From NCBI GenBank assembly GCA_030141605.1, contig JAQGDQ010000233.1, positions 186,001 through 250,000 of the forward strand: DNA of 64,000 nucleotides. Reading direction: 5' to 3'. Below are positions 1-64,000 of this stretch, piece after piece (positions within the stretch are counted from its first letter, which is position 1; each line of letters begins with the position of its first letter). The notes below the pieces were generated by a model. It saw only the letters and a list, made by a program, of their open reading frames with translations. It was not told the origin of the DNA and made no database searches. Position numbers and translations under genes: made by a program. Source of the DNA: Tubiluchus corallicola. Taxonomy: Eukaryota; Priapulida; Priapulimorpha; Priapulimorphida; Tubiluchidae.

Positions 1-2820
1 CTTTCCGTGGAGACCCCCCGCTAACTCAACAACTGATCCCAAAACACGCAAGCTGAGTACTGCAGCTCCGCCGAGTTTATAATTAATTTAGCTCGGAAAA
101 TTTCTGAAATTATCTAATTAAGCAATTAATTTCGATCTCATACTACGTGGTGTAATATTAAGTTTACTTTGCATTAACATTCAAAGTGTCAAAAAGCTGT
201 CACGAAAATTGCTCGAGCGAAGTCTGTGTACGTCGCGCATCTAATTCGATTAAAATAAATATTGATTAAAGAATGTATTAATTTTCTTTTTCATAATCGT
301 TGTTTGTGAAATTGTGTTACCAAAATCATTTGTTTTGGCTCGGTGCCATCAATATTAAACAAAAGTCAAAAACTCGTTTTTCTGAGTTTTGTATTAAAAT
401 ATTTTGATAGAAATAAAATATTAAAGAAATGATATTTTGGCTATGTCAGAATACTACCTATCTGTTTTTCTTTCTCCTTTTGGTTGAGCACATTTACTTA
501 ATAACGGCTTTCAAAAACGCAGTTTAAAAGGTTAAGAAATCGATTCGCTCGTTATGCCTCTCTTCTGTCTATCATTACACAAAATATGCGTAAAAGCTGT
601 GATGGCAAAACACTATTGATATTGCTGATGCATTGTAAATAAATCATCGTAAATGGAAATTAATTTTTGCCGCTGTAGAAATCCAAGAACATAATTACCA
701 AAAAAACAAATTCATATTTAATAACCCTGTATTTATAATAAATTTTTGTGTGAATAAATTTTCCATCGTAATTAATAAGTGAGTAAGTAAGTGAGTAAGA
801 AACAAACAAAACAAGCATGGTATGTTAATCTCTTTTTAATTAGTACATAAACAAAATTTAGCCTAAGTATTGAATTCCAATATTGTATTGCACAATGCTT
901 GGTGATTTATCAATGTTGGTGAGCTATATAGACACTGTACAATAACTAGGCTGAGATAATGATTATTTATGAATGAACCGAGGGTTTATCTCAAGTTATT
1001 AATGATGTGCTCAAGATGCCTGTTAGCTTAGCTGATAAACAAGGAATTCCTAAATTAATGAGAAAAATGGCGATAACTAGCTAAAATCTCACAAGAAACA
1101 CTCTCGTCGACAACCGCGAAGTTACAATAAACTCATTTTCTTGTAAAAATTATAGCAGCGTTCATTAATTATATAGTTACGCAATTAATAAAATAATTGA
1201 CAACTGCACGATCAAATAATGACATAGAGCCTGTTTTGGGAAAATTACACGCTAATTAAGTTTGAATCTGAAGGGTTACAAAATGAAGAGACTAAACTTA
1301 AGCGGTCCAAAAACACGCTAGACATTCTCAAGGTTATTATTTATTATTTTTTACCATTTATTCGTATATGTTTAGCGCAAACAATACAATCACATTAGCG
1401 AATTAATACAAAAAAATAATTTATCACTCTTAATAACTTAGCGTCAAGTTATCATCGACTAACGATAGAATAAACCCACAGTTATTAAATTCTGAGAATC
1501 AAACCTAACTGAATGGGAAGAAATGTAAAGACCAGCCGTTCCCTTTCACATTTCGTCCCTTTTCGGCTAGGTTCGGGTAAAAACATTTATTAATTGTGTT
1601 TTTGGGTGCTACAGAGTTTACTATCAATCTTCTATGTGAATAAAATAGCTGTGAATGCGTACTGGTAACGGAATTTAAGCAATGCTGGGTATGACTGCTA
1701 TATTAAGATCTACTAAGAGCGGCATAAAAATTAATTGTAAAAACGATAAATTGATCTATTCTTACTAAGAATTCATGCATACTATTACATGAGAACTTCC
1801 ATGCTATTTATTTCAGGTTACAAAAGCTGCCCAACTATGCGCGAGACATAAATTTACTTTTAGCTACTTTTTTGCTTAATTAATAATTTTGTGATAGATA
1901 TGATGAGTTAGGCCAATTAACTAGGTCTTAATTATCGTCTGAAATTACGTGCTCACTAGTGACACATTTTTAATGTTAATTCTAATTTAAAGTGTCTTGC
2001 CAAAACACCAGTAATTGTGTATACTGATAGCAATACAACAATAATTAATGGTATGAATATGATATATGACGCTATAATAAGTTATATGAAGCTCTTTCAG
2101 AAAAAACGTAGCGGGCACTTCAACATCACATACCAATCTAGCGTAAGCTGCCTTAAGCTGGATAACTTTACTTGCACGTATCATATTTGTATACACAAGA
2201 ATAACTATAGTTTCTACAGTCATTAAATGCTGTGGCCACGCAGGTTAATGCATTAGGTAGATATTTCTTTGCCGGCAAAACAATTTCCGACGATTTTTTT
2301 GTCGACGAAAGTAACATTAACTCAAGTGATATGCACTTAATCGGAAATGTTCTGAACGTTCCTGGTTGACAACGTACGTTTTGAAATATTCTTGCTTTAA
2401 AAGAATCTGCACAGCTTGAGACGTATAATATATTCCTAAATAATAGCCAAAAATAGGAGTTAAAACAGCGGCGTCACATGAATCGTGTCAAACGTGGGAA
2501 GCAACCTACCCAGCTTGCAAACAACAATAAAAGTAATTTACGGGAAATGAGGATAGGAGTTGCCGCTTTCGCACCCAAAACGAACCAATCTAGTTACTTT
2601 GTATAGCATTATGCTCTGTTAATTAGGAGAGTACAATAAGTCCACCCATGGGCAAAACAAATCGTCACGCTGAGTTGTTGACCAATGTAAACGTTACAAG
2701 CAGCTGACTAAAAATCGTCGGAAAAGGCAAGATAAAGGTGAGGAAAAAAAACGTAATTCAGTACTGTACCACTGCAATTTGTCAAGGAGACTGACACAAA
2801 AAACCTGCGGACGTGGTAGC
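1..2820. other. AT-rich non-coding stretch, no gene recognised
   Basis: No exon with family-recognisable translation was found on either strand. Short ORFs around 2.0 kb have low complexity and no conserved motif. A small tandem run of donor-like GTGAGTAAGTAA repeats sits at about 780-802. The missing TM1-TM2 exons of the receptor gene at 7.66 kb were looked for here and not found. Confidence 0.5.
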
Positions 2821-2829
2821 CACTAGAAA

Positions 2830-5080
2830 AACAGAATACTCTAAAAGAGTTACAAGAGTAATATAAGAGTTATCATTACGAGAGTTATCATGCTAAGTTA
2901 CATTAATGTAGTTGGCATACGTAGCAATCGGGTAGATTACATGAGTCATTATAGGAAGAGAGATAATGCTGTTTTAATTCTTTAACAATGCAACTTAAGC
3001 CATAATTCTTACTGTTAAACGACTTAAATTTAATATTACTGGGGAATTTATTGATCATATTAGGAACAGTGTATGTGAGAGACTGCTCAGCATATTTGGG
3101 TGTTTTACAATAATGCATCTGTAACTGTTGTCTTGTAAGATAATAATGGACATTGAAGTTATAAACCAGTGGCAAACTTTTATGATACATTGGTAAAAAC
3201 TCCTTTACGTATTTATAATAATATTTCGCAATAGCGACAGAATAAACATCTTTAATCTTTAGAATTATTAACATTTTAAATATAGGATCTGTATGAGCAT
3301 TATATTTAACACAAGTCATTGCTCTTACAATTTTTTGAGCGATTTTTCTATTCTATTACACTTGGATCCCCACAAGAGTAGTCCACAATTAATATGACAG
3401 CTAACAAGACAAGCATATATTTTCATTTTGATTGAAAGAGGTAAGAAATGGTTTAGTCTATTAATTATTTCAAAGGCATTACAAATCTTTTTATTTAAGA
3501 CATCTGTATGAGCAGACCAAGACAAATGTTCATCGATGACTATCCCCAGAAATTTAAACGACGTAACACGTTTAATTTCAATGTCACTAATTTTAACATC
3601 TAAGGCTGGTATCCGTTTGTTTATAGTATGAAAAATCATATATTTTGTTTTAGAAATGCTTTAGTTTATTAATTATTCCAAGAGCATTACAAATCTTTTT
3701 ATTTAAGACATCTGTATGAGCAGACCAAGACAAATGTTCATCGATGACTATCCCCAGAAATTTATACGACGTAACATGTTTAATTTCAATGTCACTAACT
3801 TTAAGAACTAAGGCTGGTATCCGTTTGTTTATAGTATGGAAAATTATATATTTTGTTTCAGAAATGCTTTAGTTTATTAATTATTCCAAGAGCATTAAGT
3901 TTTAGTTATGTTTAAAGAAAGTTTGTTTTCCAATTACCGATTTGTTAACTTTTTGTTGATAACGATTTGTAATTCTTTGTTTATCAAGACATTTAACTGT
4001 TCATCGTCACAGTTAACATTTGGGTTATGTACGACTGAAGTTGTAAGAAGTGATATATCATCTGCATATAACACATATTTCAAGTATTCTGAAGTACGTG
4101 TTATGTCACTTAAATAAATAATAAACAAAAGTGGATCTAAAATGGATCCTTGCGGGACACCTATATTTATTGGGAGAACATCAGATATCATACACAACAT
4201 ATTGCTTACGATTTCTTAAGTAACTTTCTAAAAATACTATTGCATGCTCATTTAAGACATAATTTTTCAATTTATAAAGAAGAACATCACGATCTAATGT
4301 CTCAAAGGCTTTGGTTAAATCGAGAAATATCCCAACCGGGGCTTTGCCAGACACCATAGCCTCTAATTCTGTTGAGTTTACAAATTCCAGTGTTGCTAAT
4401 TCTGTTGAGTGTTGAGGTCTAAAACCATGCTGTGCTGAATATAACAGGTTATTACTTGTGAAATAGTCAAAAAGTTGATTAAACATTATTCTTTTGAGGA
4501 TCTTTGAAACAGTATGCAAAATGGAGATTGGTATATAGTTGCTAATTAATTGTTTTTCATTTTTTTTATAAATGAGCGTAACTTTTGCTAATTTTAGTGA
4601 ATCGGGAAAAGTCCGTAGACCAAGATATTGATTAAATACGACTGTAAATGAATCAGTCAAAACGCCTTCTAAATCTTTTAAAAGTTTGGTAGATATACCA
4701 CCAAAACCGCAGCCGCAGCTTGTTTTGGAGTTTAGACTTTGAATAACATTATTTACTTTGTCTGAGGTTACTTCCTTAAAATTAAAGGATAAGTCATTCT
4801 GTACTGCTAAGTATTGTTGAAAACCGTCATTTGCACACTTCAACTTTTCAACTTCAACCAATGGTCAAAAAATATTCTTTGAATTTATTTGCGATTACTG
4901 TTTTGTTGTGCTCCTTTCTGCCTTCTATAAACATATATTCAGGAAAAGTTTGCTTGTTATTCGTTTTGCTTATTATTTCATTTATACATCTCCATATTTT
5001 ATGTAGATCTGTACAGTAAATCGTAAAATAGTTAGTGTAGTACTTGTGTTTAGAAGTACGAATCAATTTCTATTGTAATT
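2830..5080 (-). mobile_element. Degenerate non-LTR retrotransposon (LINE, jockey/CR1-like), RT region to 3' end
   Basis: Read on the minus strand, this is a 5'-truncated LINE. 5066-4854 resembles the linker between endonuclease and reverse transcriptase. 4861-4181 is the RT fingers/palm, with QHGFRPQHST and motif A (FLDLTKAFETLDRD, where the family usually has KAFDT). 4200-3934 carries GVPQGSIL and the catalytic YADD. 3639-3325 is the RT thumb (FKFLGIVIDEHLSW). 3319-2903 is the C-terminal region usual in this group. The frame changes between each block, so it cannot make one protein. A 208-bp tandem duplication further breaks the thumb region. The extreme 3' side (about 2837-2895) is a short degenerate repeat of AGAGTTATCAT, possibly the element tail. 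No endonuclease domain was seen. LINE identity is secure from the RT motifs; the clade is my impression. Confidence 0.88.
3470..3897. repeat. 208-bp tandem duplication (two copies plus a third partial) inside the LINE
   Basis: The block beginning CATTACAAATC near 3477 recurs 208 bp later (near 3685). A third, truncated start (CCAAGAGCATTA) ends near 3897. Copies differ at scattered bases. Because 208 is not a multiple of three, the duplication shifts the RT reading frame. Confidence 0.9.
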
Positions 5081-5364
5081 TATTTTATTGTAAGTGCTGA
5101 TATTAACTTTGTAAGTATGCAGTTCTGGTGAATATATGGGTTACGAGCGATAAGTTTTACACATTTGATCCCTTATTTTTATGGACATAATAATACCTTT
5201 AATAACCGGTTTCGTGGATGTTTATGCTTACGAAATTTCACTTTTCTGACTTTACTTTACTTATATATTAGTGGTATATCACTATATTTTGAGTACAATA
5301 GACAGCGAGAGTTGACTTGTAAGCTTCTGCACCTTTTTGTGAGGTATCTAGAATGCACATTAAA

Positions 5365-5550
5365 ATAATTGAACTGAATTGAATTGAAATTTATTTTTTC
5401 CATCGTACTACAATATATACAATAACCACATCCAGTCTACAATAAGAATACAATGGTATATACAGATAAATAGGGCCTCGTAGTTATTAATGCAAGTTAA
5501 GGGGAGAGAGATAACGAGCTGACCAAATGGTCATCTAGTCAGCTATCTTT
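5365..5550 (-). mobile_element. 3' end of a second LINE family
   Basis: On the minus strand this ends in AATAAATTTCAATTCAATTC, a TTCAA-type tail common on animal LINE 3' ends. It begins with AGCTGACTAGATGACC, which also occurs at 63769-63784 on the plus strand. Both copies continue with related sequence (a GACCAxxTGGTC palindrome, then a TATTCT-rich stretch and AATAAAT). Only the 3' UTR is present, and no RT sequence is joined to it. Confidence 0.65.
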
Positions 5551-5559
5551 TTCATATAA

Positions 5560-6480
5560 ACAGAATGGTGAATAATCACAGGCAACACTATTGAAGTCCA
5601 AGGACCTGTCAAGTCAAAGTAAATTAATTTTAATTTCAGTTTAAATTGCTGAATTAGTAATTTGTAAGTAACTGAAGTACCTAGCATATCCGGAGTTGCA
5701 GTATAGTACTGAAGTTTGGGTGGATATTTGAACGTTTAATTGAACAAAATTACAGTTTATTAACTTAAGTGCCAGAAAAAACGAATTGTGCTTTTGCGTG
5801 TAACACTGCATGAACAATGGGACATACAAGAGAGATCAACAATTAGACTAACAGATAATTAATTGAAAAAGAGGCGCTAAAAATTATAAGTCAACCAAGA
5901 TTTGAACTCAAAACTGTGCTTTCATGGCACAGAATTGTTGTTACATGGCATACCGACTCAGCACCGCAAAGCTGATTTGAGGTTTCACCGTTGCAGTACA
6001 CGCGCACACGAGTACATGTGAACACCTGACTTATATAAGTTAAAGCTCTTTCGTTTTTGATCTGGTGAAAATTGATGCATTATTGAATCTAGACAAAGCC
6101 AGTATTACTGTTTTGTCCTAATGCAATACTCTTTCGGGTAAGGTAAGGGAGTATTGTTGTCATGTTCAGGACATGCTGTAGCATTAACTCCAAATTAATT
6201 GCAATTACGACCTTTCTCCATGTTAATTGCAATCAGCGGGATTTGCCGTTTGCCTTCTATAATTTCGGTCATAAATTCAATCAGTGTCTTATAGTGAAGG
6301 ATAACATAAATGGAGCAGCACAAATAGAAAAGGATAAGCCATAAATTGTGCCGAAGGGAATACGTTATAGTTACTTTTGTGCTTGGCTTCGAATAAAATA
6401 TAAAAATATTGAAAGAGAGCATAAGAGTTTAGTGTTTACAATATTACAATATTTTCATATTAGAGGCACGAATTTATATA
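5560..6480. other. Intergenic, one possible tRNA-derived SINE
   Basis: There is no recognisable coding sequence. On the minus strand at about 5885-5965 there is an A-box-like TGCTGAGTCGGT and a B-box-like GTTCAAATC with tRNA-like spacing, suggesting a decayed tRNA-derived SINE. No intact cloverleaf was drawn. Confidence 0.35.
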
Positions 6481-7262
6481 TTAATACTGTCACGTAATTC
6501 AGTTGCATTATATACAAAGTTGACTATAATTTTAAGAACATCTAAGCCCTTCTGACGCATTAAAAATTTTAATTTCTCTTGCTCAGGTATAACAGCAAAA
6601 GTAGGTACAAATTGTTTCAGTTTTTTATATAAGCTAGATTTAAAGTCGTCATATAAAGTGCAATGTTATATAAAATGAAGTTCATCCTCTACTTCCAACT
6701 TTACGCAATATTGATTGTTCGATTCCCCCTTTGGATTTTTTTAGGTTTCTGAGAACTTATTCTAAGTTTAGTGAATTTTGTTATTAACTTTTTGTCAAGT
6801 CCAGACAACAAGTAGTTTTTCATTTTATATTGGGTCTTAAAGGTTCTGTGAGTTCTTAACCTATTTTGTCCGTCTTTTCTATTACGTCTACAGAGTTCCA
6901 TTTTCCATGAGTTAATATAATCGTTTTAAAATTTTTCTTCGATTATATCGATTAGGTTTTTTGTGTTAATAAAAGTTTCGCCATACATCAGATTATTTTA
7001 CGAATGTGTAGCCCAACAATAAGGTTGACCCAACAAATTAACCAAACAAGTTCCCCATAATAACAATTAAGATTCTTTTTTACCTGTCTTGTTAAATATT
7101 ATTATTTCGGCTTTTTTGTATTAACGGCTAAACCTCATCTATTACAGTATTCCTCTAACCTATTAATTGAGTACGGAAGCCCGTCTTTAGTAGACGAGAT
7201 TAAAACCATATCATCAGCATAAAGTAAACAGTTAACTTTAGTATATTATTATACTTTATTAT
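6480..7262 (-). mobile_element. Second LINE relic: RT motif C to C-terminal zinc-knuckle region
   Basis: Minus-strand translation gives YADDMVLIS (YADD codons at 7221-7210), then LEEYC, then a stop at 7137-7135 where this family normally has the Trp of WGL, then NTKKAEIIIFNKTGK. Further on (6901-6540) come LRTHRTFKTQYKMKNYL and an EDELHF segment, typical of the C-terminal region of this type of LINE ORF2. It contains premature stops. It differs clearly from the LINE at 2.8-5.1 kb and is an independent insertion. Confidence 0.75.
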
Positions 7263-7662
7263 ATAAATAAACTGGATTACTATATGAGGGGTAAAAAGTT
7301 CTGGTATATCGTTTACAAACTCTTTCGTGAACTTTCGCGTCTTTCCTTGCCTTTTTATTAAAAAAATAATTTAATATTTTTTAGATACTCGCATAATTAC
7401 ATCATTAGATGCCTCATTTCAGTCACCTATAATACTGAAACTATTAGCTGCTATCTGAATTCTTCGAAACTTCTAATGTGTGGCCAATGAAAGCTGATGA
7501 TAGTTGCACGTTCAGAAAGTGAGAAACCTGGAATTCTTTAGTCTTTAGCGAGTTACTACATTTGTTGTGCTGTTTTTTCACCTGTTTCTATTTCCTTAAC
7601 ATTTCGTCACTTTTTCTCCTGTTTCTATTTTCCTTAACATTACCGTTTTTTTTTCTTTTCAG

Positions 7663-9917
7663 CTGTGTCGGTTGCTGTTAATGCTTACACCTTAGTGGCC
7701 ATTTCAATGGAACGATTCTTTGCCATCTGCCAACCTCTGCACTCGCGCGGGTGGCAAACTCATTCGCACTCATACAAGGTGCTGGCCATCATATGGACGC
7801 TAGCAGCCAGCACGCCACTGCCAATTGCTGTCTTCACCGAGTATATTGAAATGAGTGACGGCAGGCACAAGTGCAGAGAAAAGTGGCCATCTGAATTCGG
7901 TGAAAAGGCGTTCTGGCTAACCATGGATGTTGTGCTGTTTGTCATACCGCTATTAGTGATGACGACAGTGTACACAATTGTTGCTATTACTCTTTGGAAA
8001 GATCATCACGTCACACTACCTACTACAGAACATGGTATGTATGATGGATACTGCACACTTTGCGCACTTTAGTTATTGTGCTGGTTATATTGTGTTGCAT
8101 ATATAGATGCTGGTTATTCTACAACCGTCAATTTCATAAAGGTCACTTCTAATAAGTGATCTCGATGTTTACAAACTTGTAGGGCGTCTGACTTCGGTCA
8201 TCTTTCATAAACGTGAATAGTAAGAGTAAAATCTGAAAATTTGCCGAGCCTTCTTATTAGCAGAAATTTCTTATTATTTCCTGAAAACAACCGGTGAAAA
8301 ATAAGACGGTTATTATGGCATTACACAACAATTCTATTTTCATGAAGTTCGATAAAAATATTAAATTAATACGTTTGGCAGTAGCTTTTAAAGACTATAA
8401 TCAAACGACTTGTAAAGTCTGTCCGGTTTAGCCGATTAGTCAACAGAAAGTGATCCTTCTTCTGAAATTAATGACATTTTTCTTCCATGCTGAATCCTGA
8501 TAGATATTAGCTCCTTGGCACAGTAAGAGTGCGGTGAAAATTTTGTAGTGCAACCGGGCTTGAATCTGTGATTCCCTGGATCAACAAAGACACTGCTATG
8601 CAATCATTAACATTGATGATTCGTTGAAGTGAAGCCCATTTTAATTCTTGTATGACAAACCACTTTCTTGGCGTTTCTGACTGTGCATCAGTTCAATACT
8701 CAAAAAAGCAATTGCATTATGCACTCGAATAATTAAAAGGGAGTGCATAATTTTAGAATTTAGGAATTACATTATTAATGGTAATGTAAAAACACTATTA
8801 ACATTGTCGTCGTTGTCGTCTAGTTGACGTCGTCAATGTCGCCATCGTCGTTGTCATCATCATCATCATCGACATCATGATCGTTATTATCATCTTCATC
8901 TTCTTCTTCTTCTTCTTCTTTATACGATCAAAACGAGGAGAGCAGGGAAATAATAAATATTTAAAAATCAATATTTTTACTCAGTGTTTGTCTGACATGG
9001 ATAATCAATTTCAAAAATTCAAGTAACATAAACTGAAACAAATTAGTGAAATTACACGCGAGAGGAAGCAGTTCATTCATTAAAAAGATGTGACTTCGGA
9101 ATGGCAAGCGGATATTACCAGCTACTATGGCTCAACTGGCTTCAAGGCTCAAGTGGATTCTCCGCATGGCTGAATCGAATTAGTTAATGACTTCTCTAAT
9201 ACGAGTAGACATTAGGAAGTATCACTTATAATGATTTCTATTTTTCTTACAGAACGAAATATGCTGCGCCGATTCAGCGAGTGTAGCACGTACTCGGAAA
9301 TGGTTCGACATCCGGACGCGGAAAACGGAACTTTGCCGCGTCGCTCGTCAAGTCTGGCTTCAAACACCCTCACTAGGATCATCAAGCATCACTCCTCCTT
9401 CGGTCGCATTGACAACACCCGTCCAAGTTTTTCATACGATCCCAGAACGCAGGCAACAAAGAGCCTTATAAACAAGAGAAGAATCATTAAGATGCTGTTT
9501 ATGGTTGTTGCTGAGTTTTTTATATGCTGGACTCCTTTGTATGTAATAAATACTTGGGCGTTGTTTGACCCGGTGTTTGTATACTCTAGTCTCTCACCTG
9601 CAGCAATATCTTATATTCAGCTGCTCGCCTATCTTTCATCTTGTAACAATCCAATCACTTATTGCTTTTTCAATGAAAAATTCAGGGTCGCTTTTCTCAT
9701 CGCGTTTGGATGCAGGGATCGTTCCTCCAGAATAAGCGGGCACACTTCATGCAGTACACATACTGCGAGGAGGCGTCTCAGCGAACCCGTTCCTAATTTG
9801 AAGATAAGCCGAAAAACTCTAAGCGTAGACGATGATGTTAAAGCCAACCGCCACAGCGCAAGTAGTGATACTGCGGTAGGATTGCCTGCCATCAGGGAGG
9901 CAGATCCCATAACTTAA
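7663..9917 (+). CDS. CCKR: Cholecystokinin/sulfakinin-type GPCR, last two coding exons (5' exons not found)
   Basis: Class A peptide receptor of the CCK/gastrin/sulfakinin group, a Gq-type plasma-membrane receptor family. Exons are 7663-8034 and 9253-9917, joined by a phase-1 intron (donor CATG|GTATGT, acceptor TTACAG|AA) that restores GAA (Glu). Exon 1 encodes TM3 to TM5: AYTLVAISMERFFAIC with an ERF variant of the DRY motif, then SRGWQTHSHSYK, a hallmark of CCK receptors. Exon 2 encodes intracellular loop 3, TM6 (FFICWTPLYV, the CWxP motif), TM7 (NNPITYCFF, NPxxY) and a Ser-rich tail with a likely palmitoylated Cys after TM7 (AFGC). About 344 residues are visible; the N-terminus, TM1, TM2 and the start of TM3 are missing. 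The first exon follows a perfect pyrimidine-AG acceptor at 7662, so upstream exons exist but are unrecognised here or lie outside the window. An AATAAA at 10146-10151 fits its polyadenylation. Confidence 0.93.
8035..9252 (+). other. Intron of the CCK-type receptor gene
   Basis: Phase-1 intron of 1,218 bp. It contains a possible minus-strand tRNA-derived SINE (about 8530-8640: TTGCATAGCAGTG as A box, GATTCAAGCCC as B box) and a trinucleotide-rich block at 8805-8923. Confidence 0.8.
8805..8923. repeat. Imperfect trinucleotide microsatellite (GTC/ATC/TTC)
   Basis: Runs of TCG/GTC, then ATC, then TTC triplets in sequence, inside the receptor intron. It is non-coding by position. Confidence 0.9.
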
Positions 9918-10145
9918 TTTGAGGCCAGACTTATGTCTCAAAGTTAACTTTACCAAAAGAAACAAAGTCCCAAAATTGCCAACGCAAAGAATATAGTGTA
10001 AAACATCAACGAAATGGTGAATTTTCCAACTACAATTATGCAAAAAATACATATCCCTTATCTCATCTCTTGAAGGAACTTGTGGTTTAACTTAAGTAGC
10101 ACAACTCTAACTTAACAGAAACAAATTTTGCCATAGCGACTAGTC

Positions 10146-10151
10146 AATAAA
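10146..10151 (+). promoter_or_regulatory. Candidate polyadenylation signal AATAAA of the receptor gene
   Basis: First AATAAA downstream of the stop codon at 9915-9917, giving a 3' UTR of about 250 nt. Confidence 0.5.
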
Positions 10152-10199
10152 TTTGGTGATATCAGCATTGCTGAATAAGGCATACTAAGTGGACAATCG

Positions 10200-12490
<2,291 letters not shown>

Positions 12491-12492
12491 AA

Positions 12493-12498
12493 TTTATT
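12493..12498 (-). promoter_or_regulatory. Candidate polyadenylation signal of the SLC36 gene
   Basis: TTTATT on the plus strand (AATAAA on the minus strand), about 665 nt beyond the stop codon. Another copy at 13166-13171 overlaps the last codons and is too close to serve. Confidence 0.35.
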
Positions 12499-13162
12499 AA
12501 AGACACAAAACCAACAAAACAATTGGCCTTTGACATAACGTTTTTCCTAATTAATATTAATGATCATATTCAACCTCAATAGAAACAAATGATTGCAAAT
12601 GAAGCAATTGGTCATAGATAATTTTAGTCTTCATTTAAATACTACTTGAAATGTCTCAATATATTACAGCAAAATGAGTTATCCTAAAAGCTTTGCTTCA
12701 CATTTATGACAAACATTAATTTACTAATGTCACATCAGCTTTTATCATTAAAACTACAAAAACTTACATTTAATGCCTGATTAATAATAACAATACTGAC
12801 TGAAAGAAAGTAATATGGCTTATCACTTCCGCTCTGTAGCATTTCTCTGAAATACACTTTATGAAGTTGTCGAATGCCTAACACAAATTCAAGTGCAATC
12901 CCAAAATTTGAACAATTCTACAACAAAAATAAGTGACAAGTGATTTGAATTTCATAGCGCAAACTAAATTTACATCACAATTTTCCAAAATATAATCTTA
13001 TATGTGTTACAAAACATTTTGGATTATCTACACAATACAGAAACTGCCAGCAGCAACACAAATTATTTCAAAAAATTTTGCACAAATAATACAAATTATG
13101 AAAAATAAAATTTAAATGTTTGCATGATAACTGTAATAGCAAAATTAGTTAGATAGCATTAC

Positions 13163-16100
13163 TTATTTATTTTTGTTAATAATTTTCAGTATGGACACAT
13201 AAGTTCCTGTTATAAACCCTAATAAACCAAATAAAAATATAATAACATTTTTTGTCATTCGTAATACACCTACGTTTGGCCAACAGCTGACTACGTCAAG
13301 AATAGGCGGAAAAAGTAAAGCTAGAGTACTGCTAGCTGCGGCTCCTACAAGTGAGATGAACAAGCCTAAGTCTGGTATTAAAACAGCCATCATAACTGTA
13401 AAAAAAACATTTTGAAAATTTAAAAATTCTAAAAATTACGTATACCTAACATAGGTATTTCATAACGTAAAGTCACATATTGGAAAACAACAATAAGACA
13501 CATATAGATGTCCGAGTTGTATTTTTTGCATATTTATTTTACACACAGCAGCATATTATGTATTTCAGATGTATTGTAAGTTTTTCTAAAAAAGTACTAA
13601 AAATATGGTAAGAGTTGACTAGTCTGACTCCCAAATCATCTGAAAATATCTAAGATATCAACAAATGGTGCAACAATCGTTGATGCCTACCGAAAAGTTT
13701 GTTATCTAAATATACATATGAAATTAGGGACAATGTGGAAAAAGCTCTAAGCTTTTATAATGCATCACTTGTCTGTCCAAGACTTTCCAAGCACAATAAG
13801 TAAACCACTGTGTTCTCTGAAAATTGGAATTTCTAAGTAAAATCACCTCAATATAGAAAAGGACACCTTACTTAGATTAACTGATCACAAATGGCAAAAA
13901 ATTTAGTTGTAACCACTACACAATTTTCCAACCACTACACGTGCATCTTTGAAGAGCACAACATACCTTTCAAAATCTCAATGATGTTTCACAAAAAATC
14001 TATGAATAAATTAGGTAAAGCATTATGACTTTTTCAAAAGCAGTATAGTGAAGGCAATGCAAAGGTGTGCAATGCTACGAAAAGCGATTATCAAAAAAGA
14101 TTGGCAGCTACTGCAAGATGAGTGTGGCTGTAAAAAAAACATAAAAAAATGTGCTGAACAGAAGACAAATGGTTTCAACAAATACTGATTAAATACTCAC
14201 AAGTGAAGCAAACTAACAGGGTCCTAAACAATAACTCCCAATAGATACGTGCTCGCTCAGCTCGTATATGCCTCTGTATAGAAGGCCACATTATCTCGAT
14301 AGCTACGTAAAACTGAAGGACATAGGTAATGAAGATTGCGAGAGTAAACATGGCTTTCACTGCTGTATTGAGCCTAAAATAAAATATGCTTTTTGTAAAT
14401 AAATCATTCAATCATCAATAATCAATAAACTGTACAGCTACATTGAAGTTCTGATAAACATTAACTGCAATTGAATAATATTAAAGAGCCAAAATGAAAA
14501 ACAGGCTTAACCTGCAAACCACTAGTTTTTCACTAACTAGCAGGCCCTACCAGTGATGTCTGATTGATGAATGGTAGCAAATAAATGTTATCTTGGTCTT
14601 TCATTTGGTTCTGTTGAACTCGGTTAGACTGAATGAGAACAAGTTTAATCACAGTCATCAGCTTATCTTTCAGTTTTTTAATATACGGTTTATAGCTGAT
14701 TGCAAGGACATCCATTATGAATAATTCATTTCTGTAACAAGTTAACTCTTTTCTATGGCTCACAGACCTGCTGAACGTAAATATTTTCTGAAGGAATAAA
14801 AAATCATTATTAATATCTATTCTTGTATTACAACTTGCACCACAATGAGAATAACGTTTTTTAATAACGTTTATCAGTTTTAATCTAAAAAGGCAATTAG
14901 GCATAGAACCGATTATATGCCTCATAATACAGTACACTGAACTGTCAAAGATAGTTAAATGCACTTAAGGAATTTAAAATTTTACATTTTACAAGTTTAG
15001 CACAACGCAGCTTTGTGAAGAAAAACATTTTAGCAGCTTCAGCTAACCCTGGTTGCGTCCTTAATCTTCTCAGCCCCAGAGACACCCGCACCCCGGGGCA
15101 CTGGCCCCCTGCCCCCCTCTTTCATAGGACATGTTGTCAAGTCATTGTTACATTAGTTCTGCAACAATTTAGGGATTGGAAACATGTTCGAAGTCACAGG
15201 GGATGTCACACAGTCTCGGAAAAACATCACTAATATTTATTATTTAACGTCTATAATATAGCTAACGTCTATAATATAACTATGTAATAAACAGACATAT
15301 TGTCATGGAAGATATGCCAAACAAATTATAATAATCGAATATCTAATAAGATGGCTGACATGGTAGAAAGAAACACAAATGTAAAGAAAAGATAATGCTA
15401 AAATGATAAGTAAGTGAAGCCAGGTCTTGCAAATCACACCTCTGCACTTCTATAATCATGGCTACTTTAAAAATACATATCAAACAGCAAAATATAGAAA
15501 ACATTTCATTTCAGCAGTAATTATTACGAAACCACGTTCCAAGTGACCAAGTTGCAACATGTTGTTTTACATGTCATGAATAAATTGTGCAGCAACAAGC
15601 AACCTTTTGATCCGCACAAAAACAGAAAGATACCTGTCACCAGGCGCTCGTTCTGTGCAAATAGAAATAATTTGTTTAGCCTTTTATTTACAGTGCCTTT
15701 AAAACAACTTTCTGCAGAACATACACTCGAGACCAGATGACCTTTTTAAGGATTTGCTGGAAATTATTAATGCATTTGTTATGCTTGTTAAATGCATGCA
15801 ACTTGAAAGACGGTAATTAGTATTAATGGATTCACAACATGAGGTGAATTAGTAAAATGTTTCATACTAGTTCCCGCTAGCTGTGCGTTATATTACATTA
15901 ATTAATAGCATCAAAATGCAATTAAAAGTAATTAATCTTACCCAGAAAAATTGTCTAAGAAGTATCTTTTCCTAACAAGGACTACATTACAACATTCGCT
16001 TACTGAAAATCCTGGTACAGCTTAGTATATTTAATTTAGTTGAAGTGCTTTCGGAATTGCTTTACTAATTATACAAAAATACGAAGTATTAAAATTAAAA

Positions 16101-19100
16101 AAGCCTATTATTGCCCAACATAACTTGCAGAGACTTAAATACATGTAATCACTGGCAGAATAATTTACTTTGGGATACCAGCAGAAACAAAAAAAATATT
16201 GGCTCAAAATAATAAAATTATTGAATAATAGATAGGTTGAACTTAGAAATTTTTGATATGGGATTGCCGAAAAGCTACAGCAAAGTTAGCAACAAAAATG
16301 TTAGATTTGCAAGATGTAACCTGCTCATAAGCAAAAACTATTAAACAAATGAAATCTGGTTGCAATCACAATTATGTTGAAATAGGCTTAAAGCAATAAA
16401 AAAACTTACGGGATTGGTGGAAGATTTAATGTAATGCTGCCCAACACATTTTCACCATATTTCAGGTAACCATAGAAACCAACAGCAATGTACATAATGG
16501 CAACCAATGACATGCCAGTGTTCAAAACTCCAGTTAAACCAGCAAAGTCTTCTGGTGTAGCCATTTTATTTTCTACAGGTAATATCTAAACAACAAAGGC
16601 ATATCATTGATTAATGCAACTCATGCGCATAATGCAAAGGTCAGATTTTGATAGTCATTATAAGTGATTAACTGGACTTATTTAATACAACAATAACATG
16701 GCGATGTGGGTGATGATAGTAATACTAAAAATTAAGGTGTGAAAAACCCAATTTCAAATCTTAGTAAATCATGATAAAATTAAGCAATAAATAATATTAA
16801 AAAATTTAATAATTAACATTAATTTAAACTTGCTGACAGCAAAGTTAATTTAACAATATACAAAAACAATTTATAGTGTAATGAATGTTTTGTCATTCTG
16901 TTAAAACGTATATTCTCATGCAATTAAGTGACTTGCAGACAAATAAGTAAATTTAATTTAATGCGCAAAAGCATTGCAACTAACAAGCTACACATATGGA
17001 AGAGTGTGGCAGGCATTCTCAGCTAATTATCAGTCTTAAATTGTCTTCAGCTGAAATGTAATAATTACACTGACGTGATGAAAAAAATCGACTATTATGG
17101 GGACTTACCACACCAATGCCTTCAAAAGCATATATAGCAGTACCAAAAAACGTAGGCATGTCCTGCCATTGGCCCACTAATGTCCTCGTCCAACTAGGCG
17201 GCAAATCCTATATTAACAAATGACTGCTACCTTACTTGGTGATATTTCAGAAACTAAGCATGTAGTCAAAACAAATAAAACAAGTGATACAGAAAATGAA
17301 AATGTAAACATTACAAAATATGCCATGATACAAACAAAAATTTTGTCATTGTCTATAACCAATATATATACCTAATAAATTACAAGGTATGATATTTGTT
17401 CCTAACCTTTGCGACCAAGGCCCACTTCAATTAATAGATGTGGAAAGCATTTCAAGCTACCTCTATTGCGTCCCAAGGATGGCCCAAAATAGAAACTTTC
17501 TCTGTATGTTAAATGATGTCTTTTAAATCAAAATAACCTCTGCATTACTCCTCAGAGCAATCAGTTATTCCAAAATCTTAAACAGGCAACCGTATTTTCA
17601 GCATTATGTACGTTAATAAGATTATAGTAATACAGCTCTTAAATAAAGAGTGTATACATCTTATTCCTACAAGTCTAAACAGACTTTTCAACTAAATTTA
17701 ACCAGCAATTGTAAGAACCCTAAATACTAACATAGAACTGACAACATACACAAGTAAATGTTATTTTTTGGCAATATATCTTGCATGTTTTGTGCAGATG
17801 TTATTTATTCACTTAACTATTAAAATACTCATACCTGAAAAAGGTCTACGAGTATGATAATAAGACCAGCAAAAGTGAGCAAATTTGCAAAAGCAGAGAA
17901 TGGAGCCATGAACTTCAAATTTCGCACAAAGCACAGCAATATCACAAATGGAAGAAGAAATGCCATAAAAAGCCTATCATTATTGTGATCGTTCACATCC
18001 ATGTCTGGATAGATAACCTGAAGAATACAAGAAGCTCATAAATATCAAATCTGAAAATGTGTGATAGAACATACATACACTAATCCTTACATTAATAAAC
18101 TCTGAGTGCAAAGTCCGAATCACAGCACGTCCTTTTTCACTTCTTCCAAACACACATTTACAATGGCATAATAACATTGGCACAATTTTTATTTACATTT
18201 CACTGTGCAAGGGAATCTATTATCTATCTTTACTGAAATATTCTTTGAACAATAATTTTTCCAATTTCCATTTTTACAAAATTTAAATAAGACTTTCATC
18301 TTAAAATATAGAAGAAACTTTGCAATAATCTGCAAACTTGTTTTTTTTTCAATCTGAGAATGCAGGAATATCTCAAAAAAACCACATTTTTGCTTTCCAT
18401 GCAGAAGGCTTAGTTCAATTCCACGATAGAGTCATACCAAAGACTTAAAAAATCGTTTCTTAACAAAGTATGTGGATTTATCACACTAACAAGTATGTTG
18501 TCATAATCACTGTTAAGGGGTTTAGTTGGTTATCCTAAATCGAAAATATAAACTTTAGAGTTCATGTAATTTATTGGCTTAATAATCGAACAAAAATAAA
18601 GATGACTATTATTATTATTATCTGGAAATAGAGATACACTATATCTAAAAAAACCAAAATTTCTAAAAATAAACACTAACATTAACAACTAAAAATAAAT
18701 TAAAACAAAGAAAAAATGAATTAAAAGGGCATTCATTAGAGTGCAAACCTTTGCCAAAGACTGCCAAATACACTTTAAAAACACAGCCGCTTGGTTAAGA
18801 AGACACCAGTAATTGTTCTGATGTCTTACTTACACTATTAAATAAGCCCATTTAAATGCTGAGCAAAAGCTGTAAACTATAGCTGATGATATCAGAGCAA
18901 TAGATGGTATGCATCATTATACCTTCCAAGTGAGAATTCCCCGAAAAAGAACCTAAAAATAACTTGTCATTGATCATCCTATCAAATGTGTTTAGAAAAA
19001 AGGATTATGGTATCTTGTAGCCCAGTTCTTTCCCTTTCCAAAGAGATATAAAACTCTCTCCAAGACCCCATGAAGTGTGAAACGTGCTTTCTATAATTCT

Positions 19101-22100
19101 TCAAGTTTTGTGAACAAATAAATGGCAAACTGGCAAACGATCTCATTTTGGCAGTTTTTTTTACAAACCCAGCTCTTTCATGGACATGCCAAAATGATGA
19201 AATTTGAACTTGTTCTTCTCTGTCACACTCTACTACCTCTAAAAGTGTTGTGAAAACTGCTTAAGTAATTTTTGCGTGATCTTGTTAACTAGCAAACAAA
19301 CTAACAAACCTATGGCAGTGAAAACATAACTGCCTTGGTGGAGGTAAAAATGCTATATTTCAAAGCTATATTTCATGTTATATATATATCTATGGCATTA
19401 TGTCATTATAAATGACCAGACATCAAAATAAAAGGTAGTGATAGATATTCAAGCATAGAATCTTATCAGCATAAATGTATAAAAAAACAATGTTAAACTA
19501 CCTGAAACTTAAAATGATTACCTGCTGAATATTTTGCGATATAAAAACGAAATAAACACAGCAGAAGCCCAGTTGTGTTGCAGTCAGGAATACGTTGATC
19601 ACACCCCTACAACATATACAGGGTAAAATAAAAACAATGATACAAAGTTACATGGCTATTTTACAGTTATATGTAAACTCTATAACTAAACAGTAACCAT
19701 TTACTGAAATTGCATTTATAAAAATGATAATATTACATTTAAAAACATTTATTACATAAAAAAATCTATTACTGCAGATACGATGGTTCATCCTTTGCCA
19801 CAGGTTTCGTTTAGTTTTGTTTCAAATTATTTGTTAATTCCATAATAATAAAGAATTTATCTATCTATATGGCTATTAAATTTTGAGGCATTATTATAGC
19901 ACTTATTAAGAGTTAGCAAGACGTACTACATTGATAAGAAGTTTAACACACATGGTGCGAAAATTAAATGCCTTACTCTTTGAAACAGAATTGGTCGAAA
20001 TTGGAAAGTGTAGAAAGTAAGCCACCAGTTTCCCATTTTTAATTATTTTGGTCAGAAAAAATATAAGAATTTGTTTAATAAATGGTACCTACCATGCTTC
20101 TGACAATTGTTGCAAATATGATACAGCTTTTATTCTAGAGGCAGCCTAAGCTAATGCATAAATAACAAGAAATCTACAGGTTTGTCAAGAAAGCTGATAT
20201 CACCAAATGTGATAAAAAAACTGACCAAATCATGCATGAAAAATATTTCAAATTGCAAGTCTTTTACAGCTTAGCAAAAAAGTAGAAACGTCAAATAATG
20301 TTCCAAAACATCTGCTGCTAATTAAGATCATTTCATTTAGCAACTTTGTTTGTTACATCTAATAGCGTCCAACAAGGTTATGTAGTTTCTGCAAGATCAT
20401 CAAACACTGCCAAGTGCAATATAGCCTCAAGCTAGTAAGCACATATAACCATTAATCAGAAATTTAACATAAGATAACAGTTTTACTTACTTTGCATAGA
20501 CACTTAAAGATCTAAGTGGTGCAGGTCCTCTTTCAAATGCCACCTCTACAACAGTTCCATAATCCATAGATATTACCTCTGTTCTGTAATTGAGTTAAAT
20601 TATCGGCAAAAATGGTAGCAAGTTATTCTTTACTACGCATAGTGCACACTTAGCTGAAAGTATCAGTTACGTATGGAAAAGCTGATTACTAAGCACAAAT
20701 GAATAACTGGCTAAGAAAAATTATACTTACTCTTCACAAAGTTTGTGGCATGTGTTCACTAATATGTGCATACAATGAATAGCTATAGCACCAATAATTA
20801 TCAGACCAACCGAGCCTCCCTGAAAATGTAAAACATTCAGATGTCTGATATTGGATTTGAATATTTGGCTTGTCTACAAAGATCACTTAACAAGTATTGG
20901 ATTACAACTTTCAAGTGCAGACATCTGCTAAGCTAATAATGACAACCAAACGAAACTTGCTGTCATGCTCTCTACATGCTGTCAAGAAGTTTTTGATAAA
21001 GAAAACATCATTTTTATTTTCACAGTAAGGTTAGAGCTAAAAAAGACAGCTAATTAAAACTGAAGTGATTTTACAAGCAGTGCTCACCTTATTATTAATA
21101 TTAATATGGCATGAACAATTTAAATTACTAATAATTTTTTCTAGCTACGTAAGTCTTTCAAGCAGGTAGGCATAATGTAAAGTAATATAACTTTGTATGG
21201 AAAAGTAAAATAAATTAATAAAATTGCCTTTTCTTCCTGTTTAATTTAGATTGAGTATTATTACGTGTCCTCGTCATTTTCACCATTAACAGACAATCTA
21301 ATCCAAGCACTAATGTGTGCCAAATCTCAAGGGTATAAGAGATTTGCATTGCTGATGTTATTAAACATGATGAAAGTAAGTAAAGTAACATGGGCTATTT
21401 GACTTGTCAGATATCTGTTACGTAAATTAGTCAGGTTCTAGTTGAGCCACCAACATCACATAGAGTAAGTCCTGTCATACTGATTCTAGCTTGCAATGCA
21501 CTGAAGTGTATAAAAATAAATAAACAAGTCTTGCTCTTAATGTCTGGGACAGAAACACAGTAATTAAGTACAAAACACTACCTTACTTCTAAACCTAAGT
21601 TCATATCTAGTTAAGATGGGAGGTGGTACCACGATATCATGGCTGCCTGTTAATTTTGTTTTAATACGGCCTTTATAAATTCAAGATTGGCTTGGACATT
21701 TTCATTTTCATTTAGTTTTCATCAATTTCATTTAAACAGCACTTTTATTAATTCAAGATTGGTTCAGTTGGTGTGTTCAAGAAGTCTTTTTGTTATGTCA
21801 TCAAAGTCGCATGCTAGGAATTCATATAAAAGTTTGCAACTGTAATGTAAAATGACACTGATTACACACATTAGTTTTAGTAATAATAAAAAAATATTAA
21901 ACATGTCATAATAATGCCTTCGTCCACAAGTACATAACAAGGAAAAAATTGTTCGAACAATAATCTGACATAATACCCATCAGCTTTCAAAAGTCAAAAT
22001 CACCAGTGAGTGTGACCAAGTGACCCTGCCTATAATTACTGTCCACATGCTAAGTCTGGTTGAATTAGCCTCAAAAATCCTAAAAACATAAATGCTAATT

Positions 22101-23664
22101 GACTTGGCGGCACGTAGTGCCCTAATAAGGTCCTACTGATCATAACACTCCCGGTAAACCTACTGGTAATAAGGTCATCTATAACGTATTAACATATACA
22201 TATTTACCACCAGACCAGCATTCATCATGGCAAATGGCATTGCTAATATGCCACTGCCAATGTTTCCCTTCAGCAAATGCATCATAGTCTGCAAATTTCT
22301 GCAAATACAAAGTTGAGCATTTATATATATTAAAAGGAGTTTGGCAATAAACATACTACAACTTTAATATCACGTAAGTGTGTCAAATTTGTGGAAAACA
22401 TGGGCATTAAATTGATGAATAGCAACAGTCATTTGTTCTTTGCACAGTTTATTCCTTAGAATATTTTTCATCCTAGTTTGGAAATTGATGCAAAACAAAC
22501 TTATACTTTCTACAGCACTAAGTATTTTCAAGAAACACGAGTTGAATGAACCTCGTGAAGATTTGGTGCACTTTTGCTATATCTAATATGCTAACTTCTA
22601 TTGCACACTTGTGGCTAAGTACAATATTATATTTCTATTCTACATGACTAAGCAAACAGTGTTAATTTCAACTGTAAATACCATGGTCAAAGATTAAGAG
22701 CCATGTATTAGCCATTTGAATCTGCATTTATAAAAGAAAAAAATAGGCGTAATTTCCTTAGCAGCTTATTAGTTTATTCTGTAATGGATAGAAATTGTCA
22801 TTAGAAACACTTTATACAAATAGAAAGTGCAACAAACGTGAATGCAGATTTTACCTACGAGCAAAGTTTGCATGTGCTTAATCTTACTAGTGATACCACT
22901 AAGTCACTGACCTCCATTCGTACATCATAGTCATTAATGGCTCATTAACAATCAATCAATGATATCGTATGTTGACAAGGGTTTAATTATTTACATAAAC
23001 AATAATATAAATTAAGAAAAACAAAATACATTGAAAACACAATGAAAGTCTGTAAAGTTTTAGAAAAGAAAAGAAAACACATTCAAATGTATTAAAACAC
23101 ACACATACTGCCATTATCTTAGCATTATCTAAAATCTAAATCCAGCATGGCACATATTGAATAATATATGACTTTCATGAATTAATCACTTGTGCTTGCA
23201 TCATTTGAGAATGCCGGTTCAAATCAGGAGATGTATATAGGCCTATTGTAACAACTTTTCACAACTTCTTATCATTCAGACTTGGAAAGTGGATTTAAGG
23301 CCAATTTGACTACGCATCTAATAAAAATTTAAAACAGCACAAGTTTAACATGAAACTTTGCAAAAATCAACTACATGTATTATTTAGGATGCTTGTATTA
23401 TTAGTAGTTTACATTAAATTGTCAAAAGGAAATAACATACGTTGTGGCATGTTCCATGTTTGCTTCAGCTCTTGCTTCAGACAGACTTGTCCGAGATGAC
23501 TCTGACCTCCGCAGTGTAGGCTGTGCTGCCTTCTGCTGCACGATGTTCCGTTGCACAGCTTCAAATATGGCCACATCACTCTCACTGGCTTCAGATTCAG
23601 AGACAGAATCATAACTGGCCCCAATACCAACCAGTGGCTTCTTCTCTTCAGGATCTTTCACCAT
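13163..23664 (-). CDS. SLC36: SLC36-type proton-coupled amino acid transporter (PAT), ten coding exons, 481 aa
   Basis: Multi-pass transporter of the amino-acid/auxin permease superfamily; SLC36 members co-transport H+ and small amino acids at plasma or lysosomal membranes. Minus-strand exons: 23664-23441, 22298-22208, 20819-20731, 20583-20491, 19606-19522, 18017-17835, 17207-17109, 16585-16410, 14373-14201, 13395-13163. They total 1,446 nt, every junction keeps frame, and the final codon is TAA. Landmarks: a Ser/Glu-rich cytosolic N-terminus (1-75); MHLLKGNIGSGILAMP at about 80-95 (TM1); IHCMHILV; TATQLGFCCVYFVF in exon 5; RNLKFMAPFSAFANLLT in exon 6; FFGTAIYAFEGIGVILPVEN across exons 7-8; GSITLNLP; ITYVLQFYVAIEI in exon 9; LISLVGAAASSTLAL-like C-terminal helices in exon 10. 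Length and order match the family. ATG 23664 is preceded by a splice acceptor only about 21 nt upstream. Which SLC36A paralogue it corresponds to cannot be told. Confidence 0.96.
14374..16409 (-). other. Intron 8 of SLC36 with an unexplained ORF and a GC-rich patch
   Basis: 2,036-bp intron. It contains a 143-codon minus-strand open frame (14964-14533) with no family I recognise, ending in a Lys-rich stretch. It also has a markedly GC-rich patch at about 15055-15125 within otherwise AT-rich DNA, and a short duplicated AACGTCTATAATATA at about 15246-15280. These look like transposon remains, but I cannot assign them. Confidence 0.45.
18018..19521 (-). other. Intron 5 of SLC36 with dispersed repeat remnants
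   Basis: It contains a degenerate repeat at about 18915-19105 that recurs at about 29770-29940. Next to it at 19240-19346 is a stretch with AAACAAACTAACAAAC followed by AAAACATAAC and CTTGGTGGAGGTAA. From memory, that arrangement recurs in repeat families of many marine invertebrates. Confidence 0.5.
18915..19105. repeat. Dispersed repeat, copy 1 (related copy at 29770-29940)
   Basis: Both copies share the order TTATAC..TTCCAAG.GAGAATT, CTAACTTGT/AATAACTTGT, TCTTATAGCC/TCTTGTAGCC, CTTTCCA, ATA.CTCTCTC and AGACC. They are strongly diverged, so old. Confidence 0.6.
21131..21210 (+). repeat. Dispersed repeat family R3, copy 1
   Basis: CTAGCTACGTAAGTCTTTCA, then AGCAGGTAGGCATAATG, then AGTAATATAACTTTG and ATGGAAA. 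The same order occurs at 39390-39490 and 63121-63210. Confidence 0.75.
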
Positions 23665-23684
23665 CGTAACACTAGAAAACTACA

Positions 23685-23690
23685 TCTGCA
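23685..23690 (-). promoter_or_regulatory. Splice acceptor just upstream of the SLC36 start codon
   Basis: On the minus strand, CTTTTTTTGTTGCAG precedes ATGTAGTTTTC. The AG lies 21 nt before ATG 23664. It implies a non-coding 5' exon or a spliced-leader trans-splice site. The upstream ATG created there is followed directly by TAG. Confidence 0.5.
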
Positions 23691-23699
23691 ACAAAAAAA

Positions 23700-26400
23700 G
23701 ACAATGTAAAATTTTACCATTTCACATTATTTACAGAAGTCTAAGGTTTGTTAATAAACCCATAATTTCAGTTTGATTTAAAATAATTAAATATTGGATT
23801 CTGTTCAGTTTACTGTGTATCGGCACCGATATGTTCAGAGTTTTATCAGCAAAATGGTCAAAATAATTATGTGATTACGCACATATACAGAAATATGTTA
23901 ACAGAAAAAATAGCTTAAAGTTATCAAACATACAATTAATTCTAAGTGAGTCTATGCAATTTAAATATTTGAAGCAATTCGTTGTTCTGGCTAACTGCCT
24001 TACTTAAATGCTAGATGGTGGTACATAAAACCTTGGTACATTCAATCACCTTTTCACTTAGTTGTTCTGTACGCTGTACAGTCTACAGATACAGTAGGCG
24101 ACTGTAGCCATCCTGATTAGCTCTTTTTGATTTAGTAATACATTTTATTATAATAACATGTATTACTCAATATGTATTACTAAATATGTATTATTTCCTG
24201 CTCATAATATGACCAGGAAATTTACTGGTTTTTGACGGTTCGGCTTTTGACAAAAAAATTCAGTAGACCTATCCGTATCAGTTTCAAATTTTAGTAGGTA
24301 GCAACCTTACAGATGTCCTCATCTCACAGAGAAGACTTTCTCTTGCAAACAATGTTATTGAATTTGCCCTGATGTGATAAATTCTGATGCACAATTGCAT
24401 TCAACTCTGCTGAGTCAAAATAACAAGAGAAAATAGCCTAGTTATAAGTTGTTAAAATAAAAATGTTGGCTGCAATTTATTGCATATTAAATGAAAGATA
24501 AGAAGCATTAAGGCTCATGGTCATGCAGACACATGTACAGCTTTATTATGTTTTTAAGGATCAATACAGACATAATCTACTCAAGGGCATATCAAGACAT
24601 TACTATGCCTTAGGCTGATAGCTCAGTCCTTCCCATCTCTTTTATGATTTACGACTGTTTATACAGGCAGTGCAATAAACATTTATTTGTTTACTAGTAC
24701 GAGGTATATTACTAGCACTATTACCTACAAGTGGTGGGCATAATTGACTTCTAATAATCGATTAGTTCGTTAAAGTAATTGAATACCAAATGATTGCTTT
24801 TGTGTCAACAAGTTTATAATAATTTGAAACACAAAAAGTGCAAAATGCTTTTAAATAATTTTCATCACCACTGACTAACGCATTTGGCAGTATCACTCAT
24901 CACTAGTACCTACGTCGTTGTTGTTAAATACATATTTTTGCACAGCATTCGCAGCCGAAATTTCAGATAATTTTCAGTAGCATTTTTCAAAGGTTTACTA
25001 GTATTTATCCAATTTACCTTTTCTTTTCTCCTAGATGTCAAAAACTGCTGAAAAATCTTGGCTAAATTAGTTCAAATAAAGCGAAAAGTTCATGACACGC
25101 TTCTAACGGCAATGTGACATTTCTTCAGTGCTGACGACTATGAAGTTTTAGGGTCTCTGACCCCATCAAACCACGTTTTATTTTACTTAAGCAAAATCAC
25201 GTTTAATTTTATAATTTAAGAAATATAGGCAACAAAATATCCACAAAACAAAATTTGTTTATTTTTAATAAAGTATTATGATCTTTAAATAATAATCATT
25301 AATGATGTTAAAATCCAAAAACATTATAACACATTTTCTAAGGTGAACCACTCCATCAAATTTGAGATACTATACTATAAAACTTCCCTGTCCTTTTTGT
25401 ATTAGAATTTTTTATCGGTAATTTTGAACCACAGCAAAATAAAAGCAAACACACAAAAAACAAAAATTTTACTTATTTTAGAATTTTCTTTTTTCAGTTT
25501 TAATAGTAGTTGGTTTTGCAAAAATGCTTCGGTTCGGTTTCGTTTCGCTATCGGTTTCCTAAATTTCGTTAAGTGTCTGTTAAGCATCGTCAGTATTCAG
25601 TATCGGTACCATACTTGGCTACAGCCTGGTCAGGCTACGCCCCTGAATTCACTCTATAATTCTGAGCATCATGCAAAGCTTATATTTTGTCTTACTAATA
25701 AAGATCAGCAGCAATAAAGGTGTTTTACTTCCCCGCTTCTAATTATTTTGTAAAAGTATAGTTATCATAAAATAATACTAAAAACTGAAATATAAAAACA
25801 TGGAAGCTTTTCACTTTCAGTTTTTTCTATATTTCACAGTTGTGAAAGTCTTCACATTATCAGGCATCGGCAAAAACCCACCCTTGTATGCAGGTCTGGC
25901 AATATCAGTACCCATTATGATCTATAAAATGTCTATATCCATTATCATAAATTCCATTCCGATCAACCAATATACATTATAAACAAAAAGGAAAAACTGT
26001 AGGTCTAAAGCGAAAACTACACTCGATTATTGCTTCAGTAACAGTAACTAACACTCATAACATGGCTTATACTGGTTAAAACAGAATAAGCGCAACTAAA
26101 CGATTCGTATCAAAAATATCAAGTTTAAGCTAAACTTGTCAAAAAATATAATTACAGTCTCTATACTTGTCAGAGTGGCTATACCATACTGTTCTAAAAT
26201 CATTCACCACACTAGATCAGTGACAGAAAACAAAAATATTATGGGAGACCTTTAACATTGAGCTTTTGACCTAATTCGTCGAACCATAGATACGTAATTA
26301 CTTAACAGAACGGAAGTATCACACGGGGATACGATAAAATAATAATTACGTCCTAAATTTATAAAATTATCACATGCTTGGTAACATTACAGTACCTGGT
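23700..26400. other. Upstream flank of SLC36, no gene recognised
   Basis: The promoter or a 5' non-coding exon of SLC36 is probably here but cannot be placed. A segment at about 24733 (GTGGTGGGCATAATTGAC, AATCGATTAG) resembles a hAT-type terminus without a matching partner. Small ORFs are AT-rich and lack motifs. Confidence 0.4.
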
Positions 26401-26462
26401 AAAATAGCACCTGGTGAAATGGTTAAACTGTTGCTAAAAAAAGTTGAGAAGTACGGAAAATA

Positions 26463-27552
26463 TAACTCGAAGTCTTAATTTCGAGATTTTTGGTGCAGGA
26501 AAACACAACAAGGAAACCAACTTGTCCAAAAAAGGGAAATTTGTGGACAATAGATTGCAAATCAACATTAAATGCTCTTTCTAATGGTAAGCAAAGTAAA
26601 CTGAGTAGGTAAAAAAAGAAATGCAAAAAAGTGAACATTGATTTGAACCAGGGTCCAAGGAACCTTTCGGAATACAATTAAGCAGTATATGTAATGTTAA
26701 TCTGTCCCAGCACTATTTTGACATTTCATGTCTGTTGGTCAAGTTTGATTTCAAATTCAACAATAATTGTGAATTTACTTTTTCTTTAATAATAATCTTG
26801 GAATTACTCAACTTTTAGTGAATTATTAATGAATTTAATTTACACTTAATAGAAAAACTTATTAGAAATAATAGAGTTAGCTCAAGTACAAGAATTTCAA
26901 CTTGAATGGAAGTAAGGAAAATAGTAGTTATAAATTATAGTTAGTTTAGCAAAAATTTACACTACTTCTAGCATATCATTGATCAACAAAGATATATACT
27001 ATACTGAGATATTAATTTTTCCTTATATTTACTGATAAGATAATAAATTGATTTGTTTTTAGGTGCTTGAGGAATAGAGTTCCAGATGTGTAAAGTTCTA
27101 GGTTCTCCAAATTTGGCTATCTTATCATTCTTATGTTAAAGAAAATTATTACTGATTAATACAGCAATAGACCAATAAATAACTTGAAATCTTAATTTCG
27201 AGATTCTTAATGCAGGAAAACACAATAAGGAAGCCAAACTTGTCCAAAAGGGGAAATTTCTGGACAATAAATTACAAATTGCCAATCAAAATTAAATGCT
27301 CTTTCTCATGGCAAGCAAAACAAACTGAGTAGGTGAAAAAAGAAATCCAAAAAAGTGAACCTCGTTTTGAACCAGAGTCCAGGAACCTTTTGGAATACAA
27401 TTAAGCAGTATATGTAATGCTAATCTGTCCCAGCACTATCTTGACATTTCATGTCTGTTGGTCAAGTTTGATTTCAAATTCAACAATAATTGTGAATTTA
27501 CTTTTTCTTTAATAATAATCTTGGAATTATTCAATTTTCAGTGAATAATTAT
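26463..27552 (+). repeat. Direct duplication: 26463-26830 and 27179-27552
   Basis: Two direct copies about 716 bp apart share CTTAATTTCGAGATT, GCAGGAAAACACAA, AAATGCTCTTTCT, ACTGAGTAGGT, AAGCAGTATATGTAATG and a nearly identical 3' half (CTGTCCCAGCACTAT onward). Differences are mostly single bases and small indels. No coding capacity was recognised. The sequence between the copies (26831-27178) is unrelated AT-rich DNA. Confidence 0.9.
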
Positions 27553-28622
27553 TGACGACGAAGTTGCTATTAATTTTTGAATTGAATACTAGTTGTCCGT
27601 AGGTTTTTTTATAATTCTTCAAGTTATTGTCATTTTAAGGAATTGCTTCTGAGATTTATATTAACATTATTTGCACTTTTCACTTAAATGTTGATCATGC
27701 TGGATTTCTGGATATAACGCAACGCTTCATCACACCAATACGACAGTTTGCTTTTGCAATAATGTGATTCACACTAAGTCTTGAGGTAAGTTGGTGAGCC
27801 TAATCACCAAGTCATGAATGCAACTTTGTTCATATGTTTGTACATAATTTAGAAAATAAGGGGTTGCAACTTTAGGGCGTTTTCTTACAAAAGCACATTT
27901 ACTTGGTTTGAGTCATCATTCATTTGCTGCACTAGTCTAAAAATCAAGTTGATAGAGGTCATGTTATAAAATGTAATGATCAAGATCGTTCAGTATAGGA
28001 CGAAAGAGCTTTGGGCCAGCAACAAAATATGATGAAATGTTATGATGAAATTTGCTCGTCTCTTGAGAAACAATATGAGGGTCACTCATTGTACTTTGGG
28101 AGATATATCTATATGCCACTTGCATGGGCATCGTTCATCATCTCCTATCATCAGCACCATCTTAAACGTTTAAGGTCCAACGTTTCCTAAATAATATTAC
28201 TTACCTGTATTACTACTACAGTTAAAGAGTTTTGTGTTTTGTTAGTACAGTACATTGTTCAATAAACTGCGCTACTTATGGTACCACATGTTGGCATCCT
28301 TGGAATTTCTAAAAATTCAAAATATAAGCTGAAATTCCTTAAATTTGCAAGTGGCAATCGAAAATTTTATAACAACCGTAAAACATGTAAAACACAATAT
28401 TTTTTGTGTTGCCTGTAAGAAATGCCAACATAGGACTATGTTATTCTACAATACCGTCATCTAGATGGTAGTCTATATTCTAGTTTATTGGAAGAAATGC
28501 ACAATGCTTACGTCTATGAGTTGTTGATTAAACCATTTTGCAATCAAGAAAATACGCAGTTTAGTTTAATTTATGGCCTTGCAAGTTAGATAAAAACAAC
28601 TATTTGATTAACTTTAAATAAT

Positions 28623-29351
28623 GACAAAACGAAATATTTTCTTTTGTTGTTAGTTTTTATAAACCTCAATGAGATCTTCACAGTCAAAATTAATTCAAAT
28701 GTGGTCAAAACTTATACTATACATCAATGTAATAGTGGTGCATTTTAAGCTATTTTTCTGGTTATAATCACGGTTCAAAAATAACATTAGGACTTCTGTA
28801 ACTCGGGCATTCAATATAAGGGTCGTCTATGGAACGGAACAATCAAATTTATTCCATTTCCGTAGCCTAACAAAGGAAAAATGCAAAAACTGAATAAATC
28901 TTGCAGACGAGCGCAAGATAAATTAATATAGAAAATACACATTGCAGGCATGATGTTCATATGTTCAAAGACAAGAGAGACTTAATATTTTTGTTGCTCA
29001 TTTATTGTAAAGCAAGGCTAACTGGCTTAATTTCTTTATTATATTTATGTCTCTGTATTCTGTAGCGCTTTGAAACTTCGTCTCTAAAAATACATTCTGT
29101 TTAAATTGAAAAATCATCTTTTGGCTGCTTGAAGCGTTAATTTCGTGTAAAAATATCCGCTGGTCTGCAAATTTGTGTTTATGAAAAAGTGCAATCAGTT
29201 TATCTGCTAATTAGACATTAGTTGAGACTGTCATGTTGTTTCGTTTTGTTTAGTTTAGTTTAGACAGTTGTTGTCCAGCTTGAGCTGATGTCCCGAATGC
29301 CACTGGGCGTGCTTACGCCACAGCGGAGGCGGAGCGATAGACCAATATGCT
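28623..29351 (+). repeat. Left arm of a long inverted repeat
   Basis: This roughly 0.73-kb arm is the reverse complement of 34464-35165 with scattered substitutions and a few indels. Shared landmarks include CGGAGGCGGAGCGATA at the inner end, TTTGTTTAGTTTAG, AGTGCAATCAG, TTAATTTCGTGTAAAAATA, ATTGTAAAGCAA.GCTAACTGGCTTA, and TTTTATAAACCTCAATGAGATCTTCAC near the outer end (broken here where longer than needed). It could be a transposon terminal repeat or one of two oppositely inserted copies of an element. Confidence 0.85.
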
Positions 29352-30108
29352 AGACATCAATTCTGGCAAAAGCAAGGCCTGCGAATACAGTGACAAAGAC
29401 AATTGCAATGCCAACAACTGCAATGGCAATGGCAGTAGCAGCTAGAAACTGCTATGACAATGGTGGCAACACTTACAGAATTGGTCGAAGAGGCGAAATT
29501 GATATAATCATATATTAATATATACATAGAAAAAGCACAAAACGATGGTAAACACTAAACAGGCAAACATGCAAAAATATACCTGTACACAGACTAGCAA
29601 AATACTCACACCATTAAGCAGAATTATAATCAACATTAATGCATGGACATTTTACCAAGCGTTTTTCTGCATTTCTTTAACCATTTGGCCACAAAATAAT
29701 AAACGTATGTAAACAAACGTTTGTCAGCTTGCAAGGCTACATAAATAGTATCAGGTTAGGTTGTAGACAGCATTATACAGGTTTCCAAGCGAGAATTTCA
29801 CGAAATGGAACGTAAAACTAACTTGTGGTTGTTTGACCTAGTGGAAATAATAAAAAAGAATTAACTTATCTTATAGCCAAGTCCTCCTCTTTCCAGATAG
29901 CTATAACACTCTCTCTGAGACCTCCACGGGTGTTTCGTGTATGCTTTAGCGTGTTTGGCTCGATTTAATTTTGCGAAAAATTTACCGTGTAATTTTCACC
30001 GTGCACCATTAGTAGACTATAGCAGGATATTGCATTTAAGCCAAAAACAGTTTTTCGTCAATTTCGACATTCAGTTTTTCTTACAGTTTTCTCAGATGGC
30101 TCTAGGTT

Positions 30109-30208
30109 ACTTGGGCAGTAGACACTTGGGCGATAGCACTTGGCTAGTGGACATTTAGGCAGTGGTCAGTTGGGCCGTGTACACTTATGCAACGACATTT
30201 GGGTACTG
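30109..30208 (+). repeat. Degenerate 15-bp minisatellite, about seven units
   Basis: Units of 14-15 bp such as ACTTGGGCAGTAGAC, ACTTGGCTAGTGGAC, ATTTAGGCAGTGGTC, AGTTGGGCCGTGTAC and ATTTGGGTACTG. Confidence 0.85.
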
Positions 30209-30944
30209 AATACTTTATAAGCAGTAGAAGTAACAATACTATAGTATGCACTTATACAACATGCCTACTCACCTACATGCTAACCTGACTATCTACCTAC
30301 TCTCTGTACATACATAGATTCAAGGACTGTTGTCACAGAAAAGCAAAAGGTCCTGAGTTTCGAAACTTGCTGGCTGTTTGGCTCATAATTCTTCAGTGCT
30401 TTCCTCCTTAGATTAGCCAGCTGGTAGGTGAATTGTTGATTATTCATGAACCGTTAAGTTTATTATATCTAGTTTACCGCAAGTTCATTATCTAAAATCG
30501 AATGCAACAATCTCAAGAAAAATTTATGAAAATTCATTAGTTTCCAATTGCTTTCATAACCCTCCATTTCATACCCTAATGACAATGGCAGTGGTTTTTG
30601 AGAGTAAGACAATTAGTAAAAAATACCACAATCTAGAGAAAAGAAAACAATTCAATCAGCCTCTCTATAACTGTGTGCTACCGTCACAGGAAAAAAGCAT
30701 AATAAAATATGTACATACGTAGACAATTAGACATGCACGTATTAACTAAAAATGTAAGAAGAGAAACCCATCTACCCAGTTGTGTGCTACCCGAATGTCC
30801 TCAGTTGAACCGTTCCTTATCTCCAAAGTCAAGAAACTTATACAAGCTTGGGTGCCTAGCCTTTAATAACTATTTTATTGGCTGCACAGATTACTGTTCA
30901 AGTGTTATTGCCAAAAATGAATTGAAGAAAGTTTCACTTTATCA

Positions 30945-31150
30945 AATTGAACACCAAATGTCTGAGTTTAATATCTGGGGGACAAATGTTCAAGGCCCAA
31001 ACATTGCAGTGCCTAAATACGTGGCACCCAAATATTCTGGGGCGGGCCCAAATATCCGGAGCCCAAATGTATGAGGTCCAAATATCTCAGGACACATATA
31101 ATCGAGGCCAAAATGTCTGGGGCCCAAATGTCAAAGGCCCAAGTATCCAT
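30945..31150 (-). repeat. Degenerate ~15-bp minisatellite, about twelve units, inverted relative to 30109
   Basis: Read on the minus strand, units look like GACATTTGGGCCCCA, GACATTTTGGCCTCG, AGATATTTGGACCTC and GATATTTGGGCCCG. The core ATTTGGGC matches the unit at 30109-30208, but on the opposite strand. Confidence 0.8.
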
Positions 31151-31199
31151 AAACCGATACATTCATGGGCGAATTCATACCAACAAAACATCTTAATTA

Positions 31200-31494
31200 T
31201 GGCCGATTTCTTTTTGAAAGTATTCGATATGCATTTTTTTGTACATTTCACAGAGTAATCCTTTACAAAGCCGCCCTGCAGTATTTCAGTCACATTGAAG
31301 CTTGCCTCACTCGTGATCTTTTTACTAATTCGCCCACCCTGATGGTATTGGTACAGATCCTGAGTTGTCTTGAGCTTTTCGATAACTCCAAAATCGCTGT
31401 GACATGGTAAGTATGTGTGACCTGGAATTAGGAAATATGAATTCTGTTTGGTGGAGCAGTCCATGTCTATGAGTTTCGTCCTTTTTCCACTCAA
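31200..31494 (-). pseudogene. Transposase-like C-terminal remnant
   Basis: This minus-strand open frame contains PGHTYLPCHSDFGVIE. It matches the 'GHSxxPxDxDFGxIE' signature that I recall from a widespread family of transposon-derived animal proteins with a DDE-like core and a DNCxGQNKN motif. Only this C-terminal part is seen. Upstream in frame there is a stop within about 15 nt, and downstream the frame runs into the minisatellite. The upstream catalytic part was not found, so it is non-functional. Family identity is from memory, not a search. Confidence 0.45.
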
Positions 31495-33923
31495 CCACTT
31501 AATTTATATAATTATGTACGACACACTCTTGTAAGATAGGTCCCATGAGGATTCCCCGGATATTGGCGAACTGCTGAGCGCAGTGATAGTACTGATAGCT
31601 TCGAGTTTGACGTCGAAGAGCTCTTGCCTTGCAAGAAGTATTTTTCGCCAATTTTAGTCTTTAAAACCGTTTTGTGTTAGGCTTGAAGTTACACAAGTTT
31701 TTTGCTCTTGATTAATTAAAGTAAAACGACCAAAGACCAACAGATATTTCAGCGTGAATATATAATGTATGATTTTTACTCACCCGTGTCGTATACGTTA
31801 TATAATAATAATATTAATCTTTATTTAGTCGGCTTAAAATGAGGCTTTCGTCGTCGACGTAAATAACAAACTACACAGTTTGTATGCCATTTGTTTGGGG
31901 TGCCTGATATAATAACGTATGTTTTGATAACCCCTTTCCTTCCATTTTGGTTTATAATTGTTTCCCTTTCCAAGTTTTTTATGACTGGGAAAAAATAATT
32001 TGATTTACCGGTAGTTGGCTAAAATTAAGTAAAAAGAAGTTGCACTGCGAGCTCATCACTATGCTAACTGATGCTGCGATAATGAGAGGCTATCGATTTT
32101 TTTGTAACGTAGTCGTGTTTTAACAGATGATTCTGCCGACTGTTATCTAGCAAGTTCTGTCCAAACTTACTCACTAAGCTCACTCCAACTACTGAATTCA
32201 GGAGACTTATTTTTTTCATTTTCTGGAAATGCTTAGTAAATAACTCCATTTATGCTAGTTTTGATAAAAGTAGAATAAACTACTCTGTTGCTACAGTGGT
32301 TTTATCAGATACCTTAAAATACCTTGAAAGAGCTCTGTTTTATTTTTTGATAAATGAAAAAATTAATATTTAAAATAGTTTATCAATTAATAAACTTATT
32401 AGATTACACCGAAGTGGAGCTCTTTGAGCACTTAAGTGAGATCACTGCTACTGTTTACCCCTCAGATAAGCAACTTACAAACAGGGTAGACGAAATGAAT
32501 GAATGAATTGTTTGGATGCAGTGCAGTTGTAAATTATGTAGCTGTATGTTAATATAAAATTAAAATCTATCATCTGATTACACTGACAATTTGTGCTCAT
32601 TTCAATTTCAGCTTGGGCAAATAAGTTCTGTATCTTGTTTTCTTTTCTGGTCATTTATAGAAACAGAAGTTGAACACAACTCAAGTTTTCTGTGTGTGCT
32701 CAAATGCTTGTCTTTTGAGGGGCGTGATCATGCTTGTGCCCCATTGTGTCTCTATCTTGAATTTAGAAATACCTGTTACTACTCCCTCAACTTGTCAAAA
32801 TCACTCTTGCAAAATGCTAGTTCCTAATGATTTTCAGAGTCACTTGCCAGGGGAGTAAAAATTAACTGTTTGGGAAGCAAATAAGAAAAAAATCCCTCAC
32901 TAATAAATGACTTTTGAAACAAAATTACTAACATTAAAAATAAAATGTAGTTTTTCTTTCAAACTATCAACGTTTCCTTGCTGTATTTTTCGTAGTCTTT
33001 ATCGCCAGTCCAGGGTAACAGAATGGAACACCATTGCCTTATTGGATGTTCTGCAGTATTCTTAGCCAATCACATCACTAGTCGTATAGTGATCCCACGA
33101 TATTTACTCAAGTTGTGTTTAGTCATTGGTCAGCATTCCATGGTTTTGCGGCTACTAAGTACTTACAACCGTGCACATAATATAAAATTTTATACGAAAC
33201 TACTTCAATAATTTCTCATTGTTGAACTTATAGTATAATCTACTACATTTGTATTAAAACTTAGCAGATACATTGTGCCTTTTAGTAATTAAACTAGGAA
33301 TTAGTAAAAATTCCAATATTTTAATTAAATGTAGAAAAACTTTATTCTGCAATTTTTACGGCCTCGTCAATTTTTTCTATTTTGATTTTAATGAACATGC
33401 ATTGTTACTTTACTAAGTTCAACTACCACCAAGTAAGTTCTAAACTAAAACTCCAGAATTACTGACTGGAACCAGTATTTTGGCACGTATAGTGTGTCAC
33501 TTTTTGACCAGTGTAGAATATAATGTCAGAGACGAATAAGTTTAATATACATTACGCACTCCCATGCCTTGGACAAGTACTAGTGCTCATACTATAATTA
33601 CGATAATTATGTTGGCTGATTATGCGACTCGTTTTATAATTTGTTTGTCCCTTCCGGTAAGCCAAACAAGGTGCAGTATTGTAGCAGGCATTTTTATCTA
33701 TAGTACAATATGTCTATATGATCGACTATATTAAATATAATACTATGCCATAGACCCATACAGCAGCATAATTTGCATTAAAGCTCTTAAATAGAAATTG
33801 TGCATTTTTAAAGCTTTAAACTTCCACACATCCGAAATACAGAATTTATTACTCGCAGCAGCACTTACTACAAGATTTCGATGTCATATTGTGTATAATG
33901 GCTATGCTACACAGTTCTGCCTG

Positions 33924-34027
33924 AATGACATTGTCAGTATGGCATTTGTGCTTTTTTTTGTAACTTAATTGTTGTAATGACATTGTCAGTATGGCATTAG
34001 TACTTTTTTGGTTGTTGTAATTTTACT
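33924..34027 (+). repeat. 52-bp tandem duplication
   Basis: AATGACATTGTCAGTATGGC recurs exactly 52 bp downstream, followed in both copies by a T-run and GTTGT. Confidence 0.85.
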
Positions 34028-34463
34028 TTCAGGCTAGGTATACATGTAAAGCTGCAGGTGAAAACAAAAAGTTTAATAAAACTTTTTTTCTTTCCAAACC
34101 TAGTCTAAAAAATTTGTAATACTAGCAGATGAGCTGGGGAAGGATTCAAAGCAAAAATGCTAAGCTAACACATTAGCGCATGATAAATGTATCTGAGCAC
34201 TTACAAGCAAAATGGCTTACAAATAAAATGGCTCTTAACATGGTTGTTTTTATGCATATTAGGGTGCACAAAAGCGATGAAAAGATAACATAAAAATAGT
34301 AAAAACTCTCATCACACATAAGTGTTTTACCTTAAGTATGTGAAACAGAAATTTTGAGTCGATTATGTAGAGTTATTTGAGTTATTCAATTACTGACAGT
34401 TTTTATATACATTTGAATAAGAGCAGCCTTTCCCAGACGTTGTTGTGTCAATTGGCGTCAAAC

Positions 34464-35165
34464 ACATTGGTATATCGCTCCGCCTCCGCTGTAACGTAAG
34501 CACACTCAGCGGCATTCAAGACAACAGCTCACGCTGGACACCAACTGTGTAAACTAAACTAGACAACATGACAGTCACAGTTAATGTCCAATCAGCAGAT
34601 AAGCTGATTGCACTTTTCATAAATATAAATTTGCAGAGCAGCAGCTATTTTTACACGAAATTAACACTTCAAGTAACCAAAAAATGACTTACTTTTCAAT
34701 TTAAGCAGAATGTAGAGACATAAGTATAATAAAGAAACTAAGCCAGTTAGCATTGCTTTACAATAAATGGGCAACAAAATATATTTATGAAAGTCTCTTT
34801 TGCCTTTGAATATATGAACACATCATATCTGCAATGTAGTTTTTCTAATTTTAATTAATCATGTTATCGTTCTAAAGCTTTTATCCACTTTTTGCATTTT
34901 TTAAACTGCTTGCTAGACTACAGAAATGGAATAAATTTGATTATTTGATTCCATAAACAATATTGCCCATGTTAGGTAAGTCATAAGTCCCAATGGCATC
35001 TCTTAATTGTGATTATAGCCAGGAAAATAGCATAAAATTTACTATTTCAGGATACAAATTTTACGTTGATATATAACATAAATTTTGACCACATTTGGAT
35101 TAATTTGGACAGTGAAGATCTTATTGAGCTTTATAAAAACTGACAAGAAAAGAAAACATTTTGTC
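34464..35165 (-). repeat. Right arm of the long inverted repeat
   Basis: Inverted partner of 28623-29351. It starts at the inner side with ATTGGTATATCGCTCCGCC and ends near ACATTTTGTC. About 5.1 kb separates the arms. Confidence 0.85.
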
Positions 35166-36901
35166 TGAATATGAATTTCTATGAGTGTGCTTGCTTACCA
35201 CATAATCCTGACAGTTGTCATGTATTCCCGTAGATGAGTTCAACTCTGCCGCTGGTCTTTAACTATTGCTAACTGGTCATTCCTACAACCTGCGCAAACC
35301 TAGTTGCTGTAATTTTTACATGCTGGTTATCCTTGAATCATTTATACCTGCCAACTCGGGCTTCAATATAAAGTTATAAATTTCATTGTTACTTCTGTTC
35401 AAGTCGGCCATTTTACATTTGCGATCATTAAAGCAGCATCATATGATTGGCCTAATTAATCTCGTTAAGTTAATTTGTATTTTTTAATGTTAATACTTGT
35501 CTTTATCTAGCTTGCAAGGTCGTACATTAAACTTAACTGCATATTTTTATTAATAACAAAGTCAGTACCTCATAGACGCAAGCGCTGTGCATTTCTTCCT
35601 ATAAAAAACTAATTTATACTATATATTTCCACTACTTCACCTACAATATTAATCGACAATACAGACAATTGACAACCTATAATAAGATTTAAAACCAGGC
35701 TGATTTCTCTCCTCTCCTGCACATTTATGAACATTTGAGCATTTTTCGTACGAATGTAACATATACCGACAATACCAAGTTAGAGCTGTTGTCCCAAAAG
35801 ACGAGGTAATGAACCGGTTCTGTGGGCATGTGAAAAATAGGCACACTGATTGGACAGTCAGCAGAGCTTGACTGAGAATGATTGACATTTTGTTTGACTT
35901 CAATTAGGCGACCGATTCTGTTAATCGTGAGTCTAATAAACAGCACCCACAAACAAAGGTCTCAATGAGGTAAATTGAAAGGTATAAGTTATGCCTTCAT
36001 TGGTTGACCCCTGTCCCCTCTAGGAATGAAAAAATTAATATTGGATGGGTCAGGGAGACAAATGCTTCTTCCAGTGTAAATGACAGTTAGCTTGTAGTAC
36101 ATATTAAATGAAAGGTATTGAAAAGACACATTTAATGGCGTTGTTGTCGTTGTTAGGCTGGGACCGGTTAAGGATTCACTTAACTGGTTAACCGATTAAT
36201 GAGATCTAGACATCATCGGAGACACTCTGTAATTTGCCGGCTAGATCATCGGAGAATCAAATAAACAAGCAATTTACAAAACATATCAAGTGAAGCTTTA
36301 GAGGAATAAGTTCAAATAAGTCGAAACTTTTATTCATAGAAAAAATTTCAAATCGCTAGTTTTTAGCTTGGGTTGCTAAAATTTACTCATGCCAAATGCA
36401 AACTAATTAAAGAAATTTTGATGAGCAAATTTGTGAAAACACCAAGTTAGCCATTAAAACTTTGCTGTTTAAGCAACATTCTTTCTTCCTGAGTTACCTG
36501 TGTAGAATTTTAGAAGTTAAAGATAATTTTCATTTGGTGACTTATTTTCACCTGATATTCAGCTTTTAAATATTTACTAATTTAAATTTAGATTTGAGAA
36601 TATTTTCAAGAACAATCTTGCATTTGAGAATATTTTTAATCAAAGTAACATCCTGAGAAGTGAGCCTTTTGTTATAGGGTGCGAGCAGTCTGTGTGTAAT
36701 GATTTTCTTTATTGAAATCATAGTACATGTAATTATGCATTGGAAAATTTGTTGCTCAAAAGATGAAAGTATGTCCATGATTTTACGTATATACGATATC
36801 TTGCTCAGAAAAACTTAGCAAAAGTGTCAGTTAGTCAGGACATGCAACTTCACTAGAAAACAAAGTGATATTAATTTAATTGTTATTTTCCATTACAACA
36901 G
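35166..36901 (+). other. Upstream flank of the VAMP gene; first exon not certain
   Basis: The recognised VAMP exon at 36902 starts one nucleotide before a codon, so the preceding exon must end in phase 2. A tiny exon ATGAG|GTAAAT at 35965-35969 would fit and give a very short first coding exon, as in vertebrate VAMP2, but its start context is poor and many such sites occur by chance. A hAT-like end (GGCTGGGACCGGTTAA, TTAACCGATTAATGAG) lies at about 36155-36203. Confidence 0.25.
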
Positions 36902-39900
36902 GGCTGACTCACAAGGCAATAAGAGACTTCAGCAGACACAAGCTCAGGTTGATGAGGTATGACAAATGCATAGTGACATAGTATTGATCATATGTAATTA
37001 AATTTTCGTTGCAGTGCAAAAGTTTACTGTACAATAGTGCTCTTATTTTTAGTTTGACTTATTTTAGGATGAAGAGTAATGGTCACTCTATTACTTTGCT
37101 ACTTTGTTCTTAATGACTGAGAACGACAATAACTATTTTGCCTAACAAGGCTACAGTTTTTATTTTGTAACATACAGTTGATTTTGTGCTGAAAGTTGTT
37201 CATGTCAGACATTTTTCAAATTTTAAGGTTACTGGAATTATGCGAGTGAATATTGAAAAAGTCATTGAGCGTGATGAGAAACTTTCTAGTTTGGACGAAA
37301 GAGCAGGTATTATAATTAGGCTCTAAATGTAAGAGTTGATCTACTGGAGCAGGTGCAGTTGTCGTAAAATCTTTAGATGTGCTAACACCTTGTCTGATGT
37401 AGAACAGTGTCCTATGTGAAACGTCATATATCAAGATCATTACTTTGTGTAGTGATCAAGACTAATGATCAAGAATTAGTTTCACATTAATATGACACTA
37501 CCATTTTTCTGCTTCTACCTCTCTTTACCCTACATGTGGTCTGTTTTTTTTTTTGCATGTTTTTCTGTCAAACTAGGTGGTTGATATAATGCGTGTTAAT
37601 GTGGAAAAAGTTCTTGAACGAGATGACAAGCTTGGACAATTGGATGAAAGAGCAGGTAGAACTAACCAACCTTTGGTTACTATACCTATGATTTGTAGTT
37701 TATGTTTATCTTTCATATACCAGACTATGTGGATATGCCCTTGTTAAGTTAACCTTATTTGTTATGCACTGAGTATGACATCATCTGCAATTTGTACCCA
37801 ATTCATGGCTGTTTTTAGTTAGTTAACATATGTTTGCTTGCTTGTTTGTTTGTTCACTATTTTTGTTTGCTAACATTGTTTTTAATGAGCTGAAATAAAC
37901 TAACGAGGCTTGTGAAAGAACTTATTTTGTGTCTATTTACTGTGATGTTTAAAAAGCTACTAACATATAGGTTTGCCTCAATTATGCACATGGAAATGTC
38001 TATATTTCTAGTTCCTGGTACTAACAGTAATGTCTAAGTGTCATAAGAAGATTAATTGGTAACAGTCATTTTCTGTTAAAGCCATTGAAAACTGTATTTG
38101 CATTGAAATTTGCATTAATAATCTTTTTTTAAGTTGAAAATGTTTAAATTATCCCTGAAAGAACAACAATTTAAAACCATAGCTCAAAATGACCCACCAT
38201 TTAAAATGTTTTAAGTTCAAATATCACTTTAAACATAGTTTTATTGATAACAGAGATTACAATATGGCTTGAGCAGACAGTTTTACAACTGATAGATTTT
38301 CTTGGCAATGGTATGTGACACTTTAAAGAGTGCAGACAATAAATGAACAGTTGGAGCATTATAGTACAACAAGTGCAAATATTGTTTTCTTAAGATTGAT
38401 AGCCTTCATTACAGTTCTCTTGCTCAGGAACTTCTGCATGGTCCCTCGCTTCCCCACTCATGAGATGAGAATATTTTCACCATGGGATTATTTTAAAAAA
38501 ATCAATGCTTAAACATTAAAAAATGCAGTGAAACTAGGATTGGCCTCACAAACTTGTGAAAAATACTTCGTCTAGAAACACACCAACATTTCAGCATACA
38601 ATTGATAATTATTTAGGTGGTAGGCCATACAGTTTGTAGACATGAATATATATACTTATTAATCAACACACAAATTTTAGAAAATTTCTCTGCGTAGAAT
38701 TGATATAGAATTGCCATGAAGTCAATGATGTTCAGGATGTCATTTCCATAAATGCATGCAGATGGCAAGTTAGTTTTCATGATAAGCAGTGTGTTGCTAT
38801 TTCCAGTTGTGTTATTATAATTAATGGCAGCTACCTGCACTTTTTGTTTATATATAATAGTGTTTAAATTTGCTTGGGTTATGAGAAGAGTATGTGCGCT
38901 ACAGGTAGTATCATAAATATTTGCCAAGTACATGCATTACAATGCCAAAACAAGTAAGAATGTGGCAAAGCTGTCTGTAAGGTACAAGCAAATCAGTAAT
39001 TTATTACTCTGCTCAGAATCTTCAAAAATTTTTTTAATAATATGGCAACGTGAGGCCTCCAAAATTGTAAGGCTCTGAGCAACAACCCAGTGTTCCTATG
39101 TCTTAAAGCAGCCTTGAAGGCATTTTTAATGGTAAGTTCAAATCACACTGTCCACGCTAAGAAAACCTTCCACTTACATAAAGCTTTAAAAATTTGGCTT
39201 TAGATTTTATACCACTTGTATACTGCCTTTTTGCATACTGGACTTGCGTTGGCAGTACGGCTGTATAAAACATGTAAATTTAAACTCCCACAATGACCGT
39301 GTTAGACGTTTTTTCGTTAGTGAGTGGTGCACAGTGGAGGGTGAGTCAACGACATTTTACCAATATTTGAATCATTTTGAATAATTAATAATTTTCTTTC
39401 CTAGTTACATAAGTCATTCGAGCAGGTAAGCAAAATGCTAAGTAATATAACTTTGCATGGAAAGTTTTTTGGGACATGGTTTAACATTTCCTTCGCCAGG
39501 TTTACGTTGTGCGTATATGACGTCATATAACAGTGCGGTCGGCACAGTGTCACATGAAACTTAAATCGGAAACAAACAAAAAATCCTTTCAACTCGAGCA
39601 CGATATACGCATAAAATTGCTAGAAAGTAGTATAATTGTCAGGCAATTTTTCTGAAACCTATTTTAAGTACCCCTTTTCTTGTCCTTTAAGATGGCCTTG
39701 TTCTTGCCAGAAGTCTGATTCTTTTGGTTTTTCAGGGTTACATAAATAGATTAAAGACATGCACACTCAGCTGGGCAACTTCTCCTGTTTCTCCATTGGG
39801 CATTGTGTAAAAAATAAGCATTGTACCGCATTAGAAGAGGATGGATAACTACACATCCCAATTTTGAAGATAACTTCATGAAATCTTGTGTTAGCCCATC

Positions 39901-42900
39901 AGTATTGGAACTTGAAATTTCAGTTTGTCATATTAAGCGGTTTTAGCAATAAATTAAAATAAATTGTGGTCTAAAAATCATCTGGCTTTCTTTAAATGTA
40001 GAGCCTTATTGCCTAGTGATTTCAATTAAATTCATTGCTGACATGTAACCAATTTCTCTATTTTAATACAGCACATACTTGTGTTTTCAGATGCATTACA
40101 AGCAGGAGCTCAACAGTTTGAAGCAAGTGCAGGAAAACTGAAAAGGAAGTACTGGTGGAAAAATTGTAAGGTGAGCGAATTCAATTTTTGGATACTGTAG
40201 TTAATTAAATTATAATGACCTGTAACAAGATGCTTTAATGCAGTCTGGCATCATCATCAGTGTATTTTCACAAGGCAGCTAGAAGTATATATTAAACTAT
40301 ATCTCGTGAATACTGCTATCCTGTTAATAGGCCAAAATTAACCACTAAATGGATAATGCTAGTCGCATGATGACAATTGACAACCAAAAAAAATTTAGCT
40401 CTATTTTTTGGGCTGTTATGCTATGAATTACTAGATTTATATAGTGGTTATATAGAGCCTGTTAGCAAGATGGTAGTGCTTATTAGATTATAATATAATA
40501 TTTATTTCTAACTGGCTTATAATTGTTGGATTATTAAGGCATGGATTCCCCAACTACAAATCAAATCTGTAGTAAGGGTGTTACATCTCTAGACTATGCA
40601 GATAAAACTCAAACTCAACAAACGTCTGTATCATCTATGTCAACAATGGCATGAGTTGCGTACTGAGGTCGCTTCTTGCCTGTAAAACTGATTTTTGTAT
40701 GATATGAAAGAAAAAGAAAATTGTATTGTTATGAAACCTCATTTTTAACAAAAGTGTAGCAAGTCCTAATTAGAAATTTTAGTAGCTTACGCCAGCAGTT
40801 GACAAATAAAAAAGTTTTTATTGTCTTTATTTTTGCAGTTATTGTGCCATTTCATAAATGGACAAATTCTATCAAAATTAGAATGCACACAGTCTATAAT
40901 ATCAGGCCAGAGTATTGTGTACAATATCGTATGCCAAATTTAATTTCTGAGTGCCTGATAATTGATAACCATAGATTGCATGCTTCTTTAGACTAAATTA
41001 CCTTCTGAGTTTGCCTGAGAATTCTAGTATTCCTAATTTCTCTTAACTCTCAGTGTAATCAAGTTTCTTTTTGACATGTGCACATGTAATGTAGGTGTAT
41101 TGTTTCAGCAAGGTTGATTTATGACATAAATTTTGCTATCACGTGCTATAATATTTATAATGCCTAGTGTGTACACTCAGTTATCAGTATTTGTGCACTC
41201 ATGAGTACGCTGTTTGTGCGACATGTGCACAAGTTTTCACAACTTCAGTGTTCGTACCTCATTGAGGATGGTGATAATTAAGTGATAATTACCATTGATT
41301 CATACATCATTGTCTATATAGTAGTAGACTTGGTGGACTTGTGTAACGATGGTTTTGCTTTGTGATAATGGGCGGGTGGTTCATAACATGGAGAGGGGGC
41401 AGATAATGCAAAAAGAAATGTCAAAAACGAGTTTTATAATGAGGCGTGACAGCAGTTCGTTATTTGATAATAATTCTGTGACATATTTGCATGAAGCTAG
41501 CATTAATGAAAAAGATACTTCTCTTCGAAAAGCCTCGGTAAGTCAAAATACACAATAATAGACTACATATAAAAGTAATTTTTTACATCAGGGATGTCTT
41601 ATTAAACACATTTTGCTCATTTAAATTATTTTTCTTTTATAAATATTGCACATTTACTGCAGCCTGGTAAGCCAACCAGTTATGTGATCTTACCTAGATA
41701 ATTCTTCAGCTGATTTTCTGCGCCATATTGACTAGGAAGTTGACTAGGTGACTAAAAATTCACCCAAGTGATGGTTTGAATGGGAAAGAAAAGATATGTG
41801 GAGATTAGTCAGAGCAGTAGTAAGGGAACAAGAGAGAATGCAGCAAATGATTTGGCAAGGAAAGGGAGCACAACAAAATGCGGACAGAAAGGAAAAGAAT
41901 GTACGAGAGAGGAATATGGTTGTAAGACTGTGAGTGATTGGAAAGTAGCCCTACTGATTTAAAGTTTTTTAATTTACCACATGTTAACTTGCACATAGAA
42001 TATTGGCTCTCCTACTAACTACTTAAAATCGATGAGCACAAACTCACAAAGAGCACGGTAAAACAAGTTATGTAGAAATAATAAGTACTAAGTATTTTAT
42101 TTTAATATTTTAAGTGTTTTTGAGTTTTTGTTAGCTGTTAGCAGTCATGTAAGGAACAGTTAACAACTGGAAAGTTTAAAAACCATTAAACTGAGTTTCT
42201 CAATGTTTAAATAAAAACTTATATCAAATGATTATGAGGTTATACAACTACAATTAAACTGCAGATCTCGTTGCATGGCACCGATAAGCTGCATTAATCT
42301 ATGTAATGTTTATTCAGTATTTGTGTTTACATTACCGCGTTCCATTTTCTTAATAGTATACTCATAAACAAGTTAGATAGGCTTTGGAAGAATAACTTGG
42401 TCATAGTGCATCTGATTAGGGATACCTTGATTTTACTTAGAATACACAGGCATACACTTTTACTTGTTTAATACTCTGTATACACAGACACATTTTAAAC
42501 TATACTGTTTTAATAATAACTACTCAAAAGGCACATAGCTGCATGTTTACTATTTTGTTATATTATAAAATCATTTGTTATAACTGAAAGAAATCCATTC
42601 CGTTTGCTGGACTTTTAGTCCAAAAACGCGAATTACAATAAATTCTGCACACACAGGCAAAACATGCAATTAAATACATTTGTTATGGCTGTAGTACCGA
42701 TGTAACTCATACAGTACATTTAACTAGAGCTTAAATAAGGTGCTGATTGTTCTTCGTTACATCATTAGATGATTTAGAGAGAGAAATTTGTTCATGAAAT
42801 CAGGATATAGCATACTTTTTCATTTCTAGGCACTTTTAGACAAAATGTATTTGGCCTGGTTTCTACACCCGTTGAATTATAATAAAAAATCTTTCAATCT

Positions 42901-44812
42901 ACATAGTAAGTCAATGTCAAATGCATAATATTAATTGCATTTTTGAATAAATGTTACCATTGTAAAAAAACTGTAATGCCCTTATTTTGACTTAATGAGC
43001 AAGTGCACATTTGGAGAATAATGGCTTCTTCATAGTTTCAGTTCAGTAATTTTTGTGACCTTTTATACTTTCAAAGTAGCTAAGATGACCTTTACATCCT
43101 TGTACTACATGAAGCATGATTAATTTTTATAGATTGTTATGTATATTTTCGTCATTTATTCTGCTACTCTAAATATCTATTGTAGACATTGAGCCTCCAT
43201 CTATTGGCTATTTAGGATGTTTTGGTACCTCATTTAATGCTAATGTTACTGATGTTTTTTCTGGCAATCTGGTTAAATGCCCTACTCATCTTTGCCTTCT
43301 GATTTTAATTTTGTGCTCCAAAAGTTCCTTTTTGCAGCTGCCCATTTGAAATAACATACAGCCATCTTACTTACAAGATTTTTTTAGCAAACTTCTGTGG
43401 AATACATCTATTTCTGCTTCATGCATTGCAGTTAAACCCCACATTTCACTGTTGTGCTTGAAGATGCTTATATATTGAAGAGGTCACAGCCTTGCTTGAG
43501 GGATAGTTTTATGCCATATTATGTATATAGAATATTAAATATTAATTTTCACTTTTTGCAGATGATTGCCATATTGGTAGGAGTTGTCGTCGTGATAGTT
43601 GTCATCATTATCGGTAAGAATTTTTAGTATTTCTCTATTCCTGTGTACTATCTTGCGTCACTATGTTGCTTCAGTGCTTATGCTTCTCTGAGGCTAATCA
43701 CCAGCTTCCCACAGCTTTTGTTAATACATGGATGGGTGAGGTTTGTGGTATTTTGTAGATGCCACTTTTTGCTGATTTGCACAAAAAATATGCTATACCA
43801 TAGTAAATGTGTCAGGTATGAATTTCAATCCCAAATTACTCCATCTATGCACTGTGTGTGTGTTTCAGCCATATCTCTTACTGTTTCTATGGAGCTATGT
43901 TTCTGCTTTTCTGTGTAGTGACCCTGACGCTAGGTCACTGACTCTAGGTTACTAATCGTTTAGCAGTAACACAAGAGCGACAGTTGCTCAAAATTGTTAT
44001 TGTAGTTTTAAAATTATCTTAACTTTGCATGTAAATGTAAAATGGCAAAAACCTTAAAAATGATCAAGATGTTATTTATTAGAAAATAAGTTCACTTGAG
44101 TTTTATAACTGATGCAAATGGTTAAGAAAGAAGGTTGAGAAATTGTAAATGAAGAAGGGTGTAATTTTTGACATACTCCTTCGTGTGAACTCTAGTAGAT
44201 TGGCTACTAAGACTAGGGCAAATGAGCAAAGGTTCAATAATTATATCCTTATGATCAACCAAAACATCCAGTGCATGTTAATGTTTTTGCTGATTGTGAT
44301 AACAAAGCATCTAGCATCTCCATGTTTTTTCATGGGAAAGCAAAGCGGGCAATAATCAAATTTATTTTTGCAATGCTTTTCTTTTTTGTTGCTTATTCGC
44401 ATAATAATTCCCATAGCACAAACGACATAAAAGGATACGCTAACTGTGGTAACCACCTTGGCTAGCTGAGGAACAGAAGCCGGATGCCAGATGCTCAAAA
44501 ATGTTGGGCTTCCACTGTCCAGTGCCATAATCTTTGATATCAACACTCATTGATAATATAAAAGTTCTATTTCTCACTTAAACATCCAGGACGTGGGCAC
44601 CAGATGCTAGACCCTGGGTGATTTGGTGCATCTTAGGCTTAAATTGGATATAGGTTTGCTAGATTTCAAGATGCTTCCTGTTCTCCCTGAAGCAAATATG
44701 CTGTTAAGTCTAATCATTATGAGTTTCATGCATTTCTTTGATAGGTGTGTTTCTTCCTTATTATTATATTTTGTTTTTAGTGTGGACTGTAACTAAGCAA
44801 AAGGAGGAGTAA
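36902..44812 (+). CDS. VAMP: Synaptobrevin/VAMP (R-SNARE of the VAMP1/2/3 class), duplicated SNARE exon; extreme 5' exon unplaced
   Basis: Vesicle R-SNARE that forms the four-helix fusion complex with syntaxin and SNAP-25 and is held by a C-terminal membrane anchor. Exons: 36902-36956 ([13 protein letters not shown], start of the SNARE motif); then 37228-37306 or 37577-37655 (alternative 79-nt exons with MRVN and ERD, which supplies the zero-layer Arg); 40091-40170 ([20 protein letters not shown] then YWWKNCK, end of the SNARE motif, basic linker and a Cys next to the membrane); 43562-43613 (hydrophobic anchor rich in Val/Ile); 44781-44812 (end of the anchor, TKQKEE, TAA). Phases agree throughout with either duplicate exon. 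About 99 residues are visible against about 116 in VAMP2; the missing part is the variable N-terminus. AATAAA at 45033 and 46469 suggests two 3' UTR lengths. It converges with the LPP-like gene. Confidence 0.95.
37228..37306 (+). CDS. VAMP: VAMP alternative SNARE exon A
   Basis: Flanked by TTTTAAG acceptor and G|GTATTA donor; starts in phase 0 and ends in phase 1. It encodes [16 protein letters not shown] then [10 protein letters not shown]. Compared with exon B, seven of 26 residues differ, including Val-to-Thr at the position matching hydrophobic layer -4 and Asp-to-Gly next to it. MRVN, the ERD arginine, and LDERA are kept. At nucleotide level 23 of 79 bases differ, and nine codons differ only silently, which points to an old duplicate under purifying selection. 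Confidence 0.9.
37577..37655 (+). CDS. VAMP: VAMP alternative SNARE exon B (canonical-like)
   Basis: Flanked by AAACTAG acceptor and G|GTAGAA donor; same length (79 nt) and same phases as exon A, 270 nt downstream of it. It encodes [16 protein letters not shown] then [10 protein letters not shown], closest to the usual VAMP2-type sequence. Using both exons, or neither, would shift the frame into the 40091 exon. Confidence 0.95.
39390..39490 (+). repeat. Dispersed repeat family R3, copy 2
   Basis: Inside the VAMP intron 37656-40090: CTAGTTACATAAGTCATTCG, AGCAGGTAAGCAAAATGCTA, AGTAATATAACTTTGCATGG, then TTTTTTGGGACAT, which the 63-kb copy shares as TTTTTGGGGACAT. Confidence 0.75.
41349..41537 (+). 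CDS. Candidate first exon (63 codons) inside a VAMP intron
   Basis: An ATG in strong context (AACGATGG), with an in-frame TAG 24 nt upstream, opens 63 codons. They end exactly at a consensus donor: GCC TCG|GTAAGT. The peptide starts [17 protein letters not shown] and is rich in Ser, Arg and Asn; I recognise no domain. It ends in phase 0, and the next VAMP exon (43562, the membrane anchor) also begins in phase 0. Splicing would therefore give a tail-anchored protein of about 90 aa lacking the SNARE motif. Alternatively it is the first exon of a nested gene, or a chance ORF. A TATATA lies about 35 nt upstream of the ATG. Base composition is less AT-rich than around it. Confidence 0.35.
43625..44760 (+). 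other. Last VAMP intron, no recognisable gene
   Basis: It contains a short GC-richer stretch (about 44450-44640) and a 101-codon minus-strand open frame (44546-44241) with no motif I recognise, probably repeat-derived. Confidence 0.4.
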
Positions 44813-46474
44813 AAGATGTATAGACAGCTGTTGTCTGCTAGTGCTTACATCCCACAAGTCATGGTTGTTATGATCTAATAGAAGAATTTTTTGTATATGC
44901 TTGCTCGAACTCATAGTACATATTCAATGTATAACTGTCTGTTAGGATACTACGTATTGAGTAGTGCATGAGCATTTATGTAAATACTGTGTTTTGTCAA
45001 TAATTTTCAATTTTGAGCGAAAGGAAGTATTGAATAAACATTCATCTGATTAGTTTGGTTTTTTGTCGTAGTTACTGCTGACTGAAGTAGTACAGCTAAT
45101 ATTAATAGTATTAGGCTGACTGGTTGAACTGCATAAAATCGACCAATGAATTGCTTGGCTTGTCACCATATGTACCGTATGAATAAGTAAGACAACATTT
45201 CTATTTTAAGTCAATATGCTGTGTAAAACATGCAAAATCTTGAGCCGACCATTTAAATTACAGAAAATATATTAATAGAATCCATAAACTGTACTCCTCT
45301 TCTTGAAAGTCCTTTAACTTTGTTTATATTGATATAAGCTTTTATGCACAGCACGATTAGCTTATTAAACAAACTGAACTCTAACACCTGAAGTCATAAA
45401 TGTCATACTTTCTGACAATGACAGTTTTGAGTAACAGTTATCTATACTAATAAAAGGTGATGGATTTCGAAGTGTAAATGATACCATTTGTTTACATGAG
45501 ATGATGTACTAATTTATGTTCATTGTAAATGTGAATATTGTGTTGCTGTTGTTGTTCTAGTGCATCGATAATTTACCATTTAATAAGAATTAAATGCCCT
45601 GGAGTGACTTGATAACTGCCTATCAGTACATCTTTTCTTCTTTCTTACACCAGCAGATTTAAAATGCTTTAAATTTAATAAGACTTTAAATTAAGTGTTA
45701 AAACCAATTTTTATCCTGCCTACAACAGACTTGTTAATAAAGTTGTTTCTGACTATAATCGGAGATTTGGTCCAATTATTTTAATGATCTGTTGTTAGCC
45801 ATCCAAGTATTCAAGTATCTGGAAATTGGTAATAGAATCATTGTACCATTTTTTTACTTTTCCTGTCTAGTTGATACTGCCATTTAGCGAAAATTGTCTC
45901 AGTCTTCTTTTTTATCAGTACAATAATGGATAAAAGTCGGTTTTTGAGTTGTTTGTACTCATTGTATTTTTTAGTCTTTTCTAAAACAGTGGATTATGCA
46001 CACTGATGAAATTTTACTACTTGTCCCATCTTTATCATCAGTTGTTACCCATAAACTGCGTGCTGTATTTCATATCGGAAAATTTATTTTTGATATACTT
46101 TGTGGGAAATTTTTGATTTTTTTTTGCAAAATGTAAATGATAAGAGTTCTGAAATGCATACGTTTATAATAAATTATTTTGTGTAAATATGTGATAAGAT
46201 TTTTTTGTAACTGTGTGACTTATTTTAGTAAAATGGCAACTGGCAGTATTACAACTTTGTTGGTTCATAGCACTTTTATTTCTGGATAGCAAAACAAACG
46301 TGAGCCAAATTAACCACCTCTTGTTGTAAAGGACTGGAATCTAAACTAAAAGTTGTCTCTTATTGTTGTTAGTTTGTGTTATTTAGCCAAGATATTTAGC
46401 CAGAGGCAATCAGATATTGTGTAAATTACCTGTAAATTGTAATTTTGTACTTCTGTGAATTTTATTTTAATAAA
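44813..46474 (+). promoter_or_regulatory. VAMP 3' UTR with two poly(A) signals
   Basis: AATAAA occurs at 45033-45038 and 46469-46474. Two TGTAAATA motifs, matching the Pumilio-binding consensus, occur at 44979-44986 and 46182-46189. One lies in the short 3' UTR and one only in the long form. In AT-rich DNA these can arise by chance. Confidence 0.4.
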
Positions 46475-46499
46475 CTTTGTATGTTTGATTGATAATTTA

Positions 46500-49400
46500 T
46501 CAATATCTGTTTTGAAGATTTTTAAATCGTGTAACCAATACATCTGCATCAAAAAATATTAACCAAAAATCTTGTTTAATGATAGTTTATAATTGAAGAA
46601 TCTTACAAGCTTTGTATAAAAAGGCCTAATGGAAATATCATAATAAATACAGTACATTATAAACTATATAATTATAAACATAAAAATTGTCCAACAACTC
46701 AAAGGACAAATACAAAATTTTGAATATGACAATACTTTTGCTAAAAATATTATCGGTTGCACCTTTATTAAAAGCTCTTACAAAGTGGTAGACCTAAGCA
46801 AAGGAATCAACTCGAAAAATACCTATAAACACTCATAATATATATTTTGCTTCTGCAGTACTTAATGCTCACACTACATGGCAAAGCATACTATAAAATC
46901 GCTATGACTATTAAATTAATAATTTTAAACATGCTAAATGATTTCATACAGTGATAGATGTCAGCTGTTGGTTTTTTACAACAATCAGGAAAATATTTAT
47001 GAACAATTGTGTTACTTTGCAGACAAGTACACTGTAATTTGTACTCTGTATCACTTTTGACTGATGACTCGTAAAAATTTCAGTTGTAAATCAGGAAATT
47101 ACTAAACACTGAACTGGGTGGTCTCAAGCAGTAAAAAAATATAAAGTTCATTTTGCTAAACACCATCTTGCTTCTAAATTAATTAATTACAGGTAACAAT
47201 TCCAATTTCCTTAACGATGGCATTTTCAATTTTTCTACATGCAATTTTACATGACAAAAAGTTAAGAAATATCTACTTTACAAGGTATAGTATGTAAGCA
47301 TAATTAGCTGTCAGCCTTTCAAACACTGAACAAATCGTAAGATAAAGTGCCCAGCAATTAAAATCAGATGCCTGAATTAATAAGCTCACACACTACATTC
47401 CGTTAATAAGCATCCACTATGGTTAGTACAAAAAAAGACAGAAAAATACTTCAGCATGACATGTACAACTAATACTGTGTGCACACTATTATTGTAATAC
47501 TTGTAGATACACTGTAACACGGATATCCATGCCTTCATGATAGAATGGCCTTGCACTAATACAATCTTCAGACCAAAGTGATTATCTATAAAAACACTAA
47601 TGAAGTTATTATCCCACGAAAGGATAATAATCATAGTTAGCTGATAACGAAGTGAATCCTTCTACAATTTAAAAAAAGAAGTCTTGCGAACATATACGAG
47701 GTTTGGAGCAAGCTAAAAAACATCTAAAAATATTGTAATAAAAATGAATACATGATTAAATTTGTCTACTAGTAGATTTCATAAAATAGTTAAGTGCACT
47801 GAGTACAATATAAGTGAAATCTAAAAATTACGCATAAATTTTTTGACTCACTGCTCCACCAATAACGTATAAAGCATAATCGTAAACTATACTGTGCACT
47901 CTCAGCTACCACAGAGATCAGTAAAAATTAAAAAGGACCTAATAAAAATCCTCAAAATACAACCTCCATGTAGTGTTCATGCAAAATTGTTAGAAGTATA
48001 GTAACTATATTACTGAAAAACATATACAACAATATTACAAATTAGTACATTTCATTATGTGTGCATTAAATACACCATTACCACATGGATGAAGAGCCAC
48101 ATTTGAACCTGTTCTAAACAATAAGATGTTTAACTGTAGACAAATACTAGCTAAAACAACCCTTTCAAAACATTTATAATCGTGACTTATAGATAACATG
48201 ATAAGCAATAAACTGTGTAGAGCCAAAACAACTTCTTAGTGTCAAATTAATGTCGACACGCACACAGTACATAAATAAAAAATTGCTCAAAAGAATACAA
48301 TATCTTGATTTCCTTTATTTATTGTAAAATGTGTTGATCTCTAATAAATGCAATCAATGTTTCATACAAATAAAATTTGCAAATTTATAAAACTAAAATT
48401 TAATTTTGATTGTAAATTTAAACTGAAATACCAAATAAAACTAGTAAGTGGTCTTAAATATGTACTCTCTACCAAATGCTTACATGCTTTCTAGCTGAGA
48501 TCCAGACATCACTTAAGATATCATTTTTCTAATGCACTAGCACATATACCTCTGTATAGTTCATGCATATATACCATTTTCATGAGGATTTTTTCCATAG
48601 AAGAACCCATAAATACATAGTTAATTAATAAAAAGGGATCTTTATTCTATTTCTCAACTGATAATCATCAAAATCTAATCAACTAACCTGACCTCGTCTC
48701 TCCATGAAATTGAATTAAATCCACACATACTTTTTAATATCTTTGCAGACAAACGAATAATCACAAATTTTTCTCACTAAAGCAACTGTATATATTAATT
48801 TCGCTGGTATATATATATATATATATAACCGAGGAGGCTACAGCTCCAACAACTGCACCATTCTCGACAATCTATACGTCAAATGAAAGGTCTCCACCCA
48901 AGAGTTCACACCTGGAGGTTTATTTTTCGAATCGGGCCCACTGGGAGGAACGGGGGCTGAAAAACTTCCAAAAATGGCCATTTTTTGCAAAATGTATACC
49001 TCTTATTTCTAGAGATCCAGAATGGACCACGGGTGACGCTGGTAATGGTTGAATAGCTCATTCACTGGTGGGTGTAATAGTCATATTTAGATTTCGCGAG
49101 AGGGCCACTAATGTACGCTACGGGCATTTTCCCAGACCCAATTTTTTCGAAATTTTGGCCAAACGGCCAGTAGAGAAAATGTTCTAGCGGCGCTTAGTGT
49201 GACTCTTGGAAGGAGATATCTAGCTCTTTAGAAAGAGGAAGAACAGGGCTACACGATGATGTGGGCTATATTTTAGGGCAGGTCCACCAAGAGGAGTGAC
49301 GATGAGTTAATTAGATGTTCCATTTTTGGCAATTTTTGCTTGGAAGATTGCTGACGCAAAGCCATTGTTGTGACGTCAACCATTATACTCTGCTTATAAC

Positions 49401-50063
49401 CTTATAACTTTAATTCAGTAAAAACTGCTGCTCGCTTTGCGTTATAAATGAGGACTATGTAGGATGTTCACAATTACAAGTTTACTTATATGCAAATTTT
49501 TTTGCAGGGCCTTTGCTAGTAATTAATTAATGAGAAAGATAAATTTTCTGAGCTGTTTTCCAATCAATTGTCACAAAAACCTCACCATCTTTTTCTTTTC
49601 ACACATCATTGTACAGAAATTAATTTGCAGGGTTTTGAGATACGTTTCTGACTAACAGGTTCCTGCAAGTACGTAATGTTTTTTGCTAAATTTTAGTTGT
49701 GATAAAAAAATAAATGTGTAAGGAACTTGCTTTTGGGCAAGAATAAGAATTTGATTACTATCTAACTTATGATTAATATGCTTTAAACATTGTAACATGC
49801 AAGGATAGCCACCTGGGTTTGATAATCATATAAAAACTATAAGCTAAACTTGCACGTGCCTAAGTTTTGCCATTTTAGTAATGAACAAGTAAAAAATGTT
49901 GGTAAAGAAATGAGATAACAAATGTAAGCTATTCGTGAAAAACTGTAAGAGTCAACAATGCCAAGTAAGCTGACATACTTGTCTACATATACACATATTC
50001 CATTCTAGCTGTTGACTGTAACACAGCTAGACCATATGAAAACCCCACCCTGTAGTAATTAAT
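46500..50063. other. Interval between the convergent VAMP and LPP-like genes
   Basis: It should contain the LPP-like 3' UTR (minus strand), but no poly(A) signal stands out; candidates are TTTATT at 48641 and TTTAAT at 49409. A (TA)n tract at 48809-48827 is followed by a distinct GC-richer block to about 49390. Confidence 0.45.
48809..49390. repeat. Compositionally distinct block after a (TA)n tract
   Basis: After about 19 bp of TA repeats, the sequence is clearly less AT-rich than its surroundings for about 560 bp (for example TCGGGCCCACTGGGAGGAAC). It is open for 76 codons in one plus-strand frame without an ATG. No protein family is recognised. It resembles an inserted repeat rather than a host exon. 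Confidence 0.45.
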
Positions 50064-53000
50064 TTACAGTTCAGTACTCATCCTATTCGTAAGATCATTA
50101 ATTCGCGTAGCATTGCACTGTCTGCACAAGACATGATCGTCTAGGGGATAGCAACCACGTCCATCTGCCTGAGAAGACAGCAGTGTGCCACAGTCCTGTA
50201 ACAAAATTTTCATTTGACAAAAGAAAATTACAGTTTGTTACGTTATTAAATGTACTTGACATCACATGTCATACATTTGGAGAAAGACACCAAATGTGTT
50301 TGCATAAGCTGTATCACAAATTGTCCGCTCATTATGGTGTTACAACAGGTAACAGCATGACAAGACTGGCATTGATCTAGATTCATTTAAAAGTAAAGCT
50401 TTCGTAAATAACTGATAGGTTGGAAGTTTTTCACACAGGTAAAATAGTCGTATATTAGACTGCACACTCCCACCACAAAGGAATGGTCCTGCACTAATGT
50501 ATAACTCAAAATAACCATGTTTATAAACTAAAAGGCTAAGCTAAGTCAAATCAAATTAAACAAAAGTTCTAATAAATTAGACTATAATAAGCAGTATAAT
50601 TTATGGTGAATGCATTGAAAAACACGGAATGCATTTTACCTCACAACGATAACAATCCACATGGAAGCTCTTATCCAAGGCCACAATTCTAACTGTTTCC
50701 TCTTGTCCACTTTCAGGCATTATAGGCTGATGGCACATTGCACAGCGTGGAGCAAACTTCCTACATAACAAACCAAATTCTCCAATAGTTTCAAACTATG
50801 TATTACATAAATTGTGCTAGATTGCAGTTCTGCATTACGTAACTATGCAAAGAGGCAGTTTAACATGACAAAAAATGCTGCATAGTGTATATACACAGCA
50901 AAATACCTTAAGTAACGAATTCGGTCACAGTTAAGAAAATCTCTGAACAAGAAATCTTTTCGGGGAATAAAGTTGTTGTTTCATGTCATTGATGTCACCC
51001 TTGTCCTGGTTTCATTCTTCTTATAAATAAAGCAAGTCTAGTTTTGCATTTTTCAAGCAGCATTTATTTGCTGTACAAATTCCTTAGATTCTTAGAACAA
51101 ATTCATACCTGATCAAAAAGATGGTTAATTGACCATCTCATCATAACCTAATGTACTGAAATTTCATCAGGACATGTTTAACAGTTTTAAGACAATGTTC
51201 ATAAGAATATAACATTTTATTGTCACTGGTATTCAAGCAATCAGTGGCATACCACATCAATATGATATGAATGACGGCAAGATGAAAGACAGGAATGACT
51301 GGCAAATATACAAGTTATAAATGTCTGAAATAGCCATAATATAAGCAGCAAACAGACTTGTCAACAGTATCAATATGTCACTGTCCCCCATCGATTCATG
51401 ATAAAAGCAACGTTAGCCTCATAAAATATTTTTTTATACAGTTGCATTGTAAGCTGGACTCCAACATCAAGTGGCAGGGCCTCATGCTTGAACAGTTGTT
51501 ATGGAATTTGAATCTCAATAAATATCTTCCAGGCAGAGATCCTGAATTGGCAGGTGTCTTAATAACGCTGAGATGCATATATATCCTCCCTTAACAATAG
51601 AAATCATCAGTAGCAATATCCCTAAAGTCATCTATCCATTTACCAACCAGCGTCTAGCCTCCGTGCCCTTACCTTTCCTAGTTTCCTAATAACCACTCTG
51701 CTTGGTTATACAGCAAAACCATCACAATGGAATTAACGAGTGTCTTGCCTTATCATTTGTTAATGACAAACTTACAAAATTCTAACTGTTTATCAAATTC
51801 TAAAATGCTTACGTCCGTTTTATTTTTCTACTGGATGGGAAATGACTTTTGAAAAAAATACGTTGAAAAAAAATTTGAAGTTATTATTACTTACAGCAAT
51901 TAGACCTGATCACATCTGCATCATAAATCATTGTATAAGTCTGTTTAATTAGTTGCACAGAAAAACGGATAATGTATTTCACTAAATGCTTTAATCGAGT
52001 GCTCACATAATCACAACATTTCTGCAAGCGAAATCAATAAGCTAAATGCACATCCAAAAATTTTTGCTGATATACAATCAAATCTAGTTAAGATCTTACA
52101 TAAAATTTTCCAACTAGAGTTTTGATACCTATGAAAGTCTTCTATACAATGTATTTGATTAGTGGCATCTACAGTAAAGGGGATTCCGTCTAAACTCTTT
52201 CCACACACAACACACGTGAAACAGCTGGGATGGTATGGCTTGCCAGTGGCCCTCAAGATTCTGTCCATTATTGGCTTAGAACACACTGAGCACTTCTCCA
52301 ATGTATTCTGCAATAAAGATAATCTTTTCTAATATAAGATAATCATCGCAATGCAAAAGACAGTCTGGAAAACATGCAAGGAAGACAAACAAATATAAGT
52401 AATCAATAGGCTTTCTGTTTAGCTAATGACTTTGCGCAATAAGACTTTCATATTGACACTGTAGCCATTAATAGTAAATGTGTAACCACTAAATTGATTT
52501 CAATAAATAAAATCTACTATTTAAAATCACTAAGACGAACAGCATAAGTTTCACATCATGTTACAATATGCATTATAAAATTTATTCAACGCACAACTCA
52601 AACATATTCAGTGTGAATGAGTGATACTTTTCCAATAGCCCATATTCGAAAATCAAATAATAGTCCACTCACAAAATAATCCTCCTCACAGTATGGTTTT
52701 CCTTCCACTGCATAAAATGGAACACCTCTAAGTTGCCGTGCTGTAAGTATATAAAATTATGAACAATTCATGCTTTGGTGCTATTGCACGTACACATTCT
52801 AGGCAATTGCATCTTTTTTCACTTGAATTTAATATGTTAAGCTGCAGTATATGGATTATTTGAATTTTGCCATGCTGTATATGCTTTAGTAAGAAAAATA
52901 TACTTTCTCTTGCTTCTTGTGCTATTAGTAACATTATATAACACGCTTTACAAAAAATTGATCTAACTCATAAAATCGAATTATGAACAAGCATAACTCT

Positions 53001-56000
53001 TAAAACATATGAAAGATAAGCTTTAACTTAAAAATGTGCGTTAGTCTGACATGTAAGCAGTAATCAAGAGGCTAATAAAATAATAAATGAATTATATAAA
53101 ATAAAAGCATTTCACTTTGCCACTTCAGCGTCTCATATCAAAGGATTATCCAAGACACTGAGCTAATTTCCGGTCCCATTACAACAGCAGGTATAAAAGA
53201 GCACCCTTCTTAATGAGCATTTAATCACAGTGTGCAAAGTGTGAACTGAAAACAAAACAAAATAATTTCCTTGTAACTGTATGACACACATTTTACTATA
53301 GTTTAATAAGAGTACCAACGCACCACATATGCAACAAACAAAGCATTCAATGTGAAACATTTGATCCATTGCAGAACAGCCACCATCTCCAACTATCTGT
53401 TTCTGACATTTGGCACAAGAACCTGAAAAAAACCAATATAAGCCTACAGTCACATTATTTTATGAAACTGTGGCTTACTGTCAACTATTTTTATATGCAA
53501 CATCACTAAAGCAAATTATAAACAAGTGTTAGAATAAGTAGCACATCAATCCATATTTCCTTTATATACTATATGCAACTATACTACTGTATGCTACTAT
53601 GTGTAACTGCATTACAGGGTTGTTATTGAAACGAAAATTTCAAATCAATATTGCTAGCCATAAAGATGAAAACTGATTTTAAAACAGAAAGTGTCTTTTG
53701 AAAACTGATCAGCTACAACAAAAAATGAGAATTTTAAGAAAATTGTAGGCATTTTAAAAACGCTACATGACCTGTGTCAAAGCAAATTAGTACGGCAGCA
53801 CAAAGTAAACTGGTGCAACTTTGCAACTGTAAGCACTTAAATGATAAAATTGCAAATCTATGCAGTGACAGCATAAAAACACAAATTTTTAAGGAAACAA
53901 ATCAAATTACTGAGGCCACATTACAAGGACATAAAAGATGCTACCCACAGTTAAAACGTTTTTTATTTGATTGGGAAAGGATGTCGTCTCCTGTATCTGT
54001 TGACTGACTGTACAGTATACATAACAAGCATGCGAAGACGTGGTTGACGATTTTCAGTACCATCTACAATTATTTAAGCAAGACAATAAGACTCTCTTTT
54101 ATTAATATAAATTATGTAGACTCACATAGAATTAAATATAATATTAAGGAACTTTAGTTATTTTTTGGCAAGATATTTCTAATAACTATATGTTATTCTG
54201 TATTTTTTATGACAATAATCAGCCAAAAATTCAGACACCAATACATAGTAATTATCGAAAAACCCAAACCGAATTCGGTACCTTAAAGCAAAAGCCAAGT
54301 CTTTTGGGAAGTCAAGTTTATTTTAATATGTATGAAAAATGTTAGAAAATTTCAGCAGTAAAACTGTGATAAGCGCCTTGTGTAATCAACAAAATCAATT
54401 TAAAGCCATGATCACTTCAAGCTTGGGCGCGCTCATTTTGAATAAAAAATGATGTCATTTTGCTAACAGTGCAATATAAAAACACTTATCGCAGGCACTT
54501 GAGCAAACTTTTTTGCAGCAGCAGTTATTATTATCAACTATAAAGAATCCTAAACATTAAACAAGAGATTATTAATGCTGTTTTTGCTTTTTGATGAATT
54601 CCATTGCCCACTATGTAATGTAAACCAGTTACTGATGATAATATAATCTCCAATTAGGTTAGTTGAAGTCGACAAAGCAACAAAATAATTATTTTAACAA
54701 GCCAAAACTGAACTCTATAAGCTGAGTAGACCGCCTGGCACTTTTTGTGTGCTCACAGGCTCACAGACTATCATGCTTATCTGTAATTATAATATGTACA
54801 GTACTTATACATTTTAAGGTATAAACCTCTGGATTAAAGCTATGCTAGCACTTAAAAAGTTAATGCTAATTTTTCTGACGACTAATATATACATAAACAC
54901 AGTTAAACACAAAGATTTAATCAGGTAGTGTTACAGAAACACAGTGTTTACATAAACACAGTTAGAAAGATTTAGTCAGCTCAGAATTTCTGAGCGAACT
55001 GAAGAAGCTTTGTTACACGTGCCTTCGTGCTGTCCACCAGCTTACATCATTTTTTTTCAAATATGCCTGCACCGAGGTTCATTTGGTGGGAGATAAGAAT
55101 GATTAAAATTTCTTTTGCCTTTGTAAGCACAGCATTTTATGTGCCTATGTTACTTGGTAATTTCAATATTTTAAAACTTTTACGAACATTATTTGGCAAT
55201 TTGACCCAGATCGAGACAGGTTTGTCATGCTCATGCACCACATACTAATTTATCACATATTTCAGAAAGAATTTTCTGAAAACATACAAGTGTGTTTATT
55301 TGGACTCAGAATACCAAATTACATTATTATTTAGTAAAGTTCTATTTAGGAACAACAACAAAAACAACATTAAAGATATTGATTATTTACGCTTCTTATT
55401 TTTCAGAGCAGTATTGTACGTAAAATCTCGCCAACTTGCTGACAGTAATTTTGCTGAGAGTGAATTTTGCTGAGAAACAGCTCGCACTTACTGTGGGAGA
55501 GTAACTCGGAGCAAATTTTGCTCTCTAGCCCGAACATGCTTGCGAGTTACTTGGGAGTAACTTGGTGAGAAACTCGCAGCTGTGAATGCGTTGTTAGCCA
55601 TACCTCGAGGAAAGCTGGCAAATACATCCGGGTTGGCACGAGAATCCATACTCTGCACAAGCAAATTGGTCAAGGCATCTACTTCGGCCTCTGGCTTGCC
55701 TCCCTTTGGCATACTCGGAGACTGTGGTGGAGGAGAGCTTGCATAAGTAAGCTGCTGCTGTTGCTGAGAAGGAGATACATAAGGCTGTGGGTAACCCCTT
55801 TTTTTCACTGAATAAAAACAAAATTGATTAACAATTAGCCATTAAGTGTCATTATTAATTAAGCACTTTATGCACTTTCAGACTTCACAACTACGTTTTC
55901 AGTTCATTACAGTATGTCCTCATTTAACAACTGCCCTTTCTGACAGACAATGAAATTTTGTCAGCAAATTTCCTCACTTAGTAACGTATTAGAAGCTGGA

Positions 56001-59000
56001 CTGCCGATTTATGTTTCAAATTTTTGATTTAACAATAGCTTATTCTGTACCTTAAATTACATTACATGCAATTTTACGCAAGTGGCAAAACTATTGCACT
56101 AACACTGCAACAAAAAGTCACTTCTACCACAAAAATTTAATGTTTAATAAAAAAAGTAATGTATAAATATAAACAAGCAGCTGGTAAAAGTTTAACATTT
56201 CCATTTTTCAATCAACACCGAGAAGCCATTAATATGGCATTCCCAGAGTAAATGAAGATGTGGCTTCATCTAATGACAATTTGCTTAACATAGCATTAGT
56301 CGGAATAAACTAGTGTGGCTAAACAATGACTTATTGTATGCATAGATTAATAATAAAAAATTGTATAAAATGGATTACAGCAGTTATCGACTTATGACCG
56401 GTATTAGCGGATTGGTCATAAGACGAACTGGGCGCAAGTTGGACCAATATGTCAAGTGGTGTGGGCTTACATGTTGCACGTGGAGTGTGTACGGCTGTAT
56501 GTGCACCAAGTAAGATGGCACTTTCGAATGAAACTATTGAAAGCGATAGTGATTTAAAATTAATTTACTTAAAAACAGACGAAAATATATAAGTTACTAT
56601 TACTTTTGTATTATTAATTAATTACGTTGTGTTTGGGTCGTAAAGTCAAATAGCTGTAACTTGATAATTACCTGTACCCATATTTCTGTGAACAGTATAA
56701 GTTTATGTCAATTAGCAATGATTTCAGCTTGTCGTTGTCATGCAATTTCGGTCTTATCAGTACGTAGCTAATGCTTTTTGCAGCAAATTAACACATGCTG
56801 TTAAGCAAACAGAAACATAAAAAAATACACTGGTAAAGGTTCAGCCATAATCAATGGTTATGGGTGTTCTCAAAAACGGGGGGGGGGGTAATAAATTTAC
56901 TGAATTCTTAGCACAGCCTTCAAGTTTTAATCATTAAAAGATGGTCGAAAAATAAAACAAAAGCCTTAGTAAAATTATAGCAAGAATACCGGTTACTGTA
57001 GAAGACGCCTGTGGTGAAGGTGAACGTCCATACGCAGGCCCAGAATATCCAATTTGCTGGATGGTGGTTGGAGACGGTGGAAGGGGGAAGTCATCATGTG
57101 GAGGAGGTGGATAAGAATCGGGGGAGTAGTTGTGGAAGGTGTGTGTTGGGGGCGGTGGTGGAAGATCATCATCAGAGTCATGAGAATACCGCACAGTTCT
57201 ATGTGAACTAGAGGTAGTTTGACCTCCTGACCCTAAAACGAAAATAAGTTCTTAAAAGTTCCATAAAGCAAAAGCTGTACATTCATAATGCAGCTTAAAT
57301 GATAAATCAAGGGAGACATTCAATAATTGCTTATATTTATTTGATTTCATGATTTTATTGCTCCTGTACTTGTTTTGTTCTGTTTATTCATATAGTTATC
57401 GTTATTTCATTTGTTTACAATTTTTCATTTAGTCATTCATTCATCGATTATAATACATTTGATAAAAATTGTTCAAAAAACTGCAACATCTTCTTATTTG
57501 TCAATCTCTACCAGCAGTCACCTCAACAAAGCCAAATACTACTCAAGGTAAGTGCCACAGCTGACAGTCTGACATTTGTACAGTTTGCTAAAATTATAAG
57601 TGAAATTTACAACTTCAATTTAGGATTGGGAGCAGTACCCATGGCAATTTTTAATGAATAAATGATTCACTCATTAAATGAATGAATGGGTGGTTGTATG
57701 AAAGACAGCAAACAAACAAAAGATAATAAATAAATGAATAAACAGAAGCAGAACGAAAAATCAGCTGCATTCCAAAGAGGTTTTGTAATAGTGGATATGA
57801 AAAAGCCCTAACTTTGTGAGCAGATTAGGCTTAAAGCATGGAAAACAAAAAAAAACACATAAGTCTATAATGTCTGGATTTACTTGATACTGAATGAGAT
57901 GCTTACAACTGGTCCAGCACAGTTTTCTTCATATATATAAAGGGGCAGAGAAACAGATAAAAAAGAGAAAGAGAGAATTAAAGGGATAGCAAAAAACTCC
58001 ATTCATGATCGAATTAAAATGAACTTGCAAGAGTAGCGAACAGGGACACGAAAGTCAATGCGAGTTTCTCTCGCCTTTTTTACTAGGCTAGTTTCTTAGA
58101 TTTTTAATAAGTAAATAATTTGTATTGGGAATTTATAATAAATTACTCAATACAAAACAGTAAAATTTACATTTGGATGGTAGTGATTGGGCTACGCCTT
58201 GATTTTACTAATCAAATGTGTAAAAACATATCAGTTAAATACTGCCAATATTCTTTATATCAGGATTTATTAGAACCTGAATTACCAGTGCTTAATCCAA
58301 TAACTCTATATTATCTCTATGCTAAATCTATGTTTTACAGAAGACTATGTTTTATAAGAAATAATCAGGAAACATCAATGTGTTGAGACAGAATATTCCT
58401 GTGTTTTATTAGCAGAAATTACACACTCGGATCCAAATTTTGTAATCTAATAAATCCTTAAGAGCACACCATAACGTAAGCACCTGTTTGCTCAAACGAC
58501 ATTACAGCACCAAAAATCAACACGAAGAGAAACGGTTCAGAGTTTATCACCAAACACTTGCTGCCATAATTTAACTGGAACCAACGGATTCACCATCGAA
58601 ACCGGTTGGTTGGGAAAAATTCATTTATTTACAAAAGAAAGTCTTGTCAATCAGCACCAGACATTTAACAGGCCCAGACTTTAACCAGTACAGGCATAAA
58701 TCTATCAAAAACAATGTTTATAAAATATGCAAGGAATATTGCAAAATCCAATGTGTCTGCGTGTTTATGTTATACTGTATACAAAAACTATTTTAGATAA
58801 TTTCACTTTTGCATGTCAACAAACGTTCTGTTAAACATAAAAATTCAGTAAATCTTAATTGTAAGATTGCTAAAGAAACGGTCAATCAATTAAATAGGTA
58901 AAAATCTCTTTTTTGGTACTTCACAATTGTTTTTATTTACAAATTTTCTAATTTTATGATAAATGAAACATCTATCTAAAGTTTTTACGCACCCAGCAAA

Positions 59001-61233
59001 TTGTCATATCTCACAGTCAGATATCTACAGTTACAGTAACATTTCTATAATCAAAAATATACAGGCCAAACCAGTGCAATTCTTCAAAATGTATACATTT
59101 TGACATTACACATCATTTATATCTAAATAAACTGATGGAAAACTAATTAGACTAAATCAAAAATGAAATCATTATAAAATATTGGCTATTCAGTGCATAG
59201 TATAAATATGATAAATATGATAGTGAACTCAATTAATGATAATAAAATACATATCATGTATAGATCTTTAATGTGTTGCCTTAAAAAATGTCTTACTAAC
59301 TTTGCTCAAAATTGGATTAAACCCTCAAGCACCCCCTTGTTCCGTTCTTTTCACATTCCAATGCTTTGTTTATCTATTGGGAAGTTGTAAATGCTAACGT
59401 ACACAACATCCATTCTATTAGCATCATTTTGTGGTGCTCATATTTGCGAGGTTCATAAAACAGGGTTTGTTTTCTAAGGAAGTACGTAATCTACCCTCCA
59501 GATGATCTACATAGGACGTCTGTTCTGCCTGCTCCCCCAAAATAGCAGTGTGCTTCAATTTAGGTTGGTTAGTGAGTATGGTTATGTTTTCTCTGGCAGT
59601 TTAATCTACAGGCAGATGGAGAACAGAGGTTAATATGCTCCTCGTGGTAACATTATCGGGAACTCTACAAGGCTTTCCTCTAAAAATCAACCTCTCTTAA
59701 AACAGCTAATGAAAAAATCACATGGCAGGAACGTTAAACAGATTCCCTAAGCCTACAAAAGAAAACTTGAAATTCAAAAAAAGTAAGCAAACTTGCTAAG
59801 ATAATGCTGTAGGCATATATTTAATTTTCTGTCTGTATTGCAAAACATGAACACACTCCATAAAATTAAACAAGTATTACCATCATTATTATTACTTGTA
59901 GCTACAACACTAATATTACAGTTTTGATGATTTTCCATCTTACATCAAAAAATCTTTCACTATATGCAGAACTGCAGGATACACAAAAATTCGCTGACTA
60001 AATACTACTGTTCTGCCTATTTTCGTGGCTTTAAAGATATCCATTAGCTGTTCCAAAAAGTCCAGCTGTTTAAATAGGGTGTTTACAAAGATCAGTTTTC
60101 TCTGACTAGGTCAAATGACAGCAAGCCATATCAGCTTAACTATAAAGTACACGTTTCTCGAATGTCAACAAACAAACTGTGAGACTGTAAAATCCACAGA
60201 ACATGTCAAAAATTCCTGACAGCAAGCATGGCATTTGACATTTAAAAAAACTAATTAAAAGATATTCACAGTATTTTGTGTTTACTGGCAATTGTTTATG
60301 CCATTATTTACTTACTGTTGATACAAATAAATTATTAACAAATTAGCAATGACCTACAAAAAAAATTGGGCATAACTACGATGAAATTGCAATTATTTTT
60401 GTTATCAATAACTTGCAAACATTCCACATAGTAGTAAATATTTATTTGCCAGTTAATCATTTTGTCAATTTGTAGCAGGTGACTAAACAAAACAACAGGC
60501 AGAATAATATTTAGTTAAGTGCTACAAATTGAGAATGTGATTAGCTTGCAGTTGCAGTTAATGAGTATCTATTATGTTTTATATTTTAAATGATGATGTC
60601 ACTGCTATATCTAACAAGTGAAGCATCATTTTATGCAACAGACAACAGAATTGCTATATGTAATACATATGTAATAATATCAAACTGTATAACAGAATTA
60701 TACTGAAAGGAACTTTAGAGAATAAAGTACACTTCCAATTTTAGTTGCTATATGTGACAGCCAGACATCTATAAAAGACAGCAAATAGTTGCAATGTGCA
60801 CAGTCAAACATGAATGTACCATTCTCTGCTTGACAAATTATCTGTGCTTACTGTGTTGAATGACAGAGTGAATAATGTAGTACTAAACAAATACATAAAA
60901 AATCCAACTAAGCACGACGACCTTGTACATTGCAAACTTTAACTGTATACTTCGTTCTATTGCCAAACAGTACTGCCAAATAGCAGTATGCAGTTTGTTT
61001 AACCGAAAACCTAGAAGAGTTTAGGAACTCAATGTAAACATACCTTTATAGCTCTGGCTAGCAGTGTGAATAGTAACAGAAGAACTATGTGGAGAATATT
61101 TAGGTTTTGGTGGCACAACTGGACCAACTTTCTTTGTCCCATACGTCTGCTGACCACTTGAAGATGGGCGGCTGCCAGAGGACACTTCGAGTTGACCAAA
61201 CTGACGTTCTAATCGCTGTTGAGTTGTTGACAT
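50064..61233 (-). CDS. LPP: LPP/zyxin/TRIP6-family protein, three C-terminal LIM domains, eight coding exons, 411 aa
   Basis: Focal-adhesion and actin-regulatory scaffold that can also shuttle to the nucleus in this family. Minus-strand exons: 61233-61044, 57232-56990, 55807-55604, 53422-53324, 52740-52673, 52307-52129, 50760-50640, 50195-50064. They total 1,236 nt and every phase agrees. N-terminal 1-212: GPVVPPKPK, Pro-rich DDDLPPPPP and DDFPLPPSP (Ena/VASP EVH1-type ligand; human zyxin has a close match as I recall), then the Leu-rich [15 protein letters not shown] conserved before the LIMs. LIM1 about 215-268 (CAKC...HIEC...CEED), LIM2 about 274-327 ([18 protein letters not shown]), LIM3 about 334-395 ([16 protein letters not shown]). 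The C-terminus STEL fits a class I PDZ ligand; LPP ends STDL. The linker is shorter than in vertebrate LPP (about 612 aa). ATG 61233 has a splice acceptor about 12 nt upstream. Confidence 0.96.
53423..55603 (-). other. LPP-like intron 3
   Basis: A 2,181-bp phase-1 intron. A plus-strand open frame at 53774-54007 (77 codons) has no recognised motif and no splice context. No transposon was recognised here. Confidence 0.5.
55604..55807 (-). CDS. LPP: LPP-like exon 3 (Gln/Pro-rich linker and Leu-rich pre-LIM helix)
   Basis: Acceptor ATTCAG|TG, donor CGAG|GTATGG, phases 1/1. It encodes a QQQQQ tract, SSPPPQSPS and [17 protein letters not shown]. The open frame continues past the donor to 55488, but the splice into LIM1 (FPRG|SCAKC) restores the expected domain. 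Confidence 0.9.
55808..56989 (-). other. LPP-like intron 2 with pogo/Tigger-like ends and a G-run
   Basis: A 1,182-bp intron. ACAGTATGTCCTCATTTAAC (about 55910) and CAGTTATCGACTTATGACC, with GGTCATAAGACGAAC close by (56382-56428), resemble termini of pogo/Tigger-type DNA transposons as I remember them. A run of 11 G lies at 56878-56888. Confidence 0.35.
57233..61043 (-). other. LPP-like intron 1, nothing recognised
   Basis: A 3,811-bp phase-1 intron. It is AT-rich with short motif-less ORFs. No host exon or clear transposon was recognised. Confidence 0.5.
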
Positions 61234-61250
61234 TTTTCTATTTTTCTAAA
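61234..61250 (-). promoter_or_regulatory. Splice acceptor just upstream of the LPP-like start codon
   Basis: On the minus strand, CATTTTAG is followed by AAAAATAGAAAA and then the ATG at 61233. This leaves a leader of only 12 nt in this exon, meaning an upstream non-coding exon or a trans-splice site. Confidence 0.5.
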
Positions 61251-61400
61251 ATGAGGAGGAGTCATGCATTACATTAAACAGCGAAAAAACACTTTTTAAT
61301 TACAATTTCAGTAGGTCACCAAAGTCAAGATTTCATAATAAAAAGTTGTAGATGCGAAAAGACAAAATAAATCCAGCATTAACTGACAAGTTCTAAACTC

Positions 61401-62206
61401 TAGTGATGCAATGAATCCACTTTTCGCGAATTCATACCGGACCCGGATCACAACAGCCAAACAAAGATTGAATGCAGTACCATCTACCGAATCTGGACAT
61501 TACTAAATCCAGATTTTGTAGTCATTTTATTTGGATTTGCTAATTCTGGGACACTGCCACTACATAGGTACAATTTTTTTTTGCAGTTTGTCTAACCAAA
61601 AATGCAAAACATTAAACCATTTATAAACCATGTGCGTATCATGACTCAGTGTAAGTGTTTGCTCACAAATTCCAAAAAAGTATTCTTTCATTCTTAGAAA
61701 GTCTTAATTTTTATGAACTTAATTTAGCTAAAATTAATTGAAATTCACACACCACACTTTGTTTGGCAGCCACATTCACAATGAGAAAACATGTGACCCA
61801 GCAATCATTACCATAAAAAGATTTCACTGATTTGCTTGCCAGTGAAATCTGATAAAGGCCTATTATAAGAGATATCAAAATATCCAAAAACATTCTGCAG
61901 ATGTCATAAGACCAGTACTTAGTAAGCGGGAGAATTCTTAAATTTAGCTTCTTAAAATTATACATACCTAGTAATAGTTATATTACTATTTAATTCTCCC
62001 CCTTGCATAATAATTTTTCTGCATTATTGTGCAACAGAGTAAAATGCAATCATGGAGACAAAACACAGTCAAATGGTCTGTGTAATGTTATTAGGTCCAT
62101 GTTACAGTCGAATGGCTGATCGAATCTGCCAAATATCATTTACCAAATCCGGGATGCTTAAATCCAACCGAATATCATATCCCAAATCAGATCTGGTGCA
62201 TCACTA
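61401..62206. mobile_element. Non-autonomous, decayed hAT-type element
   Basis: Terminal inverted repeats TAGTGATGCA (61401-61410) and TGCATCACTA (62197-62206). The flanking octamers CTAAACTC and CTAGACAC match at six of eight positions, as expected for an old 8-bp hAT target duplication. The subterminal sequence of the right end (ACCAGATCTGATTTGG and GATATTCGG on the minus strand) has the style of hAT ends. The 806-bp interior has no recognisable transposase. It lies just upstream of the LPP-like start exon. Confidence 0.7.
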
Positions 62207-62209
62207 CTA

Positions 62210-63120
62210 GACACCAAATTATTTAAAAGTTACACTCTAACTAATTAATAATTAAGTTCAATTTCAGTCTTGGTACATATTTTTTTCCCATAATCAAATT
62301 CAATCCTAGTTCTTTTTCCCACATTGTATCTTTCATTCATGATGGTTACATTTCGGTCACCAACACTGAAACTAAACTTAAAAATAAAAATTTATCTATG
62401 AAAAGATAATGCACTTGGTTGCACACATAACAATTATCATCGCACTAACTCCACAAGTGAGTAGGCCTAATTCTGCAGCATCACTTTAATTACTGGATAC
62501 AGTTTCATCACAACAAACGAATAGGAAAGGAATGTTAGTATGCTAAAAATGACCACTAATGCATGGCAGGCATTAGTATTTATCCCCACCAAGCACAAAT
62601 TTGAGTGAATACATCAATAGGTAAACATATTAAATCGCAAGTATTAATTTTGCACAACTAATTGTTCCACAGATGAATGGCACACAAAGTAAATTTGGCA
62701 GATGAAAAACTTCAAGAATTGTAGCTAACAGTGCAAAAATTTATAAAAACACATAAAAAGCACAAAATAAAAACGAGAAACCTAAACTATTAGTACAATG
62801 TATGGCAACATTAAAAAATATCTCCATCGCAGCTGCTGGTTGGACCAGAAAACAGAATTAATTTAATAAATTGTAAAGCTTAAAAAAATTATCTTAGGCC
62901 TAAATACAGGTCTTATTGCATACACATCTAATATTAACAGTAACACTGTATAATGCTTGTAAATTTAAAAAACCATGCTGGGTGTCTGAAGTTAGATCAT
63001 CTGAAGAACACGCTTCATATACTAAGCAATGATATAAAAGAACTTATCTTTTGATGAACCATGGTGCAAACTGGGATGGAGAAACAGTGAGGTTTTACAA
63101 ATTGATGCAAATTTTGCTCA
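62210..63120. other. AT-rich non-coding stretch
   Basis: No gene or repeat recognised apart from the R3 copy that follows it. The promoter or first non-coding exon of the LPP-like gene may be here but cannot be placed. Confidence 0.4.
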
Positions 63121-63210
63121 TTAGTTACATATGTCTTTCAAACAGGAAAGCACAATGCTAACTAAAATAATTTTGTTAAGGAAAATTTTTGGGGACATAC
63201 TTTAAAATCC
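63121..63210 (+). repeat. Dispersed repeat family R3, copy 3
   Basis: TTAGTTACATATGTCTTTCA, AACAGGAAAGCACAATGCTA, then GGAAAATTTTTGGGGACAT. It is collinear with the copies at 21131 and 39390 but more diverged in the middle. Confidence 0.65.
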
Positions 63211-63499
63211 CCCTTTAGCACAACAATGACTGATTGGTGTGTTTGACATATTTGCAAATACAAATTTCAAGGCTATGCAGTTATACAGTGCCCCTTAAAT
63301 TTCAAAAATTAATAAAACATTGCATTATTCAATGCTACTCTAAAGTTAATGTACCAAAGAAATTCTGCAATGATACTGCACAGTGTGTATGTTGACCATT
63401 GAAAGTTTACCCAAAGGCTCTGGTATGTATGAATAATCACCTTAATGTGTACGCCTAATAAATAATTTGAATAAATTTAATTATCAATTAAGTTCAATT

Positions 63500-63930
63500 T
63501 GTCAACATCCCCATGTAGCACTTGTGCCCCATTGCCTTGCGCCGCCGCATTGCATACTGAATGCAGTATACAGCAGGCTGGTACCAGGTACACAGGGAGG
63601 CAACACACAGTGATGTTGCACACAGCAAGGCGGTATGTACATTGCATCACGGCACATGTAGAGGCAGTATACACAGACATCAAGCGAGTGCGAGGGTCCC
63701 GCGTTCTGTATAATCACGATTTACCGGCTGCAGTGGTTTAGGTTTAATGGGCTTAATCACATACGTATAGCTGACTAGATGACCAATTGGTCTTTTGCTA
63801 CCCTTTCTCCTGCACTCTCCTAACTCTTTTCTTTATGCATAGCTTATGCTGATTAATTAATAATTACAGCAATTATGGTATATTTGTATTCTGGTGTAAA
63901 TGAGGAAATAAATAAAAACGTCTGTATCTA
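63500..63930 (+). mobile_element. LINE 3' end, same family as 5365-5550
   Basis: A GC-richer segment (63500-63741) is open for 80 codons and ends at TAG. It is followed by AGCTGACTAGATGACC (63769-63784), the perfect palindrome GACCAATTGGTC (63781-63792) and AATAAATAAAAA near 63907. The 3' part matches the minus-strand copy at 5.37-5.55 kb. That the open segment is the end of the LINE ORF is inferred from position only; it has no RT motif. Confidence 0.5.
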
Positions 63931-64000
63931 TGATTATACCGTACGTCTACGTATAACTATAAACGTAACGACGTATGATCATTATACAAAAAAATACGGT

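Follow-up and report, generated by a model that had tools for sequence, protein, structure and literature searches.

The synaptobrevin gene of Tubiluchus corallicola carries, in the middle of its SNARE motif, two adjacent exons of 79 nt that encode alternative versions of the same 26 residues, and this pair is real and likely to have a functional role. Mutually exclusive use, with splicing predicted from the exon sequences, is the best reading of the pair, and a switch of sorting or of outer-face partners is favoured over changed zippering as its effect. By its sequence the gene is a synaptobrevin, a VAMP2/3-type R-SNARE, and within the window (the whole stretch of 64,000 nt that was analysed) it comprises the following features.

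36902 to 36956, + strand: synaptobrevin exon 5' of the pair, 18 residues ending in QAQVDE, ending in phase 0; read from AG/GT boundaries, translation and Pfam
37228 to 37306, + strand: exon A, 79 nt, phase 0/1, 26 residues (42-67), with T43 and G44
37307 to 37576, + strand: intron between exons A and B, 270 nt
37554 to 37559, + strand: UGCAUG, 18-23 nt 5' of exon B, a candidate regulator
37577 to 37655, + strand: exon B, 79 nt, phase 0/1, 26 residues (42-67), with the canonical V43 and D44
40091 to 40170, + strand: common exon 3' of the pair, 27 residues, starting in phase 1
43562 to 43613, + strand: transmembrane exon, 17 residues, hydrophobic
44781 to 44812, + strand: last coding exon with the stop, 10 residues

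With either A alone or B alone, these exons give an open frame of 98 residues that runs from 36903 and closes with the stop at 44812, and the two isoforms are identical outside the 26-residue segment. Isoform A matches the Pfam Synaptobrevin family (PF00957) with 90.5 bits and isoform B with 87.5, against a curated cut-off of 26.4, and both exons retain R56, the zero-layer arginine. The single C-terminal anchor is found as the hydrophobic exon at 43562-43613, followed by a short tail and the stop; among eight hydrophobic stretches following an AG that were listed between 40171 and 46500, it is the only one that by eye resembles a synaptobrevin anchor. Within the window, tblastn with the exon gave strong matches at A and B only, all others having E >1, and neither a third copy of the exon (tblastn) nor a second anchor exon (hydrophobic-stretch listing) was recognised there. 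The first coding exon of the gene was looked for in the window and not identified, scans of the window for tRNAs and Rfam families returned no matches, and relatives sought in viral_contigs and genome_contigs yielded none that could be confirmed.

A large inverted repeat, possibly a fold-back element, lies 5' of the synaptobrevin exons, at 28484-29362 and 34450-35605; its matches of 773 and 146 nt show about 74% identity, and the spacer measures some 5 kb. A direct repeat at 26462-26832 and 27179-27555 is 89% identical over 379 nt. At 2903-5069, on the - strand, broken reverse-transcriptase-like frames of a non-LTR element were recognised by eye, and this region includes a direct repeat of 246 nt at 3444-3897. 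The window also holds a rhodopsin-type GPCR at 7638-9917 on the + strand (7tm_1 match for 7638-8072), which we take to resemble cholecystokinin receptors, and, on the - strand, amino-acid transporter exons at about 16400-23680 (one by Aa_trans, the others by eye) and a LIM-domain protein at about 50000-61250 (LIM for one exon) with proline-rich exons, zyxin-like by eye.

The two exons are identical at 56 of 79 nt and align in register across their splice sites (73% over 84 nt); they thus have the homology, equal length, shared phase and intact splice sites of a mutually exclusive pair, and all sites were read as GT-AG, those of A and B included. Splicing A and B together leads to a stop at codon 47 and omitting both to a stop at codon 35, so that frame arithmetic enforces an either/or choice. 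The first-pass annotation had described two 79-nt exons of phase 0/1 at these positions, of which the inclusion of both or neither breaks the frame, and both statements hold for the GT-AG exons encoding residues 42-67.

What controls the choice may lie partly in the splice sites, where the donors of A (4.3) and B (5.6) score lowest of the gene's five, the others ranging from 7.7 to 11.8 by a hand-entered matrix. The UGCAUG at 37554-37559 is the only + strand copy in 36900-38400, out of 23 in the window, and we take it to be an Rbfox-type motif; control of the Rbfox kind could then favour A by repressing B. RNA structure as the steering element was rejected, as intron folding lies within that of shuffled sequences (z -0.95 and -0.74); the inverted repeats found are short and imperfect. 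A U2/U12 mismatch was discarded on account of the uniform GT-AG sites, and steric exclusion because the 270-nt A-B intron is well above the donor-to-branch-point limit of 50 bp that is used in PMC5740500.

The residues at which A and B differ are 43, 44, 50, 54, 58, 61 and 62, with Val in B and Thr in A at 43, and Asp in B and Gly in A at 44; the substitutions at 50, 54 and 58 are conservative (I/V, I/L and E/D). All eight layer residues (42, 46, 49, 53, 56, 60, 63 and 67) are identical, and seven changes would avoid all eight layer positions by chance with P about 0.05; by their heptad spacing, the changed residues would face outward. For this count we assume VAMP2 residue numbering and the placing of N49 and V53 in layers. 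PMC4744192 treats V39/V42, M46, R56, L60 (+1), L63 (+2) and A67 as layer residues, and as that list runs from -5, it follows that V42 is layer -4. A change of Val to Thr in layer -4, which had been read from the sequence at first, is therefore an error: the substitution is at 43, Val42 is kept in both exons, and a core-layer change was rejected. Since no core-layer residue differs, the two isoforms should have identical partners in zippering. The initial proposal of an either/or core swap that tunes fusion thus survives in the first of its parts, mutually exclusive use, which the frames and the arthropod pairs described below support; the part concerning kinetics is not supported as worded, as no layer residue changes.

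Positions 43 and 44 fall in a stretch of synaptobrevin that has been connected with endocytic sorting. In PMC3267021, a VAMP2 V43A/M46A double mutant is not taken up from the surface, the pair of VAMP8 residues equivalent to Val43/Met46 is key for binding to CALM, and of the two proteins VAMP8, where Lys takes the place of residue 43, is the tighter CALM binder, so altering residue 43 need not weaken binding. A review (PMC5649181) names M46 and D44 as targeting determinants and has C. elegans synaptobrevin depend on the AP180 homologue Unc11; with this a figure legend of PMC3267021 conflicts, which gives no binding of the AP180 ANTH domain to VAMP2, 3 or 8. The link of 43 and 44 with CALM/AP180-type sorting favours a switch of sorting or of outer-face partners over altered zippering. 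In C. elegans, where we assume the residue to be G44, the dependence on Unc11, together with the G44 of Ditylenchus, means that G44 cannot abolish sorting and tunes it at most.

Taken together, these observations suggest a model to which we give about an even chance of being correct. A tandem exon duplication in the synaptobrevin gene would have produced two mutually exclusive exons, transcripts with both or neither of which would meet an early stop and presumably be lost by mRNA decay. As the core layers are kept in both isoforms, the same partners should be zippered, and the swap would alter the outer face, foremost at residues 43 and 44. The cell would then pick, by cell type or stage, either the canonical B or an A whose adaptor-mediated sorting or recycling is predicted to be altered, and the changes at 50, 54, 58, 61 and 62 may tune other outer-face partners too.

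A second core at the same place occurs in at least ten arthropod species among the matches listed, which were the best 120 of 1448, all 18, and the best 120 of 3756 in our protein searches. Seven gene models among these matches contain two cores (Larinioides, Argiope, Trichonephila clavipes, Caerostris, Ephemera, Orchesella and Armadillidium), and in all seven a core of the G44 type is followed by one of the D44 type, between QVDE and DALQQ as in the window; position, boundaries and order match the window pair in 7/7. The residues that separate the cores (GE, ACLSQ and VFLFPQ among them, others being longer) resemble read-through of a splice site or of an intron, which would fit two exons separated by an intron. 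In each of T. clavipes, T. clavata and Nephila pilipes, two proteins on contigs of equal listed length differ only inside the exon, and there at 44, 48 and 55 only; the two proteins of the tick Ornithodoros differ at 43, 44, 45, 48 and 62 as well as in the transmembrane segment. Residue 44 differs in all ten species (G, or E in the tick, against D), as does residue 48, which does not differ in the window pair, and in none of the ten is a core-layer residue changed. The two types are not clean, as eight arthropod proteins from six species (Oppia, Dermatophagoides, Sarcoptes, Rhagoletis, Folsomia and Athalia) combine G44 with T48; proteins with one core exist for both types among the arthropod database proteins. 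The presence of paired isoforms at the same place strengthens the mutually exclusive reading. Not counted as pairs were those of Limulus (P0048/P0122, contigs unequal in size), Tachypleus (P0015/P0160, differing N-termini) and Haemaphysalis (P0057/P0106, both G44). Also excluded were six long models resembling joined whole genes (Ditylenchus P0143 and P0145, Rotaria P0171 and P0221, Neoechinorhynchus P0161, Diploptera P0159).

Isoforms from the same species also differ in the transmembrane segment in Ornithodoros (P0168/P0217), Haemaphysalis (P0057/P0106) and the chiton Liolophura (P0013/P0021), with MIAIMVG or MWAILIG in ticks and MWAILIA or MMLILGG in Liolophura, a pattern suggestive of a further alternative exon set in protostomes.

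Whether the arthropod and priapulid pairs share one origin was judged from proteins grouped by hand from species names, 53 further proteins being left ungrouped (27 with VD, 25 with VG and 1 with VN cores). Among the matches listed, V43 D44 with one core is found in 33/33 mollusc, annelid, nemertean and brachiopod proteins, which represent fewer species (27 mollusc proteins come from 18), and also in two proteins from priapulids and one each from a nematomorph and a tardigrade; G44 is found in a flatworm fragment, in 3 of 76 vertebrate proteins and in the first core of both Ditylenchus proteins. The common exon of the window contains AG and FEASAG, and AG with FEASAG or FEANAG is shared, among the matches listed, by all 33 proteins of those four phyla and by one from a flatworm, by none of the 50 ecdysozoans classified and by none of 3 rotifer/acanthocephalan proteins. 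By these marks the exon looks like that of a lophotrochozoan-like spiralian. Against such a likeness, the window's anchor begins with MIAI, a start also seen in priapulid and in several chelicerate proteins, and when proteins were ranked pairwise against isoform B, one from Priapulus came second after a gastropod's. A weak pointer to common descent of the pairs comes from tblastn, in which an A-type spider peptide scores 44.3 bits against exon A and 41.2 against B, and a B-type spider peptide 42.7 bits against exon B and 39.7 against A. An origin of the pair on two occasions is somewhat favoured over an ancient pair that was often lost, as judged from best-ranked matches only and with D/G at 44 variable. 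The broader proposition, that the same either/or exon evolved independently at least twice, in arthropods and in this lineage, each time altering the 43/44 sorting signal with the core intact, we regard as doubtful; if true, it would make alternative splicing a switch of vesicle-protein recycling and not of fusion.

That exon A might be a decaying leftover of the exon duplication is suggested by its departure from the commoner V43 D44, the form in the 33 proteins of the four phyla above. The frame of A is open, its splice sites are intact and its layer residues are retained. Between A and B, seven residues are changed and nine other codons carry silent differences only, as had been counted at first, and the Nei-Gojobori method gives dN 0.224 and dS 1.564. 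When all 23 nucleotide differences were placed on one copy in neutral simulations, none of 20,000 runs ended with seven or fewer changed residues and no stop. Under the most lenient split, with the silent changes all on the other copy, 7.3% of simulations were as conserved as this, a figure that speaks for the relic, and in 1.1% the eight layer residues were all retained and no stop arose. Neutral drift in a single copy does not readily account for the observed pattern. Together with the Pfam scores, of which that of A is at least that of B, these values support the earlier view that both copies seem selected; by sequence A is not a relic, and we consider decay very improbable. A role of exon A mainly in dosage, as a poison exon whose inclusion with B lowers synaptobrevin, would draw on the stop at codon 47 and on the weak donors of both exons, yet a poison exon would need no protein-level constraint such as A has, and arthropod database proteins with an A-type core only exist; we hold it to be improbable.

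The remaining alternative accepts the pair as real and has residues 50-62 tune SNARE assembly or the interaction with Munc18, complexin or SNAP/NSF instead of adaptor sorting. Five of the seven changes (50, 54, 58, 61 and 62) do sit outside the 43-46 signal, and PMC2581893 offers a precedent in SNAP-25 exon 5, with SNARE complexes described as less stable in SNAP-25b-deficient mice. Against this, residues 50, 54 and 58 carry conservative substitutions, the layer residues are all unchanged, and residue 44 is the only difference common to the window pair and all ten arthropod pairs. We therefore think tuning of assembly unlikely, if less so than the two readings of exon A as relic or poison exon, and prefer a switch of sorting or of outer-face partners.

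In neurotransmitter release, synaptobrevin acts as the SNARE on the vesicle side, and on the partner side SNAP-25 exon 5 is a known splice switch. A splice switch within the R-SNARE motif, with the core spared, would provide a natural protein pair for separating the sorting from the fusion role, and through the arthropod pairs the idea could be tested in more tractable species. Mutually exclusive exons are already known as a kind and have been catalogued in Kassiopeia, in the human MXE landscape and in human tandem duplicated exon substitutions; what is unusual here is the target, the R-SNARE motif. No synaptobrevin exon pair was found in the literature by title or abstract start, a search that lay outside supplements and most subscription journals, and VAMP or synaptobrevin has 0 mentions in the main texts of the exon catalogues PMC3923563, PMC5740500 and PMC9741552. 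The window pair is like those collected by Kassiopeia, whose criteria (PMC3923563) are similar length, homology, splice sites and the same frame. The n-syb gene of Drosophila is a synaptobrevin gene that is also alternatively spliced, but, as described in PMC6025963, it is the C-terminus that is changed and not the SNARE motif. The arthropod synaptobrevin/VAMP3-like pairs share with the window pair the segment boundaries, the kept layer residues and, in the seven two-core models, the order of A type before B type; residue 48 is unchanged in the window pair, and differences other than that at 44 are not common to all. Exons 5a and 5b of SNAP-25 (PMC2581893) are likewise tandem duplicated, mutually exclusive exons in a SNARE of regulated exocytosis. 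There the protein is a vertebrate Q-SNARE and nine residues differ, whereas here it is an invertebrate R-SNARE in which seven differ, none of them in a core layer.
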